64,000 nucleotides of DNA from Lysobacter sp. (GTDB lineage: Bacteria > Pseudomonadota > Gammaproteobacteria > Xanthomonadales > Xanthomonadaceae), in contig JABFRN010000001.1 in the NCBI GenBank assembly GCA_013141175.1, forward strand, positions 3,802,001 to 3,866,000, written 5' to 3'. The position numbers and the translations under genes were made by a program. Positions within the stretch are counted from its first letter, which is position 1, and each line of letters starts with the position of its first letter. The notes under the pieces were generated by a model. It had not been told where the DNA came from. It did no database searches and worked only from the letters and a program-made list of their open reading frames with translations. Below are positions 1 to 64,000 of the stretch, piece after piece.

Positions 1-1043
1 TCGACGAGGTGCATCGGTTCAACAAAACGCAGCAGGATGCGTTCCTGCCGCATATCGAGCGCGGCACGATCCTGTTCGTCGGCGCCACCACCGAAAATCC
101 TTCGTTCGAGCTGAATTCGGCGCTGCTGTCGCGTTGCCGCGTGCACGTGATGGAAGCGGTGTCGGCCGACGACATCGCGGTCGCGCTGCAGCGTGCGCTC
201 GACGATGAAGAACACGGGTTGGGCGGTCGTGGCCTGCGCATCGCGACGGAACAATTGCAATTGATCGCGACGGCTGCCGATGGCGATGTGCGTCGTGGCC
301 TGACCCTGCTGGAAATCGCCGCCGAGCTTGCCGGTGAGAGCGGGGCAGGCGATGACGACGACCGTGCAGGGACGATCACCGACGCGATCCTCGAACAGGT
401 GCTGGCCGACCGCACCCGGCGTTTCGACAAGGGCGGCGAGCAGTTCTACGACCAGATTTCGGCGCTGCACAAGTCCGTGCGCAGCTCGAATCCCGATGCG
501 GCGCTGTACTGGCTGGCGCGGATGCTCGACGGCGGCTGCGATCCGGTGTATCTCGCCCGACGGATGACCCGGATGGCGGTGGAGGACATCGGCCTGGCCG
601 ATCCGCGCGCGCTGCAGATGGCGATTGATGCCTGGGATACGTTCGAGCGCTTGGGCAGTCCCGAGGGCGATCTCGCGCTGGCGCAATTGGCGATCTATCT
701 CGCCAGCACCGCAAAGTCCAACGCCGCGTACAAGGCGTTCGGCGCGGCCAAGCGCGATGTCGTCGAGTACGGCACCCAGGACGTGCCGCTGCATCTGCGC
801 AATGCACCGACCAGATTGATGAAGCAGATCGGCTACGGCAAGAATTATCGCTACGACCACGATGCCGATGGCGGCGTGGCGCTGGAGCAGACCGGTTTTC
901 CCGATGCGATGGGCGAACGGGTCTACTACGATCCGGTCGAGCGCGGGCTGGAAATCAAACTCAAGGACAAACTCGATCGTTTGCGCGCCGAACGCAGCAA
1001 GGCACGGCGGGCGAAGCCGGAACCGGACGGGGCTTCCGAGTGA
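1..1043 (+). CDS. rarA: Replication-associated recombination protein RarA (MgsA), 5' end missing
   Basis: This is the C-terminal part of an AAA+ ATPase of the clamp-loader clade that acts at stalled replication forks. The reading frame is already open at the first bases, so the start codon and Walker A lie outside the window. Walker B is visible as DEVH at bases 3-14, followed by the sensor stretch GATTENPSF from about base 81. The C-terminal family region is intact, with AKRDVVEYG and HLRNAPTRLMKQIGYG ahead of the YRYDHD motif. It ends in TGA at 1041-1043, and crcB follows 49 bases later in the same direction. The GTG at base 9 is an internal valine, not the start. Confidence 0.96.
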   Translation, partial: DEVHRFNKTQQDAFLPHIERGTILFVGATTENPSFELNSALLSRCRVHVMEAVSADDIAVALQRALDDEEHGLGGRGLRIATEQLQLIATAADGDVRRGLTLLEIAAELAGESGAGDDDDRAGTITDAILEQVLADRTRRFDKGGEQFYDQISALHKSVRSSNPDAALYWLARMLDGGCDPVYLARRMTRMAVEDIGLADPRALQMAIDAWDTFERLGSPEGDLALAQLAIYLASTAKSNAAYKAFGAAKRDVVEYGTQDVPLHLRNAPTRLMKQIGYGKNYRYDHDADGGVALEQTGFPDAMGERVYYDPVERGLEIKLKDKLDRLRAERSKARRAKPEPDGASE

Positions 1044-1092
1044 TTGCCGTTCCTGTGGTTTTCCGCAACCCGTCGACTCGGAGTATCGGCTG

Positions 1093-1491
1093 ATGGTCAC
1101 GCAGTGGTGGCAGCAACTGCTGCTGGTCGCGATGGGCGGCGCGCTCGGTGCGGTCGGGCGTTTCTGGCTGGGCGGCGTGTTGTTGCGACAGATGGGCAGC
1201 GGCTTTCCGTGGGGCACGCTCACGGTCAATCTCGTCGGTTCGTTCGCGGCCGGCTTCATCGCGATCTGGCTCGAAGGCCGCGGACCGGCAGCGCTGTACT
1301 GGCGTGCGTTCCTGATCGTCGGCGTGCTCGGCGCGTTGACCACGTATTCGGCGCTGATGCTGGAATGCCTGCTGTACGCCAAGTCGCAGCGCAGCGGGCT
1401 GATGTTCGGCTACCTCGCGATCACGCTCGTGGCTGGACTTGCGTTGGTCTGGCTGGGTGCCCGGGTGGCTTCGGGGTTGAAAATTTCCTGA
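1093..1491 (+). CDS. crcB: Fluoride efflux channel CrcB/Fluc
   Basis: A 132-residue protein of the CrcB/Fluc family, small inner-membrane proteins that work as dimeric fluoride channels and protect against fluoride. Family motifs are visible in order: GGALGAVGRF near residue 15, GTLTVNLVGSFAAGF near residue 42, and GALTTYSAL near residue 80, which contributes the pore-lining residues. Four hydrophobic segments cover nearly the whole length. The ATG at 1093 is preceded by GGAG nine bases upstream; the frame is open further upstream but overlaps rarA and lacks family sequence. It probably shares a transcript with rarA. Confidence 0.95.
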   Translation: MVTQWWQQLLLVAMGGALGAVGRFWLGGVLLRQMGSGFPWGTLTVNLVGSFAAGFIAIWLEGRGPAALYWRAFLIVGVLGALTTYSALMLECLLYAKSQRSGLMFGYLAITLVAGLALVWLGARVASGLKIS

Positions 1492-1518
1492 CGCCTGCCT
1501 GATGGGCGTATGCGGAGT

Positions 1519-1541
1519 TTTCCGACAGCGCTTGTCGGAAA
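1519..1541. terminator. Stem-loop downstream of crcB
   Basis: A perfect 9-bp inverted repeat, TTTCCGACA (1519-1527) and TGTCGGAAA (1533-1541), closes a 5-base loop 27 bases after the crcB stop. No long T-tract follows, so it is either a weak intrinsic terminator or an mRNA 3'-end stabiliser. Confidence 0.5.
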
Positions 1542-1619
1542 TGACCGGCAGACCGTCCGCGGCATGGTCCTTACTGTGGAGTCCTCGCCACGACACGGCT
1601 TTCGCCGAGGACATCGCCC

Positions 1620-2051
1620 ATGCCACTTCGTCTTTTTCTTCGACTGCCGACGCTCGCGTTGATCGCAGCCTGTCTACTGCCCGCAGCACAGGCCAGCGCG
1701 CAGGAGATCCATGCCTGCATCGATGCCAAGGGCAGGAAGAGTTATCAGAACATGCCCTGCGCCCCCGAGCAGCGCACTGCGTCGATACGCCATTACGAGG
1801 CCAAGTCGGAAGATCCGGCGATCGCGTCGCGCACTGCCGCGATCCAGAAGGAAATGGATCGTCGCAATCATTCCAGCGGCAAGGCGACGATCGTTCGTAC
1901 CGGCGGCACGCGTCGAGCCACAGGCCCGACGCCGTGCCAGGCCGCCAAGGCGAAGCGCAAGGCAATGCTCGATCGCGTCGGTTTGAAGCGCAATTTCGAA
2001 CTGCTCAGCCAGCTCGATTCCGAGGTATGGGAGGTCTGCAAGGGCTTCTGA
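1620..2051 (+). CDS. Small secreted protein, DUF4124-like
   Basis: A 143-residue protein with a clear Sec signal peptide: positive N-terminus, hydrophobic core around residues 9-22, and an ASAQ-type cleavage region near residue 27. The mature N-terminus (HACIDAKGRKSYQNMPC) has the short pattern of DUF4124 proteins: a charged turn, a tyrosine, and a cysteine pair that could form a disulfide in the periplasm. The C-terminal half is basic and helical. GAGGA lies about 8 bases before the ATG. No enzymatic motif is visible and the function is unknown. It converges on jetD, with a mobile-type palindromic repeat between them. Confidence 0.75.
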   Translation: MPLRLFLRLPTLALIAACLLPAAQASAQEIHACIDAKGRKSYQNMPCAPEQRTASIRHYEAKSEDPAIASRTAAIQKEMDRRNHSSGKATIVRTGGTRRATGPTPCQAAKAKRKAMLDRVGLKRNFELLSQLDSEVWEVCKGF

Positions 2052-2133
2052 AAGCCTGCTTGCACGCCGCGTCGATTACCTGCAGTGGCGCATCGCGTGG
2101 ACGAATGGTTGGGTCGCGCTTCGCCCCTCATCC

Positions 2134-2174
2134 GGCGCTTCGCGCCACCTTCTCCCCGCGATGCGGGGAGAAGG
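2134..2174. repeat. Intergenic palindromic repeat (REP-like), two stem-loops
   Basis: Two adjacent perfect stems: GGCGC/GCGCC around TTC (2134-2146), then CCTTCTCCCCGC/GCGGGGAGAAGG (2148-2159 and 2163-2174) around GAT. From memory, this composite resembles a dispersed intergenic repeat of Xanthomonadales and other proteobacteria. It lies between the convergent genes ending at 2051 and 2249 and could terminate transcription from both sides. Confidence 0.7.
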
Positions 2175-2248
2175 AAAACTGCGGGCGTTGCTCCTGATGT
2201 TCTATCGCTGTGAGCATCGCGGGCTGTGAGCATCACGCGCAGCAAACA

Positions 2249-3445
2249 TCACGGAAACCTTGGGTCGATCGCTTCCTGTTCGATCCGGATCGGTATCTGC
2301 TGCAGTGTGGACGCGATCTGCGGCCATCCCGCCTTGTCGGCCCAGTAGGCCATTTTCTTCAGGCACGCGGCCGATGGCGTTTCCGCATCCAGCGCATCGA
2401 TGTCGAAGTCCAGCGGCGACATCAGCCAGGGCGACAGGCTTCTGCCTTCGGCGTTCGCGACCATCGCAAGCTGCGCGGCGATCCTGAAACCGCCTTCGTC
2501 GATATCGCCCCAGTGGTAGAGCCTGCATTCCGCAGGCAAGGATCCGAGCAGGCGCGCGAAGAATGCCCGCCACGCCGGCGAGGGCATGCCGCCGGTGTAG
2601 ATCAGCAGGGCATCGCCAACGGGTAATGCGGCATCGGGCAGTGCGCGCGCGGCGTCGTGGAAGCTGGTGAGATTCTCGATGGTCAACACGTAGCGCGCCT
2701 GTGTTTCGATGGTGCGCACGGCATCGACCGGCAGGCCGAGATATGGGCGGCACAGCGCGATGGTCGCTTGCGGCAGGATCGCCAATCCCTGTCCTGCGAC
2801 CAGCACCGGCTGCGGTTCGCGACGCAGGCCGAGCGCCGACCATATCTGCGTGTTCTCCAGGCCTGATGCGGTCAATTCGCCGGTCAGCAGCAGGTCGAGC
2901 CACGGCGACAGCGCTTCCAGACGCTTGCTGTCGCGGAAGATGCGGACGCTCTCGCGCCGGAGCAGACGCTCCTCGGTGTCGTCGCCGCGACAGGCCAACA
3001 CCGCCTTCGCGGCATCGGCGATGTCGCGAGCAGCTTCGGGACCATGACCACGGACCTGACGGCCGCGTGTCCAGGCATCCAACACCTCATGCATGATCGG
3101 AAATGCCGTGGCGCAGTCGGCAAGCTGCACGGTGGCTTCCGCCACCTGTGCACTGAGCAGACCGATACCCAGATGCGCACCGAGAGATTCGAGACTGGCA
3201 AGCTGCAGTCGCAGCAGGCGCGGATGTTCGCCGAAGCGCTCGCGATCGGCGGCGATCGCACCGGCGCGTACCGCAAGCCCGATCTCCGCGTCGAAGGTTT
3301 CGATCTCGCCCAAGGTCCGCAGTCCGGTGTATTCGGGACATTTGGCCGATGTCATCGGCAGCGACACCGCTTCGGACTTTCCCTGCGATCGCGCCCGTTC
3401 GCCGCTGCGCAGCAAGCGCATCAACGCCTGCTGCGCGGGACTCAC
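2249..3445 (-). CDS. jetD: Wadjet defence nuclease subunit JetD (DUF3322/DUF2220, Toprim-like)
   Basis: A 398-residue protein matching JetD, the nuclease of the Wadjet anti-plasmid system. JetD works with the SMC-like JetABC motor, which extrudes DNA loops and triggers cleavage of small circular DNA. The C-terminal half has the Toprim-like acidic residues: a glutamate in the strand LTIENLTSF, and the aspartate pair of WGDIDEGGFRI about 60 residues later. The N-terminal half is a helical, probably DNA-binding region. The start is GTG at 3445, whose last bases form the jetC stop (GTGA overlap), so the two are translationally coupled. It is the last gene of the operon. Confidence 0.92.
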   Translation of the reverse strand: MSPAQQALMRLLRSGERARSQGKSEAVSLPMTSAKCPEYTGLRTLGEIETFDAEIGLAVRAGAIAADRERFGEHPRLLRLQLASLESLGAHLGIGLLSAQVAEATVQLADCATAFPIMHEVLDAWTRGRQVRGHGPEAARDIADAAKAVLACRGDDTEERLLRRESVRIFRDSKRLEALSPWLDLLLTGELTASGLENTQIWSALGLRREPQPVLVAGQGLAILPQATIALCRPYLGLPVDAVRTIETQARYVLTIENLTSFHDAARALPDAALPVGDALLIYTGGMPSPAWRAFFARLLGSLPAECRLYHWGDIDEGGFRIAAQLAMVANAEGRSLSPWLMSPLDFDIDALDAETPSAACLKKMAYWADKAGWPQIASTLQQIPIRIEQEAIDPRFP

Positions 3446-6400
3446 GCGGTGCGCTCCGCTTCGATCCGAGCATTCTCGATACGCGCGATCTCCGCTTCAA
3501 GCAATTCCGGATGCAGCGCGAACTGGTCGCTGTGCAGCAGCGCGCGGCCTGCGTCGGTCACGCGGATGCGTTCCACCTGCAGCAGCGGGCCATCGCGGAA
3601 CAGTTCGATATAGCTGTCGAGCACGCCGGTGAGCGTGCCCTGTGCGGTGTCGGGCGCGGCCAGGATCAGCTGCAGGCCGAGCGAGCGCAGGTATTGCGTG
3701 GTGGCGCGCGCGTTCTGGGCGTCGATCTTGTCGCCGAATTCGTCGAGCATGATCAGGCCGAGCCCGCCCTGCTGGCCGTCGCGCTTGCCGTAGGCCGCCG
3801 CGAGCGCTGCGCCTGCGATCACGTACATCGGCGCGCGGTGTTCGCCGCCGGACCCCGACCGCATGCGCTCGCTCAGCGTGCCGATGACGCGTCCGTCCTG
3901 CTGGATATTGACCTCGAACGCGAAGAACCGGCGGTAATCGTCGAGCGGCGAGGGCGCATTGCCGCGACCGCCGATCTTTTCCTCGATGATGTCGCGGAAC
4001 GCCTCCGGCACTTCGCCAGCGCTGCCGAACAGCGTGTCGGTCTCGCCGACATCCGACACTCGTTCGATGAAGCGGTACAGGTCCTTGAACTCGGGCGCGA
4101 TCTCGTAGTGGAACCTGTAGCGCTCGTTGTTCGAGAAAGCCGGACTGCTCATCAGCGTCCGGTTGAGGATCTGGATCTGATGCTTCAGGCGGGTGAAGTT
4201 GTCGTACAGCGCCGACGCCACGTTCGAGCGGAAGGTTTCGACCGCCGTGGCGTAGGCCTCGTCGGCCATGGCCTGATGCTGGACCAGTTCGGTGCCCTTG
4301 AGGTAGGCGATCTCGCCGCGCAGCAGCGCATCGGCCTTGCGCCAGTCCTGCGGTTCGACATCCAGCGCGATGCCGTGGTCCTTGGCGTACTGGGCCAGGC
4401 CGGACCAGGCTTCGGGCAGTACGGCGTTGAGGGCCTTTTCGGCATCATCGGCGCGGTGCAGGCAACGGGCGATGCGATCGCCCAGCTCGGGATACTTCGC
4501 ATCGAGTTCGTCGCGATGCTGCTCGACCAGATTCGGATCGACATCGGGATGCCGGAACGCATCCACCGCCGCGCGCGCGATGCGTTCGCTCTCGGCATTG
4601 AGCTGATCCAGCAGGACCTGCGCTGCGGTCGCCTTGCCCCGGATGACGGCTTCTTCGCCGACGAGCTTTTCGACCAGCGCTTCCAGCGCATCGCGGCGCT
4701 GCATGCAGGCTTGCGCGTGTTCGCTCAGCTGGATCAGATCCGGATCGGTTTGCGCGGCGCGGCTGTCGCACAGCGCGCGGTAGCGTGCGGCGGCTTCGCG
4801 GTGTTTCAGCAGCAGGGCGTGGATCGCATTCGCCGCATGCTCCGGGCTGCCGATGCGCGTCCATTCGGCGACACGCGCATCCAGCGTCTGCCATGCCGCT
4901 TCGAGCCGGCGGATGTCCTGATCGGCGCGCTCGATCTCGTCGCGCAGCAGCTTGAGTCGTTCGCGGTTGTCGGAGGCGCCGATCTTCAACTCGCTGGCGG
5001 CGGGCAGGCGCAGCCGCTCGACTCCGCCGCCTTTCACCACCAGACCGTCGCGGCTCATGCCCTGTTTCGCGCGGACGACTTCGGCCTCGGTTTCGATGCA
5101 GCGAAGTTCGCCGAGCTGGCGGCGCAGATAGGCGAGGGCGTCGTCGTCGCCGCGCAGCAATGCGGAGACGTGTCCGTCGCCGATGCGCATATCGGCGCGC
5201 GATTGACGCGCCTGACTGGTCAGCGCGATCTTCACCCCGTACACGGCGCGTCCGCCATGCAGTGCGCGATACAGTCTCACCGCGCGCTCTTCGTGTTCGG
5301 CAGGTATCAGCAGCGCTTCGACATGGCTGCGCAGATAGGCTTCGATCGCGCCCTGCCAGGCTGGATCTCTCACTTGCACGAGATCGCAGACCGGACGGCA
5401 GGGAATGCCTTCCTCTTCGAAATAGCTCATCAGCCGGATCACGTCCGGACGCAGCTCGGCCTTGCCGGCATTGAGTCGCTTCTGGTTCTGCCGGGCGTTG
5501 TCCGCGCGTCGGCGCGCGGCATCGAGTTCGCTGCGCAGTTCGTGCGCGCGGGTGGCGACCATCGCCATGGTCGGTGCCGCCAGCGTCATCGCGGACAGCA
5601 GTTCCGCATGCAGCGCATCCGGCGGCAGATCGATGTCGGCGTCGGCCGGCAGTTCCGAGATCTGTCGGAACAGCACGCCCCAAGGCGCTGCCGCCCTTGC
5701 CAGCGTGGCGACGTCCAAGCCCGGGAGTTCCAACTTCGACACCACCGCCAGCTGGTCGCGGACGAAGCCGGTACTGCGCATCAGTTCGCGCTTGAGCAGG
5801 GTCAGTTCGTCGCGGTCGCGGCCGGCGATCTGATCGAATGACGCCTGTTCGCTGTAGCCGCGCGTGCCTTGCAATCGTCTCTGTGCATCTTCCGCCTGCT
5901 GTCGTGCGGTGGCGCGGTCGCTGCGTGCCTGCTCCAGCGCGCGCGCGGTGCGCTGATGCGCATCGCGGACCTGCGCCAGCGCGTCTTCTGCAGCATCGAC
6001 CTGTTCGCTGTGTGCGTCGCGGCGGTATTCGGCGCCGAGCGTGCGGTACGAAGCCGAGCGCGTCGCCTGAGCGGCGACTTTGCGATACAGCGCTTCGACG
6101 ATCTCCGCGGCATCGATGCGACGCGCGACCTGTTCGATTTTTTCCTTGATCAGCCGGAAACCTTCGAGCAGCGCGCGGAATTTGCCGATGTCGGTCGGGC
6201 GTTCTTCGGCGACCAGTGTGCGCACGAACAGGTCGACATCGTTCACGCGCTGCAGATTCAGCGCGTTCTGGAACGCCTTGCGATACGCGGCCGGGTCGAT
6301 ATGCACATTGCTCGCCGGACGCAACTGCAGCAGCAGGTCGCGCAGGAAACGGTCGCTGGTGGCATGCAGTTCGACCTTGGTGCCGGCCGATTTGCAGCGC

Positions 6401-6885
6401 GCAGCGATCGCGGTGCGGAACTGGGTCCAGGTCAGCGGCAGCTGCTGGTCTTTGACCGTTTCCAGATGGTCGTCGAGGGTCAGCGCGACGCGCGGCAGCA
6501 GATACATGCCGTGCACGCGATGATCGGGTTCGTCGGCCGATGCGCCGAGCGCGACGCCAGCGCTCAGGATTTCGCCGCTGGCCGTATCCTCGAACACCAG
6601 ACTGATATAGGTCGTCGCGGTCTCGCGCACGCGGCCGTCATCGCCGGCGCGGTACACGCCGAGGCAATAGTCGCGGATGCTGCGGGCGCGATGACTGCCG
6701 CCGGCCTGGGCGTTGAAGCGGATCTGGTTGCGGTCCGCCCCCAGCATCACGATCTGCAGCGCATCGAGCAGGGCGCTCTTGCCGGCGCCGTTGGGAGCGA
6801 TGATCGCGGTGGTGGCGTCCAGTTCCAGCGTTTCGGCCTGGAACAGGAAGAACTGGACCAGATGGGCGCGCTTAAGCTGATACAT
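3442..6885 (-). CDS. jetC: Wadjet SMC-like ATPase JetC
   Basis: A 1,147-residue SMC/MukB-like ATPase, the loop-extruding motor of Wadjet. Walker A is APNGAGKSALL with Lys36. Long heptad-rich coiled-coil arms fill the middle, with a hinge-like region near residues 480-640. The C-terminal head has the ABC signature SGSGGEHRAPMY and Walker B LIMLDEFGDKID with an acidic residue for ATP hydrolysis. The ATG at 6885 lies inside the end of jetB (14-base overlap). Its Shine-Dalgarno, AGGGA eight bases upstream, falls within a hexanucleotide repeat in the jetB tail. The 3' end overlaps jetD by 4 bases. Confidence 0.95.
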   Translation of the reverse strand: MYQLKRAHLVQFFLFQAETLELDATTAIIAPNGAGKSALLDALQIVMLGADRNQIRFNAQAGGSHRARSIRDYCLGVYRAGDDGRVRETATTYISLVFEDTASGEILSAGVALGASADEPDHRVHGMYLLPRVALTLDDHLETVKDQQLPLTWTQFRTAIAARCKSAGTKVELHATSDRFLRDLLLQLRPASNVHIDPAAYRKAFQNALNLQRVNDVDLFVRTLVAEERPTDIGKFRALLEGFRLIKEKIEQVARRIDAAEIVEALYRKVAAQATRSASYRTLGAEYRRDAHSEQVDAAEDALAQVRDAHQRTARALEQARSDRATARQQAEDAQRRLQGTRGYSEQASFDQIAGRDRDELTLLKRELMRSTGFVRDQLAVVSKLELPGLDVATLARAAAPWGVLFRQISELPADADIDLPPDALHAELLSAMTLAAPTMAMVATRAHELRSELDAARRRADNARQNQKRLNAGKAELRPDVIRLMSYFEEEGIPCRPVCDLVQVRDPAWQGAIEAYLRSHVEALLIPAEHEERAVRLYRALHGGRAVYGVKIALTSQARQSRADMRIGDGHVSALLRGDDDALAYLRRQLGELRCIETEAEVVRAKQGMSRDGLVVKGGGVERLRLPAASELKIGASDNRERLKLLRDEIERADQDIRRLEAAWQTLDARVAEWTRIGSPEHAANAIHALLLKHREAAARYRALCDSRAAQTDPDLIQLSEHAQACMQRRDALEALVEKLVGEEAVIRGKATAAQVLLDQLNAESERIARAAVDAFRHPDVDPNLVEQHRDELDAKYPELGDRIARCLHRADDAEKALNAVLPEAWSGLAQYAKDHGIALDVEPQDWRKADALLRGEIAYLKGTELVQHQAMADEAYATAVETFRSNVASALYDNFTRLKHQIQILNRTLMSSPAFSNNERYRFHYEIAPEFKDLYRFIERVSDVGETDTLFGSAGEVPEAFRDIIEEKIGGRGNAPSPLDDYRRFFAFEVNIQQDGRVIGTLSERMRSGSGGEHRAPMYVIAGAALAAAYGKRDGQQGGLGLIMLDEFGDKIDAQNARATTQYLRSLGLQLILAAPDTAQGTLTGVLDSYIELFRDGPLLQVERIRVTDAGRALLHSDQFALHPELLEAEIARIENARIEAERTA

Positions 6886-7576
6886 CGTCGCTGTCCCTGT
6901 CCCTGTCGGTGTCGGTGTCGGTCGCGGCGTTGTTCATGACGCCACTTCTTTCTTCATTGCCGCCGTCATCAGTACGGCTGTCGTCATCGCCATCGTCGCG
7001 GTTGTGCTGATCGAGCCGCTGCAGCCACTGTGCGCCGACGATCTCGACGATGGCGGGCCGCACCACGATCCGGAACGGCTGCGGGTCGTCGGGTTCGCAG
7101 TCGATGGTCCTGCACACCGACCAGCGCCGCAGCATCCGCAGCGTTTCGCGCAGCGGACCCAGCTCGGGCATCGGCCGGCCGGTCATCGCCTGATAGGCCT
7201 CCTGCAGTTCGGGCAGTTCCACGATCACTTCGCCCTGATCCTCGATCTGGCCCTGGCGCATGGCAGCGTCGTAGCGATGGCGCAGCACCAGGATCAGCAG
7301 GGTCTGCTCCAGCGACACCGCCGTGCCTTCGCCGTGCGTCGGCAGCGCGACCACATAGCGGTAGTGCGCATTGCGTTCGAGGCGGATGCCCAACGGTTCC
7401 AGCGCGGCGGCGAAGTCGTTGAAGTAGGTTTCCACCAGGTGGTAATGGTTCCTCGACATGCGGTCGCTGCTGTACAGCACTTGCTCGGTAACCAACCGGT
7501 ACGCGGCCCGCTCGAAATCCTGCGGGATGTAAAGGTCGCCGGAAAGCTGGCTCAAGTGTGCCCAGGAACGTTTCAT
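6872..7576 (-). CDS. jetB: Wadjet subunit JetB (MukE-like, DUF4194)
   Basis: A 234-residue DUF4194 protein corresponding to JetB, the MukE-like kleisin-associated subunit that bridges JetA and the JetC heads. Two winged-helix-like regions are expected, and the hydrophobic core pattern from SLEQTLLILVLRHRY to LRETLRMLRRW fits the family. The ATG at 7576 shares ATGA with the stop of jetA (overlap 7573-7576). The C-terminal 40 residues are an odd acidic low-complexity tail (DDGDDDSRTDD, then TDTDTDRDRDSD) encoded by a hexamer repeat, and the gene runs 14 bases into jetC. The tail is probably disordered. Confidence 0.9.
   Translation of the reverse strand: MKRSWAHLSQLSGDLYIPQDFERAAYRLVTEQVLYSSDRMSRNHYHLVETYFNDFAAALEPLGIRLERNAHYRYVVALPTHGEGTAVSLEQTLLILVLRHRYDAAMRQGQIEDQGEVIVELPELQEAYQAMTGRPMPELGPLRETLRMLRRWSVCRTIDCEPDDPQPFRIVVRPAIVEIVGAQWLQRLDQHNRDDGDDDSRTDDGGNEERSGVMNNAATDTDTDRDRDSDDVSA
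6886..6926 (-). repeat. Hexanucleotide repeat carrying the jetC ribosome binding site
   Basis: Read on the minus strand, about six degenerate 6-base units (GACACC, GACACC, GACAGG, GACAGG, GACAGC and a flanking one) encode the TDTDTDRDRDSD tail of JetB. The same array supplies the AGGGA motifs immediately upstream of the jetC ATG. Gain or loss of a unit keeps the jetB frame but changes the number and spacing of potential ribosome binding sites. Confidence 0.8.
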
Positions 7577-9072
7577 GCCGCTGTATTTTCCTTGTTCTTG
7601 CGATCGCCGCCGCGGCGCAGGACGAAATGCGGCGCGTGCAGATAGGGGTTGTCGCTGTCGGGCGCAACCGCAGCGACTTCGTCCACGAGTTCGACCCGGA
7701 AGCCGCGCAACAGGCGGTGCAGCGGATCGTCGCGGTGCAGCCCGCCCTTGCGGCGGCTGCGCAGGGCGAGGGTGAGCAGGGTCTGATACGCGCGGAAATC
7801 CTCGATCGTCGAAATCCGCAGCGCGTCCGAATCGAGCGTCGCGCCGACGGCATCCCAATGCCGGTCGAGATAGCGCGCCAGATCTTCCGGCAGCACCAGC
7901 CGCACCCGCTTCATCCGCCGCAGCAGATTCAATCGCGCCAGTTGTTCCGGCGTGGGTTCGGCCTGCGCGTTGGCGGTGCGCGGGATCGGGCGAGGGCGCT
8001 GTTTCGGCGGACGCAGGCGCTGTTCGTCCATCAGCCCGCCCGGTGCCACCGGCAACCGCAGCGCGTCTTCCGGTGCGCTCAGCACACCGCGACAGGCCCG
8101 GCGCAGCAGGGTGTCGAGCTGGTCCGGCGCGCGCAGGCGGTAATCGAGAAAGGCGAGGGCACGACGGTTCGCTTGGCGGATGTCGTCGTCCAGTCGGCCG
8201 AGGTATTCGTCGATCCGGTCGATTTCGTACAGCCTGCGCAGGCTGCGGTTCAAGCGATGTTCGGCCAGCGCGGAGTCGCCGCCCGGCGCGCGCGCGGCGT
8301 ACCACGTCAGCAACTGCGCGCGCAGCGGGCCGTATTCGATCTCGCGCACCATCGTCAGGATCGAGGTGCGCCGCGCCAGCGGATGGTCGGCGTTGTGCAG
8401 TTCGGCGTAATCGCCGACGAACAGTTCACCGACGTAGCGCTCGAACAATCGCCGCGCGAACTGCGCGGTGCTTTCGGCCTTGCTGAGCTCGGGCATCAGG
8501 TCGCGGACCTGCACGCTGATCGCCGCGACGTGCGAGAGCAGCTGACGCGACTGGTCGGCCGCCTCGTCCAGCGTGTCGCCCATCGCCTTGCCGGCGATCA
8601 CCTGGTTCAACTGCAGCTCGATCGCCCGGACCTTGGCGCCGAGGAAGGTCGGGCCGCGTTCGGCGAATTCGATCAGCAGGGTCAGCAGTCGCGAGACGGT
8701 GTGGGTCATCGACACCATCTCGCGCGCGCCGATGCGCTCCTGACGCAGCCAGCCGGCCTGGCGGAAACGTTCGTAGACCAGATGGGCGCGGATCGCCAGC
8801 GGCGTGTCCGGCGCTTCGCCGTCTTCGTCCCAGGGGTCGTCGGTGAGCAGATAGCGCTCGAAGGCCGCAGTGATCTCGCGGCGCTGGAAACCGATGCTGG
8901 GCGGCATCGGCGCATCCGGGCCGAAACATTCGTCGAACAGACGACAGAGCAGCCGCCAGTAGTGCATCCGGTTGGGCGAGGCCAATGGGCCGAACAGTCC
9001 CTGCGGCAGCATCGAGAACAATGCGGTTCCCGCGGTCGATGCGCCTGGATTGCCGCTCGGGTGGCCACTCAA
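7573..9072 (-). CDS. jetA: Wadjet kleisin subunit JetA (MukF-like, DUF5716)
   Basis: A protein of up to 499 residues matching JetA, the kleisin-like subunit that closes the JetC ring and recruits JetB. The family-type N-terminus FSMLPQGLFGPLASPNR is followed by a winged-helix-like region, a long helical middle and a C-terminal DUF5716 region. The longest frame starts at TTG 9072, but homologues usually begin close to the LPxxLFxPL motif. ATG at 9012 or TTG at 9021, with GGGAA upstream, are therefore likely starts and would remove 17-20 residues. It is the first gene of jetABCD and diverges from the ecsC-like gene across about 110 bases that should hold both promoters. Confidence 0.9.
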   Translation of the reverse strand: MSGHPSGNPGASTAGTALFSMLPQGLFGPLASPNRMHYWRLLCRLFDECFGPDAPMPPSIGFQRREITAAFERYLLTDDPWDEDGEAPDTPLAIRAHLVYERFRQAGWLRQERIGAREMVSMTHTVSRLLTLLIEFAERGPTFLGAKVRAIELQLNQVIAGKAMGDTLDEAADQSRQLLSHVAAISVQVRDLMPELSKAESTAQFARRLFERYVGELFVGDYAELHNADHPLARRTSILTMVREIEYGPLRAQLLTWYAARAPGGDSALAEHRLNRSLRRLYEIDRIDEYLGRLDDDIRQANRRALAFLDYRLRAPDQLDTLLRRACRGVLSAPEDALRLPVAPGGLMDEQRLRPPKQRPRPIPRTANAQAEPTPEQLARLNLLRRMKRVRLVLPEDLARYLDRHWDAVGATLDSDALRISTIEDFRAYQTLLTLALRSRRKGGLHRDDPLHRLLRGFRVELVDEVAAVAPDSDNPYLHAPHFVLRRGGDRKNKENTAA

Positions 9073-9181
9073 GATCGCAATACTCCCGGAAAGTGGGCCG
9101 AAGCTTCGGCAGGCGTCGCATTATCCCAAAAACACGGGCCGAACCCGCGCATCGAACGGAAATCCGGATCGCCGGGGTAGC

Positions 9182-10054
9182 ATGCGGGCCATGGACCTCA
9201 TCGAACACCGCCCACGCGACATGGAAGCCCACGACCGGGAAGCCCTCGATCGCGCATTCGCGCTGCTCGAATCCCCGTCCGTGGTCGCGAAATTGACGCA
9301 TATCGTCGGCAAGCCGCTGGAGTCGGCGCTCGACAAGCTGCCCCAGGGGGCGAGCAGGCGCGTCCATTCGGCGGTGCGGGCGGCGCTGACCCGGTCGGTG
9401 CGCGTGGCGTTGGGCTCTCTGCGCGACGCTCCCAGCGCTTCGGCATCGACGCGCACGCATACGCTGATGTCGGCGGCCAGCGGCGCGGCGGGCGGTTTCT
9501 TCGGGTTCGCAGGCCTGATGGTCGAACTGCCGGTGACCACCACCATCATGATGCGTTCTATCGCCGACATCGCCCGCAGCGAGGGGTTTTCGCCGCAGGA
9601 CCCGACGGTCGCCGAGGATTGCCTGGCGGTGTTCGCGCTGGGCGGGCCGCGCCGCGACGACGACGCATCGGAAACCGGTTACTACGCCGCGCGCACGATG
9701 CTGCAGGAAGTGTTGAAGCAGACGGCTGCACATCTGACGAAGGATGCCGTAGTACGTGCAGGCCAGCACGGCGCGTCGAGTGCGGCGGCAGGCAGAGCGG
9801 GCGCGTGGCTGGCCAAGTTCATCGAAGCGGTGGCGGCGCGCTTCGGTGTGGTGATCACCCACAAGCTCGCGGTGCAGTTGATGCCGGTGATCGGTGCGGC
9901 CGGCGGCGCGGCGGTGAACACGCTTTTCATCCAGCACTACCAGGACATGGCGCGCGGGCATTTCATCATCCGACGGCTCGAAGATGCCTATGGCCCCGAA
10001 GCGGTGCGCGACGCGTACATCGGGTTGAAGCATCGCTTGCAAGCGCCGGCGTGA
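9182..10054 (+). CDS. EcsC family protein
   Basis: A 290-residue protein of the EcsC family (named from Bacillus subtilis EcsC; biochemical role not established). Diagnostic features are the glycine/alanine-rich amphipathic segment SAASGAAGGFFGFAG near residue 95, the following ELPVTTTIMMRSIADIA helix, and a second hydrophobic stretch VQLMPVIGAAGGAAVNTLF near residue 240, which suggest membrane association. The ATG at 9182 is used here; ATG 9191 is an in-frame alternative three codons on. It is transcribed away from jetA. Nothing in the protein itself links it to defence. Confidence 0.85.
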   Translation: MRAMDLIEHRPRDMEAHDREALDRAFALLESPSVVAKLTHIVGKPLESALDKLPQGASRRVHSAVRAALTRSVRVALGSLRDAPSASASTRTHTLMSAASGAAGGFFGFAGLMVELPVTTTIMMRSIADIARSEGFSPQDPTVAEDCLAVFALGGPRRDDDASETGYYAARTMLQEVLKQTAAHLTKDAVVRAGQHGASSAAAGRAGAWLAKFIEAVAARFGVVITHKLAVQLMPVIGAAGGAAVNTLFIQHYQDMARGHFIIRRLEDAYGPEAVRDAYIGLKHRLQAPA

Positions 10055-10087
10055 TTCGCGCCGGGCGATGGGGACACAACCGCCGCG

Positions 10088-10978
10088 CTACAACTGCAGC
10101 CGGCTTTCGAAACATCGGGCCGATCCATCCAGCGGATCGGTGAACGCCAACGAGCGCGCCAGCAGCTTGAGCGGGCACTCCGGATCGTCCGGCATCTGAT
10201 CCGCCAGCTGCGGATACAGCGGATCGTTCCGGATCGGCGCACCGAGTGCGGCCATATGCACGCGGAGCTGGTGCTTTCTTCCGGTGACCGGTTCCAACGC
10301 GTAGCGCCATGTCTCGAGCCCGCGTTCGAGCACATCGATCCGGGTGAAGGCGTTCGGCTCGCCATCGATTTCCTGCGTGCGGAAGAAGGGCTCGCCACGC
10401 ACCAGCCGGCTGCGGCGTTCGAGCGGCCATGTCGCCATCGGCAGCGGCGGGGCGAGCGCCTCGTAGCGCTTGTGGATCGCACGCTCGCGGAACAGCGACT
10501 GGTAGCGCGAGCGCGTCGCCGGGTTGTTGGAGAACATCACCACGCCCGCAGTCAGCCGGTCGAGCCGATGCAAGGGGACGATGTCGTTGTCGCCGAAGCG
10601 TTTCAGCAGACGCGCCAACAGCGTTTCGTTCACGTAGATTCCACCGGGCGTCACCGGCAGGAAATGCGGCTTGTCGACGACGATCAGATGGTTGTCGACA
10701 TGAAGAATGGTTTCCCGCACCGCCAGGTGCGGCTCGACCTCGACTTCGCGGAAATAGCGGATTTCCGCGCCGACGCGGAATGGGCTGGATCCGGTCAGCG
10801 GCGCGCTGTCGGCATCGAGTACGCGACCGCGCGCGAAACGCGAGCGCCAGGTGTCGCGATCGATCGCCGGAAAGCGCGCGCAAAGCGCGTCGAGTACGGT
10901 CGCCCACGGGCCTGGCGGCAGCTGCAGGCGGCTCGGCGTACCGGCCGCTGATGACGCGACAGGCTGTGGAGCAGGCAT
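10088..10978 (-). CDS. RluA-family pseudouridine synthase
   Basis: A 296-residue pseudouridine synthase of the RluA family, which isomerises uridine in rRNA or tRNA. The catalytic motif HRLDRLTAG carries the essential Asp140, and the C-terminal TGRKHQLRVHM motif is conserved. An N-terminal extension (residues 1-80) replaces or degrades the S4 domain, as in the RluA-like subgroup often annotated as YlyB or TruC-type. The exact substrate cannot be told from sequence. It converges with the ecsC-like gene, leaving only 33 bases between them. Confidence 0.9.
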   Translation of the reverse strand: MPAPQPVASSAAGTPSRLQLPPGPWATVLDALCARFPAIDRDTWRSRFARGRVLDADSAPLTGSSPFRVGAEIRYFREVEVEPHLAVRETILHVDNHLIVVDKPHFLPVTPGGIYVNETLLARLLKRFGDNDIVPLHRLDRLTAGVVMFSNNPATRSRYQSLFRERAIHKRYEALAPPLPMATWPLERRSRLVRGEPFFRTQEIDGEPNAFTRIDVLERGLETWRYALEPVTGRKHQLRVHMAALGAPIRNDPLYPQLADQMPDDPECPLKLLARSLAFTDPLDGSARCFESRLQL

Positions 10979-10987
10979 CTGCCGGTC

Positions 10988-11644
10988 TTATCGGGACTGA
11001 CCGGCCTTCACCGGGGGCCGCTCCGGAAACAGCCGGTTTACAGGCGCGGGGGAGGGACGCAACAGCTTCGTCAAACGGCGCTCGCGCGGATTCGGGCGGC
11101 CGGTGCTCCGGAAGACGATGTCGTCCAACTTCCAGGTGCTGCCTTCGAGCACCCACTCGTAGCGATCCCGCCAGCGGACAGGGTTTCCCTGTATGTTCGC
11201 GACGAATTCGACATCGACGGCAGCGCGGTTCTTGCCCAGCATGTTGGTGAGCCGGATATCGTAACTGTCGAATGCGTGGCCCTCGCCGGAATTGAAACCG
11301 AGCTCGGCGATACCGGCTGCGGCACCTGCTCCGACGGTACGTGTCCCGACGACGCCGGCTGCGACACCGCTTCCGGCGGCGCCGGGCTTCTCGTCCGGCT
11401 GTCCCGCAGCCAGCGCGTCCTGTTCGATGCGCGCGGCACGCAACGTAGCGCCGAGTCCCTTGCTGAAGACGGCGCGCATCTTGTCGATCCGCTTGACCTC
11501 CATCAGTGCGACGTCATGGCCGTAATCATCGAGGAATGTGCGGGTCAGGGTACCTGGTGTTTGCTGCAGTTTTTTTCCGCCGGCATGAGCCAGTGGAATC
11601 GCCGCGAGAAGCAGGAGGATGGCAAGCAGAGTGCGCATGGTCAT
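10988..11644 (-). CDS. Secreted protein of unknown function
   Basis: A 218-residue protein beginning [14 protein letters not shown], with a Sec signal peptide cleaved near AHAGG (about residue 21). The middle contains an Ala/Gly-rich low-complexity stretch (around residues 75-110). The C-terminal part has a beta-rich pattern, with [20 protein letters not shown] resembling the end of small periplasmic NTF2-like folds; that comparison is weak. The ATG at 11644 overlaps the stop of mmsA by ATGA, so translation is coupled to it, although no catabolic role is evident. A second ATG two codons on is possible. Confidence 0.7.
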
Positions 11645-13155
11645 TTCATTGTCGGCATGATGAATTCGGCCGGCTTCGATTCCGCGTGCAGGGCGCTGTC
11701 CGGCCAGCGCGCGGTGATCGTCTTCAACCGGGTGTAGAAACGCACGCCGTCGGGGCCGTGCACGTGGAGAGGTCCGAAGATCGAGCGCTTCCAGCCGCCG
11801 AAGCTGTGGAAGGCCATCGGCACCGGGATCGGCACGTTCACGCCGACCATCCCGGCCTGCACGCGATGCGCGAAGTCGCGCGCGGCGCCGCCGTCGCGGG
11901 TGAAGATCGCGGTGCCGTTGCCGTATTCGTGCGCGTTGACCAGCGCGAGGGCGGTATCGAAGTCGGGCACGCGCATCACGCACAGCACCGGCCCGAAGAT
12001 TTCCTCCCGGTAGATGCGCATGTCGGCGGTGACGCGATCGAACAGGCAGCCACCGAGGAAGAATCCGTCGCTGTGTCCATCGACAGAATGGCCGCGACCA
12101 TCGACGACCAGCGACGCGCCCTCGGCGACGCCCGCATCGACATGGCGCACGACCTTGTCGCGATGCGCGCCGGTCACCAGCGGACCCATTTCGGGATCGA
12201 GACAGCCGGGGCCGATCTTCAACGCCGCCACTTTCGGCGCGAGTGCTTCGACCAGCGCATCGGCGGTGGCGTCGCCCACGCAGACCGCGACCGAGATCGC
12301 CATGCAGCGCTCGCCGGCCGAACCGTAGCCGGCACCGAGCAACGCCGAGACTGCGCCATCGAGATCCGCATCGGGCAGCACGACCATATGATTCTTGGCG
12401 CCGCCCAGCGCCTGCACGCGTTTGCCGTTGGCGCTGCCGCGCGCGTAGATGTACTCGGCGATGGGCGTGGAACCGACGAAGCTGATCGCCTGCACGCGCG
12501 GTTCGTCCAGCAGCGCATCCACTGCGACCTTGTCGCCGTGGACGACGTTGAACACGCCATCGGGCAGTCCTGCCTGTTTCAGCAGATCGGCCATGTACAG
12601 CGAGGCCGACGGATCGCGCTCCGACGGCTTCAACACGAAGGTATTGCCGCAGGCGATGGCGACCGGGAACATCCACAGCGGCACCATCGCCGGAAAATTG
12701 AACGGGGTGATGCCGGCGACCACGCCCAGCGGCGCGTATTCGCTCCACGAATCCACGTCGCGGCCGACATTCATCGAATGCTCGCCCTTGAGCAGATGCG
12801 GAATACCGCAGGCGAATTCGACCACTTCGAGGCCGCGGGTCACTTCGCCTTTGGCATCGGACAGCACCTTGCCGTGTTCGGAAGTGATGATCGCGGCCAG
12901 ATCGCCCGCGTGGCGCTCCAGCAACGCCTTGAACTTGAACATCACCCGCGCGCGATTGAGCGGCGTGGTCGCCGCCCAGTCGGGAAAGGCGGCAGCAGCG
13001 GCGTCGACCGCAGTGCGCACGTCGTCGACGGACGCCAGCGGCACGCGCTTGGTCACTGCGCCGGTCGCGGGATCGAACACGTCGGCGAAACGCTGCGCGA
13101 CAACGACGCCGGGGTCGATCTTCCGACCGGCGATGAAGTGGGGAATGCGGATCAT
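11641..13155 (-). CDS. mmsA: CoA-acylating methylmalonate-semialdehyde dehydrogenase
   Basis: A 504-residue aldehyde dehydrogenase of the MmsA/IolA group, which oxidises methylmalonate or malonate semialdehyde with NAD+ and CoA to propionyl-CoA or acetyl-CoA plus CO2. Visible markers are [17 protein letters not shown] (residues ~150-166), [11 protein letters not shown], and the catalytic cysteine in GSAGERCMA (Cys284). The sequence lacks the general-base glutamate of hydrolytic ALDHs, as expected for a CoA-acylating enzyme. With the alanine dehydrogenase and BauA-like transaminase nearby it probably consumes malonate semialdehyde from beta-alanine. Valine catabolism is the alternative, but no other valine genes are present here. 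Confidence 0.94.
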
Positions 13156-13179
13156 GAGGCGGGATGACCGGTTGCGATG

Positions 13180-13671
13180 TCAGGAAAGCCAGAGGATCGC
13201 GCCGTCGCCGCGTTCGGCCGCGCTCTTGTAGAACGCGACCAGCTCGCGATAGTTCTCGACCAGATAGTCGAGCGCATCGTCGCCGTCCCGCACCCAGATC
13301 ATCTCCGGGTAGATCTTCGCCTTCTCCATCGCCTGGGGATCGAAGCGCGACTTGAAGACGATGTCGTCGGGCAGCCAGGCAGCGATGCTGTGCACCTGTT
13401 CCGGTTCGAGGAAACGCGCCGGACCGTAGCCGATTTCCTCGCCGATCTCCTCACCGCCCAGCACCGCCCAACTCAACGGTTCCGCGCCTTCGTCGATCTT
13501 GCCGGTGAGCAGGTAGTGGATGCCGTGCCAGGCCTTGTCGACATCGACGTAGTTCGGTGGATCGCTGTCGCCATCGTCCGGATGCAGATAGCCCTCGATC
13601 AGGTACGGATCGCTTTTCAGCTTGGACAGCGTCACGCGATCGACGGCTGCGAAACATCCGACCATGCCCAT
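13180..13671 (-). CDS. DUF1877 (YfbM-like) protein
   Basis: A 163-residue DUF1877 protein. The family is recognised by MGMVGCFAAV at the N-terminus, the central DKAWHGIHYLLTG motif and the C-terminal LVAFYKSAAERGDGAILWLS. The members are small soluble proteins of unknown function, sometimes linked to immunity or peptide-related contexts. It sits between mmsA (24 bases downstream) and ald (39 bases upstream) on the same strand and is probably co-transcribed, but nothing ties it to their chemistry. Confidence 0.85.
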   Translation of the reverse strand: MGMVGCFAAVDRVTLSKLKSDPYLIEGYLHPDDGDSDPPNYVDVDKAWHGIHYLLTGKIDEGAEPLSWAVLGGEEIGEEIGYGPARFLEPEQVHSIAAWLPDDIVFKSRFDPQAMEKAKIYPEMIWVRDGDDALDYLVENYRELVAFYKSAAERGDGAILWLS

Positions 13672-13710
13672 GGCGCTCTCCTGCGGGTGGAATCCGTTGC
13701 GTTGGACCGG

Positions 13711-14826
13711 TTACGCCAGCGCTTTCGCCGCCGGCACGTATTCGTAGCCCAGATCGTCGGCGACCGCCTTGTAGGTGATCTTGCCGGCATGGACGTTGAG
13801 GCCGTTCAGCAGGTGCTCGTCGTCCAGCAGCGCCTTCTTCGCGCCCTTGTTCGCCAGTTGCACCGCGAAGGGCAGGGTGGCGTTGGTGAGCGCGAACGTG
13901 GAGGTGCGGGCGACGCCGCCGGGCATGTTCGCGACGCAGTAATGGATGATGTCGTCCACTTCGTAGGTCGGGTTCTGGTGGGTCGTGGCCTTCGAGGTTT
14001 CGAAGCAGCCGCCCTGGTCGATCGCCACGTCCACGAGCACCGAGCCGGGACGCATCAGTTTCAGCTGATCGCGCGAGACCAGCTTCGGCGCCGCTGCGCC
14101 GGGAATCAGCACCGCACCGATCACCAGATCGGTGTCGGGCAGGCGCTCTTCGATGGCGTCGTGCGTGGAGTAGATGGTGGTCATCTGATGACCGTAGAGC
14201 TCATCGAGATATTTCAGGCGGTCCAGCGAACGGTCGAGGATGGTGACGTGCGCATTCAGGCCCATCGCCATGCGCGCGGCATTGATGCCGACCACGCCGC
14301 CGCCGATCACCAGCACTTCCGCCGGTTTCACGCCCGGCACGCCGCCGAGCAGCACGCCCGAGCCGCCCTGGGCTTTTTCCAGCGCATGCGCACCGGCCTG
14401 GATCGACATGCGCCCGGCCACTTCGCTCATCGGCGCCAGCAGCGGCAGGCCGCCCTTGCGATCGGTCACGGTTTCGTAGGCGATCGCGGTGCAGCCCGAT
14501 TTGACCAGCCCGGCGGTCTGGTCGGGGTCGGGCGCGAGATGCAGATAGGTGTACAGCAACTGGCCTTCGCGCAGCATCGCCACTTCGACCGGCTGCGGCT
14601 CCTTCACCTTGATGATCATTTCGGCGCGGCGGAAGATTTCTTCCGCGGTATCGACGATTTCCGCACCGGCCTTCTGGTACATCTCGTTGGTCAGGCCGAT
14701 GGATTTGCCGCCGTCCCGCTGGATCATGACCTTGTGGCCATGCACGACGAGCTCGCGCGCGCCGGCCGGGGTCAGACCGATCCTGTACTCGTGGTTTTTG
14801 ATTTCCTTGGGGACGCCGATCAGCAT
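13711..14826 (-). CDS. ald: Alanine dehydrogenase
   Basis: A 371-residue NAD-dependent alanine dehydrogenase that interconverts L-alanine and pyruvate plus ammonia. It starts with the family signature [15 protein letters not shown], whose Arg15 binds substrate carboxylate, followed by VKEPQP (substrate lysine) and YLHLAPD (catalytic histidine). The Rossmann region [17 protein letters not shown] lies near residue 170, and the catalytic aspartate is in [13 protein letters not shown]. Length and termini match the family. Beside a beta-alanine:pyruvate transaminase it would regenerate pyruvate from the alanine that enzyme makes. Confidence 0.96.
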
Positions 14827-14860
14827 GGCTCGATTCCGTCGATAGAGTGGTTGGCGCGCA

Positions 14861-16240
14861 TTAGGCCGTCTGGCCGATCACATGCGCAAGGGTCTGGAAG
14901 ATGCGGTCGATGTGGGCGCGTTCGAGGATCAGCGGCGGCGACAGGGCGATCACGTCGCCGGTCACGCGGATCAGCAGGTTTTCCTCGTGGAAACACCGGG
15001 TGAAGACGTCGTAGGCGCGGGCTCCCGGCGCACCCGGGCGGGGGGCGAGTTCGATCGCGCCGATCAGGCCGATATTGCGGATATCGACCACGTTCGGCTG
15101 GCTGCGCAGCGCGTGGATGGCATCCGCCCAACAGGTTTCCAGCTCGATCGCCTTCTCGAACAGGTTTTCTTCGGCGTAGGTGTCCAGGGTCGCCAGCGCG
15201 GCGGCGCAGGCCAGCGGATGGCCGGAATAGGTGTAGCCGTGGAACAGCTCGATCATGTTCTCCGGGCCGTGCATGAAGGCCTCGTGGATCCTGTCGGCGA
15301 TCAGCACCGCGCCCATCGGCACGCAGCCGTTGGTCAGGCCCTTGGCGGTGGTGATCATGTCGGGCTGCACATCGAAGCGCTGCGCGGCGAAGGCTTTGCC
15401 GACGCGGCCGAAACCGGTGATGACTTCGTCGAAGATCAACAGGATCCCGTGCTTGTCGCAGATCTCGCGGATGCGTTTCAGGTAACCCTTCGGCGGCAGC
15501 ACCACGCCGGCCGAACCGGCGACCGGTTCGATGATGACCGCCGCGATGGTGCTGGCGTCGTGCAGGGCGACCAGCCGTTCCAGGTCTTCCGCCAACTCGA
15601 GGCCGTGCTCGGGCACCCCCCGGCTGAAGGCGTTGCGTTCGATATCGAGGGTATGGCGCAGGTGGTCCACGCCGGGCAGCAGGCTGCCGAAGAACTTGCG
15701 GTTGTTGGGCAGGCCGCCGACCGAAATGCCGCCGAAGCCGACGCCGTGATAGCCCTTTTCGCGACCGATCAGGCGCGTCCGCTGGCCTTCGCCACGGGCG
15801 CGGTGATAGGCGAGGGCGATTTTCAGCGCGGTATCGACCGACTCCGAACCGGAGTTGGTGAAGAACACGTGGTTGAGGCGATCCGGTGCGATTTCCACCA
15901 GACGCTCGGCGAGCATGAACGGCAGCGGATGCGCCATCTGGAACGTCGGCGCGAAATCGAGCGTGGCGATCTGCTGCTGCACGGCTTCGACGATGCGCGG
16001 GCGGGCGTGCCCGGCATTGCAGCACCACAGCCCACCGGTACCGTCGAGGATCTCGCGGCCGTCCACGGACCGGTAGAACATGCCCGACGCGCTGGCCATC
16101 AGGCGCGGATGGGCCTTGAACTGGCGATTGGCCGAAAACGGCATCCAGAATGCGTCCATGGCGTCCGGCTGCCGGGTGGCCTGGCGGGTGTAATGATCGC
16201 CGAAGCCGGTGGCGGGTACAGGGCGGGTGTCGTCGCGCAT
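14861..16240 (-). CDS. Beta-alanine:pyruvate (omega-amino acid) transaminase, BauA-like
   Basis: A 459-residue class III PLP aminotransferase closely resembling BauA-type omega-amino acid:pyruvate transaminases, which convert beta-alanine and pyruvate to malonate semialdehyde and alanine. Group markers are FWMPFSANRQFKAHPRL, GTGGLWCCNAGHARP, FFTNSGSESVDTALKIAL, GYHGVGFGGISVGG and the PLP lysine of TTAKGLTNG (Lys300). ATG 16240 is chosen because homologues begin about 25 residues before the FWMPF motif. The frame is open to 16357, but that upstream stretch is the divergent promoter region. It is probably controlled by the PuuR-like regulator transcribed in the opposite direction. Confidence 0.92.
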   Translation of the reverse strand: MRDDTRPVPATGFGDHYTRQATRQPDAMDAFWMPFSANRQFKAHPRLMASASGMFYRSVDGREILDGTGGLWCCNAGHARPRIVEAVQQQIATLDFAPTFQMAHPLPFMLAERLVEIAPDRLNHVFFTNSGSESVDTALKIALAYHRARGEGQRTRLIGREKGYHGVGFGGISVGGLPNNRKFFGSLLPGVDHLRHTLDIERNAFSRGVPEHGLELAEDLERLVALHDASTIAAVIIEPVAGSAGVVLPPKGYLKRIREICDKHGILLIFDEVITGFGRVGKAFAAQRFDVQPDMITTAKGLTNGCVPMGAVLIADRIHEAFMHGPENMIELFHGYTYSGHPLACAAALATLDTYAEENLFEKAIELETCWADAIHALRSQPNVVDIRNIGLIGAIELAPRPGAPGARAYDVFTRCFHEENLLIRVTGDVIALSPPLILERAHIDRIFQTLAHVIGQTA

Positions 16241-16317
16241 GAAGGGATTCCAATGCTGGTGGTTCGGCCGGCAGGACACCGGCAAGATCATGATGGGAAG
16301 CTTAGCGCGTTGAAAAA

Positions 16318-16376
16318 ACTTTACAACCGATGCTGAAATCGACAAAAAATGCTGCAAGGCCGCAAGCGTGTAAAGT
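16318..16376. promoter_or_regulatory. Divergent promoter region with an inverted 8-bp pair
   Basis: The 167 bases between the transaminase and the regulator are A+T-richer than the surroundings and contain ACTTTACA (16318-16325) and its exact reverse complement TGTAAAGT (16369-16376), about 51 bases apart. ATGCTG also occurs twice between them. Paired sites flanking a divergent promoter are a natural operator arrangement for the adjacent HTH-cupin regulator. Confidence 0.5.
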
Positions 16377-16407
16377 ATCCCGCATCAATAAAGTCGACGG
16401 ATTTTGA

Positions 16408-16956
16408 ATGGATATCGGCGCGCGCCTGCAACTCATTCGCAAGACCAAAGGCCTGAGTCAGCGCGAGCTGGCCAAGCGGGTCGGGGTCACCAACAGCACC
16501 ATTTCCCTGATCGAACAGAACAAGGTCAGCCCCTCGGTCAGCTCGTTGAAGAAGGTGCTGGACGGCATTCCGATCTCGCTGGCCGATTTCTTCACCATGG
16601 ATCTCGATGCCGGCCCGGTCGACAGCCCATTCTACGAATGCGGCGAACAGCCCGATGTCGGCAACAACGATATCCACTACTACCTGATCGGCCAGCGTCG
16701 GCCGCAGCGGCAGATGTGCATCCTCCGCGAAATCATGCCACCGGGCACCGACACCGGCGAGAGCATGCTGGCGCACGAAGGCGAGGAGGGCGGTGTGATC
16801 GTCCAGGGCCAGGTCGAAGTGACGGTGGGCGACCGGGTCCGGGTCCTGGGCCCGGGCGAGGCCTATTACTTCGAGAGCCGTATTCCGCACCGCTTCCGCA
16901 ACATCGGCGACGGGGACGCGATCCTCGTCAGCGCCAATACGCCGGCCACGTTCTGA
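16408..16956 (+). CDS. HTH-cupin transcriptional regulator, PuuR-like
   Basis: A 182-residue regulator with an N-terminal XRE-type helix-turn-helix (residues 7-60, with GLSQRELAKRVGVTNSTIS) and a C-terminal cupin domain (about 105-180) ending in the HRFRNIGD strand. This architecture and size match PuuR, the repressor of putrescine catabolism, and related amino-acid regulators. The cupin usually senses a small catabolite. It lies 18 bases ahead of a PuuC-like aldehyde dehydrogenase on the same strand and diverges from the BauA-like transaminase, so it probably controls both. Confidence 0.88.
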   Translation: MDIGARLQLIRKTKGLSQRELAKRVGVTNSTISLIEQNKVSPSVSSLKKVLDGIPISLADFFTMDLDAGPVDSPFYECGEQPDVGNNDIHYYLIGQRRPQRQMCILREIMPPGTDTGESMLAHEGEEGGVIVQGQVEVTVGDRVRVLGPGEAYYFESRIPHRFRNIGDGDAILVSANTPATF

Positions 16957-16974
16957 ACTTCAGGAGTCTTCCCC

Positions 16975-18477
16975 ATGACCGCTCCCCATACCCGAGACAG
17001 CTGGCAGACCCTCGCCGACAGCCTCCGGATCCGGACCCAGGCCTTCATCGACGGCCGCTACGTGGACGCCGCCAGCGGCAAGACCTTCGACTGCCTCAGT
17101 CCGATCGACGGTCGCGTGCTGGGCAAGGTCGCGGAAGGCGAGGGCGAGGATATCGAACGCGCGGTCGCTGCCGCCCGGCGCAGTTTCGAGGCCGGCCTCT
17201 GGGCGAATGCCCGGCCCACGTATCGAAAGAAGATTCTCATCAAGTTCGCGCAACTCATTGAACAATATGGCGATGAACTCGCCTTGCTGGAAGCGCTGGA
17301 CATGGGCAAGCCGGTAACCGACGCCCGCGCCGTCGACGTGGCGGCGACCATCCGCTGCATGGCCTGGACCGGCGAGGCGCTGGACAAGGTCTACGGCGAG
17401 GTCGCTTCGACCGGCGAGGACGAACTGGGCCTGATCACCCGCGAACCGCTGGGTGTGGTCGGTGCGATCGTGCCGTGGAATTTCCCGATGCTGATGGCGA
17501 TCTGGAAGATCGCGCCCGCGCTGGCGATGGGCAACTCGGTGGTGTTGAAGCCGTCGGAGAAGTCGCCGTTGACCGCGATCCGGTTGGCGGAGATCGCGAT
17601 GGAGGCGGGTATCCCGGCCGGCGTACTGAACGTGGTGCCGGGATACGGCAAGGGCGCGGGCGAACCGCTGGCCCTGCATATGGATGTCGATGGGCTGGTG
17701 TTCACCGGATCGACGGCGGTGGGCAAGCACCTGCTGCAGTGCGCCGGACGCTCCAACATGAAACGCGCGTACATGGAATGCGGCGGCAAGAGTCCGAACA
17801 TCGTCTTTGCCGACGCCCTGGACCTGGCACAGGCTGCCAAGGCCGCCGCCAGCGCCATCTTCTACAACCAGGGCGAGGTCTGCACCGCCGCGTCGCGCCT
17901 GCTGGTCGAGCGCTCGATCAAGGACGACTTCGTCGCTGCCGTGGTCGAGGCCGGCAAAGCCATGCACCCGCGGCATCCGCTGGAGCCGGGCGCACCGATG
18001 GGCGCGATGGTCGACGAAGGCCAGACCGCGCGCGTGCTGGATTACATCGCGAAAGGCCAGGCCGATGGTGGCCGGCTGCTGCTGGGCGGCAAGCGCGCCG
18101 ACGTGGTCGCTGGCGGTTGCTACATCGAGCCGACGGTCTTCGACGCCGTCGAACACGATCACACCATCGCCCGCGAGGAGATCTTCGGCCCGGTGCTGTC
18201 GGTGATCGCCTTCGACGACGAGGCCCACGCACTGCGGATGGCCAACGACAGCGAGTACGGTCTGGCCGCCGGGGTCTGGACCCGCGACATCGGCCGCGCC
18301 CACCGTGTCGCCCGCAAACTGCGCGCGGGCAGCGTCTGGGTCAATTACTGGGACGGCGGCGACATGACCGCGCCGTTCGGCGGCTACAAGCAGTCAGGCA
18401 ACGGACGCGACAAGTCCCTGCACGCCTTCGAGAAATACACCGAAGTCAAAGCCACTTGGATCAATCTGGCGACTTGA
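16975..18477 (+). CDS. NAD(P)-dependent aldehyde dehydrogenase, PuuC-like
   Basis: A 500-residue ALDH-superfamily enzyme of the PuuC group, which oxidises gamma-glutamyl-aminobutyraldehyde or other aminoaldehydes to the acid. Visible are [19 protein letters not shown] (cofactor pocket), [11 protein letters not shown], the general-base glutamate in [11 protein letters not shown] and the catalytic cysteine in [11 protein letters not shown] (Cys303). The C-terminal [21 protein letters not shown] is typical of the group. AGGAG lies about 8 bases before ATG 16975. Given its neighbours a likely substrate is 3-aminopropanal, giving beta-alanine, or 4-aminobutanal. The preference cannot be fixed from sequence. 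Confidence 0.9.
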
Positions 18478-18481
18478 AGGG

Positions 18482-18517
18482 AGCAGGGCGCTCCGGTATG
18501 ACCCGAAGCGCCCTGCT
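18482..18517. terminator. Stem-loop between convergent genes
   Basis: A perfect 11-bp inverted repeat, AGCAGGGCGCT (18482-18492) and AGCGCCCTGCT (18507-18517), closes a 14-base loop five bases after the aldehyde dehydrogenase stop. The next gene converges from the right, so this could serve as a bidirectional terminator, although no T-tract is present on either side. Confidence 0.6.
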
Positions 18518-18564
18518 GGTCGAGCATCCATGCCCGGCTTGCACGCTCGATTTGGATGTACGGC

Positions 18565-19494
18565 TCAGCAGGCATCCACGGTCAGATTCGTATCCGGATC
18601 GAGATGGCTGAAAGGCGCCGATCCGGTGGAACGGCCGTGCACGGTGTGCCCGCCTTCGGTCACGAACCAGTACGCGCGGGCGTTGTCCAGATTGCCCATG
18701 ATGATCAGATTGCCCGGCGTGGTGACGTAATCGCCGATGGTCAAACCGGCGCCATCGGTGATCGGATCGTCGCTGCCCGCAGCCGCCTTGCCGATCATGC
18801 CGCCGATCAGCGCACCGATCAGCGCGGCCACGGCCACCACCACGGCGGCGATGATCAGCACGACCAGCAAGCACAGCAGATAGAACGGCCCGGATGCCGA
18901 GCAGCCGATCGCCGCGCCGATCGCCACCGCAGCGATGATGCCGCCGATCCCGGCGATGGCGGCCCCTGCGATCGCGCCGCCGCCTGCGGCGCAGACTTCG
19001 GAGCTGTGGAAGATCGCGCTGATGATCGGGGATCGCTCGGTGTCGTCGTTGCACACCACGGTCGCCCCGCCGTTGGCGGCGAGATCCCAGTAATCGCATT
19101 TGACGACCACATCGATACGCGGATGACTGGCCGCGAACGGAAACACCCATTCGCTCCAGTCGTCGAACGATGGAAATACGTCTTCGATCACGCCGGCCGA
19201 ACACGTATCCAGCCCCCTGGGCGCTTCGACGCAGTTCTTGTAGAAGAACACGATGATGACGATCATCACGGTGACATAGGCGGCCACCGCGCCGAGCCAT
19301 ACCGCAACCGGTGCGGTGATCCCGATCAGACTGAAACTCTGGGTGAGAAACGCGATCGTTTCGGCGAATTTGGTGATGACCGTGACGACGCCCGAACCCA
19401 GCGAGATCAAGAGCAGGATCAGGCCCCAGAGGTCCGAAAAGGTGGTTGCGGTCGAAGCACTGCCAACGCCGCAGGCTGGTTTTGTATTGGCCAT
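18565..19494 (-). CDS. Membrane protein with glycine-zipper segment, function unknown
   Basis: A 309-residue protein not matched to a known family. Predicted membrane segments lie around residues 22-45 and 55-92. An exposed domain (about 93-165) with several cysteines follows, then a long Gly/Ala-rich block (about 167-245: repeated GAxxAGxGG and GALIGGMIG patterns) that looks like glycine-zipper helices. The last 65 residues are soluble and end in a cysteine. It is the last gene of a three-gene cassette and starts three bases after the preceding stop. The glycine-zipper block could let it oligomerise or form a pore; that is inference only. Confidence 0.7.
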   Translation of the reverse strand: MANTKPACGVGSASTATTFSDLWGLILLLISLGSGVVTVITKFAETIAFLTQSFSLIGITAPVAVWLGAVAAYVTVMIVIIVFFYKNCVEAPRGLDTCSAGVIEDVFPSFDDWSEWVFPFAASHPRIDVVVKCDYWDLAANGGATVVCNDDTERSPIISAIFHSSEVCAAGGGAIAGAAIAGIGGIIAAVAIGAAIGCSASGPFYLLCLLVVLIIAAVVVAVAALIGALIGGMIGKAAAGSDDPITDGAGLTIGDYVTTPGNLIIMGNLDNARAYWFVTEGGHTVHGRSTGSAPFSHLDPDTNLTVDAC

Positions 19495-19497
19495 GGC

Positions 19498-19926
19498 TCA
19501 GCCCTCCTTCGTGCGTTGCGTGGGTTTGCGGCAGTAGCGGCAGAGCAGTCGGCCGACGAGCAGGCCCACCAGCATGCCGATCAGGAAGAACAACAGCGGT
19601 TGCCCACTCAGGTTGCACAGATAGACAGTGAGCGTGCTGGTCAACAGCGCATTGATCAGCAGCGGACCCGCGACCGTCGACGCCGCATAGCGCAACGGCC
19701 CGCAGAGCAGGGCGAACAGCGCGCCCCAGCAGAACAGCGCCAGCACCAGCGCGATGTACAGCCACAAGGGGTAAGCGACCGGAGTGAACGCTTTGCCCAT
19801 CAACCAGACGACGCAGAACATGAAACCCGTCAAAGCGCCGATCAGCATGCCGTTGAGTTCGCATGGACCGAGACGCTGCGAGAAGGGGCGCGTGATGGCG
19901 ATCATGCCGCGGATGAGTGCGTTCAT
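19498..19926 (-). CDS. Small four-helix membrane protein, function unknown
   Basis: A 142-residue protein with four clear hydrophobic helices (about residues 26-48, 52-76, 84-105 and 109-130) and a basic C-terminus (RLLCRYCRKPTQR). No family is recognised. Its ATG overlaps the stop of the upstream gene by ATGA (19923-19926), and it ends three bases before the next start, so the three genes behave as one translationally coupled unit. It could be a membrane partner or immunity-type protein for its neighbours, but the sequence does not show this. Confidence 0.68.
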   Translation of the reverse strand: MNALIRGMIAITRPFSQRLGPCELNGMLIGALTGFMFCVVWLMGKAFTPVAYPLWLYIALVLALFCWGALFALLCGPLRYAASTVAGPLLINALLTSTLTVYLCNLSGQPLLFFLIGMLVGLLVGRLLCRYCRKPTQRTKEG

Positions 19927-20732
19927 GAGTCGACCCTCACCAGGAACGTGACGCCACCCAGGAGCCTGCCGCCGCTGTCGTAACCGACCACGGTGGCTTC
20001 CTTGAGGATGAAATCGCCGGCCGGCGGCACGATCGAGGCGGGCACGTGGGTGGTCAGCGTGGCGGTGATCTGTTCGCCCGGCGCGAACACGCGGCTGGTC
20101 GGCGTGACCGCGCCGCCGATATCGTTGCCCAACACCACCAACGTGATCGTTTCCGTGGAAGCCGACGCGTTGACGACCGCGAATTGCTTGCTGGGCGTCT
20201 TGCCGACCTGCGACGTACGCACGCCGTGGATGGCCTGATAGCCCAGATTGTTGTCGGCGACCTTGTCGTGCGGATGGCTGATCCGGACCTCGATCGAGAC
20301 ATCGTTGCCCAGCGCCCGCACCGCGTCGTTGATCGGGAAGGCCAGATCCTTTGCATCGGGTGCATAGCCGAGGCTGATCAACTGGTCGCCCAATGAGCTG
20401 TAGGCCGTGCCGATTCCATATTGCGCCCAGCGCACCTGGACCAGGGTGTTGACCGCGCTGGCTTCATTGGATTCGTTGTGCACCCGGACCACGATGCTGT
20501 CCATGAACCGCCAGTCGTCCCACCAGTTGGTCTGGATGTCCGGACTTTCCCAACTGGTGCTCAACCCCTGGGAGAGCCGTTGGCGCTGGCTGTAGATCGC
20601 CGGGTCCGGCCGTTTCGGCGGCTGATCGGTGCTGATGCATTTGCAGTGCGGGCGTTTCGGCTTCGGCCGCCATTCGCACGTGTTGTCGTTTCGGCCGACA
20701 GTGGCTGCAGCCGCCAAATTGCGCTCCGACAT
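19923..20732 (-). CDS. Soluble beta-rich protein of unknown function, first gene of the cassette
   Basis: A 269-residue protein without signal peptide or membrane segment. The first 60 residues are basic with a Cys/Lys-rich patch (RPKPKRPHCKC). The rest alternates short beta-like strands and loops (for example SIVVRVHNESNE, VSIEVRISHPHD and QITATLTTHVPA), suggesting two Ig-like sandwich domains. No family is recognised. It is preceded by GGAG-type sequence close to the ATG and by a 24-base palindromic element 25 bases upstream. Coupled to two membrane-protein genes downstream. Confidence 0.65.
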   Translation of the reverse strand: MSERNLAAAATVGRNDNTCEWRPKPKRPHCKCISTDQPPKRPDPAIYSQRQRLSQGLSTSWESPDIQTNWWDDWRFMDSIVVRVHNESNEASAVNTLVQVRWAQYGIGTAYSSLGDQLISLGYAPDAKDLAFPINDAVRALGNDVSIEVRISHPHDKVADNNLGYQAIHGVRTSQVGKTPSKQFAVVNASASTETITLVVLGNDIGGAVTPTSRVFAPGEQITATLTTHVPASIVPPAGDFILKEATVVGYDSGGRLLGGVTFLVRVDS

Positions 20733-20756
20733 GGCATTCTCCTGAGTCGTAGGCTT

Positions 20757-20780
20757 GAAACGTGATCGTTTTCACGTTTC
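20757..20780. promoter_or_regulatory. Palindrome in the leader of the three-gene cassette
   Basis: GAAACGTGA (20757-20765) and TCACGTTTC (20772-20780) form perfect 9-bp arms around TCGTTT, 25 bases before the first cassette start codon. The position fits a repressor operator or a leader hairpin that hides the ribosome binding site. Confidence 0.5.
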
Positions 20781-20870
20781 TGATGATTCCAACGCTCGTT
20801 GTTCGACCAAGCGGACACGGGGGCGCACACGGAGGACGTTGCCAGGACACTGAGGGGTATGCGTCTTTTA

Positions 20871-20886
20871 CATAATATGCATTATG
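20871..20886. promoter_or_regulatory. A+T-rich palindromic patch, candidate promoter/operator
   Basis: CATAAT-ATGC-ATTATG (20871-20886) has 6-bp inverted arms within an A+T-rich stretch that stands out in this G+C-rich window. Read on the minus strand it contains TATTAT, a possible -10 element for the gene starting at 20732. No clear -35 is seen. Confidence 0.35.
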
Positions 20887-20968
20887 CGAAATAATAAGGA
20901 TCGCTCCCGCTGGTGACAGGCCCGCGGCAACGTCGTGCTCAGCTTGCCCCTACGGCACCGGAAACGCA

Positions 20969-21018
20969 GATGGCCGGTTGAACCCGGCGCTTGCCCGCGC
21001 TGGATACAACCGGCCATC
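20969..21018 (-). terminator. Stem-loop at the 3' end of the polyketide gene cluster
   Basis: GATGGCCGGTTG (20969-20980) and CAACCGGCCATC (21007-21018) form perfect 12-bp arms around a 26-base G+C-rich loop, about 125 bases past the aminotransferase stop. No T-tract follows, so it may protect the 3' end rather than terminate alone. Confidence 0.5.
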
Positions 21019-21143
21019 GATGTTTGTACGCGATGACAGCAACCGCCGACCTGATGCCGGTCATTCAACTCCGAGATCGACGGGGGCGTCGATGAAGTCC
21101 AGTCCAGCGCCCACCTGGTTCACCTCCGCTCACCGCGTCCGCA

Positions 21144-22919
21144 TCAACCGCTCTTGGCCGCGACTGCGCGCAGTTCGGCGATCACCAGATCGCGTAGTTC
21201 GGCGGATGTGGGCTGCGCTTGCTCCGGTGCTTTCGCCTTCGGCGCCGCGCCTGGAATCGGCGCAAGCGGCGCGGCGACGTGGACGTCCCCGCCATCGGCC
21301 TCTTCTTCGATCTTTTCGACGAAGAAACCGTTGTCCACCAGTGCTTCGAGCGAGCGCTTGAACGCATCGACGACGGCTCGATAATCGCTGTCGACATGCG
21401 AGAGATTGAGGAAATTGTTGCCGGAGGTCGAGGTCTCGACGCCGTTGTCGCGGAGCAGCAGGATCAGCAACTCGCGGACGATGCCGTAGGGATCCTCATG
21501 GAAGGCGATCCGGAACCACGAGCTGAACGTCTCGAGGGAAAGCGGCAGGTTGCGCGCCAGGAAGTAGGCGTTGAGCTCGTCGCACAGGTCTTTCGTCCTG
21601 CGGTTGAGCACCCCGATCTCGCAATCGCAGGTGTCGTAATCGCATGCCTTCGTCGGCGGGCAGATCTTCTCCATTTCCTTGCAGACGGCCACTGCCGCAG
21701 ACACTTTGAGCGAGTTCTGGGTATGCGTTCCCGCCATCACCGCGCGCTTGAGGCTCGGCATCGAATTGTCGTCGAAACCATAGACGCCGCCATCGACATA
21801 ATCCAGGTACTTCGCCTGGCCGGCGATGATGCCCGTGGGCATGCCGCCGCCCGGTACCTTGCCGTAGGTGCTCATGTCGGGCACGACCTTGTAGAAGGAC
21901 TGCGCGCCGCGACGGTTGGCGCGGAAGCCGGTCACCATTTCGTCGAAGATGAACACGATGTTCCGTTCCAGCGTGATCCTGCGCAGTTCGCGCACGAACT
22001 CGACGGGACGCCGTTCCGGGAATCTCGACTGGATGGGTTCGATCAGGACGCATGCGATCTCGCTCGCATGCTCCTCGATGAACGCAAGGCTGTCGGCGGC
22101 GCCGTAATCCACCATGTAGATCTGGTCGGCGTACTCCTGGAGGAGCCCGGGACCCGCCGACACCGCATGATGATCGCCACCGTGCATGGCGAACACGGTG
22201 TCGGAAAGGCCGTGGTAGGAGCCGTCGAAGATGACGATCTTTTTCTTGCCCGTGGCCGCGCGCGCGATGCGCGTGGCCCACATGACCGCTTCGGTGCCCG
22301 TCTGCGCGTAGACCATGCGTTCGTACCCGGTCAATTCGCAGAACCGCCTTGCGGACTCGAACAGGTCCTCGCTGTAGGCGACGAGCGGATAGCCCTGGTC
22401 CAGTCGCTTGCGCAGCGCGTCCTTCATGAACTCCGGCTGGTGCCCGAAGAAATTGACGCCGTTATCGCCGGTGATGTCGACGTAGCGGTTGCCGTCGACA
22501 TCGAACAGATACGCACCTTCGGCGCGAGCGTAGGTGAGCTGGTACTGCATGGACTTCAGCGGGCGCTTCAACCCGGCGACCTTGCGCTGGTCGACGAAAT
22601 GCTTCTGTTGCTCCAGCGCGTTGCGCTTGGATGTCGGGGTCCGCGTCGCGTAACGCGCCGACAGCTCGGTGATGAAGCGCTTCTGCACATCGTCGAGATG
22701 GGCTTCATGGATCGGCTTCAGGGCCCGGGGCGCCGCCCCGCCCTTCCTGCCGCCCTGCCCCTGCGTTGCGGCGCCATCGGTCACGGTGAGCGAGCGCAGG
22801 CTTTGCACCAGGCGGTTCCGGTCCTCGTCCGAGAATCCGCCATAGAGTTTCATCGCATCCTCCTTGCCGATCCTGCGGGCGAGGATGTCCTGCATCACTT
22901 TTTCCACTGTCGATTCCAT
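21144..22919 (-). CDS. Class III PLP aminotransferase (glutamate-1-semialdehyde-aminomutase-like)
   Basis: A 591-residue PLP enzyme with a central class III aminotransferase domain (about residues 105-500) of the type found free-standing or embedded in PKS/NRPS clusters. Markers are GHQPEFMKDAL, YAQTGTEAVMWATRIARAATG, IFDGSYHGLSD, IFDEMVTGF and the PLP lysine in STYGKVPGGGMPTG (Lys354). The N-terminal ~45 residues form helices like PKS inter-domain linkers. The C-terminal tail (SAELRDLVIAELRAV) resembles the first helix of a carrier protein that then stops. A Cys-rich insert (KICPPTKACDYDTCDCEIG) is unusual. It probably adds an amino group to the polyketide. It is the last gene of the cluster. 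Confidence 0.87.
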   Translation of the reverse strand: MESTVEKVMQDILARRIGKEDAMKLYGGFSDEDRNRLVQSLRSLTVTDGAATQGQGGRKGGAAPRALKPIHEAHLDDVQKRFITELSARYATRTPTSKRNALEQQKHFVDQRKVAGLKRPLKSMQYQLTYARAEGAYLFDVDGNRYVDITGDNGVNFFGHQPEFMKDALRKRLDQGYPLVAYSEDLFESARRFCELTGYERMVYAQTGTEAVMWATRIARAATGKKKIVIFDGSYHGLSDTVFAMHGGDHHAVSAGPGLLQEYADQIYMVDYGAADSLAFIEEHASEIACVLIEPIQSRFPERRPVEFVRELRRITLERNIVFIFDEMVTGFRANRRGAQSFYKVVPDMSTYGKVPGGGMPTGIIAGQAKYLDYVDGGVYGFDDNSMPSLKRAVMAGTHTQNSLKVSAAVAVCKEMEKICPPTKACDYDTCDCEIGVLNRRTKDLCDELNAYFLARNLPLSLETFSSWFRIAFHEDPYGIVRELLILLLRDNGVETSTSGNNFLNLSHVDSDYRAVVDAFKRSLEALVDNGFFVEKIEEEADGGDVHVAAPLAPIPGAAPKAKAPEQAQPTSAELRDLVIAELRAVAAKSG

Positions 22920-22961
22920 GATTTTTTCCTTCCGGTCTCTCTTCTGGACGCCGCGTATCGG

Positions 22962-23723
22962 TCAGCGGACTTCTTGGATGAAGGGCAGATTGGCGTTGAC
23001 GTACTTGTCCTTCAGCAGGAACTTCCGCAGATCGCCGCTGAAGAACTTGTAGTTCTCGTCCACGGAGACCATGTTGAGCAGGAAGTACGGAAACATGCCG
23101 CCCATTTCGGTGTCCTGGATCAGTTCGACTTCAACCTTTCCGTTCGCCAGCGGCGTGAACTGCCAGCGGTTGTGCATGCGCTCGATCCGCACCGCATCCG
23201 GGTTGTTGGGCAGGGTCGCCGGCGCGGCGAGCACGTCGAGCACCACGGTCTTCGTCACCGGATCCTGCGATACGACCGTGGTGAGCAGCAACTCGCGGTC
23301 GTCGAAGGGAAACGGGAAATCGAGGCGCCACATGTCCAGGTCGTAACCCTTGACCGGGTCGAACTCCTTCAGGCGCGTGAAATCGACGCATTCGGGGAAC
23401 CAGTCCTTGCAGGTCTGCAGGTTGTCGTCGACGATGTGCATGGCCGTCAGTTGGCTCAGCTTGTAGTCTCCCACCATCACGGCCTTCACCTTGATGGTGC
23501 GATCGCCCGGTGCCTTGAAGGTATAGGACTTCACGCCATTTTCTTCCTTGACCAGTTCCCACTGGTTCGAGCCGGACATCTTCCATGTCCAGTCCGCGAT
23601 CAGGCACAGGCCGACGAAAACGACGAACCCGGTCCGCAGTTTCCGCCAGATGCCGCGGCTGCGCTTGACCGGTTGCGCCGTGACGGCATCCGCTGCGGTT
23701 GGGGTCGAATCGTTCGTGGCCAT
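22962..23723 (-). CDS. Membrane-anchored START/SRPBCC-domain protein
   Basis: A 253-residue protein with a short cytoplasmic N-terminus, one membrane anchor (residues 31-48) and a START-like lipid-binding domain (about 55-250). The domain shows the characteristic WELVKEENGVKSYTF opening, the DYKLSQLTAMHIVDD helix, a central RLDFPFPFDDRELLL strand pair and a long C-terminal helix. START domains form a hydrophobic cavity for lipids or polyketides. AGGAG lies nine bases before the ATG. Its place beside the LolA-like and MMPL genes suggests it binds or presents a hydrophobic product on the outer face of the inner membrane. Confidence 0.82.
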   Translation of the reverse strand: MATNDSTPTAADAVTAQPVKRSRGIWRKLRTGFVVFVGLCLIADWTWKMSGSNQWELVKEENGVKSYTFKAPGDRTIKVKAVMVGDYKLSQLTAMHIVDDNLQTCKDWFPECVDFTRLKEFDPVKGYDLDMWRLDFPFPFDDRELLLTTVVSQDPVTKTVVLDVLAAPATLPNNPDAVRIERMHNRWQFTPLANGKVEVELIQDTEMGGMFPYFLLNMVSVDENYKFFSGDLRKFLLKDKYVNANLPFIQEVR

Positions 23724-23840
23724 GCGTGTCGCTCCTGAAAGGTGAAGATCAAAGGGTGTTGCTGTCGCCCGTGGCTGCCGTCGCGCCGCGCATCGGCCGT
23801 GCGCGGAATCACGTCCGCGCGGCCGTGCGGAGCCTCGCGG

Positions 23841-25172
23841 TCAGCCGGCCAGTGCGACGGGTTCGGTGGATTGCGCGCGCACCGTTTCGGTGGTCGCGGA
23901 CGCCTGCAGCAGGTGCTTCGCCAGGTATTTCGCCAGGCACACCAGGGTCAGCGTCGGGGCGACCCGCGATTCGGCCGGGATCAGCGAACCGTCGCACACG
24001 TGCAGGTTGCGGATCCGGGTCTGCAGGCCGGCGTCGACGTCCCGGGTGAGGCTGAGCGTGCCGAACGCACCGCCGGTCATCATCGGGGTGGTGAACATCG
24101 ACGTCACGCCGGCCCGGGTCATGATGCCCTTGGCCGCCGCGAGTCCGCTCTGCAGGCATTCGAGCGAGTGCGCGTCGATGTCCTTGAAATAGCGGCCTTC
24201 CGCCGACAGTCCGCCGCCGACGGTGTCGTGCGCCTTGACCATGATCGCGACGTGCTGTCCGTAGGCGCGCATGCGCCAGGGGCGGAACGACTGGACCATG
24301 CCCATGTTGAAGTAGAAGCGGTGCACGTTGGCGTCGAGCAGGCGGGTGCCGTCCTCGAGCGTTGCGCCCATCGTGCCCGCGAAGCAGTTCGTGCCGCGCA
24401 GGCCGGGCACGCTGCCGATCACCGCGAGGCTGGGATCGATGAAATAGCCGCCGGACACCGCCTCCTCGAAGCCGCTCTTGCGCAGGATGACCGGGGTCGC
24501 GAGCGATCCGGCGCTCACGATGATCTTGTGCGCGAAGAAGCGCGCGATGCGCGAACGGAACGGTGCGGTCGTGATCCTGCATTCGACGCCCACTGCGGTC
24601 CCGTTCTCGATCAGGATGCGCTCGACGACAGCCTCGCACTGCAGTTCGGCGCCGTTGCGCAGCGCGTCTTCAACGAAAGCGACGGCCTTCCATTTCGAGC
24701 CGTAATCGTACGCGCCGTCGGACTTGCCGTGGTCGATCAGCATCCGGTTCTTGGTCCACGCGTGGCCCTCCGCGAGCGCGGCATCGCGCAGGCGCAAGGT
24801 CTGCGGGCTCAGCATCTCGTCCGGCGTTTCCGCCAGCGGCAGCTCGCGCTGCGCCTCGACATAAGCGTCGTCGAGGTCGATGCCCGCCGCGCGGAACGTT
24901 TCCAGCGGCGGATCGTCGGCCACCGCCAGATACATCGCAGTGGAGCCGCCAGCGGCGAACACCCGTGGATCCTTGAGCTTGTGCGCGACTTTCACCTCAT
25001 TGAGGATCGAGGCGATTCCCCACACCGTCTCCTTGAGCGGGCGATGCTCGCCACGCTCGAGCATGAGCACGCGCTGGCCCTTGGCGCTCAGTTCGCGAGC
25101 GAGCGTCGCACCGGCCGAGCCGGTGCCGATGATGAGACAGTCGTAGACGTTGCCGTCGACAGGCGGGTTCAT
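23841..25172 (-). CDS. GMC-family FAD-dependent oxidoreductase
   Basis: A 443-residue flavoprotein with the N-terminal FAD-binding motif DCLIIGTGSAGATLARELS (residues 11-29), the AAGGSTAMY substrate-loop motif near residue 95, a second dinucleotide-region strand (KIIVSAGSLATPVILRKSG) and a C-terminal GMC segment HVCDGSLIPAESRVAPTLT. It is shorter than many GMC alcohol oxidases, but both FAD regions are present. The family oxidises alcohols to aldehydes or ketones, so it is a plausible tailoring enzyme for a polyketide hydroxyl, possibly creating the carbonyl needed by the nearby aminotransferase. It could instead act on a lipid. Confidence 0.87.
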   Translation of the reverse strand: MNPPVDGNVYDCLIIGTGSAGATLARELSAKGQRVLMLERGEHRPLKETVWGIASILNEVKVAHKLKDPRVFAAGGSTAMYLAVADDPPLETFRAAGIDLDDAYVEAQRELPLAETPDEMLSPQTLRLRDAALAEGHAWTKNRMLIDHGKSDGAYDYGSKWKAVAFVEDALRNGAELQCEAVVERILIENGTAVGVECRITTAPFRSRIARFFAHKIIVSAGSLATPVILRKSGFEEAVSGGYFIDPSLAVIGSVPGLRGTNCFAGTMGATLEDGTRLLDANVHRFYFNMGMVQSFRPWRMRAYGQHVAIMVKAHDTVGGGLSAEGRYFKDIDAHSLECLQSGLAAAKGIMTRAGVTSMFTTPMMTGGAFGTLSLTRDVDAGLQTRIRNLHVCDGSLIPAESRVAPTLTLVCLAKYLAKHLLQASATTETVRAQSTEPVALAG

Positions 25173-25247
25173 GGGATTGCGATCCAGTGCTGTGATGTGT
25201 GGAAAACGCGGAACCGTCCAAGCGCACGCGCCTGGACGGCGCGACCG

Positions 25248-26132
25248 TCACTTCCTGATGTAGCCGCGATACTTGGCCATCATCCGTTCGCGATAAGCGA
25301 AGTCGGTCAGCGAGCGCTGGCTGAGGAACTCGTCGTCGATGTCGACGTTGAGCTTCGTTCCACGCTCGTCCCACATGGTGATGCGCTTGCTGAAGAGATT
25401 GTTCATCGACCCCTTCGTCACGATCCAGGTCCCGTCGATGCGCTCGACGTTCAACGCGGTCCGTTGCTTGTAGTGCCTGCCCGAGCGGTCGTACAGGTCT
25501 TCCTTCAGCAGGATCGAGCGTTCCTTGTCCACCCAGACGACGATCTTGCTGTAGTACGAGCGGGTGCGGCGATACGCGGTCGGCGTCAACTCGATCATCC
25601 ACGCCTGGCGGCCACGGACGGTCTCCTGGCCGAGCAGGCGGTACGTGTAGTCCTTGATCCGCCTGACGTCGGCGTCCTCGGTCGACAGTTCGGAACCGAA
25701 CAGCGCGCCGCTCTCGTTGCTGTCGCTGACCGACACGATGCGCTTGACCTTGGCCAGCGCGGGCAGGTAGATCCAGAAGTCCGAATCCTTCTCGTCCTCG
25801 GCGTAGCTGTAGGAGAGCGTGGACGTCCCCTTTTCGTTCACCGGTTCGATGATCACGTCGAACGCCTTGTTGCTGCGGTCGGGAAGGCCCTTGACGTCAT
25901 AGCCCCGATGCACGCTCTCGACCTTGATCACGCGCGGCTTTTCCCGGCACGACAATTTCCCGTCCGTGATGTTGTAACGGCAGGTCGTGAACTGCATCAC
26001 CCGGATCGAAGACATGTAGCTGTGGTTCGCCGCTTGGTCCGCCTTGACGATGATCTGGCGCGCGTCCTGGGCGATCGCGGGGGATGCGATCGCCAGCAGC
26101 GCGGTAGCGAACAGGATCCTTGCGTGTTTCAT
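25248..26132 (-). CDS. Outer-membrane lipoprotein-sorting (LolA-like) protein
   Basis: A 294-residue periplasmic protein with a Sec signal peptide (cleaved near AIAQD, residue 22) and a LolA/LppX-like half-barrel fold (PF17131-type). The pattern includes GKGTSTLSYSY-like strand pairs, SDFWIYLPALAKVKRI and WMIELTPTAYRRTRSYYSKIVVWVDKE-type strands (quoted in part). Such proteins are usually encoded beside MMPL/RND transporters and carry a hydrophobic ligand through the periplasm. The ATG at 26132 overlaps the transporter stop by ATGA, and GGAGAG lies six bases upstream. This tight coupling supports a shared export path. Confidence 0.88.
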   Translation of the reverse strand: MKHARILFATALLAIASPAIAQDARQIIVKADQAANHSYMSSIRVMQFTTCRYNITDGKLSCREKPRVIKVESVHRGYDVKGLPDRSNKAFDVIIEPVNEKGTSTLSYSYAEDEKDSDFWIYLPALAKVKRIVSVSDSNESGALFGSELSTEDADVRRIKDYTYRLLGQETVRGRQAWMIELTPTAYRRTRSYYSKIVVWVDKERSILLKEDLYDRSGRHYKQRTALNVERIDGTWIVTKGSMNNLFSKRITMWDERGTKLNVDIDDEFLSQRSLTDFAYRERMMAKYRGYIRK

Positions 26133-28672
26133 CGTGCACTCTCCTCGACGGCCGCAGGCACGGCCTTGGCTTTGCTCTTGAAGGCCAACAGCAGCGCGGG
26201 CAGCAGGAACAGGTCGTTCAGCAGGCCCATGAAGATGGCCAGTGCGCCGAACTTGCCCATGTTGGACGTGCCCGCCGAATCGGCCAGGGACATGATGCCG
26301 AAGCCCAGGCCCAGGATCAGCGAGGTGAAGACCACGCTCTGGCCGGATTCGGACATGGTCCGCCGGAGCGCGGCATTGACGTCGCCATCCTTGCCCAGCT
26401 GGCGCTGGTACTGCGAGATGAAGTGCACGGTGTCGTCGATCGAGATGCCGATGATGATCGGCGCGAGCATCATCGTGTAGAAATCCAGCGTGATCCCGCT
26501 CAGGCCCAGCAGGCCGAGAGTCAGCGTGGCCGGGATGAGATTCGGGATGAGCGCGATCAGGCCCACCTTCACCGACCCGAACACCAGCAGCAGGATGATG
26601 CTGACCGCCGCGATCGCGATACCGAAGGTGATCGCCTGGTTCTGGGTCAGATACTGCGATGCCTGCATCGCCAGCGCGAACACGCCGGTGATCTCGACTT
26701 CGGCCTTCGGATACTTGGTCTTCAGCTTGACCATCATCTGGTCGATGTCCGCGCGCATCTGCTGGAGCACGCTGTAGTACTCGTAGGAACCGTAGCTGTG
26801 CAGGGCGACCCTGATGTTCGCGTTGCGGTAGTTGTCGTCCACCAGGCGCTGGCGTTCGCTCGGGTCGGCGCTGTTGAACAGGTACAGGGTCTGCGACAGC
26901 ACTTCGCGCGTGTCGGGGATCAGGTAGTGGTCCTTGCCGCCGCCGTTGAGCTTCTGGTTCGCGTCCTTGGTCACGTCGGCCAGTGAGTTGGTCATGACCA
27001 CGTACTTCTTGTACTTGGACTCGAAGGTCTTCTGCAGCTCCTCCATCGCCTTCAGCACTTCCGGATCCTGCAGCGCGAAGTCCTCCTTGAAGTCGAGGTA
27101 CACCACCATGCTGTAGGCGCCCATCATGTGCTTGTCGGCCACTTCGACGCTCTGGACGAAGGTCGAATCCGCCGGGTACTGGTCGAGGATCTGGGTGTCG
27201 ACCTTGACCTGGGTCGCGCCGTAGATGCAGAAGGCGAACAACAGCATGAACGGCACGATGAAGGCGGCCGGCCGCTTCTCGACCATCGGCACGACCTTCT
27301 CGAGCTGGCGCTTGAGGACCGGCATCATGTCCAGCCGGCGCTTGCGCGCGGCCTTCTCGGGCTTGATCGTCTTCGGTACGGTCGGCCAGATGTCGACGAG
27401 GATCGGCAGCAGGTAGATCGAGAGCAGCAGCGCGAACAGGATGCCCAGCGTGGACATGATCGCGAAGTTCTGGATCGGCACGACCGGCGTGATGTTCAGC
27501 GCCATGGTGCCGACCATGTTGGTGAAGCCGGTCAGCAGCAGGGCCACGCCGGTATAGCGATAGGTCTTGCGCAGCGCGTCCTGGTGGTCGATGCCCTCTT
27601 CCTTGCGCATGTAGGTGTAGCCGGTGAGCATGTGCACGGCATCGGCGATGCCCACCGTGAGGATCAGCAGCAGGGTCAGGATCAGGAAGCCGGTGACGGT
27701 CAGGCCGGCGATGCCGGCGATGCCGAGCGTGAACACCGTGCTCAGGATCACGATCAGGATCGACCAGACCACCGCGGACGCGGAACGGAACAGGAACCAC
27801 AGCAGCACGATGATGATCAGCAGCGCGGCCATGTAGAGGTTGCCCATCTCCTCGGCCATTTTCAGGTCGTGCTCGGCCGCAGCGGTGTTGCCGACCGCGT
27901 AGTAATCCAGGTGCTTGGTGTACTCCGGCTTGTAGATGATCTTCTTCACTTCCTCGTACAGCGCGTAGTACTCGGTCATGTCGGTCGGCTTGAATTCGAC
28001 CGGTTTGTCTTCGACGACCACTGCGGCCGGATCATCGATGGAAATATCCACGTCCTCGGACACGCCGCCGGCTTCCACCGGAATGGCGCCGAAGTTGGTC
28101 TCGACGTTGATGCCGCCGTACTTGTGGTCGCGCGAGAAGTACTGCAGCGGGAACTGCTTCTGCGAATCGGCGAGGGCCCTGATCGCGGCCAGGGCTTCCG
28201 GCGAGGACGGCACCTTGCTGCCGACCAGCGGACGCGAGGACAGCACGTCGCCTTCCGCCGTGAGCACCGGCGCGGTCACCAAGGTGTTGACCTTGACGAT
28301 GTGCTCGAGCGCGGACTGCTCGCCGGGCTTCAGCTTGGACTTGAAGTTGATCAGCTCCTGCTGGATCCCGCTCACCGCTTCGAGCGAGGCCTGCGAGAAG
28401 ACGTCGCCATCCTTCGGCTTGTAGATGATGTACAGCCCGTCCTCGCTGCCGAACTCGGCGTGGAACTTGTTGAACGCGATGAGGGTCGGGTCGTCCTTGG
28501 CGAACCAGCCTTCGATGGTCATGTCCATCTTCAGCCTGGACAGGCCGAACACGCTCAGCGCCAGGAACCCGAGGAACGCGGTCAACACCAACCATCGCCT
28601 GCGGCGCAGCAGGTCGGGGATGTTCCCGAAGTGCTGTGCGAGTCGATCTACGATTTTCTGTCGCACTGACAT
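26129..28672 (-). CDS. MMPL/RND-family transporter
   Basis: An 847-residue inner-membrane protein of the MMPL/HpnN-like RND group. A first membrane helix (residues ~30-50) is followed by a large periplasmic domain, five helices (about 280-430), a second membrane-proximal helix (~475), a second periplasmic domain, and five more helices (about 665-835). The helix-4 aspartates expected to relay protons are seen in TVGIADAVHML and IGISIDDTVHFI. It starts three bases after the PKS-D stop and overlaps the LolA-like gene. It probably extracts the polyketide, or a lipid carrying it, from the inner membrane for hand-over to the LolA-like partner. Confidence 0.92.
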   Translation of the reverse strand: MSVRQKIVDRLAQHFGNIPDLLRRRRWLVLTAFLGFLALSVFGLSRLKMDMTIEGWFAKDDPTLIAFNKFHAEFGSEDGLYIIYKPKDGDVFSQASLEAVSGIQQELINFKSKLKPGEQSALEHIVKVNTLVTAPVLTAEGDVLSSRPLVGSKVPSSPEALAAIRALADSQKQFPLQYFSRDHKYGGINVETNFGAIPVEAGGVSEDVDISIDDPAAVVVEDKPVEFKPTDMTEYYALYEEVKKIIYKPEYTKHLDYYAVGNTAAAEHDLKMAEEMGNLYMAALLIIIVLLWFLFRSASAVVWSILIVILSTVFTLGIAGIAGLTVTGFLILTLLLILTVGIADAVHMLTGYTYMRKEEGIDHQDALRKTYRYTGVALLLTGFTNMVGTMALNITPVVPIQNFAIMSTLGILFALLLSIYLLPILVDIWPTVPKTIKPEKAARKRRLDMMPVLKRQLEKVVPMVEKRPAAFIVPFMLLFAFCIYGATQVKVDTQILDQYPADSTFVQSVEVADKHMMGAYSMVVYLDFKEDFALQDPEVLKAMEELQKTFESKYKKYVVMTNSLADVTKDANQKLNGGGKDHYLIPDTREVLSQTLYLFNSADPSERQRLVDDNYRNANIRVALHSYGSYEYYSVLQQMRADIDQMMVKLKTKYPKAEVEITGVFALAMQASQYLTQNQAITFGIAIAAVSIILLLVFGSVKVGLIALIPNLIPATLTLGLLGLSGITLDFYTMMLAPIIIGISIDDTVHFISQYQRQLGKDGDVNAALRRTMSESGQSVVFTSLILGLGFGIMSLADSAGTSNMGKFGALAIFMGLLNDLFLLPALLLAFKSKAKAVPAAVEESAR

Positions 28673-28675
28673 GGA

Positions 28676-31600
28676 TTACGCTCCTGTTGAAGAAGAAGTT
28701 TGTGATTCCGGGTTCGCGTCGCCCGAGAAGATGCCGGCGATGCGGGCGCTGGCGTCCTTGCCGACGATGGATAGATGGTCGGTATCGATGCCGATGCATG
28801 CAGCGGTCTTGGTCAGGTACCGGTTCCATCCGAGATCGACGGGATCGTCGCCGCCTCCCGCGGTCGCTCTCACGACCACGGTCCGGATCGGTTTCCTGAT
28901 CTTCGTCGGCTTGTAGCGCCGGCAGGCCTCGTCGTTGGCGAGCGCGAAGGTGTAGGTCGCGACGAACTGCTCCCTGGATATCCCGAAGCCGTTGTCCTGC
29001 ATCAGTGCGTAAAGATGATCGGCGCGTTCGGCTTCCGGAACCCTGGCGAATGCATCCATGTCGAGGCCGCGCTCCCCGCCCAATGCCGGAATCAGATCGG
29101 CGAAGACATGGGCGATATCGTCGGTGGTATCGCGGCCCTTCAACGTGGGGCAGCGCTGGTCGATCAGGACCAGGTGGCCGATCCGGACATTCTTCTCGGT
29201 CAGCTTCCGCGCCATCTCGAAGGCGACGACCGCGCCGTTCGAGTAGCCCAGCAGATCGACCGTCCCCGTGTTCCGCATCGCGGACATCGCCTCGATGTAT
29301 GCGTCGGCCATCTCGCCGACGGTGCGCAGGGGTTCGCGTCTTCCGTCGAGTCCGACCGCCTCGAACGCGAACATCGGCCGTACGCCGGCCAGGCTCTGGC
29401 TGAGCGTCCGCAGCGAGAACACGCTGCCGTCGGCGCCCGGCACCGCGAAGATCGGCGTCCCCGTTGCCTGCGTCTGCATCGGCACGATCAGGCTGCCGGA
29501 GGCCGCTTCACGGCTGAGGAACCAGGTCTCGATCTCGTCGTTCTTCTTCGCCGCGGCTTTCGGCTTCGGCGCGTCGACCGCGCTGGCGGCGCCATCCGCG
29601 CGCAGTACGCGGATGCGTTCGACCTTCGCGGAATGGGCGCTGGCGAGATGGTCGGCGAGCGAGCGGATGTCCTTGAACTTGAATACGACGCTCGGTGCGA
29701 TGTTCTCGGAGAGCAGATCGATCAATCGCTGGATCAAGCCCGCCATGCCGATGGAATCGAAACCCAGCGAAAGGAAATCGAGATCGGCGTCGACGTCGCC
29801 GGGCGCACGGCCCAGCAGGCGCGCGGTCTCCAGGGTCATGAACAGGATGAGCTTGTCCTCGCCGTCGAGCGTGGTGTCCTCCTCGCCGCCGGCGGCGTCC
29901 GTGCCGACGACAAAGCGCCACTCTCCAGCGGCGGGCGCGGGTTCTTCGCGTGGCGCAGGCGCCGACGCCTTCGCGGGCGGCGGCGGCGTCGCACCGATCG
30001 GAGGCGCATCCGCGGCGTCGCCGAAATCCAGCCAGTAGCGCTGTTTCGCGAACGGATACTGCGGCACGTCGATCAGGCGCGGTGGCCTTTGCGCCTGGCG
30101 CCGACGCGCGGGCACGATCGCGTTCCAATAGCTGTCCCATGGCATGTCGATGCCGCTGGTCCACAGCAGCGCGATTTCCTTGAGCTGGCCGGCGCGGAGG
30201 TTTTCCAGGAGCTTGCTCTCACCGATTTGCGACTGGATCACATCGAAGATGCGCCCGTTCCCGTCGGGCTTGACGCTGCCCACGAACACCGGGCCATTGC
30301 CTTCGGACGGCCTGCCCTCGGCGAGCAGCTTCCTGGCCCGCGACAGCGCCTCGTTCAGTTCCTTCACGCTGGATGCCACCAGTGCGACCCGATGCTCCAT
30401 CGGCTCCATGGCCAATTGCGTGGTGTATGCCAGATCCTCCAGATCGGCCGCTTCGATGCCGGCACGCACGCGGTCGGCGTAGGCGTGCAGATAGTCCAGC
30501 AGCGAATCGCGCGTGCGCGCGGAGAACACGAACAACTGCGCGCCCTGCCCCGCTGGTAGCGCTTCGTGCGGCTGGCGATATTCCTCGAACACCAGGTGCA
30601 CGTTCACGCCGCTGTCGGAGAACGAGTTCACGCAGGCGCGGATCGGTTCGTCGTGGCGACGCAGTTCCTCGAACGGCAGCGCACGGTCGGCGATATACAG
30701 CGGATGCGAGCTGGATTCGATGTCGATGAAGGCGCTGAGCTTGTGTTTGGTGATGGTGGCCGGGAAGCGCCCGTGGTGCAGGGAAAGCGCGACCTTGATC
30801 GCGCTGGCCACGCCACTGGCCGGCTCGACATGGCCGATATTGCCCTTGATGCTTCCGAGCGCGCAGTACTTGCCGTCGGCGGCGGCATGCTGGAACGCAT
30901 TCCGGATGCCCTCGAACTCGAACGAATCGCCCCATTTCGTGGCGTATCCATCGACTTCGATATAGCGCACCGAATTCGGCGCAATCGAATGCTTCTCGTA
31001 GCATTCGGCGATCACCTGGGTGATCGCCTCGTGCTTGATTTCCGAGGTGAAGGCGGCACGACCGCGATTGCTCTGGTAGGTGGCGGCAACCTTGGCGAAG
31101 ACGCGGTTGTTGTCGCGCTCCGCGTCGTCCAGGCGCCTGAGCACCAGCAGGCCCAAGCCTTCGCCGCGGGTGAACCCATTCGCTTCGTCGTCGAAAACCG
31201 CGCAGCGGCCGTCCGGCGAAAGCAGGCCGTAGCGGGCGATCGCCGCATAGTCGTCGGCAAACAGATTGAGCGAAACGCCACCGCAGATCGCGATATCGCA
31301 TTCGCCCTGCGCCAGCGCGACGCAGGCGCGATGGATGGCCAGGCCGGAGGACGCGCAACTGGCGTTCACCACTTCGCTCGGGCCCTTGAAATCGAACAGG
31401 AACGAGATGCGATTGGCGAGATAGTAAATCGGGCTGGACGAACTGAACGCAGGCGCTGCGGGAATGCGATGCAGGTTCCTGCGCATGTGGTGCTCGTATT
31501 CCGAGTACTCGTAGCCCAGGAACAGCCCGGTGCGAGAACCGCGAAGCTTGTCGGCGCGAAGGCCCGCGTGCTGCAGCGCATGGTAGACCGACTGCATCAT

Positions 31601-32437
31601 CAGTCGCTCCTGCGGGTCGCACATGCGGGCTTCGTCCTCGCTCAGGCCGAAGAAGCCGGCGTCGAACAGATCGACCTCTTCGACGCGCGCGCCCCAGCGC
31701 TGCGCGGCGAGCGCTTCCGCACTCTGCGCGCCGCCCCAGCGGTCGCCGTCCAGCGGTTTGATCGAACTGCGTTGTTCGGACAGATTGCGCCACAGCGCAT
31801 CGGGCGTGGTGGCATCGGCGAAGGCGCATGCCATGCCGATCACCGCGATGTCCGGCGCGCCGGCCTGCACCCGCGATGCGCCGACCCGCCCGGGATCCTC
31901 GGCGTCGTCCCCGGCCAACCCGTAATAATGGGAGAGCGCATCGGCATGGTGCTCCAGCAGATGGTCGACCAGCGCATCCTCCGACGCGAAGCGTTCGCCA
32001 TGCAGGTCCACGCCGTACTCGTCGCGGACGAATCGGAGCAGGCGCGCGACGACATCGTCTTCGTCACGCGCCCGCACCGGGCGGCGGCGTGCGGCAACGG
32101 CGACCGCGCCACGGGCCGGCGCAGATGCCGGCCTGGGCGTTGGCGCCGCCACCGGTGACGGCGTCTTCGCGGCGGGCGCGACGACTGCCGCGCTGGAGGA
32201 CTCTCCGATCGCGGCGGCCAACTCGCGGATGGAATTCACGGCGGTCAATTGCGCGGGCGTGATCGAAATCTTCAGCCGCTTGCTCAGGTTGGTCATCAAC
32301 TCGATCGCGATGATCGAGTCCATGCCGAAAGAATCGAAGTCCGCGTCGACATCGAGGCGCTCGACGGGAATTTTCAGCGTGGAAGCCACCGTTTCGACGA
32401 TGGTATCCAGCAGGGTGGGTTCCGCGACGGCGCTCAT
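28676..32437 (-). CDS. PKS-D: terminal trans-AT PKS, ACP-KS0-ACP-TE
   Basis: A 1,253-residue PKS that ends the assembly line. Domains: ACP (Ser41 in GMDSI); linker with a helical segment (~110-170); ketosynthase (~195-620); ACP (Ser895 in GFDSI); type I thioesterase (~975-1245, nucleophile Ser1066 in GYSNGA, histidine in TDHLS). The KS keeps Cys361 (NASCASS) and His536 (NIGH), but the first catalytic histidine is replaced: EVDGYAT instead of EAHGTGT (Asp496). It should therefore transfer but not elongate. ATG 32437 is preferred because GGAG lies six bases upstream; ATG 32449 is an alternative. The N-terminal ACP probably completes the module whose KS ends PKS-C. Confidence 0.93.
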   Translation of the reverse strand: MSAVAEPTLLDTIVETVASTLKIPVERLDVDADFDSFGMDSIIAIELMTNLSKRLKISITPAQLTAVNSIRELAAAIGESSSAAVVAPAAKTPSPVAAPTPRPASAPARGAVAVAARRRPVRARDEDDVVARLLRFVRDEYGVDLHGERFASEDALVDHLLEHHADALSHYYGLAGDDAEDPGRVGASRVQAGAPDIAVIGMACAFADATTPDALWRNLSEQRSSIKPLDGDRWGGAQSAEALAAQRWGARVEEVDLFDAGFFGLSEDEARMCDPQERLMMQSVYHALQHAGLRADKLRGSRTGLFLGYEYSEYEHHMRRNLHRIPAAPAFSSSSPIYYLANRISFLFDFKGPSEVVNASCASSGLAIHRACVALAQGECDIAICGGVSLNLFADDYAAIARYGLLSPDGRCAVFDDEANGFTRGEGLGLLVLRRLDDAERDNNRVFAKVAATYQSNRGRAAFTSEIKHEAITQVIAECYEKHSIAPNSVRYIEVDGYATKWGDSFEFEGIRNAFQHAAADGKYCALGSIKGNIGHVEPASGVASAIKVALSLHHGRFPATITKHKLSAFIDIESSSHPLYIADRALPFEELRRHDEPIRACVNSFSDSGVNVHLVFEEYRQPHEALPAGQGAQLFVFSARTRDSLLDYLHAYADRVRAGIEAADLEDLAYTTQLAMEPMEHRVALVASSVKELNEALSRARKLLAEGRPSEGNGPVFVGSVKPDGNGRIFDVIQSQIGESKLLENLRAGQLKEIALLWTSGIDMPWDSYWNAIVPARRRQAQRPPRLIDVPQYPFAKQRYWLDFGDAADAPPIGATPPPPAKASAPAPREEPAPAAGEWRFVVGTDAAGGEEDTTLDGEDKLILFMTLETARLLGRAPGDVDADLDFLSLGFDSIGMAGLIQRLIDLLSENIAPSVVFKFKDIRSLADHLASAHSAKVERIRVLRADGAASAVDAPKPKAAAKKNDEIETWFLSREAASGSLIVPMQTQATGTPIFAVPGADGSVFSLRTLSQSLAGVRPMFAFEAVGLDGRREPLRTVGEMADAYIEAMSAMRNTGTVDLLGYSNGAVVAFEMARKLTEKNVRIGHLVLIDQRCPTLKGRDTTDDIAHVFADLIPALGGERGLDMDAFARVPEAERADHLYALMQDNGFGISREQFVATYTFALANDEACRRYKPTKIRKPIRTVVVRATAGGGDDPVDLGWNRYLTKTAACIGIDTDHLSIVGKDASARIAGIFSGDANPESQTSSSTGA

Positions 32438-32613
32438 TTCGCACTCCATGTTCTTGTGTCGATGTCGGGTCGGCGGGCGGCAGCGCCCGCAGGCGTCGGT
32501 TGCAGCCGCGCGCTGCGGCTGTCGAAGGCACGGATTGCAATCCGGGTGTCGACTTCCTTCGACGGAGTCTTGCTCGAAACATCTTCAAAAGAGATGCGCA
32601 TGACGCGATCCAT
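32434..32613 (-). CDS. 59-residue protein between the outer-membrane protein and PKS-D
   Basis: A small frame, too short for usual thresholds, filling the gap between two cluster genes. It starts at ATG 32613, ten bases after the barrel-protein stop, with AAGGA seven bases upstream. Its TGA (32434-32436) overlaps the preferred PKS-D start in an ATGA junction, like other junctions in this operon. The product starts MDRVMRISFEDVSS, is highly charged (many Arg/Asp), ends DTRTWSAK and has no signal peptide or membrane segment. No family is recognised. The coding region also contains a 14-base palindrome (32531-32544). Position and ribosome binding site favour a real gene or a coupling leader. Confidence 0.55.
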   Translation of the reverse strand: MDRVMRISFEDVSSKTPSKEVDTRIAIRAFDSRSARLQPTPAGAAARRPDIDTRTWSAK

Positions 32614-32623
32614 ACGGCTGTCC

Positions 32624-34234
32624 TTAAAATTGGTACTGATATCTGATCACGAACTGTTTCTGGTCCCGATACGGCCATGTGCCGCTGCGTTCGTCGCGTT
32701 CGTCCGGATAGAAGAATTCGAAGTATACCGTCGAGTTATCGTCGATCAGATAGGAGCTCAGGAATTTGTGCTGGAAGCTGGTGTAGGGCCTGGTGTAGAT
32801 GGTCAGCCAGCTCAGGGTCAGGTCGTTGTTGAAGAACTGGTTGCTCAGCGAACCGACGAGCGAATACTCGTCCTGCTCGCGCCCGAGGATCGTGCCGCGC
32901 CAATCGAGCAGGCGGCTCCAGACCACCTCTGCGCTGTAGGTCAACGGGCGACCGCCTGGCGAGTAATCGAAGCCCAGGCTCGAGTCCAGCTGATCGCTTT
33001 CGACGATCGAGAATTCGCCGGCGACGGCGGACTGCGCGAAAAAGGCACGCGGCTTCTTCAGCGCGATTTCGGCCCTGTACAGCAGATTGTCCCTGGCGAT
33101 GTTCGCGGTCAGGCCATACATCTGGAACCGCTGCTTGCGGATGAGATAGTCGTTGTCGATGAGCGACGCCGCCATCAGGCTGAAGTCGCTCTTGCCGAAG
33201 GTGCGTTTCCAGCGCAGGCCGTACTCGAAATCGCCGGGATCGCTCCAGCGTTGCCGTGGCTTCGGGGTGAGGAAGGCACCGGGTATGTCGTATTCGGTTC
33301 CGGCCTTCGGGTACTCGTTGTAGGCCGGGCGGGGAACGAAGAAAGCGGTCCATTCGCCGACAGAACTGAACTGGTCGACGGTCAGCATCGGTTGTCCGAT
33401 ACGGGATTCTTCCAGCGAGACGAAAAAGAATTCGGACGTATTCCGTGGGCTGACCTCATCGGTGATCGCGCCGCCTTCGGAGACGCCCCAGGGCAGGATC
33501 TGATAGCCGAGGCGGACGCTGGTTTCGCCGAAGCTGCTCTGCAGGAAGGCTTCGCGGGTGATCGTGTCGAACAGGACGCTCTTGTCTTCCGCCTTGGCGC
33601 GATGATCGTTGCCCCAATGCATGTTGAGCTTGGTATCCAGGCGCACGAAATACTTGTCGGCGAACAGCTTGGAGTACTCCACCCGCACCGACGAGCGGTT
33701 GTTCACCACGCGCACGGGATCTTCGAATTTGTAGGAAACCTCGTGCTTCAGGCTGACGCGCATCGATGCCAGGAGTTCGGCGAACCTGCTGTTCCGGACA
33801 TCGTCGGAAGGCATGTCGATGCCGCCCTCGATGGGCGATGCATCGGTGCCCTGCTCTGCCGGCTGTGACTCGTCGTAGGTGAGCGTATCCGGCAAGAGAT
33901 CCTGCGTCTCCGTGTCGCCTCCTGTCGTGTCCTGCACGATGACAGGATCCCCGGTGACGGCTGGCGTATCGGTCTTCGCCTCGATGTCGCCGACGGTTGC
34001 GTCACCGATGTCCGCATCGTCGATGACAGCGTCGCCGATGACCGCCGGCGCTTTGGACGCGTCTACGGCATCGCCGCCGATCGCTGGCGCTCCCGGCTCC
34101 TGGGCGTGCGCGGAAAATGCGACACCCAGCATGAGCGCCGACGACAGCACGGTCTTCAACGGCCATGCGGATCGCGGCGGGCAATGGAGACGCGGCGGAT
34201 GCGGGAATCGCGCCTGCGGGAAAATCGTCGTCAT
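32624..34234 (-). CDS. Beta-barrel outer-membrane protein (DUF1302-like)
   Basis: A 536-residue protein with an N-terminal signal (hydrophobic core ~28-41, cleavage near AHAQE). A ~100-residue acidic Asp/Thr/Gly low-complexity linker (GDAVIDDADIGDATVGD and similar) follows. A C-terminal barrel of about 360 residues with alternating amphipathic strands ends in the terminal-phenylalanine signature FVIRYQYQF used for BAM insertion. The strand pattern (RLGYQILPWGVSEGG, FEYGLRWKRTFG) resembles DUF1302 proteins, which co-occur with MMPL transporters. Its ATG follows the PKS-C stop directly (TGAATG). It is a good candidate for the outer-membrane step of product export. Confidence 0.85.
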   Translation of the reverse strand: MTTIFPQARFPHPPRLHCPPRSAWPLKTVLSSALMLGVAFSAHAQEPGAPAIGGDAVDASKAPAVIGDAVIDDADIGDATVGDIEAKTDTPAVTGDPVIVQDTTGGDTETQDLLPDTLTYDESQPAEQGTDASPIEGGIDMPSDDVRNSRFAELLASMRVSLKHEVSYKFEDPVRVVNNRSSVRVEYSKLFADKYFVRLDTKLNMHWGNDHRAKAEDKSVLFDTITREAFLQSSFGETSVRLGYQILPWGVSEGGAITDEVSPRNTSEFFFVSLEESRIGQPMLTVDQFSSVGEWTAFFVPRPAYNEYPKAGTEYDIPGAFLTPKPRQRWSDPGDFEYGLRWKRTFGKSDFSLMAASLIDNDYLIRKQRFQMYGLTANIARDNLLYRAEIALKKPRAFFAQSAVAGEFSIVESDQLDSSLGFDYSPGGRPLTYSAEVVWSRLLDWRGTILGREQDEYSLVGSLSNQFFNNDLTLSWLTIYTRPYTSFQHKFLSSYLIDDNSTVYFEFFYPDERDERSGTWPYRDQKQFVIRYQYQF

Positions 34235-37200
34235 TCAATAGATCTCGTCGAGCATGTCTCGGAACTCGAAACTTGCGGATCGTTGTGACGCCTCGTTGGT
34301 CGTAAAGGTTCCCGTCGATTCGTAGATGGACCCCAGCAGGCCTTCGAATTCCTCATTGCGCATACGCTGGATATCGGCGTATGCGGGGCAGTCGAATCTC
34401 AGGCCCTTGATCCTGATCATCACGCGGCCATCGGGGTCGATGATGTCGACATCCATGGCGAGTCGTTCGTCCTTCCCGCCTGCCCCGCGCGCCATCCGCA
34501 CCCAGATGCTGCCCTTCCGGCCGGCTCCCGGGAAAAACTGCACGCGATCCAGTGAGACGATCGTCGCGGCAGAGGACGTCGTGAATGCATCCGTCATCAG
34601 GCTGAGGCACGACAGATGCGCGAGCGACAGCAGCGACGCGGAATCCAGTTCGTCGCGGACCGTCGAATCCGCATCGCCCGCACGCGCCGGCAGCTGGAAT
34701 TCAAGCAACTGCTGGCTGTCGCCGAGATGGCAGGCCTCGATACCCCGGGGCAAGCGCTCGCGGGTCCATCCGCTGCGCGCCAATGCGTCGTGGAAAGCGG
34801 TGCTGTCGCGGCCCTCATCGCGGAACTGCTTCTTCAACTGGAACAGGTCGATGCGGTTGGGCTCCTCGCCCGTGTCGTAGCTCGCTGTTCCCTCGCACAC
34901 CAGCAGCTCGGATGCCTGCGCATCCATCCCGGCGCCGGCGCTGAGAATCTCGAAATCAACGGCTTTGCCGGCCAATGGGTAGACATTGACCTTGATCCTG
35001 CCGCCCTCCGACAGAGGGACGTCCTGCTCCCAGTTCAATGACCGCAGTTCCATCCGCGTCGGGCCGGATTCGCGGGCCAGCGATTCCTGTATCGCCAAGC
35101 GCGCCATCTCGACCGACAGCAGCTCCGGCAAACCCGCCGGCGAAGGCACGAAGGCGTCGCGCATCGGTTTTTCGAGACCGCTGAGATCGGAAACGAAGGA
35201 CTGCTGGCCGAATACCGAGACGTTGCGATGCAGCAGCGCATGCACCGTCGCCTGCGTGCCCGCTGCAGCGTTCTGCTTCTGCGCGCTGGTGTTGAACCAG
35301 TAGCGCTCGCGCGCGAAGGCGTATGTCGGCAGCGAGCAGCGCCGCACGTCCTGCCCGGCATGCATGGATTTCCAGTCGGGCTCCTGGCCTTTCAGCCAGA
35401 CGTCGAGCAGCGACGACAGATCGCGGTCGCGCAGCCACTGCTTCATCGTTCCGGCGTCGGTGGTGCCGATATCGGCCTTGCGGCGGACGCTGGCCAGCTT
35501 CACGTTCGCGCCTGCGGCATCGCCGCCGACGTAAGCGCGCAGGCGATCGATCAGTTCGTCCTTGCTGTCGACGATCAGGCCCATGCGCTCGGGCATCACA
35601 TCGCGCCCGATCTGCAGCGTGTAGGCGACGTCCGCGAGGTTGATCCGCTCTTCCTTGTCGAGATGGGCGAGCAGGCGTTCGGCGTTGGCGCGCAGGCGAT
35701 CCTCATGCTTGGCCGAGACCAGGATGAGATACGGGCCCTTCGGGCTCTGGCGCAGCGTAGCGTCCGTGTCCGGATACTCTTCGAGCACGATGTGCACATT
35801 CGCGCCGCCGAAGCCGAAGGAGCTGATGCCCGCCCGGCGGGGATACGGCGTGCCGTTGTCGTCGAGGATCACGTCCCACGGCTTGGTCTTTTCGACCGGA
35901 TAGAACGGCGTGTTGTCGAGATTGATGTACGGGTTCAATTTCTCGAAGTGCAGCAGCGCCGGAATCTGCTTGTGCTTGATCGACAGCAGCACCTTGAGAA
36001 TGCCGGCGATGCCCGCCGCGGTTTCGAGATGGCCGATATTGGTCTTCGCGGAGGTCAGGCCGATATGCGGCTTGGTCGGTACCGGCAACTGATGCTTGCG
36101 ATAGAGGTCCGAGAACGCCTTTTTCATCGCCTGGAACTCGATCGGATCGCCGAGGCTCGTGCCGGTGCCATGGCACTCCAGGAAACCGACGCTGCGCGGG
36201 TCGATCTCGGCCTTTTCGTAGGCTTCGACGAGCAGATCGGCCTGCGCATTCGGATTCGGAGCGGTCAGCATCGTCGCCTTGCCGCCGTGATTCTCGGCCG
36301 TCGACTTGATCAATGCGTAGATGTGATCGCCATCGGCCATCGCCTTGTCGAGCGGCTTGATGAAGATCGCGCCCGAACCTTCGCCGCGCACGTAGCCGTT
36401 CGCGCGGGAATCGAAGGTTTTGCATTTGCCGTCGCTCGCCAGCATGCCTGCCGCGCCGAACGAGATGTGCCCGGCCGCCGTGAGCATCACCTGCACGCCG
36501 CCGACGATGGCCATTTCGCAGCTGCCGGTGTGGATCGATTCGATCGCGCGGTGCAGCGCCACCAGCGAACTCGAGCACGCAGTGTCCAACGGCGCGCTGG
36601 GTCCGTGCAGGTCCAGCAGGAATGAAATGCGGTTGACCAGGATCGCGTGCGAGGTGCCCGATGCCGAATAACCGTCGAGATCGGCCTGCTTCATCGCCAT
36701 CAGGTCGATGTAGTCGCGCGTGGCGGCGCCGACGAACAGACCGGTTTTCGTGCCCGCGAGATCCGACACCTTGTGGCCGGAATCCTCGACGGCACCCCAG
36801 ACGGTTTCCAGGAAGATGCGCTGCTGCGGGTCCATCATTTCCGCTTCGCGCGGCGAAATGCCCCAGAACAGCGGGTCGAACTTGTCGACCTCGCGCATGA
36901 AACCGCCCCACTTCGACAGCGTCTTGTTCTTCTCCACCATCGGGTCGCCGTAACACTCTTCCCAATCCCAGCGGTCCGCCGGCACCAGGGTGACCATGTT
37001 GTTTTCGGCGTTCCTCAACTTTTCCCAGAACTCATCGACGTTGTCCGCCTGCGGCATCACGCCGCTCATGCCGACGATCGCGATGGGCCGTTCGATGAAG
37101 CGACGCCCCGGGGAGAAACTGCCTCCGCTCCTGGCGACCGGCGCACCCGCCGTCTCGGGAGCGTCGTCGGGGCTCCACTTCTTCTTGAAGGCAAGCGGCG

Positions 37201-40200
37201 CTTCGAGCGCGATCGGCGCAGCGCCGGACGCTGGCGCCGCGGACGGGCCGGCGGTGGCGGAAGCCGCCGACTGCCCATGCACGCGTTCGATCTCGTCGCG
37301 ATGCTCGCGAGCGAGGTACTTGGCGATTTCGCGGATGTTCGGATACTCGAAGAACAGCACCGGCGTGATGTCGAGGCCGTACTTTTCGTTCACCACGTTG
37401 CTGAAGGACGTCAGCCCGATCGAGTCGAAACCGAGATCCAGCAGGATGGTGTCCAGGTCGACATCGTCGGCATCCAGTTTCAGGAAATCCATGACGATGA
37501 GCGACAGCGCGTTCTGCGCCACCAGCGCCAGATCGTCGCCTTCCACCGCAGCGGTCGCGGCCACGGCCGTCGACGTGGACGTGGCCGCGGCCGGCGTCGC
37601 ATCGACAGGCTTTTCGACATCGACTGCGCCAATGCCCCATGCGCGCTCGACCTTCTCCTTGACGCCCTGCACCACGGCCAGATGCGGCAGGTCGCCGTGC
37701 AATCCAAGCATCAGCGCCTGGATTCCGACCTCGCGTTCGAGCGGCTTGATACCGAGATTGCGCTCGAAGAACAGCGCGGTCTGCTCGTCGAGACGCATGC
37801 CGCCTTCGGCCCAGATCGACCAGTTCACGCTGAGCGCCTTGCCTTGCCTCAGGCCGCGATCCGCATACGCGTTGCGATGGGCGGCGAACGCATCCATGAA
37901 GTGGTTCGCGAACGAATAATCGCTCTGCCCGGCATTGCCGGCGAGTGCCGCCAGCGACGAGAACATCGCGAAGAAATCCAGCGGTTCGTTTCGCGTCGCT
38001 TCGTCCAGCAACAGCGTGCCGAGGATCTTCGGCGCGAACACCGCCTGCATTTCATCCCGCGTCTTGTTGCGGATATAGGAATCGCGCAGCACGCCGGCGC
38101 TGTGGATGATGCCGTTCAGGGCGCCATAGCGCTGCTTGCAGGTCAGCACGAGGTTGTCGATATCTTCGCGCTTGGCGACATCGGCCTGCACGTAGAGCAC
38201 CTCGGCGCCCGCTTGCCGCAGCGCCTCCAGCGCCGCTTCGGTATCGCTCTTCAGCGCGCTGCGCCCGGTCAGGATCAGGCGCGCCTGGAACTGCTTCGCC
38301 AGATACTCGGCGAAGATCAGACCCAGGCCACCCGCGCCACCGGTGATGAGGTAGGCGCCGCGATGCTTGATCGGCACGTCGGCGACCGCGGCCGGCGGCG
38401 CGGGACAGGATTCGATCCTCCGCAGGTAACGCCGACCGTCGTGGTAACGGACGCCAAGCGCCTTGGTTTCGTGCATGAACTCGTTCGCGAGCGCCGCAAC
38501 GACACCGGCATCGAAAGCCGGTTCAGGCTGCAGGAACTCGATGATCTTGCACGACAGTTTCGGGCTCTCGGCACGCAATATCGTCGCGAAGCCCTGGATC
38601 GCGTCGTTGTGCGGCTGCGATTCGTCGGGAGTGCTGAAATACAGGTAATTGAGGCGCACATCGTTTTCGGCCTTCTGGCCGACGATCGCCTGGCACAAAT
38701 GTAGGAACGCATAGACGCCACGGTCCAGCGCTTGCACGGTCAGGTCGACGACAGGTTCGCCTCGATCGGCGATGACCGGCAGCGCGGACCATGCGAAACA
38801 CACCTGCAGCGGCGTCTGGCAGGTGCCCTGGAGCGAGGTCAGCAGCCGGACGAAATCCTCGCGTTCCCCGGCATTGACGCTGTAGCTACGATCGCCCAGT
38901 TGCTTGAAGCCATCGCCCGGGAAGACCGATACCAGCACCGTCTTGTCGTCGCCGCGCGCCGTCAATTGCGCGCTGTACGCGTCGCTGCTGGCCGCATCGG
39001 GTGCGAACAGTACGACGGTCTGCGGCGCGCTTCCCGCAGCGGTGGCGGTCAGCGTGGACACATGCCAATACGTACCGAAGTACAGCGTCGAGAATACGTC
39101 GGTGCTTTCGGCGGCCGGTGCTTTCGCGGGCCCGCTCTGTCCGGGCTTCTCGTGCACATCCAGCAGCGGTACGCCGACCGAATCGCGCACCTTGACCAGC
39201 ACCTTGCCGTGCTCGTCGACGATCAGCACATTCATCTTCGACAGATTCGAAGACGTCTTCTTCTCTTCCTTCGCCTCGGTGATGTAGCTGTAACAGACCG
39301 GCGTCAGCGGATGGAGGATTTCGACCTCGCCCAGCGAATACGGCACGAACATCTCGCCGCCGGCATCCGCCAGACGCGCGCCCATGGCGGCCTGGAACGA
39401 AGAGTCGACCAGCGAAGGATGCAGTACGAACTCTTCGAAACGCATGCCCGACAGCGTCGGGATCTTCAGCGCGCCGAGCACTTCGAAGCCGACGTTCGGA
39501 TTGCGATAGACCTCCTGCAGCGCCTGGAAGGTGGGTCCGAGATCCAATCCCAACGTCTTGAACGACGGGTACGCACGCTCGCCATCGAGCACTTTGTCGC
39601 AGCGCCCGCGTATCGCTTCGATATCGATGTATTCGTCTTCCGCCAGGCCGTCCTGTGCACTGGCGTAGTGCAGTTTGCCCTGGCAATACAGCTGCTTGCG
39701 GCTGCCTTCCCGTTCGCTGAACACTTCGAAGAACACGGCGTCGCCGGCCGGCTTCAATTCAATGAAGACTTCATTGGGGACGGCGTTCTGCACCGTCAGC
39801 GGGCTGACCCAGATGATGTTCTTGATCTTCTGTACTTTGCGCCCTGCCGCGATCTCGCCGGCCTTGCGCGCGAAATCGAGATAGGCGACGCCAGGAAGCG
39901 TCGGAATATCCGAGACCAGATGGTCGTAGATGAAGAATTCCTGGTCGGTGAACAGCTTGCGGAACAGCTGGCGCTCGAAGGTCGATTCGTTGCTGTCGAT
40001 GAGCGGATGCAGCGCATGGCCTGCCGTACGTCCCGCGAGCGCGGACGTGAGTTCACCCATGTCGGCGGATTCGAGCCAATGGCGCTTGTCGGCGAAGGGA
40101 TAGGTCGGCAGCGAAATGCGCCGCGCACCGGCGGTCGCCTGCATGCCGTGCCAATCCGAGACCAGGCCATCGATCCACAGCTGGGCCAGCTTCAGCGGGT

Positions 40201-43200
40201 CGCGGGACTGCGCGAGCAAGTCGATGAAGGCTTCCTTCTCCTTGCGGCTCAGCATCTTGGTGATGCCGTCGGCATTCCTCATGTGCCCGGAGACGATGTG
40301 GTCGTCGCGCGTATTGCCCAGGAAGTTCTGCAGCTTGTTGAGCAGTTGATCCATGCTGTCGGCGAGGATCGCGACCCTGTGATCGAACGATTTCCGGCCG
40401 ACCTGCAGGGTGAATGCGATGTCGTCGAAATGCGGCGCGGACTCGCTGTCGCGATGCTTCTCGATGAAGGACTTGAGTCGGACCGCCACCTGTCGCAGTT
40501 GCTCTTCGTTGCGCGCTGAAAGCGGGAATATGCGCAGGCCGCCCTGCACCGGTCTTGCCGCGACCGTGGCCGCCGCATCGTCGCGGGCTTCGAGGATGAC
40601 GTGCGCATTCGAGCCACCGGCACCGAACGAGCTGATCCCGGCGCGCAACGGTTGCCGGACGCCATCGACCTGTTTCGGCTGCCACGGTTCGACCGACTGC
40701 TGCACGACGAAAGGCGAATGCGCGAAATCGATGAACTCGTTGATCTGCTGCGAATGCAGCGAAGGCACCAGCTGCCTGTGCCGCATCTGCAGCAGCACCT
40801 TGCACACGCCCGCGATGCCGGCCGCGGCTTCCAGATGGCCGATATTGGTCTTGATCGAACCGATCGCACAGCTTTGCAGCGCGACGCTGTCCCGCTCGAA
40901 CGCCTGGTTCAGACCGGCGATTTCGATCGGATCGCCGAGCTCGGTGCCAGTGCCGTGCGCTTCGATATAACCGATGCTGCGGGCATCGATCCCGGCCTTG
41001 TTCAGCGCCGAAGTGACCACATCGCACTGCGCTTTCGAATTGGGCACCGCATAACCGCTGTTGCGACCGCCATGGCTGATCGCCGTGCTTTTGACCACCG
41101 CATAGATGTTGTCGTTGTCGCGCTGCGCGTGCGACAACGGCTTCAGCAGCAGCGCACCGACGCCCTCGCCCGGCACATAACCGCTGGCGCCACGGCCGAA
41201 TGCGCGGCAGAAACCGTCGTCCGACAGCAGGCCACCGGCGACGGTGATTTCCTGCTTGCATTGATGGACATCCAGATTCACGCCACCGACGATGGCCGCC
41301 GCGCATTCGCCGAGCTGGATCGAATCGCAGGCAAGATGGATCGCGGTCAGGCTGGCCGAACACGCCGTATCCACCGCGATACTCGGGCCGGTGAAGTTCA
41401 TGGAATACGAAACGCGGTTCGCGATGCTCCACATGAACGAGTTGGCGATCACCTTGTTGCCGGCGAGCCGCTCTTCCGCGCCCACCATCTGGTACATCGT
41501 CCAGACCGCACCGACGAACACACCGATGTGCCGTGCGCCCTGATCCTCGCTCTGGAACGCTTCCGGATAGTAGCCGGCATCCTCCAGCGCTTCCCACGTG
41601 ACTTCCAGGAACAGGCGTTCCTGCGGATCGATCGTTTCGGCTTCGCGCGGGGAAATATTGAAGAACAGCGAATCGAAGCGGTCGATCTCGTCGATGAAAC
41701 CGCCGCGATACCGCCCGAGCACATCGCGCTGCCGGCGGCGCTGATAGCGCGAATCCGGGATCTCGCTGATGCAGTCCCTGCCCTGCAGCAGGTTTTCCCA
41801 CAATTCTTCGGTGTTCCTGGCCTTCGGGAAGCGCGCGGCCATGCCGACGATCGCGATCTCCGTGCCTCTGTCCAGGTCCCGATTCGCGCCGCTGCGCGCG
41901 AGGCCACCGCCGCCGTTCGCAACGGTGTTCACGGCTGCCGCTTTCGCTTCGCGAGGCGGTTCGCGGTCGGCGCTCGCGCGCGTGGCCGCCGTCGGCTGCG
42001 CCGATGCGGACGGGAAGAGATAACGATCGAGCCTGAACTTCGCGCCGAGATCGCCGATGCGGTCGTTGGCGCTGTCGATGGGGCAAAGATCGGGGATATC
42101 GACCCTGTTCGCGAAGGCTTCGATGAGCGAACCGCGCAATGCCTCGACATCCTCGCTCCTGAGCCCGACCGGGATCGCGAGGCGCACCAGCTGATTGAGG
42201 CTGGAATTCTGCTGCATGCCCACGCTGTGCGCGCCGGCACGGATGCCCGTCGCGAGATACAGCCAGGCAACGAAGGATGCGACCGGCGAGGCGAGCCCCT
42301 GGAACTCCGGCAGCTGTTTGACATCGATCAGCAGGCAATGGCCTCGCGCTGGACGCACGACCGGCACATTCCCCTCGATGAGCGATTGCCGCAGCGACTG
42401 CACCGCATCTACACGGCGACGCACCTGGGTTTCGATGAATTTCCGGTTCTGCAGCGAAAGCGCGACGCATTTCTTGTCGATCACGTCCAGCGCCTTGCCC
42501 TCGCGCTGCTGCAACGCCTGCAGTCTTTCATGCAGCGCCGGATCGTTGGTCGCGATCATGCCGCCCTTGTTGACGCAGAAATCCTTGGCCAGGCTGGTCA
42601 CGACCGCATCGGCCTGGGACAGCAATTCCGTGGCGACCTGCCACAACGTGGCATCACGCCATTCCGGGTCGTTGTCGATGATCAGCAGCGCATTCTCGAG
42701 TACGCGGGTGCCATCGAGCACCAGCGGAATGCGATGCTGCTGCAGCAACGCCTTCACCTGCTTCAGGTGCGGCAGCGACACGGCACCGCCTCCGGCGGCA
42801 TTGTCGGTCAGTTCGATGCAGACATAGGCGATCTCCGCCGCGTGCCTGTCGACTTCCGCCTGCAGCGCGGACATGTCCAGATTGCCTTTGTACGGCTCGT
42901 CCGAGTGCAGATCGAAGACCGCAGCGGTCGGCATTTCCTGCGGCGCGAAGCCCTTGTCGATCTGATGGAAAATCGTGCTGGGGAACAGCAGGTTCTGCGG
43001 CACCCGTCCCTTCTTCTCCCATGCCTGGCAGAAGATGTCTTCCGCCGCGCGACCGGACTGGGTCAGCGTGAAATGCTCGAACGGGAAGACCTGGCGCAGG
43101 CTGGCATTGACATCGATGGGGCGCTGCAACTGCGCGAACAGACTCGACATCTGCTTGTCGATGGCCGGCATGCGCAGCTGCGCCCACGAGTCCGTCTTAA

Positions 43201-44812
43201 GGTCGAAAACGACATCGTCCGTGGCGAGATTCTGCGGATTGAACCCGGCCTCCAGCAATGCTTGGGAGCGTGCATTGCCTTCGATGAGTGCAGCCGTGGA
43301 CGCTCGGGCGGGCGTTGTCGTCGCAGCGTGCTGCGCAACAGCCGGTCCAGCCGATGCCGTTCCTGCGCTCGAATCATCCATCGGCGCATCATCGACCTGG
43401 GACGCCGACGGATCGGCGATCATCATGATGATGTCGATGACATTGTCCGCCTTGCCCGCATCCGCGGCGCGGCACAGGAAGATGTTCTTGTTCTCCGGAC
43501 GGAACTTGTTCTTGAACTGCAGATTGCCGGCATCGTTGAAAATGTTCTGCTGGCGCAATTCGTCGAGGATCTTCTCGACTTCGGGATCGGCGGTCGGCGA
43601 ATCGCCGAGCTTGACCCCATACGTACCGCCGAGGCTGAAGAGACCGCAGCCTTCGGCGATCAGCGTTTCGATGATGTTGACGATGGCGAATTCCAGGCCG
43701 CCGAGCGGCATGTCCGCCCCGTAGAATTCCAGATCCATCAGATAGCCGCTGCCACCGGCCGCCACCGGCGATATCAGAATCACGTTCTGCATCGCATCGT
43801 CGACATACGTCAGGAATATCCGGTGTTCGCGATCGAGCGTGCCGGCGAGGATCTCGGCTTTGACGATATGGATCAGCGGATTCACCATGGTGCGCGAGCC
43901 GCACCATTGATCGATGATCGCCGCGATGTTTTCCGCTTTCCGTGGGTCGCTGCCGCAGATGTATTCCTCGGTGCGGCAGGCGCCGGCCTTGGAGAATTTC
44001 GAGACCTGGTAGCGCAGCCGCCGCATCGCCTGTCCTTCAAGCGTGAAGGACGGCAGATCGACGACGCGCTGCATCACGCCGAAGGGCGTCGCCGTGAACG
44101 TCTTGTCGCCGATCGCAGGCAAGGGCTGTTCCGCGAACAGGTTGAATTGCAGGTCGTTCCGGGCGCAGTAACGGAAAAGCTGTCCGGCGAGCGGCAGGAA
44201 GTCGTCCTCCGGCCCGGTGTAACCGTAGGCGAGCAGGATGCCCTTGCCCTTGCCGCAGTTGAAAAAGCCGCGCTTCTCGTCGCCGAAAAACAGCAACGGC
44301 GCGATCATCAGGGTGCCGCGCGATACCGACGACTCGTTCTTGTACTGGTGGAAGATCTCCTCGCGGCGCTGGCGAAGCGCCGGGTATCTGTCCAGATGCC
44401 TGTGCGCGACCAGCGCCGGAGTCGCTTCGGGCGGCGCGATCGTCGGCACGGCCTGCGGCTGCGGAACCGCTGCGACCGCGGCCGGAATACCGGACGGCTC
44501 GGCTCTCGCGCCCTGCGACGCGGGCGCGCCCGCAGGATCGCCCCCGAACTTCTGCATCAACACATCCAGGTGCTTCTTGACGAAATACTGCGCGAGATCG
44601 CGGACATTGAAGTTCTCGAACAGCAGGGTTTTCGGCAATGTGCCGAAGTCCTGTTCGAGCCGCTTCAGTATCTTCAGCACATGAAACGAATTGACGCCCA
44701 TTTCGCCGAACGGTGTCTGCGCATCGAACATGACTTCCGTGTCCGCTGCTCCACTGATCAGCGACTTCAGGTAGTTCTCAGTCAGCTCTTGCAAAATTTC
44801 GTGGTCCATCAC
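34235..44812 (-). CDS. PKS-C: trans-AT PKS with DUF2156 and PLP-lyase domains
   Basis: A 3,525-residue PKS. Order: ACP (1-90, Ser42 in GVNSF); DUF2156/GNAT-like (~135-470); PLP beta-eliminating-lyase-like (~515-910, Lys743); KS (~984-1415, Cys1151/His1286/His1326); DH (~1605-1885, His1631, Asp1803); KR (~1890-2420, GGAGGLG, Tyr2299); ACP (Ser2464); KS (~2575-3010, Cys2747/His2881/His2928); degenerate DH-like region (~3188-3480). The first DH has Asp instead of Gly in HxxxGxxxxP (HLVSDIPTLPG). The last DH-like region lacks the histidine and the second motif. The N-terminal ACP follows a PKS (PKS-B) that ends in a KS, and the C-terminal KS-DH is followed by a PKS starting with ACP, so both ends are split modules. 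Confidence 0.95.
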   Translation of the reverse strand: MMDHEILQELTENYLKSLISGAADTEVMFDAQTPFGEMGVNSFHVLKILKRLEQDFGTLPKTLLFENFNVRDLAQYFVKKHLDVLMQKFGGDPAGAPASQGARAEPSGIPAAVAAVPQPQAVPTIAPPEATPALVAHRHLDRYPALRQRREEIFHQYKNESSVSRGTLMIAPLLFFGDEKRGFFNCGKGKGILLAYGYTGPEDDFLPLAGQLFRYCARNDLQFNLFAEQPLPAIGDKTFTATPFGVMQRVVDLPSFTLEGQAMRRLRYQVSKFSKAGACRTEEYICGSDPRKAENIAAIIDQWCGSRTMVNPLIHIVKAEILAGTLDREHRIFLTYVDDAMQNVILISPVAAGGSGYLMDLEFYGADMPLGGLEFAIVNIIETLIAEGCGLFSLGGTYGVKLGDSPTADPEVEKILDELRQQNIFNDAGNLQFKNKFRPENKNIFLCRAADAGKADNVIDIIMMIADPSASQVDDAPMDDSSAGTASAGPAVAQHAATTTPARASTAALIEGNARSQALLEAGFNPQNLATDDVVFDLKTDSWAQLRMPAIDKQMSSLFAQLQRPIDVNASLRQVFPFEHFTLTQSGRAAEDIFCQAWEKKGRVPQNLLFPSTIFHQIDKGFAPQEMPTAAVFDLHSDEPYKGNLDMSALQAEVDRHAAEIAYVCIELTDNAAGGGAVSLPHLKQVKALLQQHRIPLVLDGTRVLENALLIIDNDPEWRDATLWQVATELLSQADAVVTSLAKDFCVNKGGMIATNDPALHERLQALQQREGKALDVIDKKCVALSLQNRKFIETQVRRRVDAVQSLRQSLIEGNVPVVRPARGHCLLIDVKQLPEFQGLASPVASFVAWLYLATGIRAGAHSVGMQQNSSLNQLVRLAIPVGLRSEDVEALRGSLIEAFANRVDIPDLCPIDSANDRIGDLGAKFRLDRYLFPSASAQPTAATRASADREPPREAKAAAVNTVANGGGGLARSGANRDLDRGTEIAIVGMAARFPKARNTEELWENLLQGRDCISEIPDSRYQRRRQRDVLGRYRGGFIDEIDRFDSLFFNISPREAETIDPQERLFLEVTWEALEDAGYYPEAFQSEDQGARHIGVFVGAVWTMYQMVGAEERLAGNKVIANSFMWSIANRVSYSMNFTGPSIAVDTACSASLTAIHLACDSIQLGECAAAIVGGVNLDVHQCKQEITVAGGLLSDDGFCRAFGRGASGYVPGEGVGALLLKPLSHAQRDNDNIYAVVKSTAISHGGRNSGYAVPNSKAQCDVVTSALNKAGIDARSIGYIEAHGTGTELGDPIEIAGLNQAFERDSVALQSCAIGSIKTNIGHLEAAAGIAGVCKVLLQMRHRQLVPSLHSQQINEFIDFAHSPFVVQQSVEPWQPKQVDGVRQPLRAGISSFGAGGSNAHVILEARDDAAATVAARPVQGGLRIFPLSARNEEQLRQVAVRLKSFIEKHRDSESAPHFDDIAFTLQVGRKSFDHRVAILADSMDQLLNKLQNFLGNTRDDHIVSGHMRNADGITKMLSRKEKEAFIDLLAQSRDPLKLAQLWIDGLVSDWHGMQATAGARRISLPTYPFADKRHWLESADMGELTSALAGRTAGHALHPLIDSNESTFERQLFRKLFTDQEFFIYDHLVSDIPTLPGVAYLDFARKAGEIAAGRKVQKIKNIIWVSPLTVQNAVPNEVFIELKPAGDAVFFEVFSEREGSRKQLYCQGKLHYASAQDGLAEDEYIDIEAIRGRCDKVLDGERAYPSFKTLGLDLGPTFQALQEVYRNPNVGFEVLGALKIPTLSGMRFEEFVLHPSLVDSSFQAAMGARLADAGGEMFVPYSLGEVEILHPLTPVCYSYITEAKEEKKTSSNLSKMNVLIVDEHGKVLVKVRDSVGVPLLDVHEKPGQSGPAKAPAAESTDVFSTLYFGTYWHVSTLTATAAGSAPQTVVLFAPDAASSDAYSAQLTARGDDKTVLVSVFPGDGFKQLGDRSYSVNAGEREDFVRLLTSLQGTCQTPLQVCFAWSALPVIADRGEPVVDLTVQALDRGVYAFLHLCQAIVGQKAENDVRLNYLYFSTPDESQPHNDAIQGFATILRAESPKLSCKIIEFLQPEPAFDAGVVAALANEFMHETKALGVRYHDGRRYLRRIESCPAPPAAVADVPIKHRGAYLITGGAGGLGLIFAEYLAKQFQARLILTGRSALKSDTEAALEALRQAGAEVLYVQADVAKREDIDNLVLTCKQRYGALNGIIHSAGVLRDSYIRNKTRDEMQAVFAPKILGTLLLDEATRNEPLDFFAMFSSLAALAGNAGQSDYSFANHFMDAFAAHRNAYADRGLRQGKALSVNWSIWAEGGMRLDEQTALFFERNLGIKPLEREVGIQALMLGLHGDLPHLAVVQGVKEKVERAWGIGAVDVEKPVDATPAAATSTSTAVAATAAVEGDDLALVAQNALSLIVMDFLKLDADDVDLDTILLDLGFDSIGLTSFSNVVNEKYGLDITPVLFFEYPNIREIAKYLAREHRDEIERVHGQSAASATAGPSAAPASGAAPIALEAPLAFKKKWSPDDAPETAGAPVARSGGSFSPGRRFIERPIAIVGMSGVMPQADNVDEFWEKLRNAENNMVTLVPADRWDWEECYGDPMVEKNKTLSKWGGFMREVDKFDPLFWGISPREAEMMDPQQRIFLETVWGAVEDSGHKVSDLAGTKTGLFVGAATRDYIDLMAMKQADLDGYSASGTSHAILVNRISFLLDLHGPSAPLDTACSSSLVALHRAIESIHTGSCEMAIVGGVQVMLTAAGHISFGAAGMLASDGKCKTFDSRANGYVRGEGSGAIFIKPLDKAMADGDHIYALIKSTAENHGGKATMLTAPNPNAQADLLVEAYEKAEIDPRSVGFLECHGTGTSLGDPIEFQAMKKAFSDLYRKHQLPVPTKPHIGLTSAKTNIGHLETAAGIAGILKVLLSIKHKQIPALLHFEKLNPYINLDNTPFYPVEKTKPWDVILDDNGTPYPRRAGISSFGFGGANVHIVLEEYPDTDATLRQSPKGPYLILVSAKHEDRLRANAERLLAHLDKEERINLADVAYTLQIGRDVMPERMGLIVDSKDELIDRLRAYVGGDAAGANVKLASVRRKADIGTTDAGTMKQWLRDRDLSSLLDVWLKGQEPDWKSMHAGQDVRRCSLPTYAFARERYWFNTSAQKQNAAAGTQATVHALLHRNVSVFGQQSFVSDLSGLEKPMRDAFVPSPAGLPELLSVEMARLAIQESLARESGPTRMELRSLNWEQDVPLSEGGRIKVNVYPLAGKAVDFEILSAGAGMDAQASELLVCEGTASYDTGEEPNRIDLFQLKKQFRDEGRDSTAFHDALARSGWTRERLPRGIEACHLGDSQQLLEFQLPARAGDADSTVRDELDSASLLSLAHLSCLSLMTDAFTTSSAATIVSLDRVQFFPGAGRKGSIWVRMARGAGGKDERLAMDVDIIDPDGRVMIRIKGLRFDCPAYADIQRMRNEEFEGLLGSIYESTGTFTTNEASQRSASFEFRDMLDEIY
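42080..44812 (-). other. ACP - DUF2156/GNAT-like - PLP-lyase domain block of PKS-C
   Basis: Residues 1-910 of PKS-C. The DUF2156 part shows the lysyl-phosphatidylglycerol-synthase-like pattern: FFGDEKRGFF, ILLAYGYTGPEDD, then LEFYGADMPLGGLEF and EGCGLFSLGG. The PLP part follows the tryptophanase/tyrosine phenol-lyase plan: LTQSGRAAEDIF, LFPSTIFHQIDKG, ELTDNAAGGGAVS, LDGTRVLENAL and the probable PLP lysine in SLAKDFCVNKGG (Lys743). The order ACP-DUF-PLP lyase matches the layout known for the sulfur-inserting module of leinamycin PKS LnmJ. Confidence 0.8.
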
Positions 44813-44947
44813 CGTTCGTCTCTTCTAATTCAAGGTTATGCAGAATGGGAAATCAGGCGGATCAGCGACAGCGCAAGCGGCAGGCCGTCCTGCGGATGGC
44901 GCGAGGATGAATTCCAGCATGGGTCGCGTCGAGATACGGAAAAGCGC

Positions 44948-45373
44948 TCATGAGTATTCCCGTATATCGGTTTCGATCTTGACGATGGTGCCCTGGGCGA
45001 CAGCGACCAGCATCGACTCCTGGCCGCGCACGACGTACACCTTGCATTCGCATACCGCCTGCCGCAGCGCGAACGACAGCACCGTGGATTTCGCGACGAG
45101 CAGATCGCCGATGCTCGGCATCACGTAGTTGATCTTGAATTCCGAGGTGACGCAGTGGCCGAGCACGGTCGCGCCGGCGAAGGTCAGGCAATTGTCGGCG
45201 AGGTAACTCACGACGCCGCCATGCACATAGCCATAGCTCTGTTTGAAATCCTCGCGGATCCGCAGCGCCAGCTCGGCATAACCCTGGGACAGGTCGCACA
45301 ATTCGGTACCCAGCAACCGACTGAACGGCTGCGATACCAGCACTTGCTGTCCTTTTTCGAAAAAATCGCTCAC
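44948..45373 (-). CDS. PaaI-type hotdog thioesterase
   Basis: A 141-residue single-hotdog acyl-thioesterase of the PaaI/YbgC-like superfamily. The active-site helix YVHGGVVSYLADN holds the conserved His-Gly-Gly and an acidic residue, followed by FKINYVMP and KSTVLSFALRQAVCECKVYV strands. It sits between PKS-C (135-base gap) and the acyl-hydrolase-like AT, on the same strand. Such enzymes in polyketide clusters clear stalled acyl chains from carriers or hydrolyse CoA esters. The 135 bases after its stop contain only very short frames I do not consider genes. Confidence 0.88.
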   Translation of the reverse strand: MSDFFEKGQQVLVSQPFSRLLGTELCDLSQGYAELALRIREDFKQSYGYVHGGVVSYLADNCLTFAGATVLGHCVTSEFKINYVMPSIGDLLVAKSTVLSFALRQAVCECKVYVVRGQESMLVAVAQGTIVKIETDIREYS

Positions 45374-45391
45374 TGTCCATTTCCCGCCAGG

Positions 45392-46378
45392 TTATGCGCT
45401 GCGCACATCGGTCAAGCCTCCGCAGCGCAGGGCATTGCCGAAAGTCCGGTTGTCCCTGCCGAATGGGTTGACCACGTCGCTGAACACGGAAGCCGTCTGC
45501 GCAGGCAGCAGATATTTCACGAACGTAGCCAGCGTGCCGCTGGGGCCAACATCGAGAAAACAGCAATCCCCCTGGCGCAACAGCGACTGCACGGTCGTAT
45601 CGAAAGCGATCGGGTGACGGGACAGCGACCAGAAATGCCGAGGCCAAAGGCCGGTGTCGAATCGCGAATCCCTCGTCGAGCCGTCGAAACTGGAGATGCA
45701 CGGCACCTGGAGCGGCTGGAAATCGATGCCCTGGGCCAGTTCGAGCATCCTGCCTTCGATCGGTTGCACCATTTCGGTATGGAATCCGAAATTGACCGCC
45801 AGCAACTGATGGACGACATTGTCGTCCAGCATGGCCTCGCGCAAGGACTGGATCGCGGGCACCGACCCCGTGACGACGACATGGCGGTCGAAATTGCGCG
45901 CGGTAAGCCAGCAGCCATCGAACAGGTGGGCATAGCGGGTTTCGACGGACGGCACGTCGAGAACCGCGAGCATTCTCGCCGGCGGGCATTCCGCCTCGAT
46001 CAGTTTCGCGTAATCGACGATGAACCGTATGCCCTGCTCCAGGGTCAACGCGCCGCCGACCACCGCCGCGCTGAACTCGCCAAGGCTGTAACCGAGCAGA
46101 TAGTCGGGCTTGACGCCCGCCTCGATCAGTACGCGCGCAAGGCTGAATTCGAAGCACAACAGCGCAGGATTGGTATACAGCAGGCGATCGAAGGGCTTGC
46201 TCTTGTCGCCGTCGCCGTACAGGACGTCGCACAGCGAGCGTCCGATCATCGGCTGTGCGATTTCGTCGCAGTGATCCATCCACATCCGGAATCGCGGGTG
46301 GCTGTGATACAGCTCCCGGCCCATTTGATAGTACTGGGAGCTTTGTCCGGAGAACATGAATACGACAGGGAGGCGCAT
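45392..46378 (-). CDS. Free-standing AT-like acyl hydrolase (proofreading type)
   Basis: A 328-residue member of the malonyl-CoA:ACP transacylase superfamily. The nucleophile is Ser98 in GYSLGE, and the N-terminus FMFSGQSSQYYQMGREL is characteristic of the acyl-hydrolase clade of trans-AT clusters (PedC-like). The position that reads GAFHS in malonyl ATs is NFGFHTE here, also pointing away from malonyl transfer. ATG 46378 is chosen because homologues start just before the FMFSGQ motif; the longer frame to 46450 overlaps the upstream AT gene. It follows that gene by seven bases. Probable role: hydrolysing stalled acyl units from carrier proteins. Confidence 0.88.
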   Translation of the reverse strand: MRLPVVFMFSGQSSQYYQMGRELYHSHPRFRMWMDHCDEIAQPMIGRSLCDVLYGDGDKSKPFDRLLYTNPALLCFEFSLARVLIEAGVKPDYLLGYSLGEFSAAVVGGALTLEQGIRFIVDYAKLIEAECPPARMLAVLDVPSVETRYAHLFDGCWLTARNFDRHVVVTGSVPAIQSLREAMLDDNVVHQLLAVNFGFHTEMVQPIEGRMLELAQGIDFQPLQVPCISSFDGSTRDSRFDTGLWPRHFWSLSRHPIAFDTTVQSLLRQGDCCFLDVGPSGTLATFVKYLLPAQTASVFSDVVNPFGRDNRTFGNALRCGGLTDVRSA

Positions 46379-46385
46379 GACGATC

Positions 46386-47573
46386 CTATGCCGCCGCGAT
46401 TTCGTCGAGATCGAAATAGCCGTTGTAGCCTTCCATATAGACGGCGGCACGATGACCGAAGAGCTCGACGGCGGACGTGCGGGTGGTCAGTTCGCCGTAA
46501 TCCATCACCAGCGATTTGACCTTGGTACCGACCGGATGGCGTTTGTTCCACGCCGATACCTTCTGCTCCGCCAGAGCGAAACGATTATCGGACGGCGCGG
46601 CAGCGCCGGCTTCCGTACGCGCATCCGTCCCGGGCGCCGCGACCGCGACCGCAGGCGCGATGCTGGCGACCGCCGGCGGCGTCTCCGTCTTCTGGACGGC
46701 GGGCGCGGCCTTCTCGGCGGCTTTCGCGAGTTGACGCTTGATGTTCGCGATCATTTTCGTCAGGACATCGCCATGCCCCAGTTCCAGGAATTCCATCTGG
46801 TCGGAGATCTTGAGCAGGGATTGAATCGTGTCGCTCCACAGCACCGTGCTGCTGATCTGTTTCGACAGATAGTCGACGACGGCGCCTTTCGGGTACGGCT
46901 TCGCCGTCAGGTTGGCCATGACCGGAATCTTCGGGTCGGCGAACTTGCGCTTCTTGAGGAAACTCTCGAACTTGCTCTGCGCGGGTTTCATCAGCCTTGA
47001 ATGGAACGCGCCACTGGTGTTCAGCGGCACGAACATGACGTTGTCGAACTGGAAAATGTTCTGGCTCGCCGCGATCTCATCGGCCGGTCCGGAAATGACG
47101 ATCTGCAGCGGCGCATTGTAGTTGGCGATATCGACGTTCTTGAATCCGTTTTCCTTCAGCAATGTTTCAACCTGTCCGCGAGTCGCGTTCAGGATCGCCG
47201 CCATCGCGCCGTCGGTCGCCTGGCTCATCAGCTCGCCGCGCTTCTTGACGAGTTTCAACCCGGTTTCGAAATCGAAACATTCGGCGGCGAGCAGCGCATT
47301 GAACTCGCCCAGGCTGTGGCCTGCGACGTAGTCCGGCGTCTCGCCCGCCTGCTGGATCTGCTTGTAGTACGAAAGCGCATTGACGACATACAGCGCCGGT
47401 TGCGTGAACTGGGTATTCTTGAGTTCCTTGTTGGGATCGCTCAGGCACAGTTCCTTGATCGAATAGCCGAGGATCTTGTCGGCCTTGTCGGTCAGCTCCG
47501 GAAACTCATCGAACAGGCTGCCGCCCATGCCGCGCGCCTGCGAGCCTTGCCCGGGGAACATATAGGTTTTCAT
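46386..47573 (-). CDS. Trans-acting malonyl-CoA acyltransferase with C-terminal extension
   Basis: A 395-residue protein whose first ~285 residues form a malonyl-CoA:ACP transacylase: FPGQGSQARGMG at the N-terminus, nucleophile Ser87 in GHSLGE, and GAFHSRLM, the malonyl-specific motif. It would load extender units onto the AT-less modules of PKS-A to PKS-D. A Pro/Ala-rich linker leads to a ~60-residue C-terminal domain (WNKRHPVGTKVKSL through FGHRAAVYMEGYNGYFDL), which I have not assigned to a named family. ATG 47573 has GGAG six bases upstream; ATG 47588 overlaps that signal. Confidence 0.93.
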   Translation of the reverse strand: MKTYMFPGQGSQARGMGGSLFDEFPELTDKADKILGYSIKELCLSDPNKELKNTQFTQPALYVVNALSYYKQIQQAGETPDYVAGHSLGEFNALLAAECFDFETGLKLVKKRGELMSQATDGAMAAILNATRGQVETLLKENGFKNVDIANYNAPLQIVISGPADEIAASQNIFQFDNVMFVPLNTSGAFHSRLMKPAQSKFESFLKKRKFADPKIPVMANLTAKPYPKGAVVDYLSKQISSTVLWSDTIQSLLKISDQMEFLELGHGDVLTKMIANIKRQLAKAAEKAAPAVQKTETPPAVASIAPAVAVAAPGTDARTEAGAAAPSDNRFALAEQKVSAWNKRHPVGTKVKSLVMDYGELTTRTSAVELFGHRAAVYMEGYNGYFDLDEIAAA

Positions 47574-47677
47574 CGAATTCTCCAGCATTGTTGGTGTTTA
47601 CGAGCCTGGCGGCTTCGTCAACGACAGAATGGATGCGCGGGCGTCCCGATGCCCATGGTCATGTCCTCGGCCCGGCT

Positions 47678-47917
47678 TCACAGTTCCGCATGCAGCAGAC
47701 CGGCCAGCTCGCCGATGTTTTCGGCCTTGACGACCTTGATCAGCGGAATCTTCAGCGACAGCGACTCGAGCGTGAGCATGACGATCTCGGAACGATCGAT
47801 GGAATTCGCGCCGAGTTCGCGCAGCGAGTCCGAGAATTGAAACTGACGATCGTCCAGACCCGGAAGCACATCACGGGTATGCCCAACGATGATGTCGAAA
47901 ATCTTTTCCATCTCCAC
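47678..47917 (-). CDS. Free-standing acyl carrier protein of the beta-branching cassette
   Basis: A 79-residue ACP with phosphopantetheine serine Ser39 in ELGANSIDRSEIV, a motif typical of the donor ACPs in HMG-CoA-synthase cassettes (AcpK-like). It would carry acetyl made from malonyl for addition to the beta-keto group of the growing chain. GTG 47917 is preferred because AGGAG lies eight bases upstream; ATG 47911 is two codons later. It is encoded directly after the two ECH genes and the HCS gene of the cassette. Confidence 0.9.
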   Translation of the reverse strand: MEMEKIFDIIVGHTRDVLPGLDDRQFQFSDSLRELGANSIDRSEIVMLTLESLSLKIPLIKVVKAENIGELAGLLHAEL

Positions 47918-48009
47918 AGCAACTTCTCCTGGGTGGCGTGCGTCAAGCGTCTCGTCGCATGATTGCCGACGCAGACGGACCCGCACGCGAAATGCGATTC
48001 AAAAACCAC

Positions 48010-48759
48010 TCATGCGCCGAACAGCGTCGCTATCCTGGATTTCACTTCCGGCTGCGAGAACGTGATGGCATGCATGGCGACTTCCTGCGCGACCATCGCC
48101 GGCAAGGCCTCACGCAATGGCACGGTCAGGTGTTCCTTGAGCGTCACCAGCGACAAGCGTGGTTTTTCGGCCAACGTCCGCGCAAGCTCGAGTGCGTGCG
48201 CCATCACCTTGTCTCGCGGCAATACGGGAAACGGGATGCCGCGGAGCTGCAACTCATCTCCCCGATAGTTGTTCGCCGACAGCATCATCTCGGTCGCGAT
48301 ACCAATCCCCAACTTCTGCGGCAGGATGAATGTCGCGCCCATACCGGGCGTAAACCCATAACGCATGAAGTTTGCAGCGTAAATGCTTTCCCGGCTCAGT
48401 ACAACCATATCGGCGAACATTCCCAGCACGAAACCGCCGCCGATTCCATGTCCCTGCATCGCGGAGATGACGGGCACCGGACAATGCAGCGGAAGGCTGT
48501 ACAGCGCCCGATCCGTGAATGCCCCGCGACCGTCGGAAAGCCCCATCAGCAGCTCCTGGGTGCCGCCGCTGGCGAAATAATTGTCGTACCCGGTCAGGAT
48601 GACGACCTTGCAGTCCGGATTCCCGCCGGCCGCAGCGAAGGCATCCATCAGGCCCTGGGTCAGGCCCTCCGAGAACGTATTCTTGTTGACCCGGTCCTGC
48701 ATTTTGATCTGCAGGATGTGCGGTTCGAGCCAATCCAGTGAGACAGCGCTGTCAGACAT
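48010..48759 (-). CDS. Enoyl-CoA hydratase-like decarboxylase (ECH2, PksI-like)
   Basis: A 249-residue crotonase-fold enzyme matching ECH2/PksI. It decarboxylates the dehydrated HMG-type intermediate on the ACP to leave a methyl-type beta-branch. Markers are YFASGGTQELLMGL, the oxyanion-hole region SAMQGHGIGGGFVLGMFADMV (quoted in part) and NFMRYGFTPGMGAT. The ATG at 48759 overlaps the stop of ECH1 by one base (TAATG). It probably acts on the tandem carriers of PKS-A. Confidence 0.93.
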   Translation of the reverse strand: MSDSAVSLDWLEPHILQIKMQDRVNKNTFSEGLTQGLMDAFAAAGGNPDCKVVILTGYDNYFASGGTQELLMGLSDGRGAFTDRALYSLPLHCPVPVISAMQGHGIGGGFVLGMFADMVVLSRESIYAANFMRYGFTPGMGATFILPQKLGIGIATEMMLSANNYRGDELQLRGIPFPVLPRDKVMAHALELARTLAEKPRLSLVTLKEHLTVPLREALPAMVAQEVAMHAITFSQPEVKSRIATLFGA

Positions 48760-49538
48760 TACGAGGTGCCCTCCCAGGGGAATTCTCCGGTCTTCACGTA
48801 ACGCGAGATGCGCTGCAGATTCTCGATATCGGAAAACACCTCCCGGTTCGCGGCGAGCGCTGCGTGCTCGCAGGTATCGAGTGACCCTTCGATCGAGTGC
48901 ATATAACGCTTGTAGCGCGCGATGCTGGTCTTGTTCAGTCGACGAAGACGGAGCAGATTCCTGCGCAGCAGGTTTTCGCTGTTCTCCTCGTAGGCGTCCA
49001 CGAGGCCCCATTCGTGCGCGTTCTGCACCGTGACCGGCTGTGTCATCAGCGTCATGTAGTTGGCTTTGGCGAATCCGATGCGCCGGATCAGGAAAGGCAG
49101 TACGCACGCGGGCATCAGGCCGAACAGCAGTTCGGACAGGCTGAACACCGCCTTGGTATCGGCGAGGACGATATCGCAGGCGGCCACGAAACCGATGCCG
49201 CCCGCGTTGGCCTTGCCGCGTACGTGCGCGATCGACACGTACGGCCCGCTGGCCAGCCGCCGCCACAATGCGTACATCGGCTGCGGATCCTGCTGCGGCG
49301 GTGCGTCGCCGTCGAAGCTGCGCTGCAGCTCCGCGAAGTCGGCGCCGAAGCAGAATACTTCCGGCAAGCCTTCCACAACCACGATCTTGGCACGCACCTC
49401 GCACAGATCGAGCGCCGCCGTGAATTCCTTGATCAACTGTTCGTTGATCGCGTTGTTCGCGTCCGGCCGGTGGATCTGGAGATGCGCGATCTCGTCGTCG
49501 AAACGGACGCGCAGGGTCGTGAAAGCGGACGGGTCCAT
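48759..49538 (-). CDS. Enoyl-CoA hydratase-like dehydratase (ECH1, PksH-like)
   Basis: A 259-residue crotonase-fold enzyme matching ECH1/PksH, which dehydrates the HMG-type intermediate formed by the HCS enzyme. Visible: LQIHRPDANNAINEQL, EVFCFGADFAEL (first oxyanion-hole strand) and VRGKANAGGIGFVAACDIVLA (in part, second oxyanion element). ATG 49538 overlaps the stop of the HCS gene by one base (TGATG). Gene order HCS-ECH1-ECH2-ACP is the classic cassette arrangement. Confidence 0.92.
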   Translation of the reverse strand: MDPSAFTTLRVRFDDEIAHLQIHRPDANNAINEQLIKEFTAALDLCEVRAKIVVVEGLPEVFCFGADFAELQRSFDGDAPPQQDPQPMYALWRRLASGPYVSIAHVRGKANAGGIGFVAACDIVLADTKAVFSLSELLFGLMPACVLPFLIRRIGFAKANYMTLMTQPVTVQNAHEWGLVDAYEENSENLLRRNLLRLRRLNKTSIARYKRYMHSIEGSLDTCEHAALAANREVFSDIENLQRISRYVKTGEFPWEGTS

Positions 49539-50797
49539 CAACCGACCCACTCGTATTCGCGGTGGAATTCCTTGATTTCCTTCAGGAACAACACCGGCTT
49601 GCCGATCGCGCTGCGCGCACGCGAGACGAAACTGCTGTCCAGTTCGACGTTGCGCGTACCGAAACGGACGGCATTGCTGCCGACCAGCAGCCGGTCGTAT
49701 TCGTCCATCGTCAATTCGGTGCGGCGGTCGAGATGCTCCTTGATCTGCATCTTGCGCAGGCGCTGCTGCCCTTCCTTGCGCACCACTCCGCTGAAGAACT
49801 CGGAGCAGCAGCCGGAACCGTAGGAAAACGCGCCGATGCGACGCGGGGTTTCGAAATCGCCGTGCTCGATCGTGCTCGCGATCGCCAGCGGCATGGTCGC
49901 GCCCATGATGTTGGCGACGCGCTGGCAGTAGATCATGCCCGGGGTGACGCGACGCTGGAAATCCTCCTCGATGTCGTTGGGCTTGGCGCGCATGATCTTG
50001 CGCATCATGTTGCGGTGCGCGCCCTTGACCATGCCGCCGAAGGGACAGTGGTAAGCCAGGTAGGTGAACGTCTCGGCGAAGTTGGCGTCGGGCACGCGCT
50101 TCTTGTATTCGATGAACGCGTTCTCGCAGCAATCCAGGTACGACAGCAGCGACAGGTCGGAATCGCCGGCGTCGCCGTCCGCCGTCGGCCGGCAGGTATC
50201 CATCACTTCGTAGCCGTAGTAGCCGTTCGCGCCCACGTCGATCTGCAGCAGGTGCGGTTGATCGCTGATCAGCATCGCGACCGCGCCCGATCCGCTGCTG
50301 GGTTCGGCGAACGACCAGTCGGCGGTCAGCGCGTCGCCGCCGTCCTCGACCATGAAGCGCGAAATGTCGGTCGCGATCACCAGCGCTTTCGCGCCCGGCG
50401 ACGCCTGCGACAGCACGAAGTTGACCGCCATCTGGATGCCGGCGGCGCCGGAATAGCAGGCGTTCTTCAGCTCGAACAGGCGGCAGTTGCGGTTCAGCCC
50501 CAGCAGGCTGTGGCAATAGGTGCTCATCGATTTGCCGAAATCGAAGCCCGATTCGGTGCAGGTGATCACCATCTCGATCCTGTCCCTCTCTTCCGGGCTC
50601 AGCGCATCGACGATGGGTCTTGCCGCATTGACGGCGAACGTGATCGGGTCTTCGTACGGCAATGCGACCGTCTTTTCCTTCATCAACAGGTTCTCGAAAC
50701 GCGTGGTGTCGAGGTTGCGATGCTCCGCGAGGCTACTGACGTTCAGAAAGGCCGTTCCAGCGAACGCGTTCATGGCCTCGATACCAACTGTTTTCAT
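49538..50797 (-). CDS. HMG-CoA synthase-like beta-branching enzyme (HCS, PksG-like)
   Basis: A 419-residue HCS enzyme that condenses an acetyl-ACP with the beta-keto group of an ACP-bound polyketide. The nucleophilic cysteine is Cys114 in LKNACYSGAAG, and the general-acid/base region YLAYHCPFGGMVKGAHR is intact, as is GSGCCSEFFSG near the C-terminus. ATG 50797 is chosen because GGAGAG lies six bases upstream; the eight extra codons to 50821 have no such signal. The KS-like decarboxylase that usually completes the cassette is not found in this window. Confidence 0.94.
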   Translation of the reverse strand: MKTVGIEAMNAFAGTAFLNVSSLAEHRNLDTTRFENLLMKEKTVALPYEDPITFAVNAARPIVDALSPEERDRIEMVITCTESGFDFGKSMSTYCHSLLGLNRNCRLFELKNACYSGAAGIQMAVNFVLSQASPGAKALVIATDISRFMVEDGGDALTADWSFAEPSSGSGAVAMLISDQPHLLQIDVGANGYYGYEVMDTCRPTADGDAGDSDLSLLSYLDCCENAFIEYKKRVPDANFAETFTYLAYHCPFGGMVKGAHRNMMRKIMRAKPNDIEEDFQRRVTPGMIYCQRVANIMGATMPLAIASTIEHGDFETPRRIGAFSYGSGCCSEFFSGVVRKEGQQRLRKMQIKEHLDRRTELTMDEYDRLLVGSNAVRFGTRNVELDSSFVSRARSAIGKPVLFLKEIKEFHREYEWVG

Positions 50798-50852
50798 CCT
50801 ATCTCTCCAAATAAAAAGCAAAAAAATCCATGGTTCTTCGATTCATCGACCG

Positions 50853-53800
50853 TCAGGCGTGCAGAAGCCGCCAATCCAGCTTCGAGCCATTGATCCAGAG
50901 TTCGGCGAGCTTCTCGATTTCACCGGTTTCGACGAGCCGCTTGATGAATTCCTGGCCCGCCTGGGTATCGCCGATGTCGAGTTTCTCGCCGCCGCCACCC
51001 TTGACGGAGCCGCGAAAGACCTTGCGGTGGTAGAAGCTGTCCTTGTCCTTCAGGCAGCCATCGAGCAATTCGCTCCACTCCTCGATCGAACTGGCGACGA
51101 ACGCGACCCGCTCCTGCATTTCGGTTCGACCGACCTGCAGGGTGTAGGCGATGCGGCGCAGTGCGTCCGGGCCGTCGCGGCTTTTGTCCAGGAAACCGGG
51201 ATACGCCTGCAGGGTGTTGTACAGGCTGTCCACATTGCGCGCGGAGAACACCAGCAGTTGCGCGTGGTCGGCATCGGTCGACGCCGCCGGGGATTCGCGC
51301 TCGACGTACTCTTCGACGATGACGTGGGCATTCGCCCCGCCGAAGCCGAAACTGCTGACGCCCGCGATGCGGGTCTGCCCGGCCGGCACCACCCACTCGC
51401 ATGCCTGCTGGGCGATGACGCACGGCGTGCCGTTCAGATCGATCAGGGGACTGACCTGATCGCAATGCAGGCTGCGGGCGATTTTCCGGTGGCGGATCTG
51501 CTGGATGACCTTGATCAGGCCCATCACGCCCGCGGCGTATTCGAGGTGCCCGATGTTCGATTTGATGCTGCCGAGATAGCACGGATGGTTTTCGCGCTTT
51601 TCGGCGGCTGCCGCCGGATCGAGCAGATCCTTGGAAACCGCCTTCAGGCCGCGGATTTCGACCGGATCGCCCAGCTCCGTGCCGGTGCCGTGGCATTCGA
51701 TGTAGCCGACGCGGCTGAAGTCGATGCCGGCATCCTCGACCGCCCGCTTGATCACCGCCGCCTGCGCGTTGGGATTCGGCGCGGTGAGCGAGGTCGTGCG
51801 GCCACCGTGGTTTTCCGCTGCGCCCTTGATCACCGCATAGATGGCATCGCCATCGCGCTGCGCGGCTTTCAGGCCCTTGAGCATCAGCATGCCGGCACCT
51901 TCGCCGCGCACGTAGCCGTTGGCCTTGTCGGAAAACGTCTTGCAGCGTCCGTCTTCGCAGAGCATGCCCGACTTGGTGAAGCTGATGTACACATCCGGGC
52001 TGATCAGCGCATTGACGCCGCCGATGATGGCGACGCCGCAGTGACCGCCGCGTATCGCCTCGATGGCACGATGCACCGCCACCAGGGAGCTGCTGCAGGC
52101 GGTGTCGATGGGATTGCTCGGACCGTGCCAGTCCATGTGATAGCTGATCCGGTTCGGCCCCACCGACGACACGCTGCCGGTGACCGAATAGGCTTCGATC
52201 GGCAGGTGGCTCATCAGGCTGGTGTAACTGCTCGGGCCGCAGCCGACGAAGATGCCCGTGTTGGAGCCCTTCAGCGTGTCGCCGCCGTATCCGGCATCTT
52301 CGACGCATTCCCAGACGTACTGCATCATCAGGCGCTGTTCGGGGCTCATGTACATCGCTTCTGCCGGCGATATGCCGAAGAACAGCGGATCGAATTCGTC
52401 GATGCCGTCGACGAACGAGCCCCATTTGCTGACGCCCGGATAATCGTGCCAATCCCAGCGCTCGCCCGGGATCTCGCGGATCATGTCGCGCTCGTTGTCC
52501 AGCATGTCCCAGAATTCGTCCGGGTTGCGCGCGCCTGCGATCCTGCAGCTCATGCCGATCACGGCGACATCCTCGTCGCGGTAGCTCGACTGGTTTTTGT
52601 AGGCGGTGCGGAAGCGGCGTGCGAACTGCGAGACCGAACGGCTGTCCGCGGCAGCCACCTCGGCGGGGCGCGGTGGCGCCTGCCTGGCGGGCGTGGCGGC
52701 GGCCTTCGCGTTGGCCACCGCCAGCTTCTTCATCATCTCGGGCGCGTGGTTCTCGGCAAGGAACTGGCTGAAGCGCAGCAGATTGGACGCTTCGAACATC
52801 GAGGTCGGCATCAGGTCCAGGTCGTAGACATGGTTCAGGTGCGACACGAAACTCGAGATCAGGATCGAGTCGAAGCCGAAGTTGGTCCAGTCGTCCGTAT
52901 CTCCGATCTGGTTCGGCTTCAGCTTCAGGTGCTGGGCCGCCTGCAGGCGCATTTCCTGCATGATTTCGCGCTGCAGCTTGTCCAGCTCGACCGGCGACTG
53001 CTGGGCCTGCTGTTCCACGGGCGCCTTCGGCGGCGCGAACAATGCGGCATGCGCGCCGCGCTGGCCGTAGAGCGTCATCAGCTGGGCGTGCGGGCTTGCG
53101 ATCGCAAGACGCAGCGCCTTCAGGCCTTCGGCGGTCGGCAAGGGTTTGATGCCGAACGTCTTGGCCAGGCTCTCGCGGCTCGCCGCGTCGAGCTGCATCG
53201 CACCCTCTTCCCACAGCGGCCAGTTGATGCTGAGCGAACGGCCGCGCGCCTGCTGCGCGAGCACGCGCTGTTCGCGCTGTTCGATGTAGGCATCCATGTA
53301 GCCGTTGCCGGCCGCGTAATCGAACTGCCCGGCATTGCCCAGCACGCCGGCCATCGACGAGAAGGCGATGAAGTGATCGAGCGGACAGCCGGCGGTGGCG
53401 CGATCCAGATTGACGATGCCCTGCACCTTGGGCGCCAGCACCCGGTCGACGGACTCGACGGATTTGTGCGCGACCAGCGCATCGTCGATCAACCCGGCGG
53501 CGTGGACCACGATGCGGATCCCGGGATATTCGGCAACGACCTGTTCGACCTGCCGCGGATCCGCGATGTCGCAGACGCGATGGATGACATGGGCGCCGGC
53601 ACGCTTCAGCGTTTCGATGCGGGCAAGATCGTCCTCGCCCGGGGTCCGCCTGCCCAACAGGATCAGCGTGCTGTCGGTGGAACGTTCGGCGATATCGGCG
53701 GCGACCAGCAAACCAAGCTCGCCGAGGCCGCCGCTGATCAGCACGGTGGCTCCGTTCGGCCAGGCGAATTCCCGGGCGTTGTCCAGATCCACGTCCTGTT

Positions 53801-54920
53801 GCTCGAACGCCAGGGACTGGTCGCCGAGTTTCATCCGGAATTCGATCTGCGAGTGCTCGATCGAAATCGTCCTCATCGCCGCCCACAGGCCACGCGCGAG
53901 CGGATGTTCCTTCGTCGCGTGCAGCTCCAGCACCGAACGTTTGCCCTTGTCCTGCACCAGCGCTTGCGCGGCGGCCAGCAAGGCTTTGGTCGTCGCGACG
54001 TAGTCGTCGCCCGCTTCCACCACGCTGACCGTCCGGTCATCCGAGCCGGCCGGCGCCGCCGCCTTCCACGTCGGCCGGTAGAAACTCAGCCGATCCTGCC
54101 TGGCATTCAGATCGATCTCGCGCGTCTGGAAGCCTTCGATGATCACGCGGACCTTGCCGCTTTCGTCGGTGGCGATGTAGTGCATGCCGTCCGCGCGCTG
54201 CTGGATGGACACGAACATCGTGTCGGTCAGCGGGCCGACGACCAGCGTGCCCAGGACGGCGAAAGGCACGACATTGGCTTCGGGATTGCTGACCAGCGCG
54301 ATGCCGCTCTGGATGATGCTGTCCAGCGCACCGGCATCCATCGCCATGCCGCGCGCGGAGGCGCCGGGAAGACGGATCGTCGCCAGTCCATTGCCCTTCC
54401 CGTCCAGCAGGATCTCATCGACGCCGCGATGCGACGGTCCGAGTTCGACGCCGCGTTTCCTGAAGGTCTGGTAGAACGCCGATTTGGTCGGGCCGGGCAA
54501 GGTGCATTCGGATTTCAGCTGCGCGATGTCGAGGTGCGCCGCGTAGCCTTTCGCGGCGAGGAAGTCGCGCTTCTTCTGCACCGCGACTTTCGACTGGAAG
54601 TGCACGCCCTGATCGGTGCTGACCTCGACCCCGAACTGGCCGGCCGCGCCCGGATACACCCGCGTCACCACCGTGCGCTTGTCCTTCACGGTCAGCGCGT
54701 TCACGAACACGCTGTCGCTCAGGACCAGCATCGAATCGTCGTCCAGGGTGATCGACCCCGCGACGGCGGCGCGTGCGATCTCGAGGTACGCCATGCCCGG
54801 CAGGATCTTCTGTCCCTGGATGATGTGGTCGGCGAGGAACGGTTCGCTGCCATCGAAGGTCGACCGGAATTCGCCGATGGGATAGTCGTGTTGTGTGTCC
54901 ATCGATACGGAGGTCTTCAT
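50853..54920 (-). CDS. PKS-B: DH-KR-ACP-KS
   Basis: A 1,355-residue trans-AT PKS. It begins inside a module with a dehydratase: His32 in DHIIQGQKILPG and Asp200 in LDSIIQ, both catalytic residues kept. KR (~280-600) has GGLGELG, an LIDD motif of B-type reductases and Tyr535. ACP Ser685 is in GFDSI. The KS (~770-1195) is complete (Cys942, His1077, His1125). A ~150-residue post-KS linker ends the protein. No ACP follows the KS, so its partner is probably the first ACP of PKS-C. ATG 54920 overlaps the PKS-A stop (ATGA), giving strict coupling. PKS-A ends in another DH, so two dehydratases face each other across the junction. Confidence 0.94.
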   Translation of the reverse strand: MKTSVSMDTQHDYPIGEFRSTFDGSEPFLADHIIQGQKILPGMAYLEIARAAVAGSITLDDDSMLVLSDSVFVNALTVKDKRTVVTRVYPGAAGQFGVEVSTDQGVHFQSKVAVQKKRDFLAAKGYAAHLDIAQLKSECTLPGPTKSAFYQTFRKRGVELGPSHRGVDEILLDGKGNGLATIRLPGASARGMAMDAGALDSIIQSGIALVSNPEANVVPFAVLGTLVVGPLTDTMFVSIQQRADGMHYIATDESGKVRVIIEGFQTREIDLNARQDRLSFYRPTWKAAAPAGSDDRTVSVVEAGDDYVATTKALLAAAQALVQDKGKRSVLELHATKEHPLARGLWAAMRTISIEHSQIEFRMKLGDQSLAFEQQDVDLDNAREFAWPNGATVLISGGLGELGLLVAADIAERSTDSTLILLGRRTPGEDDLARIETLKRAGAHVIHRVCDIADPRQVEQVVAEYPGIRIVVHAAGLIDDALVAHKSVESVDRVLAPKVQGIVNLDRATAGCPLDHFIAFSSMAGVLGNAGQFDYAAGNGYMDAYIEQREQRVLAQQARGRSLSINWPLWEEGAMQLDAASRESLAKTFGIKPLPTAEGLKALRLAIASPHAQLMTLYGQRGAHAALFAPPKAPVEQQAQQSPVELDKLQREIMQEMRLQAAQHLKLKPNQIGDTDDWTNFGFDSILISSFVSHLNHVYDLDLMPTSMFEASNLLRFSQFLAENHAPEMMKKLAVANAKAAATPARQAPPRPAEVAAADSRSVSQFARRFRTAYKNQSSYRDEDVAVIGMSCRIAGARNPDEFWDMLDNERDMIREIPGERWDWHDYPGVSKWGSFVDGIDEFDPLFFGISPAEAMYMSPEQRLMMQYVWECVEDAGYGGDTLKGSNTGIFVGCGPSSYTSLMSHLPIEAYSVTGSVSSVGPNRISYHMDWHGPSNPIDTACSSSLVAVHRAIEAIRGGHCGVAIIGGVNALISPDVYISFTKSGMLCEDGRCKTFSDKANGYVRGEGAGMLMLKGLKAAQRDGDAIYAVIKGAAENHGGRTTSLTAPNPNAQAAVIKRAVEDAGIDFSRVGYIECHGTGTELGDPVEIRGLKAVSKDLLDPAAAAEKRENHPCYLGSIKSNIGHLEYAAGVMGLIKVIQQIRHRKIARSLHCDQVSPLIDLNGTPCVIAQQACEWVVPAGQTRIAGVSSFGFGGANAHVIVEEYVERESPAASTDADHAQLLVFSARNVDSLYNTLQAYPGFLDKSRDGPDALRRIAYTLQVGRTEMQERVAFVASSIEEWSELLDGCLKDKDSFYHRKVFRGSVKGGGGEKLDIGDTQAGQEFIKRLVETGEIEKLAELWINGSKLDWRLLHA

Positions 54921-57900
54921 GGGTTGACTGCCATCGAAAGGCGCGCGTCGTTCCTGGCCTGTGCGATGACCGGGGTTTCCGGCATCACCAGCGCGCGCAC
55001 GTAGAAATTGGTGATCCTGACGAGCGGTTCGCCGCCCTCGCTGAGGATCAGGATGTTGAACTGGAGCACGCTGGCATGCGCGTCCTGTTCGCCGGATCGT
55101 TCGACAAGGGCGTAACAGCGCGGAGTCAGGCTTCCGAGGATCTCGATCTCATCGATCGCGAACGGCAGGTGCGGCACGCCGCCATCATCGGCGGCGAGCA
55201 ACGCCACCACCGTCTGCAGCGCGCCATCGATCAGGCACGGATGCAGGATGTACTGCTCGAAGTCGTTCGCCTGCGCGTCCGCCAGTCGCAGGCTGGCGAT
55301 GGCGCAGCCGTCTCCGAGCGACACCTCGTCGATGATCTGGAACGCGGTGCCGTAGTCGAAGCCCAGCCGCTTGAAGCGCTGGTAGTACTCGCTTCCGGCA
55401 TGCCGGTCGCGACAGCGCTGCCGCCATTCCGCCAGCGATGGTCGGGTCGACAGCCTGTGCGCCGCGCCGTCGTGGAAAATGACGCGGCCCTCGCAGTGCA
55501 GGACGCTCTCGTTGTCGTCGTCGAAGGTCTTCACCGCGAATTCGGTACTGTCGCCGACGGCGTTGCGCAGGCTGATGTGCAGGCTCTGCGAGGCAGGGTT
55601 CTGCGAGGCATGGCCCAGCGCCAGCGGCTGCACCCAGAAGATGTCCTTCAACTGGCGCACCCGACGCTGGCCGGCGATCGTCGCGGCCACGCACGCCATT
55701 TCGACGAAGCCGGCGCCGGGGAACACCGGCTGCCCCTGGATCCGGTGTTCGCGGGCGTAGTACTGGTCGTCGGCGAGCGCGGCATCGAAGCTGATCTGTT
55801 TCAGCGTCGACGAATTGTGGGACAGCAACGGATGCAGGCGCGGTGGCGCCGCCGAAACGGGCGCATGCCCCGCTGGCGCCGCGTCGACGATCCAGTGGCG
55901 TTCGCGGGCGAACGGATAAGTGGGCAAGGACGTGCCCACCGGAACCGGCCCGGAATGGGCACGCGGCCATTCGACCTTTCCGCCCTGCGTCCAGAACTGC
56001 GCCAGCGCCGCCATGTCGCGCGCGTCGCACAGCGCCTGCATCTGCTCGCGCTGCTCGCGCGTTGCAGGCAGGGACGCACGTCGCGCGTCGAGACTGCCGC
56101 GCCACAGCGGCGCGGTCGCCTGCGCCGCCTGTCCGTCGGATGCGAGCCATTGCTGCAGCGCATCGCGCAGTTGGGCCGTGCTGTCGACCAGCAGTGCCAG
56201 TCGCTCGAACATCGGCTCGCGGCCGACTTGCGTCGTATGGCAGAGGCTGGCGATGTCGGCTTCCGGAGTCCGCGCCAGGAACGCCACGTAACGCGAGGCG
56301 TACTCGCGCAGGCGATCCGCATTCATCGCCGAGAGCACGAACAGGCTGTTCCCGCGCGTGATCGACGGCGCTCGCGTCACCGCAGGCACGTACTCTTCGA
56401 GCACGGCGCAGGCATTGACGCCGCCTGCACCGAACGCGTTGATCAATGCGCGCCGGGGCTCCTGTCCGGACGCCTGCCACGGTGTCAGCTGCGTCTGCAG
56501 GCGGCACGGCGAACGGGCGAAATCGATATCGGGATTCGCGACATCGGCATGGATGCTCGGCGCGATCTGGCGATGTTTGAACTGCAGCAGGATCTTCGCG
56601 ATGCCGGCAATGCTGGTCGCCGATTCCGCATGGCCGATATTGGCCTTGACCGAGCCCAGCGCACAGAACGCCTTGTCGTCGGTCTGCTGGCCGAAGGCCT
56701 GGCTGATCGCGGCGATTTCCAGACTGTCGCCCATCTGGGTGCCGGTGCCATGGCCTTCGATGTAGCTGATCGATCGGGCCGGAACATGGGCCTGGGCGAG
56801 CGCCTGGACGATCACCTGCGCCTGCGCATTCGGATTCGGCGTCGCATAGCCGTTGGATCGGCCGCTGTGATCGAAAGCGCTGCCGAGGATCACGCCGCAA
56901 ATCGGGTCGCCATCCTGTTCGGCGAGGCGCAGGGGTTTCAACACCAGCGTGCCAACGCCCTCGCCCGGGACGAAACCGTCGTCCCCCGCGCCATAGCTGC
57001 GGTTCTGGTCGCCGACCGCAAGCATGCGGCGCTGGCAGAACGACTGGTACTTGGCGGGATGCAGGTAGAGATTCACGCCGCCCGCCAGCGCGAGTTGGCA
57101 TTCGCGGCGACGCAGGCTTTCGCAGGCCAGGTGCACCGCGACCAGCGACGAGGAACACGCCGTGTCGATCGGCATGCTGGGTCCCTGGAAGTCGAAGTAG
57201 TACGACACCCGGTTGGCGATGGACCACGGCATCGCGCTCGGCGTCACCATCTGGCCGCGCTGCCAGGCTTCGGGCGCCAGCAGGTTGTACGAGTTCGTGG
57301 TCACGCCGACGAACACGCCGACATCGGTGCTCTTGCCTTTCGGATACATCTGTTTCAGGCGTTCGCGCGTATAGCCCGCGTCCTCGACCGCCGCCCACGC
57401 CGATTGCAGGAAGCAGCGCTCCTGCGGATCGATGATGTTGGCTTCGGCATCCGCGATGTTGAAGAACGACGCGTCGAACTTGTCGAAATCCTCGAGGAAA
57501 CCGCCCCACTTGCAGTAGATCTTGCCGTTCTCCGCCTGCTCCGGATCCGGATCGTAGAAGTCGGCGTAGTTCCAGCGATTCCCGGGCACCAGCTGGATCA
57601 GGTCGTCGCCTGCCTTCAGATGCTCCCAGAACGTGTGCAGGTCGCGGGACTGCGGGAAATCCGCGTGCACGCCGATGATGGCGATCGGTTCCGCGTGGGT
57701 CGGCGTCGTTTCCAGCGCAGCGGGAATGTGCGCGGTTTCCCGTACCGGATCGACGGTCGTCGCATCCGCCGCAGCGCCGGCAAGCGAGAGCCTGCGAACG
57801 AGCGCTTCCTGCGCGGACTCGCACAGATATCCCGCGAGATCGGCCACGGTCTCGTATTCGTACAGCAGCGTCTTCGGCAGATCGCCGAGGTCGTGTTCCA

Positions 57901-60900
57901 GCGCCGCATTGAAGCGGCCGATCATGATCGAGTCGAAACCGAACGCCTCGAAGCGTTCGTTGATGTCGATCAATTCGACCGGCACCCGGGTTTCGTTGTG
58001 GACCAGCCCGCACAGATACTGCTGCGTCAGCGTGCGCAGCGTTTCACGGTCGACCGCGAGGTTTCGCGGTTTCGCGTCCGTCGCCTGCCCGCCCGAAGGG
58101 TTGCAGTGCGCGGCGATCCTGGACGGATAACCATACAGCGCGAGCGCACGCGTCGAATCGGAACGCAGCAGGGTTTCCCAATACGCGATGCCGACGTCGG
58201 TCGGAAGCGCGCACAGGCCTGAGCGCTCTTCGGTGCGCTGCAGATCGGCTGCGGACACCTGCATCCCGCCGTCCTGCCAGAACGGCCATCCGATCGACAG
58301 GGTTTTCCCGAAGCGTTCGCGTCGCGCACGCAAGGATTCGCGATGCTCGGCAAAGGCATCCATGAACGCGTTCGCGTAGGCATAGTCGGTCTGCCCGGGG
58401 TTGCCGAAACTGCCGGCGCCCGACGAGAACAGCACGAACAGATCCAGCGGCTCTTCCGCAGTCGTCCGGTCGAGGTGCAAGGTGCCCTGCACCTTCGGCG
58501 CCAGGACCTGGCGCAGGCTTTCGCGATCCTTTCGGATCAGCAGGCTGTCGCGATTGACGCCAGCGCTGTGCAGCACGCCGTTCAACGATCCGAAGTGCGT
58601 TTTGGCGGAGGCGACCAGATCGCGGACCTGGTCGGCATCCGCGATGTCGGCCGGCACGTACAGGACATCGGCACCGAGCGCGCGCAGCTGTTCGAGTTTG
58701 CGTCCGGATTCGTCGCTCGGCGACGAACGGCCGCTGAGCACCAGTTTCGCGCGATAGCGTTCGGCGAGATGACGCGCGAACAGATAGCCCAGGCCGCCCA
58801 GGCCGCCGGTGATGAGGTAGACGCCGCGATGCTTCAGCGGCAGCTCGGCCATGGCCTGTTGCTCGGGATGTTGCAGCGTCAGCACGCGCACGAAGCGTTG
58901 CGCCGATCCGGCGCTGGACATCCGATACAGGATCTCCGTGTCGTGCGACGACGGCGATTGCAGTTCGTCGACGACGCAGGTGACCGTATCGATGCTGCTC
59001 GCCGCCGCCTCCACGCCTTCGTGGTCGAGCGCCAGCACGCGGCCTGCGTAACGGTTGTTTTCCAATGCGAGCGAGCGATAGAACGCGGCCAGTGCGGAGC
59101 ATGGCGCGGTGTTCGCGGCGTCCGCAGCGTGGAAGAACGAGACGAACGTACAGGGTGACTGTTGCGCCCCGCCGCTCACCAGCGCCTTGCACAGGCCGAA
59201 CAAACCGTCGATGCCGAACTGCAGCGCGCGTTCCGGCGCGTTGCCGTCCTGATCGCCGGCCAGCAGGCGCGCGGCATTCAGGTTGTGGATGACATGCGTG
59301 GGAACCTGCCCCTGCGTTCGCAGCGCGGCGAGCAGCGCGTCGAAATGTTCGGGATGCGAGGCATCGACGCTGTAGCGGTCGGCCGCATGCTGCTGATAGG
59401 CGCTCGCGAGTTGTACGAGGATGATCGCCTTCAACGGCGTCGCGACATGCAGGCGGGCCTTGATCTGTTCGTACAGCCGGTCGTCGGTGTCGAGGATCAG
59501 GAGCACGTCTTCGCGACCGAACGGCGTGCGCTGCGACGGCAGCGATGACGCCTGCCATGTCGGCGTGTAGAAGGTCTTCTGCTTGCCCTCGACCACCGTA
59601 TCGGACAGCGCAACCGCCGCCGACCGCACGGGCAACGCCGCCTGGGCGCGTATCGCTGCTTGCGGAGCGACCACCTGCGTTGCAGTGGCGCTGATGGGCG
59701 CGCTCGGCTGCGGCCAGTACCGTTCCTTGGCGAACGGATACGCAGGCAGGTGCATGCGCAGCGGCAACGTCTCGGGATACAGCGATCGCCACTGGATCGT
59801 GGCGCCTTCGGCCCACAGCGCCGCAAGCCCCGCCGTCTGCTGCGCACCGCTGCGCCGCTGCAGCATCGCCGCTTCGTCGGTCAATACCGTACTGTCCTGG
59901 GTACGCGCCACGCTGCCGCGATGCCAGACGACGTTGCCCGTCTCTCCGGCGACGAAGGCACGCAATTGTGCCTGCAGCTCCGCAACGGAGTCGACGACCC
60001 ATGCGCAGCGTTCGCGCATCGCGTCCCGGCCGATCTGCAGCGTGTAGGCCAGATCGGGCAATGCGATGTCCGCGCCGGTCCGGTCCGTGTCGGCGCGGAC
60101 GAGGAACTCGAGCAGATCCTCGGCCTGCGACCGCAGCTGCGCAGCGGTACGCGCCGACAGCGGAACGATGCACGGCTGCTTGGCCACGTTGTCGCGGCGT
60201 GCAGCCGGAACGTACTCTTCGATGACGATGTGCGCATTCGTGCCGCTGAAACCGAAAGCGCTGACTGCGGCACGGCGTTTCTGGCCCGGTGCCGCGACCC
60301 AGTCCTGCACGGTGTTGTTGATGTAGAACGGTGAATCGGCGAAATCGAACAGCGTGTTTTCCTTCACCAGGTTCACATTCGGCACGAGCTTCCGGTGCCG
60401 CAGGCTCAGCAGCACCTTGTGCACGCCCGCGACGCCGGCGGCGCCGGAGACGTGGCCGATGTTGGATTTCACGGCGCCCAGCGCGCAGAAATGCTTCTTG
60501 TCGGTGTGTTCCTTGAACACCGTCGCCAGCGCTTCGAGTTCGATCGGGTCGCCGAGCTTGGTGCCGGTGCCGTGCGTTTCCACATAGCTGATCGATGCCG
60601 CATCGATGCCGTAGCGACGATAGATCTCGCGCTCCAGTTCGATCTGGCTGTTGACGCTCGGCGCGGTGATGCCGTTGGTCTTGCCGTCCTGATTGATGCC
60701 CGAGCCGATGATGACGCCGTAGATGCTGTCGCCATCTCGTTCGGCATCGCTGAGCCGCTTCAGCACGACGGTTCCGACGCCTTCGCCGGGAACGAAACCG
60801 TCGGCACCGTTATCGAAGGTCTTGCACTGTCCGTCGCGCGACAGCATGCCGGCGCGGCACATGCCGACATACGATTCCGGGATCAGGTACAGGCTGACGC

Positions 60901-63900
60901 CGCCCGCCAGGCCCATGTCGATCTCGTGATTGAGCAGCGCCTGGCTGGCCAGGTGGATCGCCACCAGCGACGACGAGCAGGCGGTGTCGATCGGAATCGC
61001 CGGGCCCTTCAGATTCAGGTGATAGGCGATGCGCGCGGCGCCGATCGCGAAACTGTTGCCGGTGGTTTCGACATTCAGCGGATTGCCCTTGGACAGCAGG
61101 AACGAATACTCGCTGCTCATGATGCCCAGATAGACGCCGCACTTCTGGTTGCTCAGCGCCGCGCCCGAATAGCTGGCGTCCTCGAAGGCGCGATAGCTTT
61201 CCTGCATGAACAGGCGGTGCTGCGGGTCCATGACTTCCGCCTCGGAGGGCGAAATCTGGAAGAACATCGGATCGAAATTCTCTGCACCGTCCAACAGGCC
61301 GAGCCACTTGCAGTAGACCTTGCCCGGCTTGCCCGGGGTCGGGTCGTAGTACGCGTCGACGTCCCAGCGATCCGGCGGGATCACCTTGATCGAGTTCCTG
61401 CTTTCGAGCAGGTTGCGCCAGAACTGCGAGAGGTTGTCCGCGTCCGGATAACGCCCGGACATGCCGACGATCGCGATCTTCTCGTCGCTGCGACGGCTGT
61501 GTCCGAGACTGCCGCTTTCGACGATGGGCGCCTGGGCGAACGCCGGAAGCGTACGCGCGCGACGCTGCAACACCGGCAATCCGGCCGGCGGCATGCGCAG
61601 CGCGGAGACATGCTGGACAGGCGCGGTCGCCGCCGGCACGGCGGCTTGGTATGCCATTTCCGGCACGGACGCAGTCGCCCGCGGCACGCGCCGCTCGGGC
61701 GGAAGCTTCGCCAGTTCGCCGTGCACGAAGCCGGCGAGCGAACGGATGGTGGCGTAGTCGTAGACGCGGGTCGCGGAAATCTCCAGGCCGTAGGCCTTGT
61801 TGATGGCCTTGACCCATTCCACGCCGACGATCGAATCGAGCCCCAGATCGACGAACGACTTGTCGTTGTCGATCGCGTTCTCATCGAGGTACAGCGCCTG
61901 CGCCAGACTGCGTCGGAGCTCGGGCTGCAGCGCTTCGATGCTGGGCAGACCGGCCTGCGCAGCCGATGCCACGGGCGGGAGCGTTGCGGAAGCCGCTTCG
62001 GCCGTGGCGATCGCAACCGTTTCCATCGGCAGGGTTTCCGCCGGCGCCTCTTCCCGGGTGGGCAGTTGGCTTTCGACATAGGCGCCGAGCGCGTCGATGT
62101 TCGCGTAATCGTAGACCCGGGTCGCCGCGATATTGATCCCGAGCCCCTTGTTGATGCTCTTGACCCACTCCACGCCGACGATCGAATCCAGGCCGAGATC
62201 GACGAACGAGCGATCGTTGTCGATGCTCGACTCGTCGAGATACAGCGCCTGCGAGAGCGTGCTTTTCAGGAACGCGAGCACGTCATCGCGACGACGCGGC
62301 TTGGCCGTCGTCTTCGCCGGTGTGACCGCGACCGGCATCGGTGCGGGCATCGGTGCGGGCATCGGTGCGGGCATTGGCGCCGCGATCGACTGCGGGCTGC
62401 GCGTGACCGCCAGCGGGGCCGAGATCGCATGTTCGAGCGCCGCAAGCCGCGAAGCAGAGGGCTTCGGCAACGCGACGCCTGCGGCGGGCGGCAGTGCCGT
62501 CAATTCGGCCAGCGCCACCGCATTCGGCTTGGACAGGCTCACCGCCGGCATCGTTTCGAAGAATGCATCCGCGCTCTGCAACTGCGCAAAAGAGTGCACG
62601 GCCGATGGCGTGGATGCGGCTCCGGCAAGCACTGCCGAGACCGGCACGAAACCGCGCCAGCGCAGACAGAGGTTGCCGTTGGCGTCGCACCAGTCCATGT
62701 CCCAGGCCGCAGCGTGTTCGTCGTGCCAGCGCACCCAGACCCGCATGCTTGGCGTGCACGCCGACACGATGTCCAGCGATTCGATCGTGCCCGGCGTCGA
62801 CGCGTCGACGCCCAGCGCCGTCGCGGCGGTCTCCAGCACCGCCTGCACGAGCGCCGGATGCAGCAGGAAGTCGCCGGCCTGGCCGGCGCCGGTATCGGCA
62901 TCGACCGCGATCAACAATTCCTGTGCGCCCCGCCACAGACGCCATGCGGCGTGCGGATGGCCGGTGGGCGATGGCGCAGGCTGAAGGCGCATGGCCAGCG
63001 CATCGACATCGAGTCTTGCGGTCGAGGCGGACGCCAGGACGCGGCCGGTGCCCTGCGCTTGAACGCGCTCATCGACGCCGCTGTAGATGTCGAAGTCGAT
63101 CGCGTCGTCCGTCGAGGGATACAGCGCGATGTGCAGCGCGCTCGCGCCATCGGCAACGAACGGCGTACCGAAGCGCAAAGCACGCAGTTCGATCGTCGTC
63201 GTGGTCGCATGGCCGCGCTGTGCCTGCACCAGCGCCGCGCACGCCATTTCAAGCAGCGCTGCGGACGGCAAGCCGGCGGCAGCGGGCATCCTTCCGAGGA
63301 AAGGTTCATTGCCGCTGAGCACCGACGAGAAGCGCAGTTGGCCCAGGTCCGAGGTGTTGTCGTGCAGCAGCGGATGGAGGGTGGCGCGCGCAGCGGCGTG
63401 CCCCGGCGCGACGGGCGGGTGCGTGTCGAGCGGGAACAACCCCACCATCGGGTCGATCCAGTATTTTTCCTTTGCGAACGGATACGTCGGCAGATGCATG
63501 CGACGCGGTTTTGCGCTGCCGTGGAACTTCTGCCAATCCAGGTCGAAGCCTTTGACCCACAGGTCGACCAGCTTCGCCAGCTTGCCCTGCGCGATCCATT
63601 TGTCGACCGCTTCGTCGTATTCGGGATCGGCGGCGAACAGGCTCAACATCTCCTTGTTCGCCTTGACCTGGCCACGGAAGCCGCTGCCGAGGTCGCCACC
63701 CAGCCAGGCGCGCAGCGCGTCCTGCAACTGCGCCGCCGAATCGACGACGAAGCCGAGGCGTTCATCCATCGCGTCGCGACCGATCTGCAGCGTGTACGCC
63801 AATACGCCGTGATCGACGCTGCGGCCGTCCGCGCTCTGCCCATCGAGGAAGGCCAGCAGATCCTGTGCCTTCTGCGTCAACTGCTCCGGCGTGCGCGCCG

Positions 63901-64000
63901 AGAGCGGCACGATCGCCGGCAGGCCCGGGAACGCTCCTGCCGCCGATTCGGCGGCGATGTATTCCTGGATGACGAAGTGCGCATTCGATCCGCCCGCGCC
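54917..64000 (-). CDS. PKS-A: trans-AT PKS, N-terminal part beyond the window
   Basis: The last ~3,027 residues of a larger PKS; the frame is open at base 64000, inside the C-terminus of a KS (GAGGSNAHFVIQEY). Then: a degenerate DH-like region (~63,390-62,620; both catalytic positions lost), tandem ACPs (Ser codons at 62,185 and 61,834), KS (~61,490-60,190; DTACSSS cysteine at 60,979), KR (~59,600-58,080; GGLGGLG), ACP (Ser at 57,931 in GFDSI), KS (~57,700-56,400; DTACSSS, EGHGTGT, NIGHAES) and an active-looking DH (~55,830-54,990; EHRIQGQPVFPG and LIDGALQ). It ends with TGA at 54917 inside the PKS-B start. No AT domain is present. Confidence 0.94.
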   Translation of the reverse strand, partial: GAGGSNAHFVIQEYIAAESAAGAFPGLPAIVPLSARTPEQLTQKAQDLLAFLDGQSADGRSVDHGVLAYTLQIGRDAMDERLGFVVDSAAQLQDALRAWLGGDLGSGFRGQVKANKEMLSLFAADPEYDEAVDKWIAQGKLAKLVDLWVKGFDLDWQKFHGSAKPRRMHLPTYPFAKEKYWIDPMVGLFPLDTHPPVAPGHAAARATLHPLLHDNTSDLGQLRFSSVLSGNEPFLGRMPAAAGLPSAALLEMACAALVQAQRGHATTTTIELRALRFGTPFVADGASALHIALYPSTDDAIDFDIYSGVDERVQAQGTGRVLASASTARLDVDALAMRLQPAPSPTGHPHAAWRLWRGAQELLIAVDADTGAGQAGDFLLHPALVQAVLETAATALGVDASTPGTIESLDIVSACTPSMRVWVRWHDEHAAAWDMDWCDANGNLCLRWRGFVPVSAVLAGAASTPSAVHSFAQLQSADAFFETMPAVSLSKPNAVALAELTALPPAAGVALPKPSASRLAALEHAISAPLAVTRSPQSIAAPMPAPMPAPMPAPMPVAVTPAKTTAKPRRRDDVLAFLKSTLSQALYLDESSIDNDRSFVDLGLDSIVGVEWVKSINKGLGINIAATRVYDYANIDALGAYVESQLPTREEAPAETLPMETVAIATAEAASATLPPVASAAQAGLPSIEALQPELRRSLAQALYLDENAIDNDKSFVDLGLDSIVGVEWVKAINKAYGLEISATRVYDYATIRSLAGFVHGELAKLPPERRVPRATASVPEMAYQAAVPAATAPVQHVSALRMPPAGLPVLQRRARTLPAFAQAPIVESGSLGHSRRSDEKIAIVGMSGRYPDADNLSQFWRNLLESRNSIKVIPPDRWDVDAYYDPTPGKPGKVYCKWLGLLDGAENFDPMFFQISPSEAEVMDPQHRLFMQESYRAFEDASYSGAALSNQKCGVYLGIMSSEYSFLLSKGNPLNVETTGNSFAIGAARIAYHLNLKGPAIPIDTACSSSLVAIHLASQALLNHEIDMGLAGGVSLYLIPESYVGMCRAGMLSRDGQCKTFDNGADGFVPGEGVGTVVLKRLSDAERDGDSIYGVIIGSGINQDGKTNGITAPSVNSQIELEREIYRRYGIDAASISYVETHGTGTKLGDPIELEALATVFKEHTDKKHFCALGAVKSNIGHVSGAAGVAGVHKVLLSLRHRKLVPNVNLVKENTLFDFADSPFYINNTVQDWVAAPGQKRRAAVSAFGFSGTNAHIVIEEYVPAARRDNVAKQPCIVPLSARTAAQLRSQAEDLLEFLVRADTDRTGADIALPDLAYTLQIGRDAMRERCAWVVDSVAELQAQLRAFVAGETGNVVWHRGSVARTQDSTVLTDEAAMLQRRSGAQQTAGLAALWAEGATIQWRSLYPETLPLRMHLPAYPFAKERYWPQPSAPISATATQVVAPQAAIRAQAALPVRSAAVALSDTVVEGKQKTFYTPTWQASSLPSQRTPFGREDVLLILDTDDRLYEQIKARLHVATPLKAIILVQLASAYQQHAADRYSVDASHPEHFDALLAALRTQGQVPTHVIHNLNAARLLAGDQDGNAPERALQFGIDGLFGLCKALVSGGAQQSPCTFVSFFHAADAANTAPCSALAAFYRSLALENNRYAGRVLALDHEGVEAAASSIDTVTCVVDELQSPSSHDTEILYRMSSAGSAQRFVRVLTLQHPEQQAMAELPLKHRGVYLITGGLGGLGYLFARHLAERYRAKLVLSGRSSPSDESGRKLEQLRALGADVLYVPADIADADQVRDLVASAKTHFGSLNGVLHSAGVNRDSLLIRKDRESLRQVLAPKVQGTLHLDRTTAEEPLDLFVLFSSGAGSFGNPGQTDYAYANAFMDAFAEHRESLRARRERFGKTLSIGWPFWQDGGMQVSAADLQRTEERSGLCALPTDVGIAYWETLLRSDSTRALALYGYPSRIAAHCNPSGGQATDAKPRNLAVDRETLRTLTQQYLCGLVHNETRVPVELIDINERFEAFGFDSIMIGRFNAALEHDLGDLPKTLLYEYETVADLAGYLCESAQEALVRRLSLAGAAADATTVDPVRETAHIPAALETTPTHAEPIAIIGVHADFPQSRDLHTFWEHLKAGDDLIQLVPGNRWNYADFYDPDPEQAENGKIYCKWGGFLEDFDKFDASFFNIADAEANIIDPQERCFLQSAWAAVEDAGYTRERLKQMYPKGKSTDVGVFVGVTTNSYNLLAPEAWQRGQMVTPSAMPWSIANRVSYYFDFQGPSMPIDTACSSSLVAVHLACESLRRRECQLALAGGVNLYLHPAKYQSFCQRRMLAVGDQNRSYGAGDDGFVPGEGVGTLVLKPLRLAEQDGDPICGVILGSAFDHSGRSNGYATPNPNAQAQVIVQALAQAHVPARSISYIEGHGTGTQMGDSLEIAAISQAFGQQTDDKAFCALGSVKANIGHAESATSIAGIAKILLQFKHRQIAPSIHADVANPDIDFARSPCRLQTQLTPWQASGQEPRRALINAFGAGGVNACAVLEEYVPAVTRAPSITRGNSLFVLSAMNADRLREYASRYVAFLARTPEADIASLCHTTQVGREPMFERLALLVDSTAQLRDALQQWLASDGQAAQATAPLWRGSLDARRASLPATREQREQMQALCDARDMAALAQFWTQGGKVEWPRAHSGPVPVGTSLPTYPFARERHWIVDAAPAGHAPVSAAPPRLHPLLSHNSSTLKQISFDAALADDQYYAREHRIQGQPVFPGAGFVEMACVAATIAGQRRVRQLKDIFWVQPLALGHASQNPASQSLHISLRNAVGDSTEFAVKTFDDDNESVLHCEGRVIFHDGAAHRLSTRPSLAEWRQRCRDRHAGSEYYQRFKRLGFDYGTAFQIIDEVSLGDGCAIASLRLADAQANDFEQYILHPCLIDGALQTVVALLAADDGGVPHLPFAIDEIEILGSLTPRCYALVERSGEQDAHASVLQFNILILSEGGEPLVRITNFYVRALVMPETPVIAQARNDARLSMAVNP
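61700..62300 (-). other. Tandem beta-branching acyl carrier proteins in PKS-A
   Basis: Two ACPs, serines 117 residues apart, both with GLDSIVGVEWVK. A tryptophan six residues after the phosphopantetheine serine is the known marker of carriers recognised by HMG-CoA-synthase cassettes. The pair is about three-quarters identical by eye, indicating duplication. They follow a KS whose body lies outside the window. Confidence 0.88.
62334..62381 (-). repeat. 12-bp tandem repeat encoding an Ala-Pro-Met-Pro linker
   Basis: Four 12-base units (GGCATCGGTGCG on the plus strand, the last imperfect) encode four consecutive APMP units in the flexible linker ahead of the tandem ACPs of PKS-A. Unit gain or loss would change linker length without breaking the frame. 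Confidence 0.85.

Follow-up and report, generated by a model that had tools for sequence, protein, structure and literature searches.

A putative leinamycin-type ACP-DUF-SH sulfur-insertion block in mid-line position within a gammaproteobacterial trans-AT polyketide synthase

The SH domains of GnmT, LnmJ and WsmR cleave thiocysteine adducts to hydropersulfides and were described as thiocysteine lyases (PMC8479088). The leinamycin-type modules to which such domains belong contain two acyl carrier proteins (ACPs), of which only the first is beta-branched, and the account in PMC7618002 left open which of the two bears the sulfur addition. Single mutations at R39, D/E41, Y60 and D63 of WsmR ACP7 abolished or reduced branching and WsmR ACP8 was unbranched; it was speculated that the second ACP serves off-loading, since DUF-SH modules with one ACP lack a thioesterase (TE) (PMC7618002). 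The original prediction for the locus analyzed here treated an ACP-DUF2156-PLP block outside the actinobacterial leinamycin family as possibly new, but such blocks were already in print: an ACP-DUF2156-PLP-KS order was tabulated in 2013 for Lysobacter and for Kordia algicida A9ECY5 beside LnmJ, with F8TUA6 of Lysobacter sp. ATCC 53042 given in Table 2 as CP-DUF2156-PLP3-KS-KR-CP-KS-KR (PMC3870968), 109 DUF-SH biosynthetic gene clusters have been described, which include three families other than the leinamycin family (PMC8479088), and in 2024 non-leinamycin DUF-SH modules were noted to contain a single ACP and to lack a TE (PMC7618002). The literature searched reported neither a product nor an enzyme activity for the non-leinamycin DUF-SH clade. 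The arrangement itself is thus on record, and what the present analysis adds is the grouping of the carrier protein and a doubt about beta-branching. We read the block, with a probability of roughly 0.78, as a three-domain sulfur-insertion cassette of the leinamycin kind, ACP(8-type)-DUF-SH, lying mid-line in a gammaproteobacterial trans-AT polyketide synthase (PKS).

The window, that is, the whole stretch of 64,000 nucleotides that was analyzed, carries the block at the N terminus of PKS-C, a protein of 3525 amino acids read in one stop-free frame (34235..44812); this and every other feature for which window coordinates are given below lies on the minus strand. The first 911 residues of PKS-C comprise an ACP (44567..44812) with serine 42 in the motif MGVNSF, a DUF domain of the tandem-GNAT family (PF09924, LPG_synthase_C; 43391..44410) and, directly behind this DUF of the leinamycin kind, a PLP domain of the putative thiocysteine lyase type (SH; 42080..43279) with Lys743, His862 and Pro611, after which comes a ketosynthase (KS; 40523..41812). 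The Pfam search placed PF09924 at residues 177-447 (E 1.4e-16, 60.9 bits, cut-off 27.5) and PF01212, Beta_elim_lyase, at residues 568-792 (E 2.9e-28, 99.5 bits, cut-off 27), scores that are far above chance, and it found two PP-binding stretches in the protein. We take PF09924 to be the former DUF2156, in agreement with the label in the 2013 domain table. Behind PF01212 the KS is followed by a DH (39143-40027) and a KR (37778-38377; whole DH-KR region 37778..40027), an ACP, a further KS and a second DH-like stretch. Pfam matches, motifs, reading frame and coordinates therefore upheld the predicted succession of ACP, DUF2156, PLP domain and KS within about the first 910 residues, including the PLP lysine retained at residue 743, the further elongation behind the block, and its separation, unlike that of LnmJ, from the TE, which sits in another protein, PKS-D (ACP-KS-ACP-TE; 28676..32449). 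The predicted gammaproteobacterial host was likewise supported, the window's genome having the same genus code as the relative G115.

To place the PLP domain, we compared it with solved structures and with related sequences. In a structure-sequence search its best match was the polyketide synthase protein 9cen (E 2.6e-62), ahead of the best tyrosine phenol-lyase (TPL; 1.2e-40) and the best tryptophanase (2e-34); the leinamycin-type SH domain of L031, a locus that adjoins annotated LnmK and HMGS genes, also matched 9cen (6.8e-77), the sole sequence below 1e-40. In a 33-row tree, which comprised 20 non-leinamycin SH domains, four leinamycin-type domains from L031-L034, one from G286 and eight TPL/TnaA-like proteins, the 25 SH domains, the window's among them, were separated from the eight TPL/TnaA-like proteins at 100/100. 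The SH match of L015, split by a frame break, was omitted from this tree, and L022-L027, which lie in genomes listed under other names (L022 = L009, L024 = L008, L023 = G062, L025 = G061a, L026 = G089, L027 = G013), were not counted separately. In the numbering of the 456-residue Phytobacter TPL, K257, D214, R217, R404, N185 and F123 were conserved in all 25 SH rows, and the window retains the PLP lysine and the TPL-type PLP- and carboxylate-binding residues as K743, D700, R703, R877 and N671. P124 and H381 were present in 25/25 SH domains and 0/8 TPL/TnaA-like proteins, whereas K256 occurred in all eight of the latter and in none of the SH domains. We therefore class the window domain, as far as homology can assign it, as a leinamycin-type SH domain (thiocysteine lyase) and not as a tryptophanase or aminotransferase. 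An ordinary tryptophanase/TPL, an aminotransferase or a dead remnant lodged in the PKS would find some footing in the distant relationship to TPL/TnaA-like proteins (five such loci being 29-33% identical to the window SH), but the separate SH clade, the retained PLP residues and the conservation of the block across Pseudomonadota and Acidobacteriota speak against it so strongly that it has been refuted as a classification and keeps almost no likelihood otherwise. The 33-row tree ruled out both a place in a tryptophanase clade and a new domain type, and the retained residues together with the conservation of the block made an inactive remnant unlikely.

The DUF domain was assigned in a similar manner. 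Leinamycin-type DUFs of L031-L033 matched PF09924 at 1.9e-18, 2e-17 and 2.8e-16, compared with 5.6e-18 for the window DUF, and in an alignment of 24 rows (the partial L018 and L051 left out) the four leinamycin-type rows were 39-43% identical to the window's, so that by sequence the window DUF is placed in the same family as the leinamycin-type DUFs. Among solved structures the DUF profile found MprF-type synthase domains, with 5vrv at 4.2e-11 and nine more down to 1.8e-4, the matches including 6lv0, 7f47, 4v34 and 4v36. In MprF the Asp and Arg of the DLMR motif matter; the Asp was conserved in 24/24 DUFs and the Arg was replaced by Phe in 24/24, which, together with the structure matches, argues that the DUF is a relative of the lysyl-PG synthases and not itself one. 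The kinship of the DUF-SH pair to LnmJ that the original prediction had put forward was thus supported for both domains, while its suggestion that the block arose independently or represents a new type of domain was not, since these SH domains and those of the leinamycin type share one clade; the profile search and the alignment gave neither an ordinary aminotransferase nor a loss of PLP-binding residues.

Copies of the non-leinamycin block were mapped at 21 loci beyond the window (20 distinct, G115 being the same as L009). A KS followed the SH domain in 21/21, a DH came next in 20 (not in L011) and then a KR in 19 (not in L011, and L017 stops within the DH). Relative to the window's SH-following KS, those of the relatives were 59-86% identical, other KSs 33-55% and KS0-like genes 26-29% (same query); judged by this conservation, the KS is a constant partner of the block. 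A scan of genome contigs yielded 15 DUF-SH loci, whose pseudomonadotal hosts were Lysobacter, Lysobacteraceae bacterium 2PB, Pseudomarimonas, Steroidobacter, Luteibacter, Aliikangiella, Kangiellaceae, Marinicella, Massilia and Caballeronia; two of the 15 were from Marinicella (one with a partial DUF) and four from Acidobacteriota. Within the window's family, 13 of 149 genomes were matched, seven of them (including the window's) with DUF plus SH and six with TPL/TnaA-like proteins only. A search with the DUF alone matched six of 369 genomes of the class, the window's and G286 clearly and four weakly (23-34% identity). In the phylum of G517 (Acidobacteriota), 164 of 297 genomes were matched; among the matches listed the whole block was not found beyond the seed G517, the others matching in the PLP part.

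The carrier protein in front of the DUF was compared by means of trees of 81 columns, in which the sequences are short and long branches were flagged; L008 and L015 were not included, and L018 begins inside the DUF and so contributes no ACP. When 51 ACPs were placed in a tree, the 18 that precede non-leinamycin DUFs formed one set (97/86) with the three second ACPs of the leinamycin type and two of G286, and the first leinamycin ACPs fell among ACPs with the Trp flag. When the set was reduced by five long-branch ACPs of the window's line, by L017, by one ACP of G286 and by five rows from other genomes, the tree of the remaining 39 again joined the DUF-adjacent ACPs to the second leinamycin ACP (93/85, the fork not being starred). 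With these 39 rows, and with groups that were named after the first ACP tree had been viewed, a grouping with the first leinamycin ACPs was rejected (p-AU 0.007), and one with the other plain ACPs of the line was rejected less firmly (p 0.029). Marker residues, whose positions were mapped from the pattern of L031-L033 and not from the Wsm sequences themselves, were less telling: the window ACP has two of the five clade-2 markers of PMC7618002 (Lys and Phe, but not T/S32, M36 or P59), and among the 12 non-leinamycin ACPs compared, Lys at the R/K38 position and Phe at that of F56 were found in all, M36 or P59 of the second ACP in none, D35 of the branching ACP in five, and R39, D/E41, Y60 and D63 of the branching ACP in none. 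Because no more than these two of the five markers are present and two ordinary ACPs of the window's line, own96918 and own76556, also bear the clade-2 Lys and Phe, the markers are weak proof of the second-ACP type, and the ACP8-type claim rests on the trees.

In 16 of the 18 DUF-adjacent ACPs a Met, or the window's GTG start, stands just before the ACP in the translation, and therefore a further ACP ahead of it in the same protein is probably absent. The window's DUF-SH module, with this single ACP and no TE, has the composition noted for non-leinamycin modules, and in place of a clade 1 beta-branching ACP it has one that groups with the second leinamycin ACP. ACP, DUF and SH seem, mainly on the evidence of the trees, to have been inherited as a block of three, and sulfur insertion probably occurs on an ACP8-type carrier, the sequences being short and the support moderate. 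Here a KS and not a TE comes after the SH domain, so that the role of the second leinamycin ACP is better seen as that of carrier for DUF and SH; this ACP is favored as their site because the ACPs directly before 18 TE-less DUFs group with it, and one-ACP modules such as the window's make the question of the first versus the second ACP of the leinamycin family testable. This carrier argument was not encountered in the literature listings and excerpts consulted.

A beta-branching cassette adjoins the block. An HMG-CoA-synthase-like enzyme (HMGS; 49541..50797), two ECH proteins (ECH1 and ECH2 by position; 48762..49541 and 48013..48768) and a donor-type ACP (LRELGANSIDRSEIV; 47681..47914) together span 47681-50797 and are followed by acyltransferase 1 (46389..47588), acyltransferase 2 (45395..46378) and a hot-dog thioesterase (4HBT; 44951..45373). 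HMGS was matched in 18 of 20 DUF-SH genomes, the misses being two Marinicella metagenome-assembled genomes, and in eight of the 149 family genomes, namely 7/7 with DUF-SH versus 1/142 of the others. As proof of branching on the window ACP this co-occurrence is weakened by the presence of Trp-flag ACPs in other modules of all seven clusters read at length (the window, G061, G089, G516, G519, G521 and G515; 40 to 108 kb each), which explain it without the DUF-SH module. These ACPs are mostly in tandem and beside embedded ECH-like domains; in the window, such a beta-branching-type pair lies in PKS-A (61846..62197, Ser-motif positions 62197 and 61846) and others lie further upstream. The Trp flag is absent from the ACP that precedes the DUF in the window. 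Of the partnership with a beta-branching cassette that the original prediction implied, the adjacency of HMGS cassette and DUF-SH therefore stands, but action of the cassette on this very module has become less certain; beta-branching on the N-terminal ACP of PKS-C is doubtful on these sequence features, and a contribution of the cassette to the sulfur acceptor step is not to be assumed for the non-leinamycin DUF-SH clade. The window cassette contains no KS0-like gene, whereas G062, G115, L007 and L008 have one between donor ACP and acyltransferase, that of L007 being a KS family protein with GGASASG at the active-Cys position. Elsewhere in the window's genome a single close copy (66% identity) was found, at 2.054 Mb and next to a different donor ACP and acyltransferase; its product could serve in trans.

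The chain offered to the block would come from PKS-B (DH-KR-ACP-KS, with DH and KS motifs intact), whose C-terminal KS (51258..52520) is thought to feed ACP-DUF-SH and is taken as elongating because its Cys, HGTGT and NIGH motifs are intact; a non-elongating KS, from which a simple enoyl acceptor would have followed, was ruled out on the same grounds. The module ahead of DUF-SH differs within the clade, since in G061, G089 and G519 the early block ends with KS-DH immediately before the HMGS genes, without PKS-B; in L019, KS-DH, HMGS and ACP-DUF-SH are consecutive. The acceptor may accordingly be unbranched, thiocysteine adding to a double bond that the DH-KR module ahead of the block would make (a vinylogous enone once the PKS-B KS has extended the chain), with sulfur insertion uncoupled from beta-branching. 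The missing Trp flag, the make-up of PKS-B and the KS-DH arrangements of these four relatives are consistent with such a scheme; on the other hand, the order of modules across genes is itself only deduced, the KS-DH // ACP-DUF-SH type showed no KR, and leinamycin chemistry has been proposed on a branched acceptor, so that we hold it tentatively, at a little less than even odds. A leinamycin-like acceptor would instead arise if the HMGS cassette beta-branched the beta-keto group on the PKS-C ACP and thiocysteine added to a glutaconyl-type double bond. The gene order in the window, G062, G115, L007 and L008 (KS end of the upstream PKS, HMGS, two ECH, donor-type ACP, acyltransferases, thioesterase, ACP-DUF-SH), which puts the cassette between the feeding KS and the block, agrees with this, as do the distribution of HMGS and the lack of a KR or DH in the window module itself. 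The PKS-C ACP, however, has neither the Trp flag nor equivalents of R39, D/E41, Y60 and D63, WsmR ACP8 was unbranched (PMC7618002), and HMGS has other Trp-flag ACPs available in 7/7 clusters; a branched acceptor is possible, but the odds are distinctly against it.

For the three-domain sulfur-insertion cassette as a whole, we propose the following course. Gene order and the intact KS suggest that PKS-B would extend the chain onto Ser42 of PKS-C, where, on an ACP8-type carrier inherited together with DUF-SH, the DUF would attach L-thiocysteine to the ACP-bound chain at an electrophilic carbon, a step that for the leinamycin family itself is in print only as a proposal. SH, with PLP on Lys743, would then cleave the cysteinyl C-S bond by beta-elimination to leave a hydropersulfide on the chain, as homology and retained residues suggest. 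Such beta-eliminations release pyruvate and ammonia. The next KS, the conserved partner of the block, would accept the sulfur-bearing chain, the TE of PKS-D would release it, and an MMPL pump and a barrel-like protein may export the product. Points that weigh against this reading are the Phe at the window's Tyr71 position, the lack of a KS0-like gene in the window cassette, and the limits of the ACP trees and markers given above. In PKS-D the KS has DGYAT in place of HGTGT and is probably non-elongating because the His of that motif is missing. Were SH a plain cysteine lyase, it would leave a thiol in place of a hydropersulfide; the weak cysteine lyase activity of LnmJ-SH (PMC8479088) would fit this, as would the Pfam scan of 22 window ORFs, in which there was no methyltransferase family and nothing like the persulfide-capping GnmP. 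Nevertheless, the three characterized SH domains are thiocysteine lyases (PMC8479088) and the SH domains form one clade, which makes the thiol outcome unlikely. The same 22 ORFs contained no NRPS family, a difference from the leinamycin systems. A tRNA-dependent insertion, in which charged tRNA(Cys) would supply the DUF, as a relative of aminoacyl-tRNA-dependent tandem-GNAT transferases, with cysteine or cysteine persulfide for addition to an unbranched chain borne by the ACP8-type carrier, appears very improbable; the same carrier and unbranched acceptor with free thiocysteine as donor is much likelier, though still somewhat under an even chance.

Among known systems, the synthase domains of MprF, LpiA and A-PGS resemble the window DUF in that its profile matches their structures; those of MprF are tandem-GNAT folds that use aminoacyl-tRNA (PMC8131360). 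The window DUF differs from MprF in sitting inside a PKS without a membrane flippase part and in having Phe for the Arg of DLMR. Tyrosine phenol-lyase and tryptophanase share PF01212, the PLP lysine and the carboxylate-binding residues with the window SH, but form a separate branch, and TPL Tyr71, Lys256 and Arg381 are Phe, Ala and His in the window; the position of Tyr71 is variable across SH domains, and its replacement and the absence of Arg381 in such PKS-borne PLP domains were already noted in PMC3870968. From ACP to KS, the domains of F8TUA6 and A9ECY5 are listed in the same order as those of the window, and the host of F8TUA6, Lysobacter, belongs to the same family as the window's nearest named relatives. 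The closest counterparts are the DUF-SH didomains of LnmJ, GnmT and WsmR, represented here by L031-L034 in the SH tree and L031-L033 in the DUF scan, with which the window shares the PF09924 DUF, membership of the SH clade, an HMGS cassette in the cluster, itself a leinamycin-family trait, and an ACP8-type carrier before the DUF. In the three leinamycin-type loci L031-L033 annotated LnmK and HMGS adjoin DUF-SH, LnmK standing where the window's close relatives have the KS0-like gene. The leinamycin DUF-SH, finally, belongs to the last module, with tandem ACPs and SH followed by TE (KS-ACP-ACP-DUF-SH-TE), whereas that of the window lies mid-line, with one ACP and SH followed by KS (ACP-DUF-SH-KS-DH-KR...), its TE being elsewhere.

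The upstream PKS modules (L035-L036, at extended coordinates of about 70-84 kb from the window start) were found to contain tandem ACPs bearing the Trp flag, the mark of beta-branching ACPs, together with ECH-like domains within the PKS. Taken with the tandem Trp-flag pair of PKS-A, these sequence features suggest that the window line has three beta-branching modules. In PKS-D (window 28676-32449, minus strand), a KS lying between two ACPs and upstream of the TE carries DGYAT in place of the HGTGT motif and, because of this substitution, is probably non-elongating.

The KS0-like gene of the beta-branching cassette was absent from the window cluster (gap at 47588-47681); a 66% copy was located 1.8 Mb from this cluster in the same genome (G000:C1:2054297-2055550; L056, L069), accompanied by a second donor ACP and an acyltransferase. 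In the first cluster of G061, one of the genomes compared, a KS0-like gene likewise did not adjoin the donor ACP. G061 contained two copies of DUF-SH, and close to the second (G061:C32:18825-21757) there was a weak KS0-like KS match. The DUF and SH of this second copy occupied separate open frames of 555 aa and 4114 aa; either the gene is split or the assembly is faulty at this point.

Within the PKS operon, a 536 aa protein (window 32624-34234, minus strand), which had no Pfam or NCBIfam match, appeared by eye to be barrel-like with a signal-like start. It was found again in G061, G089, G062, G115 and L011, and an MMPL pump was encoded near it in G061, G089 and the window (26129-28672, minus strand), the two possibly forming an export pair. 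Four ORFs adjoining the cluster on the minus strand (309, 142, 269 and 253 aa; window 18565-20732 and 22962-23723) all displayed a coding-like base pattern and had no Pfam or NCBIfam match.

A locus in the gammaproteobacterium G286 (L072 and L073; G286:C32:72000-108000) was ordered as KS, three ACPs, DUF, SH (at about 91.2-92.4 kb), a hydrolase-like stretch that by eye looks TE-like, donor ACP and HMGS. In the ACP tree, one of the three ACPs grouped with the branching ACPs and two with the ACP8 type, the second leinamycin-type ACP; in the SH tree the SH grouped, on a long branch, with actinobacterial leinamycin-type SH domains. The domain order of this locus is a terminal arrangement of leinamycin type, here in a gammaproteobacterium.
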